In this document: positions 1 to 46,423 of the stretch, one piece after another
How positions within the stretch are numbered: position 1 is the first letter of the stretch
How the letters are laid out: each line of letters begins with the position of its first letter
NCBI GenBank assembly: GCA_017458125.1
Contig: JAFTGB010000016.1
Coordinates: 1-46,423 of the forward strand
DNA length: 46,423 bases
DNA from: Prevotella sp.
GTDB lineage: Bacteria; Bacteroidota; Bacteroidia; Bacteroidales; Bacteroidaceae
Direction: 5' to 3'
The notes under the pieces: generated by a model
The model's input: the letters and a program-made list of their open reading frames with translations, nothing else
Told to the model about the DNA's origin: nothing
The model's database searches: none
Made by a program: the position numbers and the translations under genes

Positions 1-81
1 AAAAAAAAAAAAAAAAAGATTGTTAACATAAAAGTGTTGCAGGCTAAATACGGCCTTATCGTCTGTAAATTCTTATACCCT

Positions 82-125
82 CAGCGACACGATGGTAAAG
101 TATCAGCCGCAGTGGTAAAAAAAAG
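82..125. repeat. Dispersed intergenic repeat, locus 1 (two units)
   Basis: Two copies of CAGC 22 bases apart, each followed by TGGTAAA, lie just beyond the glgP terminator. Positions 100-119 (GTATCAGCCGCAGTGGTAAA) match positions 24978-24997 (GTATCATCCGTTGTGGTAAA) at 17 of 20 bases, so this is the same dispersed element as the array at 24.9-25.1 kb. No coding potential is seen. Bases 1-17 are a run of A at the window edge; the rest of 1-81 shows nothing I can name. Confidence 0.6.
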
Positions 126-153
126 CGGCGCACCCCGGTCAGGATGCGCTGCT
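116..153 (-). terminator. Rho-independent terminator of the glycogen operon
   Basis: Read on the minus strand, arms at 145-153 and 124-132 form a 9-bp stem with one mismatch around a 12-base loop, followed by a run of eight T (complement of 117-124). It lies 29 bases past the glgP stop codon. Confidence 0.8.
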
Positions 154-181
154 CTTTATGGATTTGTAGCCTCTAAAAGAA

Positions 182-2752
182 TTACATCTGGGGAAGCTCC
201 AGCCACTTGACGTAGCAGAAGTCCTGACGGTGAGGCAGGTTCTTGTTCTTCGGATACATGCGGATAGCCGACTTGTACTGGCCAAAACGCTGCGGCGTCA
301 GGTCAGCCTCGAAGGTGTAGAGGTTACCCTCGTGAGAGGTGACCTTCAGCGGCTCTACATTATAGACACGCTCCTCGCCGTCCTTGTTGGTGTAGATATT
401 CACCTTCTCCAGACCGACGGCATCGTCGAGCCCCTGCTCGTTGATGACATACTTGATGTGATACTGCTGACCGGCGTCCAGTCCTGTTGCCGGGAAGTTC
501 CACTCGCAGCTGACCACGTTGATGGCATCCCAACGCTCGGCAACGGCTTCCTTCCACTGGGCAATGTCTTTGGCCAGGCGGTTGTCGTTCTTCGAGAGTT
601 CCTTGAAGCGCTTGGCTTCCTTCTCGTAGAACTTGGAATAGTAGTCGTCGAGCTGACGCTTCATCGTGTAGTGAGGTGCAATTTGAGCAATAGAGTTCTT
701 GATAACCTTGATCCAGCCCTTTGAGATGCCTTTCTTGTCCTTGTCGTAGTAGAGGGGGACAATCTCGTTTTCAAGCAGCCAGTAGATAGTAGCCGCATCG
801 AGCTGGTCCTGATGCCCCTGGTTCTGATAGGTACGCTTCTCGGTGAGTGCCCATCCGGCACCCTCGCGATAGCCCTCTAACCACCAGCCGTCCTTCACCG
901 ACAGGTTGACGACACCGTTCATCTCGGCCTTCTCGCCTGAAGTACCCGAAGCCTCCAACGGGCGCGTCGGGGTGTTCATCCAGATGTCGACACCGCTGAC
1001 GAGGCGGCGGGCCAGCAGGAAGTCGTAGTCTTCGAGGAAGATGATCTTGCCCTGGAACTCGTCGCGCTGCGAAATCTCGAATATCTTCTTAATCAGTCCC
1101 TGACCGGCGCCGTCGGCGGGATGGGCCTTGCCGGCAAAGAGGAAGATGACGGGACGCTCAGGATTGTTGACAATGCGCGACAGACGCTCCAGGTCGGTGA
1201 ACAGCAGGTGCGCACGCTTGTAGGTAGCGAAACGGCGACAGAAGCCGATGACCAGCGCGTTAGGGTTGAAGCGGTCGAGCAGCTTGACGATGCGCTTGGG
1301 GTCTCCCTGGTTCTTCAGCCATGTCTCACGCAGCTGTATCTCGATGTAGTCGAACAGCTTGTTCTTCAAGGCCTGGCGCGTAGCCCAGATTTCCTCGTCG
1401 GGGCAGTCGTAGATGCCGCGCCAGACATCTTCGTTCGACTGGTCGTTCATGTGGTTCTTGTCCAGGTACTTGGCATAGACTTTACGCCACTCGGCAGCGC
1501 ACCAGGTGGGGAAGTGGACACCATTGGTGACGTAGCCCACATGGTTCTCCTCGGGATAGTAGCCGTTCCAGATGGGTGCAAACATCTTCTGGCTGACCCA
1601 TCCGTGAAGCATCGACACACCGTTGACCTCCTGGCAGGTGTTGCAGGCGAAGGTCGACATGCAGAACTTCTCGCCGTGGTCGTCGGGGTTGGTACGTCCC
1701 ATGCCGATGAATTCGTCCCACGTGATGCCTAACTTCTGGGGATAGCCACCCATGTACTTGCCGAAGAGTCCCTCGTCGAAGTAGTCGTGGCCGGCAGGCA
1801 CGGGCGTGTGGACGGTGTAGAGGCCGCTGGCACGAACGAGCTCCAGCGCCTGATTGAAAGTAAGCCCCTCCTCGATGTAGTCGCACAGGCGCTGCAGGTT
1901 GCAGAGCGCGGCGTGACCCTCGTTGCAGTGGTAGATGTCCTTCTTGATGCCGAGCTTCTTCAGCAGCAGCATGCCGCCGATGCCGAGCAGAATCTCCTGC
2001 TTCAGACGGTTCTCCCAGTCGCCACCGTAGAGGGCGTGGGTGATAGGCTTGTCGAAATCGGAGTTCATCTCGTTGTCGGTGTCCAGCAGGTAGAGCTTCA
2101 CACGACCGACATTGACACGCCACACGTAGGCATGCACCTGATAGTTGGTGTAGGGCACGTCGATGACCAGCGGGTTGCCGTCCTTGTCGAGCTGGCGCTC
2201 AATGGGCAGCGAGGGGAAGTTCTGCGTCTCGTAGTTGGCAATCTGCTGTCCGTCCATGGCAAGACTCTGGGTGAAGTAGCCGAAACGGTAGAGGAAGCCT
2301 ACGGCGCACATGTCGACGTTAGAGTCGCTGGCTTCCTTGACATAGTCGCCGGCCAGCATTCCCAGACCGCCTGAATAAATCTTCAGTGCCGAATGGATAC
2401 CGTACTCCATGCAGAAGTAGGCTACGGAAGGACGCTTGCTGTCGGGCTCCACGTCCATGTACGCACGGAACTGTGCGTAGACATCCTTGATGCGCTTCAT
2501 CAAAGCCTTGTCCTTGAGTATCTCCTCCTTACGCTCGAAAGTCAGACGTTCCAGCAGCATCACGGGGTTGTGCTTCACGTCATAGTAAATCTCGGGGTCA
2601 AGGTCACGGAAGAGGTCGCGTGCCTCGAAGTTCCACACCCACCACATGTTGTGGGCAATCTCGTCCAAACACTTCAGCTGCTCGGGAAGGCTTGACTTGA
2701 CGGTCAACTCTTTCCACTGGGGAGCATTTGCATAATCTGCTTTAATCTTCAT
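182..2752 (-). CDS. glgP: Alpha-glucan (glycogen) phosphorylase, GT35 short form
   Basis: Releases glucose 1-phosphate from the non-reducing ends of glycogen in the cytoplasm, using pyridoxal phosphate. The 856-residue protein has the N-terminal region typical of the bacterial/archaeal 'alpha-glucan family phosphorylase' branch (residues 1-110, with NMWWVWN near 35). It carries [12 protein letters not shown] at 503-514 and the cofactor-lysine motif [14 protein letters not shown], where Lys608 should form the Schiff base. A C-terminal beta-rich domain follows. Length fits this branch. It lies 34 bp after the glycogen synthase gene and before a strong terminator, so synthesis and breakdown of glycogen are probably co-transcribed. 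Identification is by motifs; substrate (glycogen or maltodextrin) is not separable from sequence. Confidence 0.95.
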
Positions 2753-2786
2753 AGTTGTAATTCACTATATTAATAATTACTATTTC

Positions 2787-4460
2787 TTATTGTTTTCTCT
2801 CTTCTGCCTTACGCAGGGCAATGTCGTAAGCCTCATAATAATACTGGATGAACTCGCTCCAAAGAGCCCGCTTGGAGAGTTCGTCGGCCTTCTTCCTGCA
2901 ACTGTCTATCTGCTTCTTGGTCATGTTGGAGAACTTGGCCACGGTGTCCTTGATGTTGTCGGCCACCTCGGAGTAGTTGTAGTCAGTGCGGTGGATGACC
3001 TTCACGCCGTCCTCCAGCTCGCCATAGTGGCCGAACTCCTTGTTGGCCCAGAGTCCGAAGCCAGCCAGGTCGGTCGTGATACAGGGCACTTTGAAGGCTA
3101 TAGCCTCTAACGGCGTATAGCCCCACGGCTCATAATAGGAGGGATAGATGCACAGGTCGTTGCCTAAGACGATGTCGTAATAGGTCATGTTGACGATGCC
3201 GTCCTTGCCGTCCAAATAGCACGGCAGGAAGATGACCTTGACCTGGTCTTCCTTCCGGTTGTGCATGTCGTAGTATTTCAGCATGCCCAGCACGTTGTCG
3301 TGACTCATATTGTGGAGCCAGTGGGTAACCTGGGGCACGTCGAGGGGAGTGTCGTACGACTGTCCGCCCTGCAGACGCTCCTGCAGGTCTTTGCGGGGCT
3401 CCCCTACCCAACCAGGCACTTCGATAAATGCGACCACCTTCTTCTTCAGGTCCTTGTCGCGCAACAGGCGGTTCATGGCTTCGACGAAGACATCAATACC
3501 CTTGTTGCGGAACTCGTAACGGCCTGAAGTCGAGACTATCAGCGTGTCGTCGTCAAGCTGTTCTCCAAGCAGCGCGTTGGCAATCTCCAACAGACGGCGG
3601 CGTGCCTGACCACGCTTACGGGTAAAGGCGGAAGCCTTCGGCACGAAGCTGTTGTCGAAACCATTAGGCAGCACAACGTCGACGGGCTTGTCGAGCAGTT
3701 CCTTGCACTCGTTGGCCGTGATGTCGCTGACGGTGGTGAAGCAGTCGACGAAGGCAGCCGTCTGTTTCTCGATGGAGTGTTTCGACTGCATGTTGAGCTC
3801 CTGAGCCATCTGGTCGCCGTTGTAAGCGAAGAGGTAATCGTAAAGGGGTTTCTGGTTTCCGGCAATGGAACGTCCTATGCTGGTGGCATGGGTAGTGAAG
3901 ACTGTGCCAATCTGGGGCAGCTTGTTGTTGATGTAGAGCGCTCCCAATCCGCACATCCACTCGTTGGCATGATAAATCACCCGGGTCTGGGTGGTAAAGG
4001 TAGAATGGGCTATGCTGAACGTGTAGAAACTCTCGACCACCAAAGCGGCCGCATACGAGAACATGGATGCCTCGTCATAGTCGCCATAGGCATGAAGCGA
4101 GTCTACACCGTAGTGCTCCCACAGCCATCCGTAAATCTCGTTCTTCTGCTCAAAGAAGGGGGTAAAGTCAACCAAGATGGCGATAGGCTCGCCAGGAATA
4201 GTCCAACGGCCTACCCTAACCTTCAGGCCTTGTTCCTTGGCTTCCCATTGCCATTCGGCAAACAGCGACTTGTCTTCTTTGAAATAGGGGCTTTCATTTT
4301 CCTTCCAAAAGTCAGGACCAATGAAAACGATACGGTTCATCAATTCGTCCTGCAAAGTCTTCGCACGAGAGGATAAAACGGTGTAGATACCACCTACTTT
4401 GTTGCATACTTCCCAGCTCGACTCGAAGATAAAATCAGGCTTCAAATAATCCTTTGCCAT
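2787..4460 (-). CDS. Glycogen synthase, GT3 (eukaryote-like) family
   Basis: Adds glucosyl units to glycogen. The N-terminal FESSWEVCNKVGGIYTVL, the YHANEWMCGLGALY stretch, TTHATSIGRSIAG and the C-terminal YPSYYEPWGYTPLEA (the Glu-x7-Glu acceptor/donor motif of retaining GT-B enzymes) mark it as the GT3 type used by Bacteroidetes, not the GT5 GlgA type. The reading frame opens at 4514, but the start at 4460 (MAKDYLKPDF) is chosen because the promoter -7 box at 4483-4490 lies inside the longer version, putting the transcript start downstream of 4514. This gives 557 residues. It is the first gene of a two-gene operon with glgP. Confidence 0.93.
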   Translation of the reverse strand: MAKDYLKPDFIFESSWEVCNKVGGIYTVLSSRAKTLQDELMNRIVFIGPDFWKENESPYFKEDKSLFAEWQWEAKEQGLKVRVGRWTIPGEPIAILVDFTPFFEQKNEIYGWLWEHYGVDSLHAYGDYDEASMFSYAAALVVESFYTFSIAHSTFTTQTRVIYHANEWMCGLGALYINNKLPQIGTVFTTHATSIGRSIAGNQKPLYDYLFAYNGDQMAQELNMQSKHSIEKQTAAFVDCFTTVSDITANECKELLDKPVDVVLPNGFDNSFVPKASAFTRKRGQARRRLLEIANALLGEQLDDDTLIVSTSGRYEFRNKGIDVFVEAMNRLLRDKDLKKKVVAFIEVPGWVGEPRKDLQERLQGGQSYDTPLDVPQVTHWLHNMSHDNVLGMLKYYDMHNRKEDQVKVIFLPCYLDGKDGIVNMTYYDIVLGNDLCIYPSYYEPWGYTPLEAIAFKVPCITTDLAGFGLWANKEFGHYGELEDGVKVIHRTDYNYSEVADNIKDTVAKFSNMTKKQIDSCRKKADELSKRALWSEFIQYYYEAYDIALRKAEERKQ

Positions 4461-4482
4461 ATTAATACCAATGTTTAGGCTG

Positions 4483-4514
4483 CAAAGATACTTAAAAAAT
4501 TTAAAATATTGCAA
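4483..4514 (-). promoter_or_regulatory. Promoter of the glycogen synthase-glgP operon
   Basis: Minus strand reads TTGC (4511-4514), 20 bases, then TATCTTTG (4483-4490), an excellent match to the Bacteroidetes consensus. Transcription should start near 4476, leaving a leader of about 15 bases before the ATG at 4460. Confidence 0.75.
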
Positions 4515-4566
4515 CGTTTTAAGATTTATTTTTCAGCGAGTCAACGTTTTATTGATTTAGATTTGC

Positions 4567-4574
4567 TACCTTTG
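4567..4574 (+). promoter_or_regulatory. Promoter -7 box of the secreted protein-ispE pair
   Basis: TACCTTTG, divergent from the glycogen promoter. No good TTTG is seen at the -33 position. A start near 4580 leaves only a few bases before the ATG at 4585, so the internal ATG at 4594 may be used. Confidence 0.55.
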
Positions 4575-4584
4575 CGTCATCGAT

Positions 4585-5025
4585 ATGAAACAAATGACAA
4601 ATAAAAAGTTACTGACAGTCCTGTTGCTGATGTGCTGCACCGTGGCATTGGCACAGAAAGAGCGCAATTCTTTTCGCGCGTACCTTTATAATAATGAGTA
4701 CGAGGTCTACCTGCGCATCAACCTGTACGAACAGAACGTAGAAGTACCGGGACAAGAGCTATACGGGCAGTTGCCGGGCTATCTGGGCAAGCTGCACAAC
4801 TCGTTCTGCTGGGTCATAACGGCCTGCGAGGTGAAGGACGAGCACAAGGCCACCCTCCAACTCATCAACGACTACGGAAGTGAAGACCTGACGGCCACGC
4901 TGACACGGGAGAACGACTCCATCTACACGCTGAAGCAGGGAGCAGGCAGCACCATCAAGGTGCCGCAAAAGGGAAAATGGCAGAAACTGCCAAAGACACT
5001 GAAATTTAAAAGGAAAAAAGACTGA
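4585..5025 (+). CDS. Small secreted protein of unknown function
   Basis: 146 residues with a classical signal peptide: a short positively charged start, the hydrophobic LLTVLLLMCCTVALA, and likely cleavage before QKERN. The mature part of about 120 residues has alternating beta-type sequence (EVYLRINLYEQNVEVP, KATLQLINDYG) and a very basic end (KTLKFKRKKD). I do not recognise a named domain. The compact single-domain size suggests a periplasmic or surface beta-barrel/sandwich fold. Its stop overlaps the ispE start (TGATG at 5023-5027), so the two are translationally coupled even though no functional link is evident. ATG 4585 and ATG 4594 are both possible starts. Confidence 0.75.
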   Translation: MKQMTNKKLLTVLLLMCCTVALAQKERNSFRAYLYNNEYEVYLRINLYEQNVEVPGQELYGQLPGYLGKLHNSFCWVITACEVKDEHKATLQLINDYGSEDLTATLTRENDSIYTLKQGAGSTIKVPQKGKWQKLPKTLKFKRKKD

Positions 5026-5858
5026 TGACAACATTCCCCATAGCCAAGGTGAACCTTGGATTGAATGTCGTGGAGCGACGTGCCGACGGCTACCATAACT
5101 TGCAGACCGTGTTCTACCCTGTCCCTTTGAAGGATGCCCTTGAGGTTCAGCCGATGGACGGGCTATTCCCGTCGGACACGGACTGCGACCTGAAAGTAAC
5201 CAACATCGAGATAGAGGGTGACGAGCAGCGTAACCTGGTGGTTCGCGCATACAAGCTGCTGAAGCGTGACTTCCCGCAAATGCCACGCATTCATGCCCAC
5301 CTGTGGAAGGGCATCCCCACGCAGGCCGGCATGGGAGGCGGCAGCAGCGATTGCGCCTACATGATACGCCTGTTGAACGACATGTTTGCCTTGCAACTTA
5401 CCGAACGGCAAATGGTGGACTATGCCGTGCAGCTGGGGGCCGACTGCCCATTCTTCATCCTGTCACGCCCATGCTATGCCGAGGGAATCGGCGAATTGCT
5501 GACACCTGTCAGCCTAAACCTTGCAGGATGGTATATTGGTGTTGTGCGTCCTGACATACCTGTATCGACAAAGGAAGCCTTCTCACGCATCAGGCCCCAC
5601 TACCCCGCCAAGAACTGCCGTGAGGTGGTGATGCAACCCGTTGCGTGCTGGCGCAATGAATTGACTAATGACTTTGAAGAGAGTGTCTTTGCGCTCTACC
5701 CGGAAATAGCAAGGATTAAAGAACGACTTTACGACTTAGGAGCCACCTATGCAGCCATGTCCGGCTCAGGGAGTGCCCTGTTTGGTCTGTTCCAAGGCTG
5801 TCCTCCTGCCCTCGACAAGGAGTTCCCTGGCATGTTTACCTTCTGCGGCAGACTTTGA
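5025..5858 (+). CDS. ispE: 4-diphosphocytidyl-2-C-methyl-D-erythritol kinase
   Basis: ATP-dependent phosphorylation of CDP-ME in the non-mevalonate isoprenoid pathway. A GHMP-kinase fold is shown by the start PIAKVNLGLNV, the YHNLQTVF substrate motif (about 24-31), the phosphate-binding loop IPTQAGMGGGSSDCA (about 96-110) and the C-terminal MSGSGSALFGLF. At 277 residues it is a full-length family member. The start overlaps the previous stop by one base. It runs convergently into the Crp/Fnr-type gene with only six bases between the stops and no visible terminator hairpin. Confidence 0.95.
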   Translation: MTTFPIAKVNLGLNVVERRADGYHNLQTVFYPVPLKDALEVQPMDGLFPSDTDCDLKVTNIEIEGDEQRNLVVRAYKLLKRDFPQMPRIHAHLWKGIPTQAGMGGGSSDCAYMIRLLNDMFALQLTERQMVDYAVQLGADCPFFILSRPCYAEGIGELLTPVSLNLAGWYIGVVRPDIPVSTKEAFSRIRPHYPAKNCREVVMQPVACWRNELTNDFEESVFALYPEIARIKERLYDLGATYAAMSGSGSALFGLFQGCPPALDKEFPGMFTFCGRL

Positions 5859-5864
5859 GCGCCT

Positions 5865-6467
5865 CTACTTGCCTTCCAAAAGTGCTGACGTACGGACGCG
5901 GGACAGCGTTTCGGGAGTCATCTGGAGGTAGCTGGCAATATAGACTAACGGGGCACGGAGTACCAACTGGGGCGAGCGTTTGACCAACTTGGCATAACGC
6001 TCCTGAGCTGACTCGAAACGAAGCATGTCAGCGTGAACCTGCGACAGAATGAGCGACTCTTCCAAAATCTTACGGTAGAGCATCTGTATGTTGACGTTCC
6101 TGACGGCTTCCTTCTCCAGTTTCGGCTTGGGCATGGCAAAGATGACGGTGGGTTCCAACGCCTGGATCTGCAGACGGGTCGGCTCCTCCTTGAACAGGCT
6201 TTCTATGCACATGCAGATATGGTTCTCGGTAGCCATGTATTCCGTCAACTCCTTACCGTTCTTATAATAGAACTGGCGTACCAGCCCCTTTACTACCCAA
6301 TAGATGTTGGTGCAGACGTCTCCCTCTTTCAGAATAATCTCACCCTTTTGGAATTTCATAGGCACGAGAATGCTCTCCAACACGTCCAACTCCTCATGAG
6401 TCATCGTACTGTAGCGCCGGGCCAGTTCGCGGGCCACGTCTCTCGTCGTCAAAGTAATCGTTGTCAT
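5865..6467 (-). CDS. Crp/Fnr-family transcriptional regulator
   Basis: 200 residues. Residues about 25-120 form a cyclic-nucleotide-binding-type beta roll (GEIILKEGDVCTNIYWVVKGLVRQFYYKNGKE). A helical dimerisation segment follows, then a C-terminal winged-helix region (about 168-195) with APLVYIASYLQMTPETLSRVR as the recognition helix area. No Cys cluster for an Fe-S centre is seen, so this is not a classical Fnr. Bacteroidetes carry many such regulators and the ligand cannot be predicted. It follows lepA by 36 bp on the same strand and is probably read from the lepA promoter, as no own TAnnTTTG is obvious in the gap. Confidence 0.88.
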   Translation of the reverse strand: MTTITLTTRDVARELARRYSTMTHEELDVLESILVPMKFQKGEIILKEGDVCTNIYWVVKGLVRQFYYKNGKELTEYMATENHICMCIESLFKEEPTRLQIQALEPTVIFAMPKPKLEKEAVRNVNIQMLYRKILEESLILSQVHADMLRFESAQERYAKLVKRSPQLVLRAPLVYIASYLQMTPETLSRVRTSALLEGK

Positions 6468-6503
6468 TTGTTTCTTAGATTTTCAGTTGGTACTTCTGTG
6501 TCG

Positions 6504-8285
6504 TCAGTCTAACTTCAGAACGGCCAGGAAGGCTTTCTGCGGCACTTCCACATTGCCTATCTGTTTCATGCGTTTCTTTCCGCGCTTCTGCTTCTCCAAC
6601 AGCTTGCGCTTACGGCTGACATCACCGCCATAGCACTTGGCCGTGACGTCCTTGCGCACCTGTTTGACGGTCTCGCGGGCAATGATCTTAGCACCAATGG
6701 CAGCCTGAATGGCGATGTCAAACTGCTGGCGCGGGATGAGTTCCTTCAATTTCTCGCACATCCGCCGTCCAAAAGAAACAGCATTGTCCTGATGGGTCAG
6801 CGTTGACAGGGCGTCGACGGGTTCACCATTCAGCAGGATATCCAGTTTGACGAGCTTAGAGGGACGGAACGAGTCGATGTGGTAGTCGAATGAGGCATAG
6901 CCTTTCGAGATGCTTTTCAGCTTGTCGTAGAAGTCAATCACAATCTCGCCTAAAGGCAGCATGAAACGCAGTTCCACACGACCACCGCTGACATACTGCT
7001 GGTCAATCAGCTCGCCACGCTTGTCAAGACAGAGCGTCATGATAGGGCCAATGTAGTCGGCTGCGGTGATGATGCTGGCTTTGATATAGGGCTCTTCTAT
7101 GTGGTCTATCATCGTCTGGTCAGGAAGCCCCGAGGGGTTGTGCACCTCCTTCACCTCCTTCTGCTTGGTGTAGCACATGTAAGTGACGTTGGGCACGGTG
7201 GTGATGACGTCCATATCGAACTCACGGTCCAGTCGTTCCTGCACAATCTCCATGTGCAGCAGTCCGAGGAAACCGCAACGGAAACCGAAGCCCAAGGCTA
7301 CGGAAGTCTCGGGAACAAAGGTTAACGAGGCATCGTTCAGCTGCAGTTTCTCCAGTGATGCCCGCAGGTTCTCGTAGTCAGTAGGGTCAATAGGATAGAC
7401 ACCGGCAAACACCATGGGTTTCACCTCCTGAAATCCCTCGATGGCCTGCTGGCAAGGGCGTGCCACATGGGTAATGGTATCGCCGACCTTGACCTCCTTG
7501 GAGTCCTTGATGCCGCTGATGATATAGCCCACATCACCCGTCTTCAGTTCCTTGCGGGGTATCATGTCCATCTTCAGCACACCCACCTCATCGGCATCAT
7601 ACTCCATACCGGTATTGAAGAACTTCACTTTGTCGCCCTGACGGATGCTTCCGTTTACAATCTTGAAATAGGCAATGATGCCTCGGAACGAATTGAAAAC
7701 GGAGTCGAAAATAAGAGCCTGCAAGGGAGCTTCGGCATCGCCTGTAGGAGCCGGTATGCGCTCAACGACAGCATTAAGTATATCCTCCACGCCCTCGCCG
7801 GTCTTGCCGGAGGCACGAATGATGTCCTCCGGGTCGCAGCCAATGAGGTCGACAATCTCGTCTTCCACCTCATCGGGCATAGCTGACGGCATGTCTATCT
7901 TGTTGATGACGGGGATGATCTCCAAATCGTTATCTATGGCCAGATAAAGATTGGAAATAGTTTGAGCCTGAACTCCTTGCGTAGCATCGACTACCAAAAG
8001 CGCGCCCTCGCAAGCAGCGATGGAACGAGACACTTCATAAGAAAAGTCGACGTGTCCCGGAGTATCAATCAGGTTAAGGATATATTTCTCGCCTTTATAC
8101 ACATATTCCATCTGGATGGCATGGCTCTTGATGGTGATGCCACGCTCGCGTTCCAAATCCATATCGTCCAGCATTTGGCCTTCCGTCACCTGAATGGTCT
8201 TGGTGTATTCCAACAAACGGTCAGCCAGCGTGGACTTCCCATGGTCTATATGTGCAATGATGCAAAAGTTTCTGATGTGATCCAT
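6504..8285 (-). CDS. lepA: Elongation factor 4 (LepA), translational GTPase
   Basis: A 593-residue full-length LepA that acts on the ribosome. The G1 loop AHIDHGKST is at residues 11-19, the G2/G3 region includes [12 protein letters not shown] and [12 protein letters not shown], and NKIDMP is the G4 motif. The EF-G-like domains continue through to the LepA-specific C-terminal domain, ending in [24 protein letters not shown]. Start MDHIRNFC is the usual LepA N-terminus. It has its own promoter and is followed by the Crp/Fnr-type gene. Confidence 0.97.
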
Positions 8286-8310
8286 TGATGTACTATCGCA
8301 AAATACTTTG

Positions 8311-8318
8311 CAAAGATA
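8311..8318 (-). promoter_or_regulatory. Promoter -7 box of lepA
   Basis: Minus strand TATCTTTG, 26 bases upstream of the ATG. The -33 element is not clear: the nearest TTG is about 25 bases away. The rest of the 8286-8414 gap shows no terminator hairpin for the gene ending at 8415. Confidence 0.6.
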
Positions 8319-8414
8319 CTGAAAAAAAACGAAAACCCTTACACAACCAGTTCAGATTTTTGTTTTATTAAAGAAAACTTCCGTACTAAACATGGTTAGC
8401 GGCGGTCATGCGCC

Positions 8415-9392
8415 CTATTCGTTGAGCGTACCGCAATGAGGACAACGTCCTTTTGACAACAGGGGCTTCCCACAGTATCCGCAGACGTAGCGGCTATGCG
8501 AAAAGCGGCAAAACCGCCATAGGCCATAAGCCACGTAGGCCACCAGCAGAGCATAACCCACATAATACAAGGTGAAGATGCTGAATACGACGTAATCGAC
8601 GGCACAGACAGCAGCAAGACCGGCCAGATAAAGCAAGGCCTCGCCACCTTGGAGCTTACGGAATACGTCGTCGACAGCGGCACCCCCGACGATGATGATA
8701 GCCCATACGGAGGCTACGAATACGCCGAGATGAACCGGCAGTGCAAAGGGATTGAGCGAGGGATGGTAGTAGAAATGACGCCACGACTCTGGTGCGAACA
8801 TTTGTATGGAAGCATAAAGAGTGGCTGAGGCTGCCACCAACAGACACAGAAGTGTGGGATAGAAGGAGTCAATGTCGTTGAAATGGACGATATAGGCCTT
8901 ATGGCGCAGCAGACGACGCATGGCATAGGCACTGCCGACAACAGCACAGAAGGCTAAAAAGATGAGTAAATGGGTGTCGGAGAAGAAGTCAATGAACTCT
9001 GAAATGGGGTCGTCAGGCGATACGCCTTGCAGCAGTTCACTCTCGCGTATCCATCCCTGTGTAATCTGGTCGCGAGCCACTTTTACCCATACCGAGTCAA
9101 TGGTGTCGGTGGGTACCGTCTGTATCTCGGCCACAACAATGCGCTCACCTTTCGTGACATAAAGGGTATCGAAGGCCAAGTCGGGCAACTCGTCTGAAAG
9201 CGGCAGGCTTTCTGTGTTAACCACAAAATTAAAGCCTTGGGAATAATGGTGGGTTGTAGAAAAGGAGATGGAGTCCATCTGCTGCTTGGTCAGGTCCCAT
9301 GCGTCAGGAGTCCGCTGCCGGTGGTTGTAGCAGGAGGTAAGCAACAGTGCTGCCAAGAGTATGATGAGAGGTTTAATCTTCCGCATAGACAT
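8415..9392 (-). CDS. Membrane lipoprotein with SH3-like segment and C-terminal zinc ribbon
   Basis: 325 residues of unknown function. A type II signal peptide ends at LLTSC (Cys21). Residues about 77-121 (TLYVTKGERIVV...WVKVARDQITQGWIRESELL) read like a bacterial SH3-type domain. About five membrane helices follow (near 140-158, 179-198, 219-240, 252-270, 273-292). The end is a short zinc ribbon, Cys304-x2-Cys307 ... Cys317-x2-Cys320. It overlaps the U32 gene by 20 bp and is the last gene of the eight-gene operon. The zinc ribbon echoes those in the operon's first genes, so it may belong functionally with the kinase set; this is inference. Confidence 0.75.
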   Translation of the reverse strand: MSMRKIKPLIILLAALLLTSCYNHRQRTPDAWDLTKQQMDSISFSTTHHYSQGFNFVVNTESLPLSDELPDLAFDTLYVTKGERIVVAEIQTVPTDTIDSVWVKVARDQITQGWIRESELLQGVSPDDPISEFIDFFSDTHLLIFLAFCAVVGSAYAMRRLLRHKAYIVHFNDIDSFYPTLLCLLVAASATLYASIQMFAPESWRHFYYHPSLNPFALPVHLGVFVASVWAIIIVGGAAVDDVFRKLQGGEALLYLAGLAAVCAVDYVVFSIFTLYYVGYALLVAYVAYGLWRFCRFSHSRYVCGYCGKPLLSKGRCPHCGTLNE

Positions 9393-11160
9393 TCATTTGG
9401 CATTGTTTACAGTCAAACTCAAGACGAAAGAGACGTCCATCACCCAGTCGCAGTTTCAACGGTTCACGCCATTGCGGACGACGTCCACCATGCTTGACAC
9501 AGTAACCTAACGCATAGCGCAGACAATGACGGCACTGCATGACAGGCCCTTCCCCTCCCTTTAGCTCAAAAGCGGAAGTCGTCGGGACATCATAGAACTG
9601 CTGCGACATGTGGTTGGCTATATTATAAAGGTAAGGGTAAGGATAAGACGGTACTTCGGAAGCAGTTGCAGGCATACGCTGACGAGTTCTCTTCCTATCT
9701 GTGACCGTAAGGGCCGACAACAGCTGACGGCGCAATTCGCCAAGCACGCTATTGGGAACAAACAGGCTGAACGATTCGGGTATTTCAACCTTGTTGCATT
9801 CATAAGGAGTTCCACCAAGACGCGACAACTGACGAGCAATGTTGTCGTGCTGTGGATGATTAGCCTGTTGATGTTCGCACTTAATATCTACAGTCACTCT
9901 ACAAGCAGAAAGGCTGAACCCTTCTGGAGTAACATCGAAATGCATGGTAACGGGTATCTTGCGTTGGGCACTCGGACGAGCCAAAAGGCGTTCAAAATCC
10001 TGATCGTTATTGCGATAGAGAGCCATTCCAGGACGTAGGCTGGATGGCATCTTCTGAGGATACAGGCGGTTGTCTTCAGCCCGGTTGACACGGAAGCCCT
10101 CCAGTTCGCGCTGTTCATTGACGAAGCACAAGCCGTCACCGTTGGCAAACGAAGCCGTACCAGCCACATTGAAGGAATGCTGCCTTACCTCTTTCACTTT
10201 ACCGACATATTCGCCCATGGCCTTGGGTGTGTCTGGTGAGAAAATGTCTGGTTGACGGCCATGAAGGAAATAGGTGGTGAAGCCACGGTTGAATGTCTTT
10301 TGAAGATTGGGCGTAAAGGTATAGGTACTGTGCCCCTTGGAAGCTCTGCAATAGAGGTCAGGATGACGGTTGACAATGGCATTGAGCTTTTCGCTATATG
10401 CAGCTGTAACATTCTTCACATACCCGACGTCCTTCAGTCTTCCCTCTATCTTAAACGAGGTGGCTCCTGCTTCTATCAACTCCTCCAAATGACGGATTTG
10501 GTTCAGGTCTTTCAGTGACAACAGGTGTCGCTGATGTTCCAGTTCGTGACCATCGGCATCAATCAGGTCAAACTTCATGCGGCAGAACTGGGCACAGGCA
10601 CCCCGATTGGCCGAACGCTGGAAACACTGCTGCGAAGCATAGCACAATCCGCTATAGCTGACACATAGAGCTCCGTGGACAAAGACTTCCAAAGGCATGT
10701 CGGGAACTTGACGGTGAATGTCAGCAATTTCCTGAACTGAGAGTTCACGAGCCAGCACTACCCTTTCAAAGCCGCAGTCGCGCAACCAGCGTATCTTTTC
10801 GACAGTGCGATTGTCGGTCTGTGTAGAAGCATGGAGGGCTATCGGGGGTATTTGCATACGGAGAATAGCCATGTCCTGAACAAGGATGGCATCGGCACCA
10901 GCTTCATACAACTGACCTATCATGGTCTGAGTTTCGTCCAACTCGCTATCGTAGAGTATCGTGTTCACCGTAACGTAGACCTTTACGGAAAACTGATGCG
11001 CATACTGACACAGCTGCCGGATATCATCAATGCTGTTACCCACCGCTGCTCTGGCACCAAAACGGGGAGCACCGATGTATACAGCATCAGCACCATGGTC
11101 TACGGCAGCCATGCCGCACTCCAGATTCTTGGCCGGTGAGAGCAGTTCAAGAGCTATCAT
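9373..11160 (-). CDS. U32-family protein (RlhA/TrhP-type RNA hydroxylation)
   Basis: 595 residues labelled 'peptidase U32' in most databases; characterised relatives (E. coli RlhA and TrhP) support hydroxylation of 23S rRNA or tRNA. Visible family motifs are ELLSPAKNLECGMAAVDHGADAVYIG at the N-terminus (a TIM-barrel start), IALHASTQTDN, and the signature VFVHGALCVSYSGLCY followed by a Cys-rich stretch (CFQRSANRGACAQFC). A second domain of about 200 residues and a C-terminal Cys cluster (CRHCLRYALGYC, CKQCQ) follow. Length and the extra domain suggest the RlhA-like subgroup over the shorter TrhP. The start ATG overlaps the metA stop by four bases (ATGA), implying coupled translation. Confidence 0.85.
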   Translation of the reverse strand: MIALELLSPAKNLECGMAAVDHGADAVYIGAPRFGARAAVGNSIDDIRQLCQYAHQFSVKVYVTVNTILYDSELDETQTMIGQLYEAGADAILVQDMAILRMQIPPIALHASTQTDNRTVEKIRWLRDCGFERVVLARELSVQEIADIHRQVPDMPLEVFVHGALCVSYSGLCYASQQCFQRSANRGACAQFCRMKFDLIDADGHELEHQRHLLSLKDLNQIRHLEELIEAGATSFKIEGRLKDVGYVKNVTAAYSEKLNAIVNRHPDLYCRASKGHSTYTFTPNLQKTFNRGFTTYFLHGRQPDIFSPDTPKAMGEYVGKVKEVRQHSFNVAGTASFANGDGLCFVNEQRELEGFRVNRAEDNRLYPQKMPSSLRPGMALYRNNDQDFERLLARPSAQRKIPVTMHFDVTPEGFSLSACRVTVDIKCEHQQANHPQHDNIARQLSRLGGTPYECNKVEIPESFSLFVPNSVLGELRRQLLSALTVTDRKRTRQRMPATASEVPSYPYPYLYNIANHMSQQFYDVPTTSAFELKGGEGPVMQCRHCLRYALGYCVKHGGRRPQWREPLKLRLGDGRLFRLEFDCKQCQMNVYAED

Positions 11161-12074
11161 CTGATTTGGTTGATGTCGTATGGTGTTTCTTGATAGACGT
11201 AATAATTAATCCAATTGCTATACAACAAGTTGGCATGAGCGCGCCACGTCACAACGGGGGGCAAGTCCGGATTGTCGTCACGATAGTAATTGATGGGCAT
11301 GTCCACGTCATCACGGTGCCCCTTGTCACGCTTGTACTCTTTGTCCAACGTGTCAGGAGCGTACTCTAAATGTCCTGTTATGAAGAACTCGCGACCTTCA
11401 CGAGCCATGACGATGCTCACACCACTCTCCGCAGACTCTGCGATGAGGCTAAGCGCCGGATTGGCAAGAATATCGTCCCGGTGTACTTCCGTATGACGGC
11501 TATGAGGCATCTGGAAGACATCGTCAAAACCGCGGAAGATGGGTAGCTGGGGCTCTAATGTCACCTGCGGGAATATGCCAAACATCTTCTTTTGCAACGG
11601 GTACTTGGGTATGCCATAATGGTAATATAGTCCAGCCTGGGCTGCCCAACATATATATAAGGTACTCGTAACGTGCGTACGCGCCCACGAGAAAATTTCG
11701 GTCATCTCGTCCCAGTAGTTGACATCCTCAAAGTCAAGCGTCTCCACCGGGGCTCCTGTGATAATCATTCCATCGTACTTCTCCAACCGCATTTGTTCAA
11801 AATCACGATAGAACATCATCATGTGCTCTATAGGAGTATTCTTTGGTGTATGACTCTTCAGCTTCATAAAACTGATTTCCAACTGCAAAGGGGTGTTGGA
11901 GAGCAGACGTATGAGGTCTGTCTCTGTCGTAATCTTGAGCGGCATCAGGTTCAAAATGGCAATACGCAACGGACGGATGTCCTGCATGTGTGCACGCGAA
12001 TCATCCATCACAAAGATGTTCTCCTGCTTCAGCAGTTCTATGGCGGGAAGTTTATCGGGTAATCTTAAAGGCAT
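11157..12074 (-). CDS. metA: Homoserine O-acyltransferase (MetA), predicted acetyl-CoA specific
   Basis: First committed step of methionine synthesis: acylation of homoserine. The 305-residue protein has nucleophile Cys142 in LYICWAAQAGLYYHYG and the His235/Glu237 pair in FITGHLE, all at the positions known for the family. Residue 111 is Glu (ITGAPVETLDF). In the Bacillus cereus enzyme Glu111 goes with acetyl-CoA use, while succinyl-CoA enzymes such as E. coli have Gly there, so acetyl transfer is predicted despite the 'succinyltransferase' name often given. It sits 9 bp after the PP2C gene and overlaps the U32 gene. No methionine-responsive leader can exist here because the upstream gap is only 9 bp. 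Confidence 0.93.
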   Translation of the reverse strand: MPLRLPDKLPAIELLKQENIFVMDDSRAHMQDIRPLRIAILNLMPLKITTETDLIRLLSNTPLQLEISFMKLKSHTPKNTPIEHMMMFYRDFEQMRLEKYDGMIITGAPVETLDFEDVNYWDEMTEIFSWARTHVTSTLYICWAAQAGLYYHYGIPKYPLQKKMFGIFPQVTLEPQLPIFRGFDDVFQMPHSRHTEVHRDDILANPALSLIAESAESGVSIVMAREGREFFITGHLEYAPDTLDKEYKRDKGHRDDVDMPINYYRDDNPDLPPVVTWRAHANLLYSNWINYYVYQETPYDINQIR

Positions 12075-12083
12075 CTTTACTGA

Positions 12084-12833
12084 CTAATTTTCAATTTTAA
12101 AAACACATACCGAAACGTTGTCATAACCACCAGCATCTATGGCGGCCTCACAGAGTTCATTGGCATTGGCTCCGTCATTCATCAGGTGTTCGATAGCCGC
12201 GTCAGGAACCATGTCGTTCAAACCGTCCGAACACAACATATAGGTGTCACCAAGGCGCACGTCGTCGGTAAACTCAAACATGTCTATATACGAGTTCTTG
12301 CATCCTGCCCCTATGCAGTTGATAATGATGTTTGAATGTTTCTTCTCGCCACGGGCATTACTGAGCGAGTGGTCGGTCGTTATTTGTTTGAGTTGTCCGT
12401 CACGAAGACGGTACAGACGGCTGTCGCCGCAGTTCAGCCAGTAGTATTTCCCGTTGTAATAGATGATGCCCACTAAGGTTGTACCCATGTCTGCCATTGA
12501 CGGGTTGACACGCCCTTTTGAGTCAATAATCTGGTTGATGGACTGAAGCCATTCTACCATCATTTCGTAAAACTCCCCAGGGGAAAGCTTTTGGGGCAGA
12601 TCACTCAGGAAGAACTGCAGATTAGACAAGGTGTCGGAGCTGGCCACCTCACCAGCCTTATGACCGCCCATGCCGTCAGCCAACGCAATGACAAAGCGAT
12701 CCATATTCTCGGTTTGAAACTCTGTGGCGTAGATATCGCTACGCAAGAGTCTATCGTAGGCCAGCACCATGTCCTCGTTGTTGCTTCTCACGCATCCGAC
12801 ACGGCTTGCTGCCGTTAGTGTTATTCTACTCAT
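12084..12833 (-). CDS. PP2C-type Ser/Thr protein phosphatase
   Basis: 249 residues, a single PPM/PP2C catalytic domain with no membrane segment. Metal-binding motifs are intact: SNNEDMVLAYD near the start, IALADGMGGHKAGEVAS (about 49-65), NCGDSRLYRLRDGQLKQITTDHSL, MLCSDGLNDMVP, and the final GGYDNVSVCVF. It should remove phosphate from Ser/Thr, most simply reversing the kinase encoded at 16763-19726. Gene order kinase, AAA, FHA, PP2C on one strand supports a closed phosphorylation circuit. It lies 37 bp after the FHA gene; I see no promoter in the gap. Confidence 0.93.
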   Translation of the reverse strand: MSRITLTAASRVGCVRSNNEDMVLAYDRLLRSDIYATEFQTENMDRFVIALADGMGGHKAGEVASSDTLSNLQFFLSDLPQKLSPGEFYEMMVEWLQSINQIIDSKGRVNPSMADMGTTLVGIIYYNGKYYWLNCGDSRLYRLRDGQLKQITTDHSLSNARGEKKHSNIIINCIGAGCKNSYIDMFEFTDDVRLGDTYMLCSDGLNDMVPDAAIEHLMNDGANANELCEAAIDAGGYDNVSVCVFKIEN

Positions 12834-12870
12834 TTCTTCTATTTATCCTTATAACAAACTTTTTATATCT

Positions 12871-13446
12871 TCAGTTTACGCTCACCTGCAGGTTAACATT
12901 GGCCAAAGTGACTATGTCTCCACTCTTGATGGTCATCGGTATGTCAGGCAGAATGTCACGCTGGTTAAGCTTGGTACCATTCGAAGAATGCTTGTCAATG
13001 ATAGACCACCCTGACTCTGGTTTGTATATGAGTTGGGCGTGGACGCCAGAGACATACATATTATCTTTAAACATCTGCTGATAGGGACCCTGACGACGGC
13101 CGATGATAGCGCCATTAACACCTACAATACGAATGTCAAGACTCGGATTGTAGAGTGTCAACGTGGGAATGCCTGACATTCCGGGTAATTGCCCGTCAGC
13201 TCGTTGTGACACCTGACTGGCTCCTGTATAGGAGAATATGGAACTGCTTACAGAGTCAGCATTCTTGGCTCCGTCCCGTTGCTCCTGCTGTTCGTCGGCT
13301 CCCGTCATCAGTCCTCCGCAGAAAGTGCAACGGCGTCCCATCCCTACGCGTCCGCAGCTGCTACAGTAGACGAGAGGCTGCCCGCACTGGTCGCAATAGT
13401 GTGAGCCGTCTTCTATCTCTTCTTTACAATTTGGGCATATAATCAT
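12871..13446 (-). CDS. FHA-domain protein with two N-terminal zinc ribbons
   Basis: 191 residues. Two zinc ribbons come first: Cys4-x2-Cys7/Cys18-x2-Cys21 and Cys28-x2-Cys31/Cys40-x2-Cys43. A polar linker (about 48-85) follows, then a forkhead-associated domain (about 90-191) with GAIIGRR, the Ser and His of YVSGVHAQLI, and SSNGTKLN. FHA domains bind phosphothreonine peptides, so this is the likely reader of marks made by the neighbouring kinase; its threonine-rich N-terminus is a candidate ligand. The start overlaps the AAA gene stop by four bases (ATGA). Cytoplasmic. Confidence 0.9.
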   Translation of the reverse strand: MIICPNCKEEIEDGSHYCDQCGQPLVYCSSCGRVGMGRRCTFCGGLMTGADEQQEQRDGAKNADSVSSSIFSYTGASQVSQRADGQLPGMSGIPTLTLYNPSLDIRIVGVNGAIIGRRQGPYQQMFKDNMYVSGVHAQLIYKPESGWSIIDKHSSNGTKLNQRDILPDIPMTIKSGDIVTLANVNLQVSVN

Positions 13447-16400
13447 AGTTCTTCCTTAATATCCTCAGGCATAATATATTGATAAGTCTCTTGCGTAACC
13501 TCCTGCGGCGGTAGCGAGCTGACACGAACAGACAACTGCTGAATGGTCTTATCCAGCATGTTACGCATCTCACGAGCATTGCCAAACGACTGGTCTTTGC
13601 TGACTATACGCCTGCAAATGAGGTCCAGCAATTTAAATTCTGCACCAGGCGACAACGTGTAGTTGTCCTTGGCTGCCATTTTCTTGTATATGGCTAATAA
13701 TTCGTCTTCATTATAGTCCTCTATGTGCATCTTGTGAGTGAACCGGCTGGCCAGTCCTGGGTTCACGGCAAGGAATGCCTCCATCTCTTCCTTGTAACCG
13801 GCAGCAATGACAACAAACTTGCCACGGTCATCCTCCATACGTTTCATCAAGGTGTCTATGGCTTCCTTACCATACTGGTCGTTGCCCGACGAGAGAGTAT
13901 AGGCTTCGTCGATAAACAAAATGCCACCCATGGCCTTGTCACACATGCTGTTGACTATCTTCGGGGTCTCGCCCATGTACTTACCGACCAGTGTAGCACG
14001 GCTGGTTTCTATAACATGGCTGGTGGGCAGTATTTCCATAGACTGGAGTATCTCCCCCATCTTACGCGCAACACTGGTCTTACCCGTACCGGGATTTCCT
14101 GTCAGGATGAAGTTCATGGAAATCTGCTGAACTTTGCCGGCACCCATGGCGGCACGTTGTTTCACAAACATGCTCTGCACGGCTAACCGACGTATCATGT
14201 TCTTGACAGAGCGCATGCCGACGAACTCATCCAGTTCGTTAAGCACCTCATCCAACGGACGGGCTTTCTCGTCCTGAGGCTGGTCCAGATCAGCTACCGT
14301 AATGCTATACATGTCCTGCTCCTTGAAGTCAGGCATGTTCATGAGCGACATCAGCCGCTGGCTCTGCCTCTCTACGGCCTGGTTGAAGATGCGTCGTGCC
14401 TCACGGGCATTGCCGAAGTTCTTGTCACGACGCAGGTACAGCTGTTCAAACTGCCGGTGGATGGCACCCTGTGTGTCCTCGTCCACTTTGAACTTCTTGT
14501 CCTTGGCCAGGTTGAGGAATATCTGAGTAAGCTCGTCCGGAGTATAGTCGTCAAAATGAATGATCTGGGTGAAGCGGCTCTTCAGTCCCGGATTTGAGTC
14601 GATAAAGTCATGCATCTGGTCCGTATAACCGGCCACTATGCATATAAACTTGCCACGGTCGTCCTCCAGGCGCTTGAGCAGGGTGTCTATGGCTTCCGCC
14701 CCAAAGCTGTCGCTGTCGCCTGACTTCAGTGTGTACGCCTCATCTATGAACAACACGCCGCCCATGGCCGAATCGATGAGTTGATTGGTCTTGATGGCCG
14801 TCTGTCCCGAATATCCTGCCACCAGTTTCGAACGGTCAGCCTCTATCAGCTGTCCACGTGACAGGATGCCAAGGGTGCGAAACACATCGGCCATGATACG
14901 TGCCACCGTCGTCTTTCCCGTTCCGGGGTTACCTGTGAAGACATAGTGCTTCCCTTGGAAGGTGTTGCTTTCGCCTCGGCGTATCTGCAGGTTGAGGAAG
15001 GAAGCCAGATTAGTAATTTCCCTTTTTACAGCATTCAGTCCAACCAGTCCGTCCAGTTTTGCCAGACATTCTGTATAGTCAACGGTCTGCGGAGCCTCGT
15101 AGGGAATGTCGTCTACGGTTATGGTCATCAGCTCCTCATTGGACAGTGTCGATATGTCGATATGCTGAAGGCGTTCTGCCTGCCGCGAGCATATCTTGTC
15201 GAACAGCAGGCGCATGGTACGGCCGTTGGCAAAGTCCTTGTCACGAGAGTTGTAAAGCTCGGCTATCATCTTCAACGCAAGTTCACGGGCATCGGGAGCA
15301 AAGACGTACTTTTTCTCATGGGCAAAGACCTCCATGATTTGGAAAAGTTGACTGGGAGTATAGTCGTCAATGTTGAGGAAATAGCTGAAACGACTACGGA
15401 ACCCCGCATTAATACGGAACAGGTTGTCCATCTCCTGACGGTATCCTGCCGCTATCACCACAAACTTGCCACGGTCGTCCTCCATGCGTTTCATCAACTG
15501 TTCCAAAGCCTGTGCTCCTTGCTGGTCTCGGTCGCCGCTCTGGTTGACAGGCGCAAGTGTGTACGCTTCGTCTACGAAGAGTATGCCTCCCATGGCCTTG
15601 TCGCACAGACGGTCCACCACTTTGGGTGTCTCCCCCTGATAAGGACTGACCATCTTTGAGCGGTCCACCTCGACAACATGTCCGCTGTCTAAATAGCCTA
15701 TGGCTTCCAGTATCTCGCCTAACTTACGGGCTATGCTGGTTTTACCGGTACCCGGGTTCCCCGTCAGCACGATGTGTATGCCTGCCTTCTGCTGCTCGCC
15801 CAGTCCGCGTTGAGCCCGTTCCATGTTGTTGTGTACGGTTAACGCTATCTCGCGCACAGCACGTTTCACTTCGTCCATGCCGATATAGTGGTCCAAATCG
15901 CCTAAGATGTCGTCCAGCGTGCGCTCCTCAGGCACATATCCGCGTATATCCTGCTCCTCTACCCTCTCAGCGTTGATGCCCCTGCTGATAAACGACGTGA
16001 AGATGTCCTCCGCCGTCTTAACAGCAACATGCCTGTAACCAAAGCTGTCGTCTTTCACCTTAACCTGATACTGGAAAAAGCGTTGCAGCTTACGTTCAGC
16101 TTCTGGCGAATAGACAGAGATGCCATAGGTATTGCGTAACTCTTGCTTACAGATATCGCACAGTTCCTGATAGTCAGGCGTAGGCAGTCGGAAAGTGTAC
16201 TTGAAACGGTTTTGTGCCGCCGGGTTAGCCGACAGGAAATCGTCCAGTCCCTTGGGCAGTCCGGATATGATAACGATGGGGTTCTCGTCCCACTTATCCA
16301 TCTCGACAAAAAGCTTATCCAGCGGATTTACCTGATTGGAATAACGGTCTGGCAGTAATTTCTGCACGTTGTCGAAGAACAGTATTCCCCCACGCGCCTT

Positions 16401-16760
16401 CTTAATGTTGTCTTCCCACTTGTCGACAAACCGTTGGTAGTCAACGGCATCAACCATCGTCAGCTTAGGTTTGTCTATAATCTTGTGCTGGTAGAAATAA
16501 TCGCGGATGACCTCTGCCAAAGCCGTCTTGCCCGTGCCAGTCTCACCAATGATAATGGCGTTCACGCTCAGGCGTACCTTGACGACATCTTTTCGGGAGC
16601 GCAGATAAGTGTAGGTGTCAACAACGGTCTTCAGTTGCTGCTTCACGTTGTCGAGTCCTACCAGCCGTTCCAGCACATTCTGCGACACCAATGGTTTTCC
16701 ACACCACCGGCAGAACTTGGCTATTGAGCGGTTTTCCTTATGACAATGGTCACAAATCAT
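13443..16760 (-). CDS. Four-module CbxX/CfqX-type AAA ATPase with N-terminal zinc ribbon
   Basis: 1105 residues. A zinc ribbon (Cys3-x2-Cys6 ... Cys17-x2-Cys20) is followed by four AAA modules with Walker A loops at about 72-79, 334-341, 610-617 and 888-895. Modules 2-4 have canonical GNPGTGKT and Walker B LF(V/I)DEAYTL followed by MEDDRGKFVVIAAGY, the signature of the CbxX/CfqX (SpoVK/EccA-like) group. Module 1 is divergent: GETGTGKT, then LFFDN at 127-131, so Asn131 replaces the catalytic Glu and it may bind but not hydrolyse ATP. Four such modules on one chain is unusual, as most relatives have one or two and assemble as rings. It lies 2 bp after the kinase gene and overlaps the FHA gene. 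It is likely the remodelling motor of the cluster; the substrate is unknown. Confidence 0.9.
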   Translation of the reverse strand: MICDHCHKENRSIAKFCRWCGKPLVSQNVLERLVGLDNVKQQLKTVVDTYTYLRSRKDVVKVRLSVNAIIIGETGTGKTALAEVIRDYFYQHKIIDKPKLTMVDAVDYQRFVDKWEDNIKKARGGILFFDNVQKLLPDRYSNQVNPLDKLFVEMDKWDENPIVIISGLPKGLDDFLSANPAAQNRFKYTFRLPTPDYQELCDICKQELRNTYGISVYSPEAERKLQRFFQYQVKVKDDSFGYRHVAVKTAEDIFTSFISRGINAERVEEQDIRGYVPEERTLDDILGDLDHYIGMDEVKRAVREIALTVHNNMERAQRGLGEQQKAGIHIVLTGNPGTGKTSIARKLGEILEAIGYLDSGHVVEVDRSKMVSPYQGETPKVVDRLCDKAMGGILFVDEAYTLAPVNQSGDRDQQGAQALEQLMKRMEDDRGKFVVIAAGYRQEMDNLFRINAGFRSRFSYFLNIDDYTPSQLFQIMEVFAHEKKYVFAPDARELALKMIAELYNSRDKDFANGRTMRLLFDKICSRQAERLQHIDISTLSNEELMTITVDDIPYEAPQTVDYTECLAKLDGLVGLNAVKREITNLASFLNLQIRRGESNTFQGKHYVFTGNPGTGKTTVARIMADVFRTLGILSRGQLIEADRSKLVAGYSGQTAIKTNQLIDSAMGGVLFIDEAYTLKSGDSDSFGAEAIDTLLKRLEDDRGKFICIVAGYTDQMHDFIDSNPGLKSRFTQIIHFDDYTPDELTQIFLNLAKDKKFKVDEDTQGAIHRQFEQLYLRRDKNFGNAREARRIFNQAVERQSQRLMSLMNMPDFKEQDMYSITVADLDQPQDEKARPLDEVLNELDEFVGMRSVKNMIRRLAVQSMFVKQRAAMGAGKVQQISMNFILTGNPGTGKTSVARKMGEILQSMEILPTSHVIETSRATLVGKYMGETPKIVNSMCDKAMGGILFIDEAYTLSSGNDQYGKEAIDTLMKRMEDDRGKFVVIAAGYKEEMEAFLAVNPGLASRFTHKMHIEDYNEDELLAIYKKMAAKDNYTLSPGAEFKLLDLICRRIVSKDQSFGNAREMRNMLDKTIQQLSVRVSSLPPQEVTQETYQYIMPEDIKEEL

Positions 16761-16762
16761 GG

Positions 16763-19726
16763 CTATTCTACGTCCTTTTGTATCTGGTCCACTATCTCCG
16801 ACGGACTCTTGCGTAAATTGTCCACATCAGGGTTTGGGATATTCAGCAACTTGGGGCTGAAGACTATCATCTCCAGCAACAGCAGGGCCACCATGATGCT
16901 CCACAGTATGTAGTGCATGACCGACTCGCCGCATAGCGATCGTATCTGGTTGGCCACATCGTCCAGCATGCCGAACTTCGAGCCTTTGAACTTGAAAGAC
17001 TTCTGCTTGAAGGTATAGTAGAGAGGCTCCAGCAGTGTTGACTTGATGTCGTCTTCCATCACCTCGTTGACCATCTGGTTGTCTTCTTTTGACTCACTGC
17101 GGAAGTCGGTGACATGGCAGACAAGCATATATATTAATGTGATGGCGATGACTGCCGGCACGAACAGAGCAGGGAAGGTATGGTCAGTAAACCGGAGTAT
17201 CGCAAAGGGCAGCCAGGCTGTGAGAGCACCTAACAGTCCGAAGATGCCGGACATCACGAAGCCGAAGCCCCGGAAGTAGGCACGCAAACCTACGATGACT
17301 GCCGTCATGCCTCCCACGGGCACACCGATGGACAGGAACGAATGGCGCAACAGGTAATCGCGACCTGACACTCCGCACAGCAGCAACAACAATACCCACA
17401 GTCCACAAAGGGCGTAGAACGTAATGCGCCACCGGTGCTCCTTGGCCTTGGCACGGTAGTAGCCCTCGCGCACCTGTTTGTACTTCTTAGCCGTCTCCTC
17501 CTTGGCATTGCCGAAACGTTTGTAATACTGCTGGTCCTGGTCTATTTCCCCCAGATTGATCACCCACTCCTCTAACTTTCGCTCGTAGCTATACATTTCG
17601 CTGAAGTCTCTGTTAGGGTCTTCGTGGTAGAATACGGCCATCCATTGGCTTAAGGAGCCACGTTTCAAGGCAGCCAGCAGTTGCGGGCGATAGGCCAGCT
17701 TGTCAAAGTCACTGCCGTCTTTCAGCACCTTGCCGCCTTCCAGCACATAAGCAGGTATCACTCCGAGAATACGACAGAAGCGATAGGCTGCCGTTCGCAA
17801 GTCATAGGCACTCAGCCTTTCGCGGTTCTCTTCACTCTTCAGGTCGAAGCAGGCACGCGCCTGACTAATCTGCTCGAACCAGCCATGCAGCTGCGCGAAA
17901 TAGGAGAAACGGCCGTCAGCACTGGCATAGTCGCTGACCTTTAGGGCAAAATCGCGGTCACTCAAGTCCTGCCACTGTTTCAGCTCCTCGGCCAGCACCT
18001 CGCCTACTTTATAGGGGGTATCAGCCTCACGCAGGTCAAAAGCAGCGTCACGGTTCATGTTGTATAGCACCTTGTATCCCAACGAGCGCGACGGTTTCTT
18101 TCCGGAGGTCATGATACGAAGGGCCTCGCAGGCCATCTTGTCCTCATGGCTATACATCCATGACAGCAGTCGGCCGTCACTGAGACTCATCCACTCATCG
18201 TCCGAACAGTTACCGTAACCGAAAGCGTGTACGATTTCCTGCAGTGTTGCCGACGGCTGCTTGGCCAGGAACGGTATCTCAGAGTCTATCTCGAAGGCCA
18301 GCTTCAATATAGCTATGCGGCTGTCCAATTGGCTTTCTTCCGAGAAATAGCTGCGCAGCCTGTCGACGTCAGCCTTGGAATGGGACTCCAGATAGAGGAA
18401 AAGGGTGTCGTTTGGATTAGTGAGCACCAGTTTGTACTCATCCAGATAGCTCAGCACAGAGATGGCAACGCTGTGTATGTCGTCGCACAAGTTGCCACGA
18501 ATGTCACGGTACGGATAGGTAGGTTCCATGGTGTAGACGGCAGCCATGAGTCCTGCTGACTGGTTGACTGGATAGCGGTTGACGACGATGTCCTTCAGTG
18601 CAGAGCTGAGTTTCACGTTGCCACACTGCTCCAACCACCCGGCCAGTCGTCCGTTATACAGGTAGCTGATGGCCAGGCGCTCGTTCTCTACAAGCAGCGG
18701 TATCAACTCATGTATATTGTCTGCCACGAGGTTACGCTCCGGGTCGACGATGAAACTGCGATATTTCAGTATGGGTGACGAGAGGTCTACCTTGACATCC
18801 TCGCCTAAGAACCACCGCTCCACCTCGTTATATCCCCAACGGGTCTGCGGATTGACGGTGGTCAGTCCCTGGATAATCATTTTCACACGTTCGGGCAACT
18901 CGTTGACGCGGGGCAGCCGTCCCTCGTTCTTCTTGCGCATCATGACGCGCTCGTTTTGGCTCAGCGGGTTCTCGCCCAGCCACAAGGTCAGCAGAGTGAT
19001 GCCTAACGAATAAAAGTCGACGGCAGCCGTTATCTCCACCTCTCCGTCTATCACATCATTATACATCTCCGGTGCGGCATACACTGGCGTGCGTGCCTGT
19101 GTCGTGCGATGCAGCCTCTCGTCATTTTCCATGATGCTGGATATGCCGAAGTCGCCCAGCACCACTTCCTTGTGGTTCGTGTCCCTGAAAAAGAAGTTGC
19201 TGGGTTTGATGTCCTTATGTATGATGTTGTGTTGGTGGCAGAAAGTCAGTGCAGCGGCAGCCTGCAGAGCAATGCGCCGAAACTGGTTGAAGTCTCCGTC
19301 CAGGTCGTAGTTGTTCAGCGAGCCACCCCTCAGATACTCCATCAGTTCGTAGTCACGGTTTTTGCCGTCCATGTAGGTCTTACCGTAATCCTCTATCCTT
19401 ACCACCATCTCCACATTGATGTTCTGGATGATACGCATGAGCGTTTTCTTGATGGTGAAGTTGGGGTAGTATATCTTCAACACCCGCTCACCCTCCTCGC
19501 CTTCGACCAAGAAGACTTGTGCCTCACCCGAGGAGTCGCTCAGGCATTTGATGCTTCTGTATAGTCTGCCTTTCAGGAGGAATTCCGCCCCGCCGTCTGA
19601 CTGGCTCTGCGTAGTGTCGGAAGGACGCAGGGTGACATCTGCTGTGATGTCCTGGGTTCTCGGGGCATTCACGCGGACCGTGGTGTCAGCTGACGGTTGT
19701 GGATTTCTGATGGTATGCTCGTCCAT
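16763..19726 (-). CDS. Membrane-anchored eukaryotic-like Ser/Thr protein kinase
   Basis: 987 residues. The first 50 are threonine-rich (eight Thr) and look unstructured. The kinase domain (about 52-320) has Lys84 (RVLKIYY), the catalytic loop IIHKDIKPSN (Asp172), DFG at 192-194 and YAAPEMY, so it should be active; the Gly-rich loop is degenerate. A long helical region (about 340-780) of unknown fold follows. About four hydrophobic helices come next, starting with ITFYALCGLWVLLLLLCG, and a fifth near the C-terminus. It contains no PASTA or other extracellular sensor domain. It lies 6 bp after the zinc-ribbon gene and 2 bp before the AAA gene, so it is firmly part of the operon. Confidence 0.92.
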   Translation of the reverse strand: MDEHTIRNPQPSADTTVRVNAPRTQDITADVTLRPSDTTQSQSDGGAEFLLKGRLYRSIKCLSDSSGEAQVFLVEGEEGERVLKIYYPNFTIKKTLMRIIQNINVEMVVRIEDYGKTYMDGKNRDYELMEYLRGGSLNNYDLDGDFNQFRRIALQAAAALTFCHQHNIIHKDIKPSNFFFRDTNHKEVVLGDFGISSIMENDERLHRTTQARTPVYAAPEMYNDVIDGEVEITAAVDFYSLGITLLTLWLGENPLSQNERVMMRKKNEGRLPRVNELPERVKMIIQGLTTVNPQTRWGYNEVERWFLGEDVKVDLSSPILKYRSFIVDPERNLVADNIHELIPLLVENERLAISYLYNGRLAGWLEQCGNVKLSSALKDIVVNRYPVNQSAGLMAAVYTMEPTYPYRDIRGNLCDDIHSVAISVLSYLDEYKLVLTNPNDTLFLYLESHSKADVDRLRSYFSEESQLDSRIAILKLAFEIDSEIPFLAKQPSATLQEIVHAFGYGNCSDDEWMSLSDGRLLSWMYSHEDKMACEALRIMTSGKKPSRSLGYKVLYNMNRDAAFDLREADTPYKVGEVLAEELKQWQDLSDRDFALKVSDYASADGRFSYFAQLHGWFEQISQARACFDLKSEENRERLSAYDLRTAAYRFCRILGVIPAYVLEGGKVLKDGSDFDKLAYRPQLLAALKRGSLSQWMAVFYHEDPNRDFSEMYSYERKLEEWVINLGEIDQDQQYYKRFGNAKEETAKKYKQVREGYYRAKAKEHRWRITFYALCGLWVLLLLLCGVSGRDYLLRHSFLSIGVPVGGMTAVIVGLRAYFRGFGFVMSGIFGLLGALTAWLPFAILRFTDHTFPALFVPAVIAITLIYMLVCHVTDFRSESKEDNQMVNEVMEDDIKSTLLEPLYYTFKQKSFKFKGSKFGMLDDVANQIRSLCGESVMHYILWSIMVALLLLEMIVFSPKLLNIPNPDVDNLRKSPSEIVDQIQKDVE

Positions 19727-19732
19727 AATGTC

Positions 19733-20671
19733 TTATTTGTCGTCTTTGATGTCTGTGAGATTGTTCTTGCCCAAGATCACCCACTTGCCGCCCATCTGGG
19801 GCTTGGCGCAGCCACAAGGACTGCTGTGCATGGCGTGCTTGAAGTTGCACACCCAGGCCAGCCGGACTCCTACTGGCTTGCTGGCCATAGCGTAGTTGCG
19901 TGCCTTGGCGGGTGACGGTGTGACAGGGATGGCCAGTTTGTCGAGGATGGCCGAGAGCCGCTTGACTTGTTCGGCTTTCTTCTCCTCCAGCTCGTCTTTG
20001 GTCAGACGCTGTGTCTCTATCTTTGGAATGTCAGGGTCGGCAATGCCTTCGTCCTGGGCTAAAAGGGTCAGCACACGCTCACGCAGCTGTTGGCAGGCCT
20101 GTTCCTTTCTGATGTCACGCTCTGAGTCGTAGGGCAGCGAGTTCTCCAGTTTCGAGTATTCCTGCACCGCCGTCATCAGCTCCTGATAGTCGGGGTTCTG
20201 CTGCAGCTCCTTGACCAACTGGCGCGCCTCCTCGGTCAGTGCCGTGCCGCACTTCTTGCAAAAGGCGAAGTCGTTCAGCGTGTGACATGTGGGACACACC
20301 ACTCCACCACGCGGGCTGCCGCACTCTGGGCAGTATGCCTCGCTACCGTTCAGGCGCGCTCCGCAGTACGAACAGACATCCTTGCGCATGTACTTGTGGC
20401 AGACCTCGCAGAAGTCGGCATCGGGGTCGGCCTCTGCTCCGCAGTGGGGACATGTGGTTTTGCTGATGGGCTGTCCGCACTGAGCACAGAATACGGCCTC
20501 CTGGTCGTTGACGGCTCCACAGAAGGGACAGGCCTTACCAGCTGCTTTCTGCTGTTGCATCAGCATCTGCTCTTGTGGGGCGTCCTGAACAGGGACATAC
20601 TCCATCTGCAACTGTTGTGACCGAACGGTGCGCTGGGTATCAGAGGTGTCGAAATGGTTATCGTTGTTCAT
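19733..20671 (-). CDS. Four-zinc-ribbon adaptor protein, first gene of the signalling operon
   Basis: 312 residues. Four CxxC...CxxC ribbons sit side by side: Cys48/51/62/65, Cys74/77/88/91, Cys100/103/114/117 and Cys126/129/138/141. A charged helical segment (about 145-245, QLVKELQQNPDYQELMTAVQEYSKLE and onward) follows, then a C-terminal module with WVCNFKHAMHSSPCGCAKPQMGGKW that could hold another metal. There are no catalytic motifs and no membrane segments, so it is probably a scaffold or nucleic-acid/protein-binding adaptor. The N-terminus contains threonines (DTSDTQRTVR) that could be phospho-sites. It has its own strong promoter and is followed closely by the kinase gene. Confidence 0.82.
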   Translation of the reverse strand: MNNDNHFDTSDTQRTVRSQQLQMEYVPVQDAPQEQMLMQQQKAAGKACPFCGAVNDQEAVFCAQCGQPISKTTCPHCGAEADPDADFCEVCHKYMRKDVCSYCGARLNGSEAYCPECGSPRGGVVCPTCHTLNDFAFCKKCGTALTEEARQLVKELQQNPDYQELMTAVQEYSKLENSLPYDSERDIRKEQACQQLRERVLTLLAQDEGIADPDIPKIETQRLTKDELEEKKAEQVKRLSAILDKLAIPVTPSPAKARNYAMASKPVGVRLAWVCNFKHAMHSSPCGCAKPQMGGKWVILGKNNLTDIKDDK

Positions 20672-20691
20672 ACTGGTTTTTAATAATGTTG

Positions 20692-20724
20692 CAAAGATAG
20701 TAATTTATTTTGAAACAAAACAAA
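20692..20724 (-). promoter_or_regulatory. Promoter of the zinc-ribbon/kinase operon
   Basis: Minus strand TTTG about 21 bases upstream of TATCTTTG (20692-20699). Another TTTG lies 16 bases upstream. The leader is about 14-20 bases. Confidence 0.65.
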
Positions 20725-20753
20725 AAACCGCCGTAAATTTAGATTTACGACGG
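20712..20753 (-). terminator. Terminator after the M13 peptidase gene
   Basis: Minus strand hairpin with 10-bp arms (20744-20753 and 20728-20737, one C/A mismatch) and a six-base loop, followed by TTTTTTGTTTTG. It overlaps the -33 region of the next operon's promoter, so the two transcription units are packed back to back. Confidence 0.85.
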
Positions 20754-20781
20754 CATTTTTATCGGGTTTTGGATGATTTGT

Positions 20782-22809
20782 TTACCAAAGAGACAGGCGT
20801 TCAGCCTTGGGAATGAACATCTTGTCGCCCTCCTTGACACCAAATGCATCGTACCACATGTCAATATGCGGCAGCGCACCGTTGACGCGCCAGCGTCCCA
20901 GCGAGTGCGGGTCGCTCTTGGTGCGGTTACGTATCTCGGCCTCTGTAATGTTGCCCGCCCACACACCGGCATAGGCGATGAAGAAACGCTGGTCGGCAGT
21001 CAGTCCGTCAATGACGGGCAGTGATTGGCGCTTGGTGGCGTTCTTGTAGGCATACCAGGCCACCTGCAGTCCGCCGTGGTCGGCCAAGTTCTCACCCAAA
21101 GTCAGGCGACCGTTGCCATTCAGGTCTGGCAGCACCTTGATAGCCGAGAAGAAATCAGCATACTTATCAGTGCGTTGTGTAAATTTATTTCCGTCATTCT
21201 CCGTCCACCAGTCATGCATGTTTCCATCCTTGTCGTACTGGCGTCCCTGGTCGTCGAAGCCATGAGTCATCTCGTGACCAATAACAACTCCTATAGCACC
21301 GTAGTTGAACGCGTCGTCAGCTGTTGGGTCGAAGAACGGAACTTGAAGAATACCAGCAGGGAAGCAGATTTCGTTCGTGGTAGGGTTATAGTACGCGTTG
21401 ACCGTCTGCGGAGTCATGTACCAGTCGTCACGGTCTACGGGTTTTCCTGCTGTATGGTCTATGTGCCATGCAGTCCAGAAGCGTGAACACTCCTGCATAT
21501 TCTCATAGTAAGATTTTTTTGCATCAATTTTCAGAGCCGAGATGTCGGTCCAACGGTCAGGATAACCAATCTTGACATAGAACGTATTCAGTTTCAGCAA
21601 GGCATTGACCTTAGTCGAGTCGTCCATCCAGTCCTGAGCGGCAATGCGCTCACCCAAGGCCACGCGAAGGTTTTCGACCAGCGTCTTCATGCGCTCCTTA
21701 GACGAGGCGGGGAAATACTTCTTGACATAGATGCGTCCCAGAGCCTCGCCCATGACGCCCTGCACCTGATTAGTGGAGCGACGCCACAGCGGGTGGTCCT
21801 CCTTACGTCCTGAGAACACCTTGCCGTAGAAGTCGAAGTTCGCAGCACGAACGGCGTCGTTCAGATAGCCTGTAGAGCCGTCGATGATGCCCCACTCCAT
21901 GACGTCGCGGAACTCATCTGCCTTCATCGTGGCAAAGAGTTTGTCGGCTGCCGCCATGAATGCAGGCTGGCCCACTACCATTTGCTGTATGTACTGCGTC
22001 TTAATGCCTTTGGCGTTCATCTGGCGTTCCAGTTGTAGGTGGGGGTACTTCGCGGCAAACTCCTGCAGTGTCATTTTATTGTAGTTGGCTTTCGGGTCAC
22101 GCAGTTCGGTACGCGACTTGGACGCCTTGGCCAGAGCCGTTTCCACTTTCAGAATGTTCCGCATCTTGCGTTCAGCGGCACCCTTCTTGAAGCCGAAGAG
22201 CTGGAACATGCGGACGATGTGCTTTTTATATGCCTCCCGAATCTTTGTCGTAGCCTCGTCGGTCTCCAAGTAGTAGTCTTTCTGTCCTAACGTCAGTCCG
22301 CTCTGGCTGATGTTCAGGATGTTGTCCGTGGCATTCATTTCGTCGGCGCCCATGTAGGCACTGAAGAACTCCTGTTCGCCGTAGGGCATGAGCTCCAGTT
22401 GGAGTGCAAAAAGCTGCTCCTTGCTCTTGGCTGCCTCAAGTCGATTGATCAGGGGCATGACGGGAGCCAGCCCGTCCTTCTCGCGGCGTGCCGAGTCCAT
22501 GGCCAGTTTGTAGAGGTCGCTCAGTTTCTGCTCGACACTGCCCTCCGGGTAGCTGTTTTCCAACAGCTCTTTCAGAATGCCGTTAATACGTTTGTTGTTG
22601 TCCTCGGCCAGACGGTCGAAACTGCCGTAACGCGAATAGGCAGCAGGCAGCGGGTTGGCTTTCATCCAACCGCCGCAGGCATACTCGTAGAAGTCGTCGG
22701 CAGCACGTACACTGGTGTTCAAGTCGTTCAGACTAATGCCTGAACGCAGCTGTGCGGGTGCTGTCGATGCCATCGTTGCTAATGCCATCATTGTCAAAAG
22801 TTTTTTCAT
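20782..22809 (-). CDS. M13-family zinc metallopeptidase (neprilysin/PepO-like)
   Basis: 675 residues. A signal peptide (MKKLLTMMALATMASTAPAQ) indicates export to the periplasm or outer surface. The catalytic zinc site is HEMTH at 512-516 with the third ligand Glu573 in GENLADHGG. NAYYNP (471-476) and the C-terminal WRVNGALPHIDMWYDAF complete the family pattern, including the substrate-carboxylate-binding Arg region. Such enzymes cleave small peptides. The gene begins 24 bp after the ABC-F gene on the same strand and ends at a strong terminator, so the two may share a transcript. Confidence 0.95.
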   Translation of the reverse strand: MKKLLTMMALATMASTAPAQLRSGISLNDLNTSVRAADDFYEYACGGWMKANPLPAAYSRYGSFDRLAEDNNKRINGILKELLENSYPEGSVEQKLSDLYKLAMDSARREKDGLAPVMPLINRLEAAKSKEQLFALQLELMPYGEQEFFSAYMGADEMNATDNILNISQSGLTLGQKDYYLETDEATTKIREAYKKHIVRMFQLFGFKKGAAERKMRNILKVETALAKASKSRTELRDPKANYNKMTLQEFAAKYPHLQLERQMNAKGIKTQYIQQMVVGQPAFMAAADKLFATMKADEFRDVMEWGIIDGSTGYLNDAVRAANFDFYGKVFSGRKEDHPLWRRSTNQVQGVMGEALGRIYVKKYFPASSKERMKTLVENLRVALGERIAAQDWMDDSTKVNALLKLNTFYVKIGYPDRWTDISALKIDAKKSYYENMQECSRFWTAWHIDHTAGKPVDRDDWYMTPQTVNAYYNPTTNEICFPAGILQVPFFDPTADDAFNYGAIGVVIGHEMTHGFDDQGRQYDKDGNMHDWWTENDGNKFTQRTDKYADFFSAIKVLPDLNGNGRLTLGENLADHGGLQVAWYAYKNATKRQSLPVIDGLTADQRFFIAYAGVWAGNITEAEIRNRTKSDPHSLGRWRVNGALPHIDMWYDAFGVKEGDKMFIPKAERLSLW

Positions 22810-22833
22810 CAGTTTATTTTTTAGGGGTTGTTA

Positions 22834-24786
22834 CTATAGCTGCTCCAGCTCTTCGGAGAGACGCTCCCAGCGCTCCACCTCGTCGTCAAGAGCTTTCTTT
22901 GTCGTGGTATATTCCGTTACGAACTCCATGTTCGATGCGTTCTCTGGCTTCATCAGCAGTTCGTCCAGCTCACGCAGGCGTCGCTCCATGTCGCTGATTT
23001 TGCGTTCCGACTCCTCTACGGCTTTCTCTGCCTTGCGCAGACGTTTCTGCTGTTCCTTGTGTTCCTGATAGCTCTGCGCCTTGGGGGCGGGCGCGACAGG
23101 ACTTTCCTCGGAGGAAGCCTGGGCTTTCCGCGGGGTGACGTCCGACTTTCCTCCGTGCAAGGTTCCTAACTGGTTCAGGTCGCTGATCTGACGTGAACGC
23201 AGGAAGTCGTAGATGCCGCCCAGATGTTCCTTGACACGACCGCCGCCGAACTCGTAGACTTTGGTGACGAGACCGTCCAGAAATTCACGGTCGTGGCTTA
23301 CGATGATGGCCGTGCCGTCAAACGTCCGTATGGCCTCCTTGAGCACGTCCTTCGACGCCATATCCAGATGATTGGTAGGCTCGTCCAGTATGAGCAGGTT
23401 GACAGGTTCCAGCAACAGGCGAATCATGGCCAGACGACTGCGTTCGCCTCCGCTGAGCACTTTTACGCGCTTGTCGGACGCCTCGCCTCCGAACATGAAG
23501 GCTCCCAGTATGTCGTTGATGCGCAGACGGATGTCACCCTTGGCTACATTGTCTATGGTCTGGTGTACCGTCAGGGTTTCATCCAATAACTGGGCCTGAT
23601 TCTGTGCAAAGTAGCCTATCTCGACGTTATGACCTATTTTCAGCGTGCCCTCGAAGGGTATCTCGCCCATGATGCATTTGACCAGCGTCGACTTGCCCTC
23701 GCCGTTCTTGCCCACGAAAGCTACCTTCTCGCCACGCTTGATAGTCAGGTTGACGTGCTCGAACACCACATGGGCGTACGTTTTCTTCACCTCGTCGCAG
23801 ATGACCGGATAGTCGCCGCTTCTGAGGCATGGCGGAAACTTCAGGTGCATGGCCGAGTTGTCCACCTCGTCGACTTCGATGGGCACCATCTTCTCTAACT
23901 GTTTGATTTTCTGCTGCACCTGAACGGCCTTCGTGGCCTGATAGCGGAAGCGTTCGATGAAGGCTCGCATGTCCTGCATCTCCTTCTGCTGGTTCTCCCA
24001 GGCTCGCAACTGCTGCTCGCGGCGCTCACGACGCAAGACGACGTACTCGTTGTACTTCACCTTGTAGTCCACTATCTGGCCGCAACTGATTTCCAGTGTG
24101 CGGTTCGACACATTATTGATAAACGCGCGGTCGTGACTCACCAGGACTACAGCACTCGACGACTGTGCCAGGAACTGCTCCAACCATTGTATCGACTCAA
24201 TGTCCAAGTGGTTCGTAGGCTCGTCCAACAGCAGCACGTCAGGCTTGCCCAGCAGGATTTTGGCCAGCTCGATACGCATGCGCCAACCGCCGCTGAACTC
24301 CGACGTGGGCCGTTCCAAGTCGGTACGGCTGAAGCCAAGACCGGTGAGCGTACGCTCCAGGTCGGCCTCGAAACCGTCAGCCCCCATCATCATGTACCGT
24401 TCATGTTCCTGTGTGAAGCGTTCTACCAGTGCCATATACTCGCTGCTCTCGTAGTCGGTGCGCTCGCTCAGCTGACGGTTCATGGCATCAATGTGTTCCT
24501 TCATCCGCGTCACGTCGGCAAATGCTTTCATAGCCTCCTGACGCACCGTCGTGTCGTCGGCCAGCACCATAACCTGCGGCAGATAGCCTATGGTGGTGTC
24601 TGTAGGTACGTTCACGGTACCCGCCGTGGGCTGCTGTTGTCCGCACAGTATCTTGAGCAGCGTGGACTTGCCCGCCCCGTTTTTGCCCACCAGGGCTAGG
24701 CGGTCGCGGTCGTTCACTACGAAGCTGGCTCCTGTAAACAGCGGTTTTACGCCAAACTCCACGCGCAATCCTTCGACTGATATCAT
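22834..24786 (-). CDS. ABC-F family ATPase
   Basis: 650 residues with two ABC domains and no membrane segments, typical of ABC-F proteins that act on the ribosome. Domain 1 has GKNGAGKST (about 34-42), SGGWRMRIELAK and LLLDEPTNHLDI. Domain 2 has GKNGEGKST, SGGERSRLAMIRLL and LLILDEPTNHLDM. A basic linker lies between them, and a C-terminal coiled coil (about 560-650, Glu/Lys/Arg rich) resembles Uup/YdiF-type members. Which ABC-F subgroup it is, and whether it protects from antibiotics or is a housekeeping factor, cannot be told. It has its own consensus promoter. Confidence 0.93.
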   Translation of the reverse strand: MISVEGLRVEFGVKPLFTGASFVVNDRDRLALVGKNGAGKSTLLKILCGQQQPTAGTVNVPTDTTIGYLPQVMVLADDTTVRQEAMKAFADVTRMKEHIDAMNRQLSERTDYESSEYMALVERFTQEHERYMMMGADGFEADLERTLTGLGFSRTDLERPTSEFSGGWRMRIELAKILLGKPDVLLLDEPTNHLDIESIQWLEQFLAQSSSAVVLVSHDRAFINNVSNRTLEISCGQIVDYKVKYNEYVVLRRERREQQLRAWENQQKEMQDMRAFIERFRYQATKAVQVQQKIKQLEKMVPIEVDEVDNSAMHLKFPPCLRSGDYPVICDEVKKTYAHVVFEHVNLTIKRGEKVAFVGKNGEGKSTLVKCIMGEIPFEGTLKIGHNVEIGYFAQNQAQLLDETLTVHQTIDNVAKGDIRLRINDILGAFMFGGEASDKRVKVLSGGERSRLAMIRLLLEPVNLLILDEPTNHLDMASKDVLKEAIRTFDGTAIIVSHDREFLDGLVTKVYEFGGGRVKEHLGGIYDFLRSRQISDLNQLGTLHGGKSDVTPRKAQASSEESPVAPAPKAQSYQEHKEQQKRLRKAEKAVEESERKISDMERRLRELDELLMKPENASNMEFVTEYTTTKKALDDEVERWERLSEELEQL

Positions 24787-24813
24787 CTCTGTCTTTTATT
24801 GGTTTGTAGAGTG

Positions 24814-24844
24814 CAAAGGTAATGCTTTCCGTCTGAAGTGCAAA
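24814..24844 (-). promoter_or_regulatory. Promoter of the ABC-F gene
   Basis: Minus strand TTTG (24841-24844), 19 bases, then TACCTTTG (24814-24821): a textbook Bacteroidetes promoter. Confidence 0.8.
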
Positions 24845-24927
24845 ATAAATTAATATTTATTACAGGTTGTCGGCTCCTTAAATACAGTAAAATCATGCGT
24901 TTCTAACCATTTGATAGCCATGGCGTT

Positions 24928-25125
24928 GAAATTTTATGCCTGACGGCACCGAATTTTATGCCCCGCGGTACCAAAAAGTATCATCCGTTGTGGTAAATCG
25001 GCTAATCAAATTTGGCAGCGTCGGCAATCAAATTCGCTACCGTCGCTGATACTTTTTACCACCGTCGCTGATATTATTTGATGGCGACGCTGATATTTTC
25101 GACAAGCGCCGATGAAAAGAGAGTG
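24928..25125. repeat. Degenerate 22-bp tandem array, locus 2 (8-9 units)
   Basis: The gap between the ABC-F promoter and the glycosyltransferase stop is filled by units of exactly 22 bp starting at 24928, 24950, 24972, 24994, 25016, 25038, 25060, 25082 and, weakly, 25104. Neighbouring units are most alike: units 1-2 share AATTTTATGCC, 4-5 share AATCAAATT, and 6-8 share CGTCGCTGATA or CGACGCTGATA. Read on the minus strand, units 6-7 give CAGCGAC, TGGTAAA and GTATCAGC, as at locus 1 (82-125). There is no open reading frame of interest and no long hairpin with a T run. The remaining 24845-24927 stretch holds nothing I can name. Confidence 0.7.
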
Positions 25126-25131
25126 ATTTTT

Positions 25132-26292
25132 CTAATAGGCACTGACAGCCGACTTTAAAACAGCTTCTAACTTCCGACCCACAACACGAGGGGAAGCCAT
25201 GGACTCGACTTGACGCGAAAGGGCAAGGCCGTCAACGGGGGTGCGGACAATATGTAGCATGCCTTCCATAAGGGCACGGGCATCGCCGATGGGGACAATG
25301 GTAGTGCCACCCTCTAAACGCAGACAGCGGGGAATGCACTCCGTGGAGACGACAGGAATGCCCGTACTCATTGCCTCAAGCAAAACCAGGGGCTGCACCT
25401 CGCTGCGGCTGGCCAGCACCAAGGCATCCGCATGGTAGAGCAGCTTGCGCACACCGTGCTTGTCTAACCGTCCGTAGGTGGTGACGCCATGCAGCCCATG
25501 GCGGGCTATGGCACTATGGCACGGCGACGCGTCGGTCAGCCGCCCCGCCATATGCAACTCTACGTCAGCGCCTTCCTGCTGCAACTGCTGCCAGGCGTCG
25601 AAGAGTACGTCGTAGCCCTTACGAGGGTAGTAGTCGGCCAGACAACAGAAACGGAAGCTTCGGCCGACACTTGGAGTTCGCGGCTGGTAGTGGTAGAAGT
25701 CGGTGTCGATGGTGTTCGACAGGTATTGCCACCGGTAGTCGCGACCATAATAGCAGGCCGTGTCGGCTACCAGCTCCTCGGAAACAGGAATAACCATTGA
25801 GGCCTCACGGTAGACCTCGCGCAGCAGCGGTATCTGCCAGGCCGTGCTGGGAGCAGGGCCGTACTCCTCCTGGAGCAGCATCAGGGGCAGGTGCTCGGTG
25901 ACGACGTATGGCAAGCCGTAACGCCTGCCGATGAGCAGGGCGGCACGTCCGGCCCATTTGGCACAATGGGCATGGAGCACATCGGGGCGACCGTACTTAC
26001 GCTCGTACTCCTCATACATGCTGAGCACCACTGACAACCAGCGCCTGACGTTGAACCTCACAGCCTTGGGCACCCCCCGCTGGTAGGACTGCATGACGGT
26101 GACCCCCTCTAACTGGCGCTCATAGCGCACGTAGGGCAGCGTCAGATAGTCGCCTAAACCTATGGACACGCCTAACTGTACGTTGCTCAGCACACGCACC
26201 TCGTGGCCGAGCGACGCTAAAGCCTTGGCCTGGTCGAGACAGAACAGGCCTCCGTAGGGCGGGAAAAATGACGGTATCTCAAGAATGTGCAT
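25132..26292 (-). CDS. Glycosyltransferase family 4 (GT-B fold)
   Basis: 386 residues. The N-terminal PSFFPPYGGLFCLDQAKALASLGHEVRVLSN is the usual GT4 acceptor-domain start. The C-terminal half carries RSFRFCCLADYYPRKGYDVLFDA, DALVLASRSEVQPLVLLEAMSTGIPVVSTE (the Glu-x7-Glu motif) and a nucleotide-sugar binding fold. Substrates cannot be predicted; such enzymes usually build capsule, lipopolysaccharide or exopolysaccharide. It stands alone on the minus strand, downstream of the rpsP terminator, so it needs its own start signal; no clear TAnnTTTG was found between 26293 and 26320. Confidence 0.9.
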   Translation of the reverse strand: MHILEIPSFFPPYGGLFCLDQAKALASLGHEVRVLSNVQLGVSIGLGDYLTLPYVRYERQLEGVTVMQSYQRGVPKAVRFNVRRWLSVVLSMYEEYERKYGRPDVLHAHCAKWAGRAALLIGRRYGLPYVVTEHLPLMLLQEEYGPAPSTAWQIPLLREVYREASMVIPVSEELVADTACYYGRDYRWQYLSNTIDTDFYHYQPRTPSVGRSFRFCCLADYYPRKGYDVLFDAWQQLQQEGADVELHMAGRLTDASPCHSAIARHGLHGVTTYGRLDKHGVRKLLYHADALVLASRSEVQPLVLLEAMSTGIPVVSTECIPRCLRLEGGTTIVPIGDARALMEGMLHIVRTPVDGLALSRQVESMASPRVVGRKLEAVLKSAVSAY

Positions 26293-26310
26293 GGCGGAGA
26301 TGGTCAGTCA

Positions 26311-26355
26311 TTAAAAAGAAAACGGGGACGGACACGCCTTGAGTGCGTCCGCCCC
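26311..26355 (-). terminator. Terminator after rpsP
   Basis: Minus strand GC-rich hairpin between 26355 and 26323 (GGGGCGGACGC pairing with its complement, two bulged bases), followed by a T-rich run (complement of 26311-26322). It lies 36 bp past the rpsP stop. Confidence 0.75.
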
Positions 26356-26390
26356 CTGCTTTGAGTCAATACTGTTGTGTAGTCCGGGCT

Positions 26391-26942
26391 TTATGCCTCT
26401 GCGGGAGCCTCAGCAGCGGGAGCCTCTTCAGCGGCTGCCTCAGCAGCAGCGGCAGCCTCGGCCTCAGCCTTGGCAGCAGCCTCAGCAGCCTTCTTCTCGG
26501 CTACCTTCTTGGCTATCTCCTCGTTCATCTTCTTCTCCTGAGCCAGCTCCTTGGCAGCAGCGTCCTTCTTTGCCTTGGCATCGGCCTCGGCAATCTTGGC
26601 TAAGCCGTTCTGCTTGTCAGCCTTCCAGGCGTCGAACTTCTTCTGAGCAGCAGCCTCATCGAAAGCGCCCTTCTTGATGCCACCCTTGAGGTGCTTCATC
26701 AGGTAAACGCCCTCACGGCTGAGAATGTTGCGGACAGTGTCCGTGGGCTGTGCGCCAGCCTCGACCCAGTAAAGCGCACGCTCGAAATTCAGGTCTACTG
26801 TGGCAGGATTGGTGTTAGGGTTGTAAGTACCAATCTTCTCAGTAAATTTACCATCACGTGGTGCTCTTGCGTCAGCGATGACGATGCGATAGAAGGCGTA
26901 GCCTTTGCGACCGCCGCGCTGCAATCTGATTTTTGTTGCCAT
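26391..26942 (-). CDS. rpsP: 30S ribosomal protein S16 with long Ala/Glu/Lys tail
   Basis: 183 residues; the conserved S16 body is residues 1 to about 85 ([45 protein letters not shown]). A further 100 residues form a highly charged, alanine-rich, probably helical extension ending in [17 protein letters not shown]. coli S16 has only 82 residues. Such tails occur in Bacteroidetes S16 proteins. The gene is monocistronic, with a consensus promoter upstream and a terminator downstream. Confidence 0.97.
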
Positions 26943-27006
26943 GTTTAATTGTTGTTGTTTAATTAAAAGATTTGAATTTCATGCCATTAACTCGTAATAG
27001 CGGCCG

Positions 27007-27038
27007 CAAAGGTAATACTTTTCCTGCGTTCTGCCAAA
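27007..27038 (-). promoter_or_regulatory. Promoter of rpsP
   Basis: Minus strand TTTG (27035-27038), 20 bases, TACCTTTG (27007-27014). The leader is about 58 bases, one of the longer ones in the window. Confidence 0.8.
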
Positions 27039-27077
27039 TTTTTGCCACACGAATACACGGAAAAGGTGGATTTTTTG

Positions 27078-27085
27078 TAATTTTG
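27078..27085 (+). promoter_or_regulatory. Promoter -7 box abutting a GT2 gene
   Basis: TAATTTTG ends only seven bases before the ATG at 27093, so the transcript would start at or within a base or two of the start codon. Confidence 0.5.
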
Positions 27086-27092
27086 CATCGTC

Positions 27093-27998
27093 ATGCGAAG
27101 CATTTCTATAGTTATACCTACTTATAATAGCGTGTGTTTCACGCTCGTAGCCGACCTGCAAAGGCAGGCTGAAGCACTGGGCGCGGACTACGAAATCGTC
27201 GTTGCTGATGACGGTTCTACTGACTCCGGCGTCATTCTTGCCAACCGCGCCATCAACACCCTACCCCACTGCCGATACTTGGAGCGGAAGGTCAACATAG
27301 GGCGTGCGGCCATACGCAACCTGTTGGCGCGTGAGGCATGCATGGAATGGCTGCTATACATTGATGCCGACATGGTGGTGTGCCGCGAAGACTATGTCAG
27401 CCGCTACGCCAGACAGCAGGAAGGCGACGTCGTGGTGGGCGGACTTGCAGTAGGCGGAGACCCCACACTGCTGGCCCACAACCTGCGCTACCGCTACGAA
27501 CGGGCAGCCGAACAGCAGCACACAGTGCAGCAGAGGATGCTGTCGCCCTACCGCGACTTCCACACGGCCAACTTCCTGATACGTCGCAGGCTGATGCTAC
27601 AGACTCCTTTCGACGAGCGTTTCCGCCACTACGGCTATGAGGACGTGCTACTGGGCAAGCAGTTAGAGCGGCAAGGCGTCGCACTGACACACATCGACAA
27701 CCCGGTGAGCTTTGAACACTTCGAGACGAACGCCAGCTTTGTGAGCAAGACCGAGGAAGGGCTGCGAACCCTCTATCAGTTCCGCGACGAACTCAAGGGA
27801 TATTCCACCCTGCTCGACTTCGCCCTGAAGCTCTCGCCGGCAGCAGCATGGTGCATAAGAACGGGGTTCCGTCCTGCTGCTCCGCTTATGCGTCGACAGC
27901 TGACAGGACAACACCCCAGCCTGCAGCTCTTCAAGGCATACAAGCTGGGGTATTTCCTTTTGATGTCAAACGGTAAGACCGGAGTAGTGAACGGGTGA
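27093..27998 (+). CDS. Glycosyltransferase family 2 (GT-A fold)
   Basis: 301 residues. It begins SISIVIPTYNS, with the nucleotide-binding VVADDGSTDSG (about 35-45) and the metal-binding YIDADMVV (about 89-96). A catalytic-region stretch, FDERFRHYGYEDVLLGKQLERQG, has the ED pair typical of the family. No membrane helix is seen, so it is a soluble or peripheral transferase. Substrate unknown. It converges with pyk (7 bp between stops). The start may be leaderless: the -7 box ends seven bases before the ATG. Confidence 0.9.
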   Translation: MRSISIVIPTYNSVCFTLVADLQRQAEALGADYEIVVADDGSTDSGVILANRAINTLPHCRYLERKVNIGRAAIRNLLAREACMEWLLYIDADMVVCREDYVSRYARQQEGDVVVGGLAVGGDPTLLAHNLRYRYERAAEQQHTVQQRMLSPYRDFHTANFLIRRRLMLQTPFDERFRHYGYEDVLLGKQLERQGVALTHIDNPVSFEHFETNASFVSKTEEGLRTLYQFRDELKGYSTLLDFALKLSPAAAWCIRTGFRPAAPLMRRQLTGQHPSLQLFKAYKLGYFLLMSNGKTGVVNG

Positions 27999-28005
27999 GC
28001 GTTCA

Positions 28006-29445
28006 CTACTTCAGATTAGGCAAATGGAACTGGTAGTTCTGCTCGAACACCTCCTTGACACTGTTGATTTCAAGAAACTTCGTACCACCTCCGGCACCAA
28101 TGTTGCCACTTAGATAGGCTATCTTGTCGTCCAACTGGACATAGCCTTTCTGACGCAGCATGCGAACGGCTGCGAGAAAGAGCTGTTCGCTGCCAATATG
28201 CTCTTTCTGATAGACGGGAATAACGCCATAGCTCAGATTAAGAAGGCGTTGCAACTTATCGTTATAGCAAATGGCCAACACGGGATTGGGACCACGGAAT
28301 GCGGCTAAACTGCGCGCTGTCGTGCCCGTATTGGAGTCGGTAATGATGCCTTTGACCCCTAACTTCTCTGTTGCCTCAATGGCACTGTGAGCCATGAACT
28401 CACGGATGTCGCAGTCTGGCGACAGAACCATGTCAACGGGATTACGGACACGGTCATGTTCGGCTTGCTCGGCTATGGCCGCCATAGTCCGGACAGACTC
28501 TACAGGGTACTTGCCGCTGGCCGTCTCGCCGGAAAGCATGAGAGCGTCGGTACACGAATAGATGGCATTGGCGATGTCGGTCACCTCGGCACGCGTGGGA
28601 CGCGGGTTGTTAATCATCGTATGCAGCATCTGCGTAGCCACGATAACGGGTTTCTTGCGCTCAATGCACTTACGGATAATCTGCCGCTGAATGCCGGGAA
28701 TGCGCTCTATGGGCACCTCGATGCCTAAATCGCCACGAGCTATCATGATGCCATAGGAGGCATCAATAATCTCGTCGATGTTGTCGACACCTTCCTGGTT
28801 TTCTATCTTAGAGATAATCTTGATGTCCGAGTTGTAGGCGTCGAGTATGGCCTGCACGGCACGCACGTCGGCCGCCGAGCGAACGAAGGAGTGGGCAATG
28901 AAGTCTATGTCCTGGTCGATGGCCAGCATGATATTCTTACGGTCCTTGTCGGTCAACGGCGGCAAGGCGATGTGGATACCGGGCACGTTGACGCTCTTAT
29001 GAGAACCCAGCACTCCGTCGTTCTGCACCTGTGCAATGACCTGCGGGCCGTTGATGCCGATGACCACCATGTCCAAGGCTCCGTCGTCGAACAGAATGTG
29101 ACAGCCCTCGCTGACATCGGCAGCAAAGTTTTCGTAGCTCAGGTTGATGATGTCGTGAGAAGTGTCCATCTCGGGACGGCCGAAGATCTTCACCACGTCG
29201 CCCGTCTTGTAAACTATAGGCTCAGCACAGCCTGTAGTGCGTACCTCCGGGCCCTTAGTGTCTATCAATATGCCAATATGAGTGCTTATCGCGCGTACGT
29301 TCCTTATTATATTCTTTATACCTTCCTCCGATGCGTGAGCAGTGTTCATCCTGACGACGTTCATGCCTGCCTCAAACAACTGGCGAAGGAAAGGAACGTC
29401 ACAATGGCGATCGCTGATGGAGGCTACTATTTTGGTCTGTTTCAT
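28006..29445 (-). CDS. pyk: Pyruvate kinase
   Basis: Converts phosphoenolpyruvate and ADP to pyruvate and ATP, the last step of glycolysis. 479 residues. The N-terminal KIVASISDRHCDVPFLRQLFEAGMNVVRMNTAHAS gives the substrate-binding region, with MNTAH where most enzymes have LNFSHG. Other motifs are IDTKGPEVRTT, the catalytic ISKIENQEGVDNIDEI (Lys and Glu), MIARGDLGIEVP and VIVATQMLHTM. A C-terminal allosteric domain follows. Bacteroidetes enzymes of this divergent type are commonly annotated pyruvate kinase. It is divergent from the HU gene and monocistronic. Confidence 0.95.
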   Translation of the reverse strand: MKQTKIVASISDRHCDVPFLRQLFEAGMNVVRMNTAHASEEGIKNIIRNVRAISTHIGILIDTKGPEVRTTGCAEPIVYKTGDVVKIFGRPEMDTSHDIINLSYENFAADVSEGCHILFDDGALDMVVIGINGPQVIAQVQNDGVLGSHKSVNVPGIHIALPPLTDKDRKNIMLAIDQDIDFIAHSFVRSAADVRAVQAILDAYNSDIKIISKIENQEGVDNIDEIIDASYGIMIARGDLGIEVPIERIPGIQRQIIRKCIERKKPVIVATQMLHTMINNPRPTRAEVTDIANAIYSCTDALMLSGETASGKYPVESVRTMAAIAEQAEHDRVRNPVDMVLSPDCDIREFMAHSAIEATEKLGVKGIITDSNTGTTARSLAAFRGPNPVLAICYNDKLQRLLNLSYGVIPVYQKEHIGSEQLFLAAVRMLRQKGYVQLDDKIAYLSGNIGAGGGTKFLEINSVKEVFEQNYQFHLPNLK

Positions 29446-29470
29446 CTTAATAACATTTAAAATTCGACTG

Positions 29471-29478
29471 CAAAGTTA
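29471..29478 (-). promoter_or_regulatory. Promoter -7 box of pyk
   Basis: Minus strand TAACTTTG, 25 bases upstream of the pyk ATG; the -33 element is poor. Confidence 0.55.
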
Positions 29479-29540
29479 CGAAATTTATAGTTTTTTTGGA
29501 AAAAAAGCCTTGAAAATTTCCTTATTCCGTTGAAAAACAG

Positions 29541-29548
29541 TATCTTTG
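29541..29548 (+). promoter_or_regulatory. Promoter -7 box of the HU gene
   Basis: TATCTTTG, with TTTC 20 bases upstream at 29517-29520. The leader is about 35 bases. It is divergent from the pyk promoter. Confidence 0.65.
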
Positions 29549-29588
29549 CAGTCCGAAATGAAAAAACTCATTAAAATAATTTACAGAA

Positions 29589-29864
29589 ATGACTAAAGCA
29601 GATATTATCAGCAACATCGTAGAGACGACAGGACTGCCTAAAAAGGATGTGGCTGCCACAGTGGAGGCTTTTATGAATGAGATAAGGGTCAGTATGGCAG
29701 AAAACCATGAAAACGTCTATCTGCGCGGATTCGGTACTTTTACCATCAAGCACCGCGCACAGAAGACGGCCCGCAACATCTCGAAGAACACCACATTGGT
29801 TATTGATGCCCACGACATTCCGGCATTCAAGCCGGCGAAGAGCTTCATTGAGAAGATGAAATAA
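29589..29864 (+). CDS. HU/IHF-family DNA-binding protein
   Basis: 91 residues, the normal HU length. The N-terminal helical body is MTKADIISNIVETTGLPKKDVAATVEAFMNEI. The beta-arm region follows the conserved VYLRGFGTFTIKHRAQKTARNISKN, and the end is DAHDIPAFKPAKSFIEKMK. It bends DNA and organises the nucleoid. It is followed after 30 bp by the 29-residue basic protein and then by RNase G/E, a grouping that may form one transcript. Confidence 0.95.
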   Translation: MTKADIISNIVETTGLPKKDVAATVEAFMNEIRVSMAENHENVYLRGFGTFTIKHRAQKTARNISKNTTLVIDAHDIPAFKPAKSFIEKMK

Positions 29865-29894
29865 TTCACACAACTCATAATTTTTATTTGAACT

Positions 29895-29984
29895 ATGCCA
29901 AACGGAAAGAAAAAGAAGGGCCACAAGATGGCTACTCACAAGCGTAAGAAGAGACTGCGCAAGAATCGTCATAAGAGCAAGTAA
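29895..29984 (+). CDS. 29-residue very basic protein (possible ribosome-associated, bL38-like)
   Basis: Encodes 29 residues beginning MPNGKKKKGHKMATHKRKKR and ending RHKSK; about half are Lys or Arg. Tiny basic proteins starting MPNGKK are encoded beside HU and RNase G/E in Bacteroidetes as far as I recall. The composition fits an rRNA-binding ribosomal peptide. A Bacteroidetes-specific ribosomal protein, bL38, was reported from the Flavobacterium johnsoniae ribosome; equating this gene with it is a guess that needs a sequence comparison. It starts 30 bp after the HU gene and ends 114 bp before rng. Confidence 0.7.
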   Translation: MPNGKKKKGHKMATHKRKKRLRKNRHKSK

Positions 29985-30012
29985 GCATTTGCCCGACGGA
30001 AAAAATGAAATG

Positions 30013-30071
30013 AAAGGAGTGTACCTGACGAACCGTCTTAACAGGGGTTCTGAAGGCGCACTCTTTTAAGT
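30013..30071 (+). promoter_or_regulatory. Structured element between the basic protein gene and rng
   Basis: Outer arms GGAGTG (30016-30021) and CACTCTTTT (30059-30067) pair imperfectly. Inside, GAACC (30030-30034) pairs with GGTTC (30046-30050) around an 11-base loop. The tail CTCTTTTAAGTTTTAAC is only moderately T-rich, so this could be a weak terminator or a leader structure of rng. Confidence 0.5.
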
Positions 30072-30098
30072 TTTAACAAGTGTAAAAAGTTTGAGACA

Positions 30099-31679
30099 AT
30101 GACAAGCGAACTCATCATCGATGTTCAGCCGAAGGAAATCTCCATTGCCCTGCTCGAAGACAAGAACCTGGTAGAATACCAGAACGAGAAGCGCGAGGAG
30201 GCAAGCTACTCCGTAGGCAACATCTACCTGGGCAAGGTGCGAAAGCTCATGCCTGGACTCAATGCCTGCTTCGTTGATGTAGGCTCTGAGCGCGATGCCT
30301 TCCTGCATTATCTGGACTTAGGCACTCAATTCAGCTCTTACGAGAAATACCTGAAACAGGTACAAAGCGACAAGAAGAAACTCTACCCCATCAGCAAAGC
30401 CACCAGACAACCCGACCTGCCCAAAGACGGCAGCGTGCAGACAACGCTCAAGTTAGGTCAGGAGGTGCTGGTACAGGTGGTCAAGGAACCTATCTCGACC
30501 AAAGGACCAAGACTGACCTGCGAACTGAGCTGCGCCGGACGATACATGGTGCTGATGCCGTTCTACGACAAAGTTTCCGTATCCTCTAAAATCAAGAAAA
30601 GCGAGGAGCGCGCACGACTGAAACAACTGGTTCAGAGCATACGCCCAAAGAACTTCGGCGTCATCGTACGTACATCGGCCGAAGGTAAGCGCGTGGCTGA
30701 ACTGGACAAGGAGATGAAGACACTGGTGAAACGCTGGGAAGACACCGTCACCAAGGCCCAGAAAGCCACCAAGGTGCCACAGTTGGTGTTTGAAGAGACC
30801 GGCAGGGCCGTTGCACTGCTGCGTGACGTCTTCGACCCCACCTACGACGGCATCTACGTCAACGACGAGGAGATTTTACAGCAAGTCAAGGACTACGTGG
30901 CCTTGATAGCACCCGAAAAGCAGGACATCGTCAAAAAGTACACGGGTAACGTCCCCATCTTCGACAACTTCAACGTCACCAAGCAGCTCAAGTCGAGCTT
31001 CGGACGGACTGTCAACTACAAGCGCGGAGCATACCTCATCATCCAGCATACAGAGGCCATGCACGTTGTAGACGTCAACTCTGGAAACCGCACACGTGCT
31101 GAGAACGGACAGGAAGCCAACGCGCTGGAGGTCAACCTGGGGGCTGCCGACGAGCTGGCACGTCAGCTCAGACTGCGCGACATGGGTGGAATCATTGTCG
31201 TAGACTTCATTGACATGAACCTGGCCGAAGACCGTCAGATGCTCTATGAGCGCATGTGCAAGAACATGCAGAAAGACCGCGCCCGCCACAACATCCTGCC
31301 GCTTAGTAAGTTCGGACTGATGCAAATCACCCGGCAACGCGTGAGACCGGCAATGGATGTCAATGTGGAAGAGACATGCCCTACGTGCTTCGGGAAAGGG
31401 AAAATCAAGTCGTCCATCCTGTTTACCGACCAACTCGAGAGCAAAATTGACCGCCTGGTCAACAAGATTGGCATCACAAAATTCTATCTGCACGTACATC
31501 CGTACGTCGCCGCTTACATCAACCAGGGCCTATGGTCGCTAAAACGACAATGGCAAATGAAGTACGGCATGGGTGTGCGCATCATTGCATCCCAGAAACT
31601 GGCCTTCCTGCAATACGAGTTCTACGACAAGGATCGGCAGTTCATAGACATGCAGGAGGAGATAGAAGCCAACAGCTAA
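30099..31679 (+). CDS. rng: Ribonuclease E/G family endoribonuclease
   Basis: 526 residues, the size of RNase G-type enzymes, without the long C-terminal scaffold of E. coli RNase E. An S1 domain lies at about 35-130 (SVGNIYLGKVRKLMPGLNACFVDVG, with an insertion). The catalytic DNase I-like region includes VVDVNSGNRT and GGIIVVDFIDM, supplying the metal-binding Asp residues. A zinc link, CPTCFGKGK, joins the small domain. It processes rRNA and degrades mRNA. It follows the HU and basic-protein genes and is followed 26 bp later by a GT2 membrane enzyme. The structured element upstream could allow autoregulation, as known for E. coli rne; that is inference. Confidence 0.95.
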   Translation: MTSELIIDVQPKEISIALLEDKNLVEYQNEKREEASYSVGNIYLGKVRKLMPGLNACFVDVGSERDAFLHYLDLGTQFSSYEKYLKQVQSDKKKLYPISKATRQPDLPKDGSVQTTLKLGQEVLVQVVKEPISTKGPRLTCELSCAGRYMVLMPFYDKVSVSSKIKKSEERARLKQLVQSIRPKNFGVIVRTSAEGKRVAELDKEMKTLVKRWEDTVTKAQKATKVPQLVFEETGRAVALLRDVFDPTYDGIYVNDEEILQQVKDYVALIAPEKQDIVKKYTGNVPIFDNFNVTKQLKSSFGRTVNYKRGAYLIIQHTEAMHVVDVNSGNRTRAENGQEANALEVNLGAADELARQLRLRDMGGIIVVDFIDMNLAEDRQMLYERMCKNMQKDRARHNILPLSKFGLMQITRQRVRPAMDVNVEETCPTCFGKGKIKSSILFTDQLESKIDRLVNKIGITKFYLHVHPYVAAYINQGLWSLKRQWQMKYGMGVRIIASQKLAFLQYEFYDKDRQFIDMQEEIEANS

Positions 31680-31705
31680 ACTCACGACAAAAACACCAAA
31701 GACCT

Positions 31706-32890
31706 ATGGCTGTACTGAAAATAGCATTCTGGACGTGCCTCGTCCTCGTATGCTACACCTATGTAGGATACGGAGTGCTGCTGTGGCTCCTGGTGTCTGT
31801 CAAACGCCTCGTCAAGGGCAAGTCCAAGACTATGGACTTGCCCGCTGACGAGACCTTGCCGGAAGTCACTTTCATGGTCTGCGCATTCAATGAAGAAGAT
31901 GTCGTGGCAATGAAGATGCAGAACATCAGCGAAATGGACTATCCATCTGACAAACTGCATGTTATGTGGGTGACTGACGGATCTACCGACCATACCAACG
32001 AACGACTTTCGCAGTACGAAGGCGTAGAGGTGGTGTTCAACCCAGAAAGACGCGGCAAGACAGCAGCGCTGAACCATGGGCTATCCATGGTCAAGAGCGA
32101 GATTACGGTCATGACCGACGCCAACACCATCGTCAACCGGGAGGCCATACGCGCAATCGTACGTGTCATGCAAGACCCCAAGGTGGCATGCGTTGCAGGA
32201 GAGAAACGTGTGACGGCACGGCATGAGGGACAAGCCGCCGCAGAGGGCGAAGGACTATATTGGCGTTACGAGAGTGCCTTGAAGCGTCTGGACAGCGAAC
32301 TTTACTCGGCTATGGGTGCCGCCGGCGAACTGAATGCCATACGCACCAAGCTGTACGAACCAATGCCTGAGAATGCACTTCTCGACGATTTTGTCATGTC
32401 AATGCGCATGGTTGACCAGGGCTACCGCATAGCTTACACGCCGGAAGCATACGCCATGGAGTACGGTTCGGCCGACCTGCATGAGGAGTCAAAGCGCAAG
32501 CGACGAATAGCCGCCGGCGGACTGCAGAGCGTATGGTGGCTTCGCCGCATGATGAATCCGCTACGTAACTTCACCGTCGCATTTCAGTTCGTGTCGCATC
32601 GTGTCCTGCGCTGGACCATTACTCCCATAGCCCTCATAGCCCTCGTACCGCTGAATGCCGCCCTGGTGCTTATGAATGCCGGTACATTGTATGCCGTCAT
32701 CGGACTGTTGCAGGTACTGTTCTATGCTGCTGCATTCTCAGGATGGCTGACCGAGCATTTTGGGCGTAAACAAAAGGTGCTATACGTTGCGTACTACTTC
32801 ATTTTTATGAACATCAATGTGTTCCGCGGCATGGCATACCTGAGGACTCAAAGGGGCAGCGGAGCATGGGAAAAAGCAAAAAGAGCGTAA
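31706..32890 (+). CDS. Membrane glycosyltransferase, family 2
   Basis: 394 residues from the ATG at 31706. An upstream in-frame extension to 31532 overlaps rng and has no family-like sequence, so it was rejected. One N-terminal helix (IAFWTCLVLVCYTYVGYGVLLWLLV) leads to a cytoplasmic GT-A domain with FMVCAFNEEDV, WVTDGSTDHT, NPERRGKTAALNHG and TDANTIV, then DDFVMSMRMVDQGYR. RKRRIAAGG is the acceptor/processive-type region, and two or three C-terminal helices follow. This architecture is shared by enzymes that make and export polysaccharide or transfer sugars at the membrane. It lies 26 bp after rng and is probably co-transcribed. Confidence 0.9.
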   Translation: MAVLKIAFWTCLVLVCYTYVGYGVLLWLLVSVKRLVKGKSKTMDLPADETLPEVTFMVCAFNEEDVVAMKMQNISEMDYPSDKLHVMWVTDGSTDHTNERLSQYEGVEVVFNPERRGKTAALNHGLSMVKSEITVMTDANTIVNREAIRAIVRVMQDPKVACVAGEKRVTARHEGQAAAEGEGLYWRYESALKRLDSELYSAMGAAGELNAIRTKLYEPMPENALLDDFVMSMRMVDQGYRIAYTPEAYAMEYGSADLHEESKRKRRIAAGGLQSVWWLRRMMNPLRNFTVAFQFVSHRVLRWTITPIALIALVPLNAALVLMNAGTLYAVIGLLQVLFYAAAFSGWLTEHFGRKQKVLYVAYYFIFMNINVFRGMAYLRTQRGSGAWEKAKRA

Positions 32891-32918
32891 AAAAACATTA
32901 AATTATTTCGCCGTCTTA

Positions 32919-32938
32919 GCAAATTTATATAAATTTGC
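32919..32938. promoter_or_regulatory. 20-bp perfect palindrome over the histidine-kinase promoter
   Basis: GCAAATTTATATAAATTTGC reads the same on both strands and includes the -7 box TAAATTTG (32930-32937). It could be an operator for a dimeric regulator, or simply two opposed -7 boxes. Confidence 0.6.
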
Positions 32939-32963
32939 AACAATTTATGTACTCGACGCAAAT

Positions 32964-34217
32964 ATGAATCAAGACGAACGCGAAATCCTACTGCAGAAGA
33001 TTGCAGAAGCAAATGCCAAGCTCCATGAAACCGAGCTTGCGCTAAACACAGCCAGACAAAAGCTGAACGAATACGAAGAGAAGGCACTCAAGGCTGAGAA
33101 AGCAAGCCGCATGAAGTCGCTCTTCCTGGCTAACATGAGCCATGAAATACGCACACCACTGAATGCTATTGAAGGTTTCTCGCGCATCATAGCTGAGACA
33201 GACTCATCAGAGGAGCGCATGAAGTATATGGAAATCGTCGAGAGCAACAACAGCCGACTCATGTCACTCATCAACGACATCCTGGACCTGTCAAGGGTCG
33301 AGGCTGGCGAAATATCCATCAAGAAATCCATGACCGACCTGAACGAACTGTGTCACAGCCTTCAGAACATCTTTAAGTTCCGCTGCCCGGACACCATTCA
33401 GCTGTTGTGGACGAAACCTACCATGAACGTTACGCTCAACACCGATGCCAACCGCGTCACACAGGTGTTCTCAAATCTGATAGGAAACTCGCTGAAACAT
33501 ACCGTCAGGGGCAGCATCAACTACGGATACCGGCTCATCAATGACGGCACAGAAGTGGAGTTCTTTGTGACCGACACGGGATCTGGCATAGCACCTGAAG
33601 ACATAGACAACATCTTCCAGACCTATGTCTCGCGCGACGCTGAGGTGCAGAACGGATACGGACTGGGGCTGGCTCTGTGCAAAACCATCATCGAGAAGAT
33701 GGAGGGTCATATAAACGTCACCTCCAAACTGGGCGAAGGCTCAACATTCCGCTTTGTGTTACCCTTCGACGGCACCATAGGCGGAATGACCAAGAACAGC
33801 CGCATCACCACCAACTCGCGAACCATACGCGCCACCACCAAGACCGACATGAAGGACGCACCGCTCATACTCGTAGCTGAAGACGAGGACAGCAACTATG
33901 AGCTGGTAAAGATAGTGCTGGCCAAGCGATACAGGCTGATGCGGGCCGTCAACGGCATAGAGGCTGTCACCTTCTGCGAGGATGAGCACCCCGACCTGGT
34001 GCTGATGGACATCCGTATGCCGGACATGAACGGACTTGATGCCACCCGCATCATCAAGGAGGTTAATCCCGACGTACCCATTGTGGCACTCAGCGCATAC
34101 GCCTTCGACGAGAACATCCGCGAGGCTCTGGGTGCCGGCTGCGACGAATTCGTGGCCAAGCCATTCCGTGTTGAGGACCTAATGGACATAGTGGAGAAAT
34201 ACACCAAAAACAAATAA
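32964..34217 (+). CDS. Cytoplasmic hybrid histidine kinase with receiver domain
   Basis: 417 residues. A coiled coil (about 1-50) replaces a sensor domain and no membrane helix is present. The HisKA domain has MSHEIRTPLNAIEGF with phospho-acceptor His60. The HATPase domain (about 165-275) has NLIGNSLKHT, DTGSGI and GLGLALC. A C-terminal receiver (about 293-417) has the DED acidic pocket and phospho-acceptor Asp349 in LVLMDIRMPD, with Lys in AKPF. It lacks an output domain, so phosphate must pass to another protein. The input signal must be intracellular or come from a partner bound by the coiled coil. It is followed by the EEP-family gene after 4 bp. Confidence 0.93.
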   Translation: MNQDEREILLQKIAEANAKLHETELALNTARQKLNEYEEKALKAEKASRMKSLFLANMSHEIRTPLNAIEGFSRIIAETDSSEERMKYMEIVESNNSRLMSLINDILDLSRVEAGEISIKKSMTDLNELCHSLQNIFKFRCPDTIQLLWTKPTMNVTLNTDANRVTQVFSNLIGNSLKHTVRGSINYGYRLINDGTEVEFFVTDTGSGIAPEDIDNIFQTYVSRDAEVQNGYGLGLALCKTIIEKMEGHINVTSKLGEGSTFRFVLPFDGTIGGMTKNSRITTNSRTIRATTKTDMKDAPLILVAEDEDSNYELVKIVLAKRYRLMRAVNGIEAVTFCEDEHPDLVLMDIRMPDMNGLDATRIIKEVNPDVPIVALSAYAFDENIREALGAGCDEFVAKPFRVEDLMDIVEKYTKNK

Positions 34218-34221
34218 AACC

Positions 34222-35277
34222 ATGGGTAAGTTAGCTGTTTACAAGTATGTGGCTATGATGTTTCTCATAGTTCAGATTATTGTGACCATCTTTACCTTCG
34301 AGGCACTCTTTGGAGGTGATGTAAACCCAATAGGACACTCGGCAAGAGCCATGTTAGTCTATATACTGCCATTGCTCATTGTGGCCAATGTCCTACTGCT
34401 CGTCTACTGGCTGATACGCCGCCGGTGGATATTTGCCATCATACCTGTAGTGACAATAGCCTGCAGCATACCCTATATGGGCACGCTGTTCCAAATTCGC
34501 AACGTGGACAAGGAAGCCGAAAGCCAGGCTGGCTTGAAGATTGCCACTTACAACGTGGCCATGTTCGGACGCGAGACGTCAGGTTTTAAGGCACTGGACA
34601 TTCTGGCCGAGGTGCGCCGTCAGAAAGTCGACATTCTCTGCCTGCAAGAGTATAACGAGACCAGCGGAGACAAGAAGAACTCTGAGAGTTACAAGGAGTA
34701 TTTCCCACACATGCAGATGGGACGCGACGATATGGTCATCTTCAGCCGATACCCCATCAAGGGCAACAAGACCATACTCTTCGACGACACAAACAACAGT
34801 GCCATGTGGGCTGACGTGGATGTCAACGGACAAGTCATACGAGTCTTCAACGTACACCTGCAGACAACAGGCATCAGCCGCACCATGCATCAGGCTGCCA
34901 AGATGCAGATGCAGAACTACGACATCAGCAACAGCCGTCTGTTGTCTGCCATCTTCGGAAACTACACGCTTGGCATGTACTTCAGGGCGAGCCAGGCCAC
35001 CATCGTAGCCAATGAGAAGCGGAAATCAGAAAAGCCCTGCATCGTCTGCGGCGACTTCAACGACGTTCCCTACTCCTACGTCTATAACACCATGTTAGGA
35101 AACATGGTCGACGGGTTCAAGGAGTGCGGTAGCGGATTTATGTATACGTTCCGTGGAGCCAAGTCGGTACGCATCGACTACATTTTCCACGATCAGTCGC
35201 TCAAGGGGCTGACATACTACAAAGGCGAGACAAACAACTCCGACCACTATCCTGTCTACATGAAGATTGCCATGTAG
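34222..35277 (+). CDS. Membrane-anchored endonuclease/exonuclease/phosphatase-family protein
   Basis: 351 residues. Two or three N-terminal membrane helices (about 8-28, 40-62, 68-85) are followed by an EEP domain (about 105-351) with the standard residues: IATYNVAMFG, ILCLQEYNE (metal-binding Glu), VFNVHLQTTG, VCGDFNDVP (Asp and Asn) and the final NNSDHYPV (catalytic Asp-His). Members cleave phosphodiesters in nucleic acids, lipids or inositol phosphates; membrane anchoring and the exposed domain suggest a lipid or extracellular substrate, but this is open. The start lies 4 bp after the histidine kinase stop and the gene ends at a strong terminator. Confidence 0.9.
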   Translation: MGKLAVYKYVAMMFLIVQIIVTIFTFEALFGGDVNPIGHSARAMLVYILPLLIVANVLLLVYWLIRRRWIFAIIPVVTIACSIPYMGTLFQIRNVDKEAESQAGLKIATYNVAMFGRETSGFKALDILAEVRRQKVDILCLQEYNETSGDKKNSESYKEYFPHMQMGRDDMVIFSRYPIKGNKTILFDDTNNSAMWADVDVNGQVIRVFNVHLQTTGISRTMHQAAKMQMQNYDISNSRLLSAIFGNYTLGMYFRASQATIVANEKRKSEKPCIVCGDFNDVPYSYVYNTMLGNMVDGFKECGSGFMYTFRGAKSVRIDYIFHDQSLKGLTYYKGETNNSDHYPVYMKIAM

Positions 35278-35299
35278 TCAAACATGGAGGTGCAAACAA

Positions 35300-35340
35300 A
35301 AATCCCTGCCAGATTGTCTATTGGCAGGGATTTCTTTTAT
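35300..35340. terminator. Bidirectional terminator between converging genes
   Basis: Perfect 12-bp arms (35300-35311 and 35322-35333) around a 10-base loop, with T-rich tails on both strands. It ends the EEP-family gene on the plus strand and the AlaX-like gene on the minus strand, overlapping the last bases of the latter. Confidence 0.9.
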
Positions 35341-35810
35341 TGTATAATCTTGAAACGTACCCTGAACGAGTGCTCATGCTCATCCCAGTTGGTACCAAGC
35401 ATCTCGAAACGGCCTATCTGTGCCGTTGAGCGTACGTGCTTTCCAATGCAGGGACAGACGTCATATTCGCCGATGCGTACCAGGCGGATGGTGTCGGAGG
35501 CATCGTCTGGCAGACGGTCAAGCCTGACATCAGAGGGGATGTCGTCACGCGAGACGTACTCAAAGGTGACAGGGAGGTCTTCGGCTATCAGCCGTTGCAT
35601 CTCGCGCTCTATCTCTTTCTCCTCCTGACGGCTGGGCTTGTGGTCAAGATAAAAACTCATCTTGCTCTTCTTGCGCTCTATATGAGCGTTATAGGAACGC
35701 TCGCAACCAAAGAGTCTGACCATTGTCTGGTTCAGCAAGTGCTCCGCCGTGTGCGCGGGCGGGAACTCTTCCTTATTATGCTCGTTCAACATGTAATCGT
35801 CTGACATCAT
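35337..35810 (-). CDS. AlaX-like aminoacyl-tRNA editing protein
   Basis: 157 residues corresponding to the second additional domain found in threonyl- and alanyl-tRNA synthetases. Zinc ligands are His20 and His24 in HTAEHLLNQ, and Cys121 and His125 in CIGKH. Free-standing proteins of this type (AlaX) hydrolyse Ser- or Gly-tRNA-Ala. The protein lacks a synthetase or tRNA-anticodon domain. It is shorter than typical AlaX-M, so exact substrate is uncertain. It lies 4 bp after the GH13 gene as the last gene of the fabD operon. Confidence 0.85.
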   Translation of the reverse strand: MMSDDYMLNEHNKEEFPPAHTAEHLLNQTMVRLFGCERSYNAHIERKKSKMSFYLDHKPSRQEEKEIEREMQRLIAEDLPVTFEYVSRDDIPSDVRLDRLPDDASDTIRLVRIGEYDVCPCIGKHVRSTAQIGRFEMLGTNWDEHEHSFRVRFKIIQ

Positions 35811-35814
35811 CTTG

Positions 35815-37464
35815 CTACACTTTCAGTTTCCAAATTCTTCCGCCGTGTGCTCCAACAGCCATTCTGACAGAGCCGTCCTTCTTCAGCCGAACAGCCAGCT
35901 TCTCCTTAGTAAGCAAGTCGGTGGCTATGGCATTCCGCTCCTTGAGTTGCAGATAGTCGAAGGCATGAGTCGGAATGTTGACGTCGATGACAGCTTCCTG
36001 GTCGTCGAAGTTCACAGCCACCAGAAGCATCTCGTCATCGGCCTTACGCAAGAAGGCATACTGCCGCTCCAAGTGCCTGTTCACATACATCAGGTCGAAG
36101 AAGTCACCATTGGTGACGGCCTTCTCCTTGACAGCGACAAGCATCGTGCTCTTGTAGATGCGGTACAACTCCTGTTCGCTCTCCGTCAACTTCTTTTGCG
36201 CTGCACGGCATAGCGTGTCCACACTCCAGTAGTCAAAGATAGTGGTACGTCCGTCGTTACCGCTGAAGCCCTCATGATCCATACCATGTTCGCCATACTC
36301 CTGACCGGCATAAAGCATGAAAGGATTCTGCTGCAACAGCAGCGATACCATCATAGCAGGAACACCCCTGCGCCCGTCAGAGGCAAAGAAGTCGCTGGCT
36401 ATGCGCTGCTCGTCATGGTTCTCCAGAAAGTACAGCATGTGGTCGCGAATGTCATCCGTCTGCTGCCATGCCTGACTGATAGCTGATGTCGGAGCGTGGT
36501 GACAGATGACGCTACGCAGTGTATCGTACATGCCCACTTTGTCGTAAAGCCAGTCGAAGCCTGAAACCAGGTAGCGACGGTACTCGTATGGGTTATACAC
36601 CTCGCCCACGAAGACGATATGTTTGTACTTCTTCTTCACACGAGCTATGGCGTATTCCCAGAACTCGGCAGGCACCATCTCAGCCATGTCGCAACGGAAA
36701 CCGTCAACGCCTTTCTTCGCCCAGAACATCAGAATATCTGCCATCTTGAGCCAAGTGTCAGGTGTGGGGTTGAAGTAGCCTATACGACCGGCATAGTAGT
36801 CAACGCCATAGTTCAGCTTTATCGTCTCATACCAGTCGTTTTGTCCCGGCGCATTGTCAAAGTGGTCATTGCCTGTAGCCTTGGCAGGTTCCTCTATATA
36901 GGGTTCCGCCTCACCATGATACAAGTCGAAATAGGGTGCAAAACGCTGTCCGGGACAATAGTAGAAATTGTTGTGCGGATCGAAACCGTGCAACACGTTG
37001 TCCTTCTCGCCAAGGTCCTTTACTCCACGAGGTTTGCTGATGGACTTATACTGGCGGGCCACATGATTGGGTACAAAATCTATGATGACCTTCAGACCGG
37101 CCTTGTGAGTGCGTTCCACCAACTGTTCAAACTCATGCATCCTCAGGTTGACATCAGTAGCCAAGTCTGGGTCTACATCATAATAGTCGGCTATGGCATA
37201 GGGCGAGCCAGCCCTACCCTTCACGACGGCAGGATGCTGACGGGGAATGCCGTAGGACGTATAGTCGGTCTGGGTAGCATGACGAATGATACCTGTATAC
37301 CAAACATGACTGACGCCCATGGACGCGATATCCTTCAGCACTTTAGGTGTGAAGTCAGCCATCTTGCCACAACCGTTATCGGCAATCGTGCCGTTCTCCT
37401 TGCGGGTAACGTTACGATTGCCGAAAAGTCGTGTAAATACTTGGTAGATAATAACCTTATCCAT
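35815..37464 (-). CDS. Cytoplasmic GH13 alpha-amylase-family enzyme
   Basis: 549 residues with no signal peptide. The four GH13 motifs are present: VIIDFVPNH, GVDGFRCDMAEMVP (Asp nucleophile), IVFVGEVYN (acid/base Glu) and FLENHDEQR (transition-state Asp). A C-terminal beta domain (about 460-549) follows. It should act on intracellular glycogen or maltodextrin and so complements the glycogen synthase and phosphorylase at the start of the window, although it is encoded 33 kb away with fabD. Whether it is a hydrolase or a transferase is not clear from the motifs. Confidence 0.92.
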   Translation of the reverse strand: MDKVIIYQVFTRLFGNRNVTRKENGTIADNGCGKMADFTPKVLKDIASMGVSHVWYTGIIRHATQTDYTSYGIPRQHPAVVKGRAGSPYAIADYYDVDPDLATDVNLRMHEFEQLVERTHKAGLKVIIDFVPNHVARQYKSISKPRGVKDLGEKDNVLHGFDPHNNFYYCPGQRFAPYFDLYHGEAEPYIEEPAKATGNDHFDNAPGQNDWYETIKLNYGVDYYAGRIGYFNPTPDTWLKMADILMFWAKKGVDGFRCDMAEMVPAEFWEYAIARVKKKYKHIVFVGEVYNPYEYRRYLVSGFDWLYDKVGMYDTLRSVICHHAPTSAISQAWQQTDDIRDHMLYFLENHDEQRIASDFFASDGRRGVPAMMVSLLLQQNPFMLYAGQEYGEHGMDHEGFSGNDGRTTIFDYWSVDTLCRAAQKKLTESEQELYRIYKSTMLVAVKEKAVTNGDFFDLMYVNRHLERQYAFLRKADDEMLLVAVNFDDQEAVIDVNIPTHAFDYLQLKERNAIATDLLTKEKLAVRLKKDGSVRMAVGAHGGRIWKLKV

Positions 37465-37501
37465 CAGCCGTATTTTTTCTTTAAGGTTTTGCGTTTGATG
37501 T

Positions 37502-38389
37502 TTAAAGAATGCCGTGAGCAGACACCTCTTTATTTATTTTAGATATCATGCCCTGCAAAGCCTTGCCGGGACCACACTCCGTGAAGTCGTCAGCACCGTC
37601 AGCTATCATGTTCTGGACAATCTGAGTCCACAGCACACTGCTGGTCAGCTGGGCTATCAGGTTGGCCTTGATTTCTGCAGGAGCAGTATGAGGCTTGCCG
37701 TCCACGTTCTGGTAGACAGGGCACTTGGGAGTCTGGAATTCAGTAGCCTCGATGGCTGCCTGAAGTTCGTCCTTGGCAGGTTGCATCAGCGGCGAATGGA
37801 AAGCACCGCCAACCTTCAAAGGAAGTGCACGCTTGGCACCTGCTGCCTTCAACTGCTCACAGGCCTCGTTGATGGCTTCGATGTCACCAGAAATAACTAA
37901 CTGGCCGGGATTATTATAGTTGGCACATACCACCACATGTCCCTCACGGTTGATACCGGCACAAATCTCCTCAACCTTCTCGTCAGGCAGACCTATAATG
38001 GCAGCCATTGTCGAGGGCTGAGCCTCGCAAGCCTTCTGCATGGCCATGGCACGGGCGTACACCAGTTTCATACCGTCCTCAAAAGACAAGGCACCAGCGG
38101 CTACCAGTGCAGAGAACTCACCCAGCGAGTGACCAGCCACCATGTCGGGCTTAAAGGCATCACCCATGCAGATAGCTGAAATGACACTATGCAGGAACAC
38201 AGCAGGCTGGGTCACCTTCGTCTGCTTCAAGTCGTCGTCAGTACCATTGAACATGATGTCGGTGATACTATATCCCAGTATCTGGTTAGCCTTCTCAAAC
38301 AGTTCCTTAGCCGTCTGGTTGTTGTCATACAGGTCTTTACCCATACCTACAAACTGGGCTCCCTGCCCAGGAAATACAAATGCTTTCAT
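37502..38389 (-). CDS. fabD: Malonyl-CoA:ACP transacylase
   Basis: Loads malonyl groups onto acyl carrier protein for fatty acid synthesis. 295 residues with FPGQGAQFVGMG at 6-17, the active-site Ser88 in VAGHSLGEFSAL and catalytic His198 in GAFHSPLM. Full length. It is the first gene of an operon with the GH13 enzyme (37 bp gap) and the AlaX-like gene. Its promoter has an inverted repeat filling the spacer. Confidence 0.96.
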   Translation of the reverse strand: MKAFVFPGQGAQFVGMGKDLYDNNQTAKELFEKANQILGYSITDIMFNGTDDDLKQTKVTQPAVFLHSVISAICMGDAFKPDMVAGHSLGEFSALVAAGALSFEDGMKLVYARAMAMQKACEAQPSTMAAIIGLPDEKVEEICAGINREGHVVVCANYNNPGQLVISGDIEAINEACEQLKAAGAKRALPLKVGGAFHSPLMQPAKDELQAAIEATEFQTPKCPVYQNVDGKPHTAPAEIKANLIAQLTSSVLWTQIVQNMIADGADDFTECGPGKALQGMISKINKEVSAHGIL

Positions 38390-38436
38390 GCTTAATTAAT
38401 TTTGTTCTTGAATTATTATGTTTCCAAAACTGCCTG

Positions 38437-38468
38437 CAAAGTTAGCTATTTTTGCTGAAATAGCCAAA
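38437..38468 (-). promoter_or_regulatory. fabD promoter with inverted-repeat spacer
   Basis: Minus strand TTTG (38465-38468), a 20-base spacer, TAACTTTG (38437-38444). The spacer 38445-38464 is itself an inverted repeat with 7-bp perfect arms (GCTATTT and AAATAGC, six bases apart), a good operator candidate. Confidence 0.75.
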
Positions 38469-38503
38469 TATCTTTAATTATTTGAACTAAACTTGCAAAT
38501 AAA

Positions 38504-38535
38504 TTTGGCTGTTTCAGAAATAAGTAGTATCTTTG
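38504..38535 (+). promoter_or_regulatory. Promoter of tRNA-Ser
   Basis: TTTG (38504-38507), 20 bases, TATCTTTG (38528-38535); transcription should start near 38541, eight bases before the mature tRNA. Confidence 0.8.
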
Positions 38536-38548
38536 CAGCCGATTTCAA

Positions 38549-38636
38549 GGAAGGTTGGCAGAGTGATCGATCGCGCTGGACTCGAAATCCGGTATACCCC
38601 TTTCGGGTATCGGGGGTTTGAATCCCTCACCTTCCG
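38549..38636 (+). tRNA. tRNA-Ser (anticodon CGA)
   Basis: 88 bases with the long variable arm of class II tRNAs (arms TACCCC and GGGTA around TTTC). The acceptor stem GGAAGGT/ACCTTCC is at 38549-38555 and 38629-38635, with discriminator G at 38636. Anticodon stem CTGGA/TCCGG holds loop CTCGAAA, with CGA at 38583-38585, reading UCG. The T loop is TTTGAAT in place of the usual TTCGAAT. CCA is not encoded. Confidence 0.95.
38625..38635 (+). repeat. Attachment-site core, copy 1 (tRNA 3' end)
   Basis: CCTCACCTTCC forms the last bases of the tRNA acceptor stem and recurs exactly at 39036-39046, as expected where an element has integrated into a tRNA gene. Confidence 0.6.
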
Positions 38637-38665
38637 CAAAAGGAGCCTCTCTCCGCTATTTAATG

Positions 38666-38696
38666 AAAAGGGAACCTTACGGGTCCCCTTTTTTGT
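38666..38696 (+). terminator. Terminator after tRNA-Ser
   Basis: Arms AAAAGGGAAC and GTCCCCTTTT (one mismatch) around the loop CTTACGG, followed by a T run. It lies 30 bases after the tRNA. Confidence 0.8.
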
Positions 38697-38804
38697 TACC
38701 ACAAGCTATCAATCATGTAAAAATTATGTACATCGCTTCCTTTTATTCTGTATAATGTACATACAAAACAGCCCTCATTAACATTCTAAAAGCAAAAATT
38801 AACA

Positions 38805-38972
38805 ATGAATAACAAATATCCTCAGATTTCTTTTGTATTTGACAGAAGAAAAAAGGCCAATCCAACCACAAAGTCTTCAGTTGACATGAGAATATGTTAC
38901 AACTACAAGTGGACGGGCATTGATGAGGTTTCACTGTGTATTATATACGTATTAGAAGGTACATATTACTAA
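38805..38972 (+). pseudogene. Truncated tyrosine integrase (N-terminal arm-binding domain only)
   Basis: A 55-codon reading frame begins MNNKYPQISFVFDRRKKANP, then SSVDMRICYNYKWTGI. ISFVFDRRK...A followed by ...MRI.YNYK...TGI is how many Bacteroidales phage/ICE integrases begin (arm-type DNA-binding domain). It looks shortened by a few residues before TGI, then leaves the family pattern and stops. No core-binding or catalytic domain follows. Its position directly after a tRNA, between two copies of the tRNA 3' end, is where an integrase of a tRNA-targeting element belongs, so it is read as the remnant of a deleted element. Confidence 0.6.
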
Positions 38973-39035
38973 GGAATATTGAGATAACGTAAGGTGTTGG
39001 TTTCCAACACGGTTACTTGCTATAAGGAAAGGGAA

Positions 39036-39046
39036 CCTCACCTTCC
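39036..39046 (+). repeat. Attachment-site core, copy 2
   Basis: CCTCACCTTCC, identical to the tRNA-Ser 3' end and 411 bp from it, followed 13 bases later by a perfect terminator (39060-39082). That terminator was probably the original one of the tRNA gene before insertion. Confidence 0.6.
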
Positions 39047-39059
39047 ACTTCAACAATTA

Positions 39060-39089
39060 AAGAGGACTAAGACAGTCCTCTTCTTGTTT
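39060..39089 (+). terminator. Rho-independent terminator, probably the displaced tRNA-Ser terminator
   Basis: Perfect 9-bp arms AAGAGGACT and AGTCCTCTT around AAGAC, followed by CTTGTTTTT. No gene now precedes it. Confidence 0.8.
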
Positions 39090-39129
39090 TTCTGATACTG
39101 CTGGTTATGTACAGAATAGCCGCTGACTG

Positions 39130-39195
39130 GAATGAAACGTTAATTCCCGGCGAGTAATGCGTTAATTTTCAATGAATAATGCGTTAATTCCTGGC
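39130..39195. repeat. 22-bp tandem array, locus 3 (three units)
   Basis: Three units of exactly 22 bp start at 39130, 39152 and 39174, each containing CGTTAATT; units 1 and 3 end in TTAATTCCCGGC and TTAATTCCTGGC, while unit 2 ends in TTAATTTTCAAT. The array lies 36 bp past the stop of the EamA transporter gene. The sequence differs from loci 1 and 2 but the period and the 3'-of-gene position are the same. Confidence 0.7.
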
Positions 39196-39231
39196 GAATG
39201 CAACTCGACAATTGCTGATTAAAGCCATAAC

Positions 39232-40167
39232 TTACGACTTCCAGCGCCAAGTCTTTCTGACGATGGTGCTGATAGTGTGGGTGATAGTGTGCAAATGGAA
39301 ATTCTTACCCAGCACTATCAGCAGTACTGCGGAAAGGATAAGCGCGATGCCGATAATGAGCCGGAAGGTGAGTGACTCGCCAAACACCATCACTCCGACG
39401 GCTACGGCGGTCAACGGCTCCAAGGCTCCCATGATGGCCGTTGACGTGGCTCCTACCTCGTGAACGGAGATGGTCATCAGTACAAGTGAAAGAACGGTCG
39501 GCACCAAGCCCAACCAACAGGCAAAGAACCATGCTCGCGGCGATGGCGGCAGCATCAGATGCTGGTCGGCTGAGGTGAACGAATAAACCGCCAGCGAGAG
39601 CATACATATCAACAGCACGTAGAACGTAAGTTTCAACGACGACATACAAATGCTTGACTGATTAACCACCACAATATAGACGGCGTATGTCAGTGAAGAC
39701 ATCATCACCAGAAGAATGCCTATCATGCTGAGCGACATGCCGCCAGCATCCCCCTTGTATAGCAAGCAGATACCTGCTAATGCAAGAATGATGGCGGTGA
39801 ACGTTGAAACCGTGATTTTCTCTCGGAAGAATGTAGCCATGATGATCGCCACCATCACAGGATAGACAAACAGGATGGTAGAGGCAATGCCGGCATCCAT
39901 GAAGCGGAAACTCTGATAATAGGTGATACTTGACGCTGCAAAAAGCAATCCGAGCAAACCAAGCGTCTTCATTTCACTGCCGTTGATGCGGAATGACTTG
40001 CGCTCCACAAGCAGCATGACCGCCAGCATAAGTACAGCCATTGAAAAACGGTAAAAGAGGACGGACGATGTATTCACACCCTCCTCATAGAGAGGTAGGG
40101 CACCAAACGGATTGGTGCCATAACAGACAGCGGCCATTATGCCGCAGATAATTCCTTTATTTTTCAT
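39232..40167 (-). CDS. EamA/DMT-family transporter
   Basis: 311 residues with about ten hydrophobic helices arranged as two EamA repeats. Repeat 1 starts IICGIMAAVCYGTNPFGALPLYEEGV, and repeat 2 starts MIGILLVMMSSLTYAVYIVVV. Helix 9 has the usual GALEPLTAVAVGVMVFGE. It is an inner-membrane carrier for metabolites or amino acids; substrate cannot be predicted. It follows the YgjP-like metallopeptidase gene by 32 bp on the same strand. Confidence 0.9.
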   Translation of the reverse strand: MKNKGIICGIMAAVCYGTNPFGALPLYEEGVNTSSVLFYRFSMAVLMLAVMLLVERKSFRINGSEMKTLGLLGLLFAASSITYYQSFRFMDAGIASTILFVYPVMVAIIMATFFREKITVSTFTAIILALAGICLLYKGDAGGMSLSMIGILLVMMSSLTYAVYIVVVNQSSICMSSLKLTFYVLLICMLSLAVYSFTSADQHLMLPPSPRAWFFACWLGLVPTVLSLVLMTISVHEVGATSTAIMGALEPLTAVAVGVMVFGESLTFRLIIGIALILSAVLLIVLGKNFHLHTITHTISTIVRKTWRWKS

Positions 40168-40199
40168 TTTTCAACAATCGTTGCGCTGTGTCTCGTATT

Positions 40200-40766
40200 T
40201 CAAACATCGTCATCATCCTCCATCCTACTTATTTGTCTTGTCTCTCGGCGAGCTTCCTTCCAACGCGGGAAGTTCTTGTCCATCAAGGCGTGAAAACGGG
40301 CATTGTGGCTGGGCTCCAACAGATGACACAATTCATGGACTACCACATGCTCCACACACCACTCTGGCAACAGCAACAGGTAGAGCGAGAAACAGATGCT
40401 CCTATTCCGGATATTACACACCCCCCAACGGGATATCATTGCTTTGTAACAGACCAATGAGGGTCGCACCCCTATCTCCTTCGAGCGGCGTTCCACCATC
40501 GGTTCTATCAGGGTTTTCAGACGTTGGAGAGCATCATCGACCTGTGCCTGCGTCTGCAAGGGCAACTGACTGTAAAACATTGTCCTGCGCTGCTGAGTTT
40601 GACAGGTTTTCCGTCGTGCCACGCTAATCCACTCGCTATGTTCTTCAATAAACCGTTCCAACTCCCGCTTCGGCATACCGATAGGAGCCGACACATGCAC
40701 ATCGCCATTTTTCACAATACGAATAGAGAGCCTGCTGGTTCGCCTGTATGTTATCTGTATCGCCAT
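40200..40766 (-). CDS. YgjP-like (DUF45) zinc metallopeptidase-fold protein
   Basis: 188 residues. The zinc motif is HELCH at 144-148 with the third ligand expected at His155 in EPSHNARFH. The conserved SRWGVCN...SICFSLYLLLLPEWCVEHVVVHELCHL block lies upstream. The N-terminal half is a beta-rich domain (ITYRRTSRLSIRIVKNGDVHVSAPIG). The family resembles SprT/WLM peptidases and is usually annotated 'M48 family' or YgjP; its real substrate is not established. First gene of a pair with the EamA transporter. No clear promoter was seen in 40767-40871. Confidence 0.88.
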   Translation of the reverse strand: MAIQITYRRTSRLSIRIVKNGDVHVSAPIGMPKRELERFIEEHSEWISVARRKTCQTQQRRTMFYSQLPLQTQAQVDDALQRLKTLIEPMVERRSKEIGVRPSLVCYKAMISRWGVCNIRNRSICFSLYLLLLPEWCVEHVVVHELCHLLEPSHNARFHALMDKNFPRWKEARRETRQISRMEDDDDV

Positions 40767-40871
40767 GCTTTTTATTCTACCCGGACTTTCAAGTGGCTGT
40801 TGATAAATGCTTCTTTATTCACAATTATATATTTTAAATGATTAAACTTATTCCTAAAGGGCATGGTACCT

Positions 40872-41296
40872 TTATTTTTGTTCAAAGAAGTTGTAGGTTT
40901 TGCTCACAACATCGAGCATGGATAGAATGAGTTCGTAGGTTTTATCCTGATGCTCTTTGCTACGGCTCATGGCTGCAATGCGGGCTTCAAGTTCCCTAAT
41001 TTTGGCATCTTCTGGAATAATAGTTATATCATCTGTATTATTGATAATAACCATTTTCCCACCACCATTGAGTACCCATTCAACAGATATTGACGGGTAC
41101 GCTTCGCAGAATTTCTTGATAAACCCCTCTGTGAAGTAGACGGGATCAGCCTTGAAGACAGCACTCATGTTGTTTGAATTCTTCCACCCCAACTTGTCTG
41201 CTATACATTTGGCAGAACTTGTAACTGCAATTTCACCTTCGCCGATGAGATACCAACGGCTTTCATAAATCTCTTAAACGTTGATTGTACTTCCAT
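40872..41296 (-). pseudogene. Frameshifted phage-type helix-turn-helix regulator
   Basis: The intact 3' part (to 41192 and further upstream in frame to 41252) encodes YLIGEGEIAV...CIADKLGWKNSNNMSAVF, then FIKKFCEAYPSISVEWVLNGGGKM and a C-terminal coiled coil. This matches small Bacteroidales repressor-like HTH proteins, which end their DNA-binding part with a W(L/V)L.G.G.M motif. An ATG at 41296 opens MEVQSTFKRFMKAV in another frame. One base missing near 41253-41255 would join ...FMKAV to YLIGEG, giving a natural N-terminus. Either a real one-base deletion or a sequencing error. If translated as is, only a TTG-started 106-residue fragment lacking the first helices is possible. Confidence 0.6.
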
Positions 41297-41329
41297 ATTT
41301 TATACCGTAACATTCTGAAAGTCAGATAA

Positions 41330-41355
41330 CTAAAAAAGGGGCTTTTTAGCCCCTT
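41330..41355 (-). terminator. Minus-strand terminator upstream of the frameshifted regulator
   Basis: Perfect 8-bp arms AAGGGGCT and AGCCCCTT (41336-41343, 41348-41355) around a four-base loop. On the minus strand the hairpin is followed by six T. No minus-strand gene precedes it, so it may insulate the integrase promoter region. Confidence 0.65.
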
Positions 41356-41483
41356 AGGTAGTCGATAGGGGAATATAACCTGCGAAAACAAAGATAAAGA
41401 AAAGAAAATTAAATAGTTGAATATTAGACATTTACAAATGCTTTGCATTTTCCTTTGTTTTACTAAAATGCCGATTTTTGCCG

Positions 41484-41543
41484 TTGGGGTGTTAAAATTA
41501 ACACCTTATTAACACCCCAAATCAAATAATTGTTGTACCTTTG
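41484..41543 (+). promoter_or_regulatory. Integrase promoter with inverted-repeat operator
   Basis: Perfect 12-bp inverted arms TTGGGGTGTTAA (41484-41495) and TTAACACCCCAA (41509-41520), with a third half-site TTAACACC (41498-41505) between them. The right arm lies where the -33 element of the promoter should be; the -7 box is TACCTTTG (41536-41543). Binding here should control integrase expression. The rest of 41297-41483 shows only the hairpin noted separately. Confidence 0.65.
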
Positions 41544-41575
41544 CAGCCGAAAAAGTAAAATAAAAGAAAGCAGAT

Positions 41576-42754
41576 ATGTCAGAAACCAGAGGGAAAAACA
41601 AGAATCTTATCGAGGCTGGCAATCCTCGGTTGCTAAAGAAAGAGGTTAAGGGCGGTACGGAATACAGCCTCTATCTCGAATACCAGTTAGGCTACAACAG
41701 GGATAATGGTACTTCCATTCGTAAGAAGGAATCGCTATCGCTTTACCTGATTGCCAACCCAAGAACTCCAGTAGAACGCCAGCAGAATAAAGAAACGCTT
41801 GCTCTCGCCAAGAAGATTCAATTCGAGAGGTCACAAGAACTGCTTGAAGACAAAGAGGGCTATCGGCTAAAGAAGAAGGATGCTGTTAACCTCTTAGACT
41901 ATTTTGAACAGTTCGCCCAGACTGCCAATGTTGCTGATAGGCTTGTGTTGGTAGGTGCATTGAACAACTTCAAGGACTTCTTGGGAAAGAAGTATCCTCA
42001 ATATGCCAATTGGATTGAAGCCAAGAACTTGACTAAGGAAATGATGCAGAAGTTTGTCGAATACTTAGTTGACAACCACAAAGGACAGGGAGCTGAGACC
42101 TACTATAAGCGATTTAAGCGGATGATCAACTACGCTGTGGAGCAGGAGGTGATAGCGAAAAGCCCGTGTAAGGGTATCACCACACCAAAGTTGGATGATA
42201 TTCTGGCGAAGGACATTCTCAGTAGCCAAGAACTAAAAAAGTTGTTTGCAACTCACTACCCTGGCGAGAATCCTGAAATAAGAAGGGCTTTTGCTATGAC
42301 TTGTCTGTCAGGAATCAGGCGTTGCGACATCGTAAATCTCACCTATAGTGAGGTTGACTATGCTAATAAGGTCTTAAAGTTCCGTCAGAGTAAAACACAG
42401 AAACATAGCAGTAGTAGCGGTGTGACGATTCCACTCAATGACACCTTATTAAATATAATAGGTGAGAAAAAAGAAGATGCCAAGGATGATTATATCTTTC
42501 ATATCCCATCAGATACCATGTGCCTGAAAGCCTTACGCCATTGGACTAAGAAGGCTGGTATTGATAAGCACATCACCTGGCATTGCGGCAGACATAGTTT
42601 CGGAACCCAGCTGCTGACCAACGGAGCGAATATCAAAGTAGTCAGTAGCCTATTGGGACATAGCAGCCTGAGATTCACTGAGATTTATGTCCGTGCAGTC
42701 GATGAAGAAAAGAAGAAAGCAATCGACAGTCTGCCAAGTATTGACATCATCTGA
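41576..42754 (+). CDS. Tyrosine-type site-specific integrase
   Basis: 392 residues. An N-terminal arm-binding-like domain (about 15-95) is followed by a SAM-like core-binding domain (about 104-200) and the catalytic domain. All catalytic residues are present: Arg248 (CLSGIRRCDI), Lys273 (RQSKTQKH), His336 and Arg339 (WHCGRHSFG), His362 (LLGHSSL) and nucleophile Tyr371 (FTEIYVRAV). It resembles Bacteroidetes integrases of ICEs, mobilisable elements and shufflon-type invertases. It is not adjacent to the tRNA and no flanking att sites were recognised, so its target is unknown. Codon use is more AT-rich than in the core genes. Confidence 0.93.
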   Translation: MSETRGKNKNLIEAGNPRLLKKEVKGGTEYSLYLEYQLGYNRDNGTSIRKKESLSLYLIANPRTPVERQQNKETLALAKKIQFERSQELLEDKEGYRLKKKDAVNLLDYFEQFAQTANVADRLVLVGALNNFKDFLGKKYPQYANWIEAKNLTKEMMQKFVEYLVDNHKGQGAETYYKRFKRMINYAVEQEVIAKSPCKGITTPKLDDILAKDILSSQELKKLFATHYPGENPEIRRAFAMTCLSGIRRCDIVNLTYSEVDYANKVLKFRQSKTQKHSSSSGVTIPLNDTLLNIIGEKKEDAKDDYIFHIPSDTMCLKALRHWTKKAGIDKHITWHCGRHSFGTQLLTNGANIKVVSSLLGHSSLRFTEIYVRAVDEEKKKAIDSLPSIDII

Positions 42755-42759
42755 ACTAT

Positions 42760-42802
42760 TCTTTTTCCCTTAAAGTCAATATCAACCTTAAGGGGAAAGA
42801 AG
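42760..42802 (+). terminator. Imperfect hairpin after the integrase gene
   Basis: CCCTTAA (42767-42773) pairs with TTAAGGG (42788-42794), extended by imperfect pairing of the flanking T-rich and A-rich bases. The T tail is weak. Confidence 0.4.
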
Positions 42803-42878
42803 TTTAGTTTGCATTGCGGATATATAAGCAACGAGACGTACTAAACACAAATTTTTAATCTAATTCTTGGCAAAAGCA

Positions 42879-42909
42879 TTGTCGATTCAAAAAAAATATC
42901 GTATCTTTG
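42879..42909 (+). promoter_or_regulatory. Promoter of the small protein-GNAT pair
   Basis: TTG (42879-42881), 20 bases, TATCTTTG (42902-42909); the leader is about 33 bases. Confidence 0.7.
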
Positions 42910-42948
42910 CAGCGAAAAGATGTATAATAACGATTAAGAGGTAGAGTT

Positions 42949-43125
42949 ATGTTAGGAGTTAATTCACCAAGAGAGCCGATAACACCTGAGTTTTCGAAAG
43001 AGATTCGGGCCTCTCTCCGTCGCGCCATGACAGGTCAGTTAAACGAGAAAGAGAAGGCTGCACGGCAAAGGCTAAAGGATAGCGAGAAATATTGGTCAAT
43101 GGAATGGAAGGGTCTGCATTTTTAG
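42949..43125 (+). CDS. 58-residue protein, candidate antitoxin partner of the GNAT enzyme
   Basis: Begins MLGVNSPREPITPEFSKEIR; then comes a highly charged, probably helical stretch (SLRRAMTGQLNEKEKAARQRLKD split across about 22-44), and it ends YWSMEWKGLHF. I do not recognise a family. It has a good promoter and overlaps the start of the GNAT gene by 22 bp. The layout (small charged protein first, overlapping a GNAT-fold enzyme) is that of type II toxin-antitoxin operons such as tacAT, but the sequence is not visibly a ribbon-helix-helix (DUF1778) antitoxin. Confidence 0.65.
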   Translation: MLGVNSPREPITPEFSKEIRASLRRAMTGQLNEKEKAARQRLKDSEKYWSMEWKGLHF

Positions 43126-43697
43126 GAAAACTCGTTTCTTATCCACTGACTGATTTTCAGTGTCTTAAATCATTCTCCTCTGGTGTTGAGTCTATGGACA
43201 AATTCATCAGAGGTGATTTTCGATTGAGTGTTGAGAATCACTATTGTCAGGCTTATGCTGTTAAATTTGAAGAAGAGATTGTGGCTATCTTTGCCTTAAG
43301 TTTCGACTCTCTCGATTTGGACTCTGACGATAAGGAAGAACTTCAGTCGGGCTTTTCATCAACAGCATCACCTGATGTTGATTATGATTATCAGGAAACA
43401 TTTTACGCAAAGCCTCGATACCCAGCAATGGATATTGCCTACCTTGCTATACAAGAGAAATGGAGAGGCAAGCATATCGGCGATTTCCTGATAAAACAGA
43501 TAGCAGATCTGGCGAGAAGGCAGACGTTAGCTGGTTGTCAGTTCCTTACGGTTGAAGCACTTGCAACCAAAGAATACAGCGCCGTTGGATTTTACGAACG
43601 ATGTGGCTTTGCGCCCAATGAGGTAAAGAAACCCTATAAAGACACGCTTCGGATGTATATGACGCTATACTCCAAAGATGAAGAGTATGATGAATGA
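43104..43697 (+). CDS. GNAT-family N-acetyltransferase
   Basis: 197 residues from ATG 43104 (a TTG at 43092 is an alternative). The core GNAT region runs from YPAMDIAYLAIQEKWRGKHIGDFLIKQI (beta4 and the acetyl-CoA pyrophosphate loop, here Q/RGKHIG) to FLTVEALATKEYSAVGFYERCGF. The latter form, with 'EA....AVGFYERCGF', is close to GNAT toxins that acetylate aminoacyl-tRNA (TacT/AtaT type). An acidic insert (DLDSDDKEELQSGFSSTASPDVDYDY) separates the first strands from the core. It overlaps the upstream 58-residue gene, suggesting coupled expression. It could also be an ordinary acetyltransferase of unknown substrate. Confidence 0.82.
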   Translation: MEGSAFLGKLVSYPLTDFQCLKSFSSGVESMDKFIRGDFRLSVENHYCQAYAVKFEEEIVAIFALSFDSLDLDSDDKEELQSGFSSTASPDVDYDYQETFYAKPRYPAMDIAYLAIQEKWRGKHIGDFLIKQIADLARRQTLAGCQFLTVEALATKEYSAVGFYERCGFAPNEVKKPYKDTLRMYMTLYSKDEEYDE

Positions 43698-43799
43698 ACA
43701 GAGGCTTACGGGGAAAAATATGGCGGCCTGATCACCCGTTAATTGTCCGCAAGGACAGAAAGTATGAAACCTCTATAAAAACCCCGTCCCAATACAAAT

Positions 43800-43831
43800 A
43801 GGACTTGCAGATTGGTTGCAAGTCCTGTTTT
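43800..43831 (+). terminator. Terminator after the GNAT gene
   Basis: Perfect 10-bp arms AGGACTTGCA and TGCAAGTCCT around GATTGGT, followed by GTTTTGC. It lies about 100 bp after the GNAT stop. A small hairpin (TGTCC GCAA GGACA) lies at 43747-43760. Confidence 0.8.
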
Positions 43832-43936
43832 GCTTGTAAAAGATGCCAAGAATAAGGTTATTCTTCAATTCTTCGACCATTTTATAAAAAGTGCTAAATA
43901 TCTGACCTCTTCTTTCCTTGTTTGAGTATTATTGTG

Positions 43937-43944
43937 TAATTTTG
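43937..43944 (+). promoter_or_regulatory. Candidate promoter upstream of the PAP2 region
   Basis: TAATTTTG matches the -7 consensus; the -33 element is poor. It would drive the short reading frame at 43973 and possibly the PAP2 gene, with a leader of over 300 bases. Confidence 0.45.
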
Positions 43945-43972
43945 CAAACAAATAGCAATCAGAATAACGACA

Positions 43973-44086
43973 ATGCGCATGCGAGAGATGATAAACTATG
44001 TTAATGGAGAGAAAAGAATGGCCGATTTGTTTGGTCATTCCAAAGATTTGATTACTCTCTCTCTCTCTGGTACTCACCTACTATAA
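43973..44086 (+). other. Short reading frame ending in a (CT)7 tract
   Basis: 37 codons: MRMREMINYVNGEKRMADLF, then GHSKDLITLSLSGTHLL. The (CT)7 tract at 44055-44068 encodes the Leu-Ser repeats near the end. With one more CT the frame would continue through 44087-44267 into the PAP2 gene. It may be a phase-variable leader peptide or an unexpressed fragment; no family is recognised. Confidence 0.35.
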
Positions 44087-44103
44087 CTTATACATTATTA
44101 AGA

Positions 44104-44217
44104 CTCGCGGGCATCCGTGCGCGAATATACGGCTTTCTTTGCAGAAATACAAGGAAAGCCCGCTTGTTTTTTGTCCCTATCCGTATATACGCGGTGGGGT
44201 CTGCGACAGACGAAAGA
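44104..44217 (+). promoter_or_regulatory. GC-rich structured leader upstream of the PAP2 gene
   Basis: Three nested or adjacent pairings are visible. Long arms CGCGAATATACGG (44120-44132) and CCGTATATACGCG (44181-44193) match at 12 of 13 positions. A hairpin GGCTTTCTTT/AAGGAAAGCC (44131-44140, 44151-44160) sits inside, and GTCTG/CAGAC (44199-44211) follows. The stretch is clearly more GC-rich than the AT-rich gene it precedes. It could be an RNA leader or part of a mobile or repeated cassette. Confidence 0.5.
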
Positions 44218-44267
44218 AACAGGATTTCCAATTAGTAAAAAGTTTTTTCTTAAAAAATCAAACAAGC

Positions 44268-45356
44268 ATGACTAAAGACATTTGTTTTGTAAAAAAGAAG
44301 TTAAAACAACTTTCGGTTCGATTATGTGTAGTCATTACTATGTCGTTACTTATTTCCAACGATATTGAAGCACAGACACCATTTTTAGATTATACAAGTT
44401 TAAAAACACATTCTGAAATAATTTCTATTTTAAATAACTTATCAAACAAATACGACCCAGTTGCCATAGCCGATGAAGATCAGGATGTCTATATGACATT
44501 CTTCAAATATCGATTAATGTTGGGCAGTCTTGCCCCTACATTTAAAGAAATGCATGATAAATTAATATCAGAAAATGAAAAAATGTTAGAGTTGAATATT
44601 GATTGTAGTCTTTATAATTTAGTAAAATATTTCTTGGGAAATAATTACACGATAGACAATCTTAACAAAGAAATTCTTGAAAAATACTTAATGGATGTTT
44701 ATAACATCAACCGTATTGCAAAAGGGTTCTGCAATAGGACTAGACCATGGAGACATTATTTGTATGTGTATAATACAAAAAGGTATTCATCAGACTATGA
44801 CCAATATGGACAGATGTTTTATGGAAGAGAAATGTGGAAAGAGGAGTTGGAATCATATTACAATAAAGAAAATTACAGTTTCCCTTCAGGACATTCCACA
44901 GTATGCTATGCTTTTGCATTTATCATGTCAAAAATTTATCCGGAAAATTCGTCAAAATATCTACTAAAGGCGGATTCTATGGCTTGGTCTAGAGTATTCT
45001 TAGGATTCCATCATATGTCTGACGTGAGAGCATCTTATGATTTAGCTAAACAGATTGCAGAAATGGTCATACCCAAAATTAACACTTCATATTCTAAAAG
45101 TTGGAAAGTCGAATGCGACGAATTTAATCACCAACCTTTGCAGGTTTCAGACAATTTTAAAATGGTAGCAGGCACAATAAAGGATTTTACTTGTAAGAGA
45201 TGTCAAACAATAGTAGATGTAGATATCATAGATGAGAGCACTATACCAAAAGAAAAAAGAAGACTTATTTATTTCACGTACAAATGTAAGAATTGTAAAA
45301 ATGGCCAAGGACAGCCAATGGCTGGTTTTCCTGATAGGACATTTTTACCAAGATAA
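44268..45356 (+). CDS. PAP2-family phosphatase with C-terminal zinc ribbon
   Basis: 362 residues from the ATG at 44268, chosen because a signal peptide (basic start, then LCVVITMSLLIS, cleavage near EAQ) follows; the reading frame is open upstream without family-like sequence. The acid-phosphatase motifs are complete: Lys152...Arg159-Pro160 (KGFCNRTRP), FPSGH at 205-209 with His209, and SRVFLGFHHMSD at 241-252. This fits periplasmic class A acid phosphatases. After the catalytic domain come CKRC (309-312) and CKNC (340-343), a zinc-ribbon-like pair not usual for the family and odd in an exported protein. Base composition is strikingly AT-rich, pointing to horizontal acquisition. It is followed by a secreted-protein gene after 18 bp. 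Confidence 0.85.
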   Translation: MTKDICFVKKKLKQLSVRLCVVITMSLLISNDIEAQTPFLDYTSLKTHSEIISILNNLSNKYDPVAIADEDQDVYMTFFKYRLMLGSLAPTFKEMHDKLISENEKMLELNIDCSLYNLVKYFLGNNYTIDNLNKEILEKYLMDVYNINRIAKGFCNRTRPWRHYLYVYNTKRYSSDYDQYGQMFYGREMWKEELESYYNKENYSFPSGHSTVCYAFAFIMSKIYPENSSKYLLKADSMAWSRVFLGFHHMSDVRASYDLAKQIAEMVIPKINTSYSKSWKVECDEFNHQPLQVSDNFKMVAGTIKDFTCKRCQTIVDVDIIDESTIPKEKRRLIYFTYKCKNCKNGQGQPMAGFPDRTFLPR

Positions 45357-45374
45357 CTTTTTAACATTACAATT

Positions 45375-46403
45375 ATGAAAACAAGAATTTTATCAATTCT
45401 CGCCCTCCTGCTGATGGCAGTGACGGGCGCATGGGCACAGACAGAGGGACTGCTGACCAGCATTACTACAGATCATTTTGAGACAATAACTTATTCCACC
45501 GCTGGCTGTGCCACTTTGACAACCAGCGGGAATGTTGATGTCTCAGAGGTTGCAGATGATCCGACGGAATTATATGGCTGGACTAACTCAACGTCCACGA
45601 TGGGTTCTTTAACCGTGACACCATCAGAAGGATATACTATCACTAAGGTGGTTTTCAAGGGATACGAAGAAGACGAAGAAGAGTGGCTTGAAGTTTTTAC
45701 AGACACCGAGGCACCGTACACCTGCTATATGGAATCGTCAGCGGTATCTCTAAGCGAAACTATGGACAATTCAGATACATATAAAATATGCCAGATAGAC
45801 GTCTATGGATACGCCAGCAATCCGACCGTGACGGCCAATGAGGGCGCGACAGGCGAATACTGGGCAACGTACTACAACGGCACGACAAGCTTCACGGCCG
45901 ATGCGAACACGACGGTATATCAGGCTGCCGTAAATTCCGGCAAGACGGCCGTGGTGCTGACGGAGGTGACGGGACGCGAGATTCCTGCAGGCAAAGGTGT
46001 CGTACTGAAGTCTTCGGCTGCGACCATCACGCTGACACCTACTACAACGACACAGACGCTCGAAGGCAACGAACTGACAGGCGTGGATGTTGCCACTGCC
46101 GCTCCCTCTAATGCCTATTGCCTCTCGAAAGAAACCACTGGCTCAGCCAGAGGCGTTGGCTTCTACACGTACACAGGCACTATCCCCGCCCATCGTGCTT
46201 ATCTTGTGGTGGCTGGAGGTCCTTCACTTGCACGCGGATTCCTGGGCTTCGGCGATGATGACAATACAACGGGCATCAGCCTCCCCGAGGCCGTGGTCAT
46301 TGAGAATGATGGTCCAATCTACGACCTCTATGGTCGTCGTATCATAGGACAGCAGCAGAAGGGCATCTATGTGAAGAACGGAAAGAAGGTAGTAATCAAA
46401 TAA
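45375..46403 (+). CDS. Secreted Prevotella-type surface protein with C-terminal tail domain
   Basis: 342 residues. The signal peptide is MKTRILSILALLLMAVTGAWAQ. A beta-rich N-terminal domain (about 25-150; SLTVTPSEGYTITKVVFKGY, CQIDVYGYAS) is followed by a Thr/Ala-rich middle (about 155-300) containing EYWATYYNGTTSFTADANTTVYQA and AGKGVVLKS, a repeat type common in Prevotella surface proteins. It ends GPIYDLYGRRIIGQQQKG then IYVKNGKKVVIK, a conserved C-terminal element in this genus resembling type IX secretion sorting tails. Function unknown. It starts 18 bp after the PAP2 gene; the second half is less AT-rich than the first. Confidence 0.8.
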   Translation: MKTRILSILALLLMAVTGAWAQTEGLLTSITTDHFETITYSTAGCATLTTSGNVDVSEVADDPTELYGWTNSTSTMGSLTVTPSEGYTITKVVFKGYEEDEEEWLEVFTDTEAPYTCYMESSAVSLSETMDNSDTYKICQIDVYGYASNPTVTANEGATGEYWATYYNGTTSFTADANTTVYQAAVNSGKTAVVLTEVTGREIPAGKGVVLKSSAATITLTPTTTTQTLEGNELTGVDVATAAPSNAYCLSKETTGSARGVGFYTYTGTIPAHRAYLVVAGGPSLARGFLGFGDDDNTTGISLPEAVVIENDGPIYDLYGRRIIGQQQKGIYVKNGKKVVIK

Positions 46404-46423
46404 AAGAAGGATGATATAAGTTA

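Follow-up and report, generated by a model that had tools for sequence, protein, structure and literature searches.

Switches composed of a kinase, a phosphatase and an FHA protein control type VI secretion (T6SS), type VII secretion (T7SS) and mycobacterial enzymes. Among AAA proteins of the CbbX, SpoVK and EccA type, a single module per chain is usual. In the T6SS pathway, as described in the relevant parts of PMC3953482, the kinase PpkA, the phosphatase PppA and the FHA protein Fha act with TssL, and the phosphothreonine that is read lies near the TssL N-terminus (Thr14). For T7SS subtypes c to j of Gram-positive bacteria, the parts of PMC11217815 dealing with these components list a membrane kinase (TsxD), a PPM phosphatase (TsxF), an FHA protein (TsxJ), which is separate in some subtypes (T7SSe and T7SSj), and the cytoplasmic AAA+ protein TsfV of T7SSf. 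The same parts give TsfV no detectable homology to EccA, report no kinase found for T7SSf, and describe TseJ and TsfJ as pairing the FHA domain with DUF6382 (PMC11217815). Finally, the TerY-P triad and the extension with SpoVK that belongs to Type III-A CoCoNuTs are presented in the corresponding parts of PMC11090510 as combining a kinase, a PP2C phosphatase and zinc ribbons, sometimes with a SpoVK AAA protein.

The stretch analysed here (the window, 46,423 nucleotides of a Prevotella sp. draft genome) carries a five-gene operon on the minus strand that runs from 20671 to 12084, its order ZNR-KIN-AAA-FHA-PP2C being read from open reading frames (ORFs) and domains. The genes, their flanks and the signals before the operon are as follows.

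20782..22809, minus strand: M13 peptidase gene, upstream flank of the insertion site (Pfam Peptidase_M13)
20722..20754, minus strand: terminator-like hairpin with a run of T, in the gap that separates the operon from the M13 gene (read directly)
20692..20723, minus strand: promoter-like site TTG-N21-TATCTTTG before ZNR (read directly)
19733..20671, minus strand: ZNR, zinc-ribbon protein, 312 aa (Pfam DZR 5.9e-22)
16763..19726, minus strand: KIN, transmembrane Ser/Thr kinase, 987 aa (Pfam Pkinase 5.6e-32)
13443..16760, minus strand: AAA, CbbX/EccA-type protein with four modules, 1105 aa (Pfam AAA 5.8e-63)
12871..13446, minus strand: FHA, zinc-ribbon FHA protein, 191 aa (Pfam FHA 3.5e-11, DZR 1.1e-7)
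12084..12833, minus strand: PP2C, Stp1-like Ser/Thr phosphatase, 249 aa (Pfam PP2C_2 2.1e-9)
11157..12074, minus strand: metA, homoserine O-succinyltransferase, downstream flank (Pfam HTS 5.4e-134)

ORF coordinates confirm the spacing given in an earlier note on this DNA, with intergenic distances of 6 (ZNR/KIN), 2 (KIN/AAA), -4 (AAA/FHA) and 37 bp (FHA/PP2C). That note had read the products as writer (kinase), eraser (PP2C), reader (FHA), AAA motor and zinc-ribbon adaptor, and the Pfam matches bear out the domains behind these calls. The ribbons it had seen on three of the proteins are also there: DZR on ZNR and FHA, and an N-terminal ribbon at 16701-16754 on AAA.

By analogy, the operon would work like the PpkA/PppA/Fha switch, yet by the membership features tested it is outside the T7SS and TerY-P systems. 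It shares with some of the T7SS subtypes (T7SSe and T7SSj) a membrane kinase, a PPM phosphatase and a separate FHA protein, and with T7SSf a cytoplasmic AAA+ protein; however, subtypes c to j all carry TsxC and the WXG100 protein TsxA (the text is unclear for T7SSi), the operon has neither, and its FHA domain is paired with zinc ribbons instead of DUF6382 (relevant parts of PMC11217815). The genes scanned, from the operon, the window and selected flanks, include no match to FtsK_SpoIIIE, the marker of EssC/EccC, and WXG100 (PF06013) was found in 1/9 operon-bearing genomes, unlinked and on another contig (C86). Membership in the T7SS (ESX) was rejected on these grounds. The T6SS pathway of PMC3953482 differs in that no T6SS gene occurs among the scanned window genes, the candidate threonines here are on the kinase, and the AAA protein is of the CbbX type. 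With TerY-P the operon shares the kinase and PP2C pair, but it has an FHA protein, and its ribbons are on ZNR, AAA and FHA and not on the kinase (relevant parts of PMC11090510). As no VWA match was present among the operon, window and selected flank genes, the operon is not a TerY-P system; a VWA match does occur at another locus of the same genome (L177). In this draft genome (88% complete) there are one further FHA match and one further PP2C match, the latter within the TerY-P-like triad at L177. The absence of secretion and vWA genes noted previously for the window holds for the genes scanned, and the earlier proposal of a candidate undescribed machine agrees with our literature search, which found no description of the five-gene set.

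The operon could instead control a machine for secretion or for the cell surface whose genes lie at another site, in the way that PpkA/PppA/Fha control the T6SS and the corresponding sets accompany T7SS subtypes. Comparable functional sets in these systems (PMC3953482 and PMC11217815, in the parts cited above), a match to the EccA model above its cut-off, and SUKH-like genes near three loci point in this direction. We nevertheless regard it as improbable: the scanned window genes include no secretion gene and WXG100 is as rare and unlinked as stated. The T6SS sheath (PF05943) was found in 0/9 operon-bearing genomes, with a model that, we presume, may miss the sheath of Bacteroidota T6SSiii.

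The five genes are a real, conserved unit. Our Prevotella sample consists of 80 loci, the best 80 of 110, with titles of Prevotella, Prevotellaceae or Bacteroidales and many from ruminants. In these best 80 of 110, all five genes are in order in 78 loci, and in the two exceptions (L033 and L059) the operon runs off contig ends; metA is 3' of PP2C in 75/75 loci that reach that far, and the M13 gene is directly before ZNR in 72/80. The other 8 upstream flanks are contig ends, a split M13 gene (L068), an intervening ORF (L086) or other genes. The constant metA and M13 flanks indicate that in Prevotella the operon is largely a single inherited site. Eleven loci from other families were also read: 8 have the complete ordered operon (L100, L111, L113, L114, L115, L133, L134 and L135; single-gene insertions occur in two of them, L100 and L114), and the other three (L101, L112 and L136) are truncated by short contigs. 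Since the order is intact in 8/8 other-family loci on long enough contigs, the co-occurrence is not due to chance, and the scattering that would have counted against the earlier note is not seen. The genes are under purifying selection, with dN/dS of 0.00-0.08 in 26/30 operon-gene cells from six close pairs; of the remaining four, dS is saturated in three, and a single cell for ZNR, at 0.47, has almost no changes.

The operon is found in rumen Prevotella and in scattered distant Bacteroidota. A ZNR profile search at 1e-8 returned 9/395 genomes of the phylum, 7 of them strong matches that include the window genome and G453. It returned 5/393 genomes of the order (among them the window genome, G453 and G056) and 3/79 and 4/80 genomes in two families that overlap the phylum set; genomes with a cut ZNR, such as G047, are missed by this search. 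The weak matches in G179 and G223 (L117 and L118) were rejected as carriers, there being no operon at either locus. KIN relatives occur in two other families (G056 and G047), and within the genus KIN is present in 11/35 congeners. Of ten KIN-negative congeners in which metA was sought, nine were positive and seven regions were compared (all but those of G003 and G029). In five of these seven (L137, L138, L139, L140 and L142) the M13 gene lies immediately next to metA, two ORFs separate them in L143, and M13 is absent from the stretch in L141. The adjacency of M13 and metA in operon-free congeners marks the operon as a five-gene presence/absence block. Carriage on phages or plasmids was rejected: the plasmid search with KIN gave one record that matches the kinase domain only, and no ZNR relative was confirmed in viral contigs (35 pattern matches).

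Such patchiness (strong ZNR matches in 7/395 phylum genomes) would also suit an anti-phage or stress defence, in which the kinase would sense damage and a phospho-switched AAA protein would strike a toxic or viral target. KIN matches the PADLOC mad6 model (5.2e-36) and PD-T4-6 models, AAA matches IetA and TRIP13 models, and SUKH-like or DUF1963 genes, which we take to be immunity families, are in or beside 4/11 other-family loci. The PADLOC matches, however, are confined to the kinase and ATPase domains, the PD-T4-6 matches span the kinase domain only and come with no stated cut-off, and the NCBIfam scores fall far below cut-off (83 against 460 bits for MAD6, 72 against 510 for IteA), for which reason identity with a MADS or PD-T4-6 defence kinase was rejected. 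The operon genes include no nuclease or methylase. These points, together with the constant Prevotella flanks, the strong purifying selection and the result from viral contigs, make a defence role unlikely.

The kinase consists of an N-terminal threonine-repeat tail (19583-19726), a kinase domain (about 18812-19570), a conserved middle region (about residues 310-760) to which no Pfam family scores over cut-off, and five hydrophobic segments (16856-17425). The alignment of 105 KIN rows holds 102 distinct sequences, and L017 and L018 duplicate the genes of L100 and L101. K84, H170, D172, K174, N177, D192-F-G and E220 are invariant in 105/105 rows, so that the lysine, catalytic aspartate and DFG of a Hanks-type kinase, already reported intact for the window, are present throughout. 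The catalytic loop reads HKD in 96/105 rows and HRD in 9. Hydropathy also agrees with the proposed membrane tether, placing five C-terminal segments at residues 768-957 of the window KIN; across 18 kinases, this crude measure gives five segments in 11, four in 6 and two in 1, and one additional segment further upstream in the kinases of L113 and L135. The N-terminus is predicted to be inside and, if the count of five is right, the C-terminus outside, which is unsure given the crude hydropathy and the varying segment number. With that topology, the SH3_3 domain after the last transmembrane segment of one distant kinase (L135) and the long, by eye beta-rich tails at the same place in L100, L112 and L114 would lie outside; the window kinase has a short tail.

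The stretch before the kinase domain is 40-121 residues long and poorly conserved, and within it the repeat D-x-T-[ILV]-[RK] recurs, for example as DTTVRV and DVTLRP in the window, DKTLKP in L100, DKTIRL in L112 and DKTIRP in L114. In a recount on 101 distinct kinases, the tails contain 223 T[ILV][RK] motifs against 10.5 +/- 3.1 after shuffling (maximum 20 in 1000 shuffles), where the shuffles ignore relatedness and 90/101 rows are from one genus; the 11 tails from other families have 29 against 1.2 (maximum 6), and all 105 rows have 235 against 11.1. At least one motif occurs in 94/101 distinct tails, the ones without it being L009, L082, L088, L094, L101, L116 and L136. The motif accounts for 235/763 threonines in the tail versus 116/4180 in the rest of the kinase, and of 214 tail motifs 53% have Asp at -2 and 86% have Arg at +2. 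Short motifs kept in drifting sequence beside a kinase and an FHA protein are best read as phospho-acceptor or docking sites, and the tail repeats are likely the FHA target, a candidate inside the operon itself. A wider family of substrates was considered and is not indicated by the pattern used: in seven operon-bearing genomes the DNA pattern for D-[DEKN]-K-T-[IVM]-[RS] has 17 of its 27 places elsewhere, against 15 for the reversed-pattern control. Of the other places, nine fall within the KIN genes of operons, eight of these in the tail, and one within the FHA gene of the G554 operon.

The reader and the eraser are intact as well. FHA R117, S133, H136, N156 and G157 are invariant in 88/88 rows; the Arg, Ser and Asn, which we take to form the phosphothreonine pocket, are thus present in all of them. 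PP2C D53, D203 and D238 are invariant in 87/87 rows, and the protein scores 156.9 bits with the Stp1 model, below the cut-off of 230. ZNR has four ribbons at 20249-20530, with the cysteines of ribbons 2-4 kept in 102-103 of 103 rows and those of ribbon 1 in 92/103, and a C-terminal W-x-C...H...C-x-C...GGxW motif at 19781-19855, whose C275, H282, C288 and W297 are kept in 103/103. Its AlphaFold model has a pLDDT of 77.2 and a pTM of 0.58. A threonine motif like that of the KIN tail is found in the ZNR N-terminal tail in 46/103 rows, all within the genus, and in 0/10 proteins from other families. A similarity of ZNR to GerD was discarded, as it spans residues 131-178 only.

The AAA protein has four Pfam AAA stretches and three of AAA_lid_6, and its Walker A motifs lie at residues 72, 334, 610 and 888. 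It exceeds the NCBIfam cut-off of each of SpoVK, EccA and CbbX, and CbbX and EccA1 are the only solved chains to match it below 1e-20 (3.4e-67 for its modules against CbbX 3syk). The four-module CbxX/CfqX assignment of the earlier note is thereby upheld. The protein resembles CbbX, EccA and SpoVK (3syk, 3zuh and 9lur) in module sequence, lid and all three scores, and differs from them by its four to five modules per chain, its N-terminal zinc ribbon and a degenerate Walker B in module 1. There are five modules in L111, L114, L115 and L134. In module 1 (Walker A at 16524-16547, Walker B, with DN, at 16356-16391), the Walker A lysine K78 is kept and N131 replaces the Walker B glutamate in 88/88 rows, while modules 2-4 have Asp-Glu in 88/88; module 1 is thus a putative frozen module that would bind ATP without hydrolysing it. 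When 60 modules taken from 14 proteins were placed in a tree, the first modules formed one clade (14/14, support 100/100). The non-first modules group for the most part into two classes, with modules 2 and 4 of Prevotella in one and module 3 in the other, although support is weak at many inner branches and the placement of several rows of L111, L114 and L133 is loose. An alternation of the two classes is suggested; it is offset by one in L100 and L135, and modules 3 and 4 of L113 are of the same class.

The promoter-like site before ZNR is presumably of the Bacteroidota type, and the hairpin beyond it looks similar by eye in L020 and L078. The 150 bp before ZNR contain TTG-N18-22-TAnnTTTG in 44/81 loci (shuffle mean 0.57, maximum 3 in 100), whereas the site occurs upstream of KIN in 0/81, AAA in 0/81, FHA in 0/79, PP2C in 0/79 and metA in 0/76; the complete ZNR site is also present in two of nine further loci (L115 and L116). 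Bare TAnnTTTG precedes PP2C in 3/79 loci and lies within 150 bp upstream of metA in 0/76 operon loci, versus 5/7 operon-free metA genes, where it is at -28 to -38. A promoter-like site upstream of ZNR with none before metA fits a single transcript into metA in Prevotella, and metA is possibly read from the operon, although an absent consensus is no proof of an absent promoter. The operon may in this way be joined to metA transcription in Prevotella. This pattern, the 9 bp gap between PP2C and metA, and the likeness of the modules to CbbX could be taken to mean that the AAA protein activates a metabolic enzyme as CbbX does, with co-transcription as the link to metA and methionine synthesis. We consider that very improbable: no metA was seen beside the operon in the other-family loci compared, L133-L136, or among the translated neighbours in L100; the TTG part accompanies only one of the five operon-free metA sites (L140); and an enzyme of this kind would be unusual in being paired with a transmembrane kinase.

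We propose, at about an even chance of being correct, that the operon encodes a self-contained, envelope-sensing phospho-switch that drives a large AAA protein-remodelling machine. The basis for this is the unit and its conservation, the intact catalytic and phosphothreonine-pocket residues, the repeats and the degenerate module 1. The membrane kinase, with its N-terminus inside, would sense the envelope and, once active, phosphorylate the D-x-T-[ILV]-[RK] repeats at its own N-terminus; the ZNR tail would perhaps be phosphorylated too in many Prevotella. The FHA protein would bind these phosphothreonines, and the zinc ribbons of FHA (two), ZNR (three to four, plus the metal-site-like C-terminal motif) and AAA (one) may join the proteins, the ribbon contacts thereby bringing the tandem AAA protein to the inner membrane, where the kinase sits. 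At this place ATP hydrolysis by modules 2-4 (in some proteins 2-5) would power the remodelling or disassembly of a client protein, with module 1 acting as a fixed regulator, and PP2C would strip the phosphates and release the machine. The anatomy gives good support to the reading as a phospho-switch and moderate support to the assembly mechanism; CbbX-type ATPases need not be recruited to a membrane, and zinc ribbons could bind nucleic acid instead. Tentatively, and with rather less confidence than in the switch itself, the set might represent an undescribed class of machine across distant Bacteroidota, in which the envelope-sensing kinase converts its tail to a multivalent phosphothreonine array, FHA and a zinc-ribbon scaffold assemble at the membrane a concatenated AAA ring whose modules belong to two alternating classes, with one frozen module in addition, and PP2C is the off switch. 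In Bacteroidota, many rumen Prevotella among them, a kinase/phosphatase/FHA switch appears to be built into one unit with a tandem AAA motor. If the proposed model is correct, acceptor sites, reader, eraser and machine would be together in one operon as a compact phosphorylation-driven motor assembly, and the two module classes and degenerate module 1 would offer a test case for subunit roles in concatenated AAA rings. The threonine repeat of the kinase tail, the degenerate module 1, the M13-metA presence/absence block and the SH3 domain of one distant kinase are new beyond the earlier note.

The window flanks look like ordinary chromosome, with the M13 peptidase gene and an ATPase that we take to be ABC-F-like upstream, and metA, a U32 peptidase and LepA downstream. 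Operon flanks vary between families. SUKH-like proteins are encoded in L111, L114 and, weakly, L112; L100 has a DUF1963 gene after PP2C and an extra AAA-like ORF without Walker A, and L101 has a weak nucleotidyltransferase-like ORF. L115 and L134, which belong to one genus, have a DUF123 neighbour in common.

The site TAnnTTTG lies upstream of metA in none of the 76 loci in which the operon stands in front of that gene (in the window, the gap at 12075-12083), and is present at metA in 5 of the 7 operon-free congener regions (L137-L143).

SUKH-like or DUF1963 genes occur within the operon or at its end in 4 of the 11 loci from other families. Two further loci, L115 and L134, which belong to one genus, carry a DUF123 gene after PP2C.

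Additional genes in or beside the operon in other families
L111, 10445-10966: SUKH-like protein, over a Pfam cut-off
L112, 4665-5198: SUKH-like protein, weak match
L114, 6789-7583: SUKH-like protein, over a Pfam cut-off
L100, 18930-19574: DUF1963 protein
L115, 5693-6151: DUF123 gene, immediately 3' of PP2C
L134, 7719-8168: DUF123 gene, immediately 3' of PP2C

Two operon loci, L033 and L040, share the draft-genome prefix CAMVOS01. L033 and L031 encode identical kinases although L031 belongs to a different draft genome, so the common prefix probably reflects a bin of mixed origin and not a duplicated operon.

The draft genome of the window (G000) also encodes a cassette resembling type VII secretion (T7SS), with an integrase-like ORF, judged by eye, nearby. 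A 2024 survey describes T7SS in Bacillota and Actinomycetota (PMC11217815), whereas this cassette is in a Prevotella-type genome; it may be a binning error.

Other genes of the draft genome
Contig C86 (L176), about 9360-9590, minus strand: WXG100 match (2.4e-7)
Contig C86 (L176), about 9642-12272, minus strand: adjoining 876-aa FtsK/SpoIIIE ATPase (5.9e-24)
Contig C18 (L177), 5447-10389: TerY-P-like triad comprising a kinase, PP2C and a pair of vWA proteins, of which one carries TerY_C
Window, 182-4514: adjoining glycogen synthase and carbohydrate-phosphorylase-type genes

The TerY-P-like triad shares the operon's own genome but lies apart from the operon.
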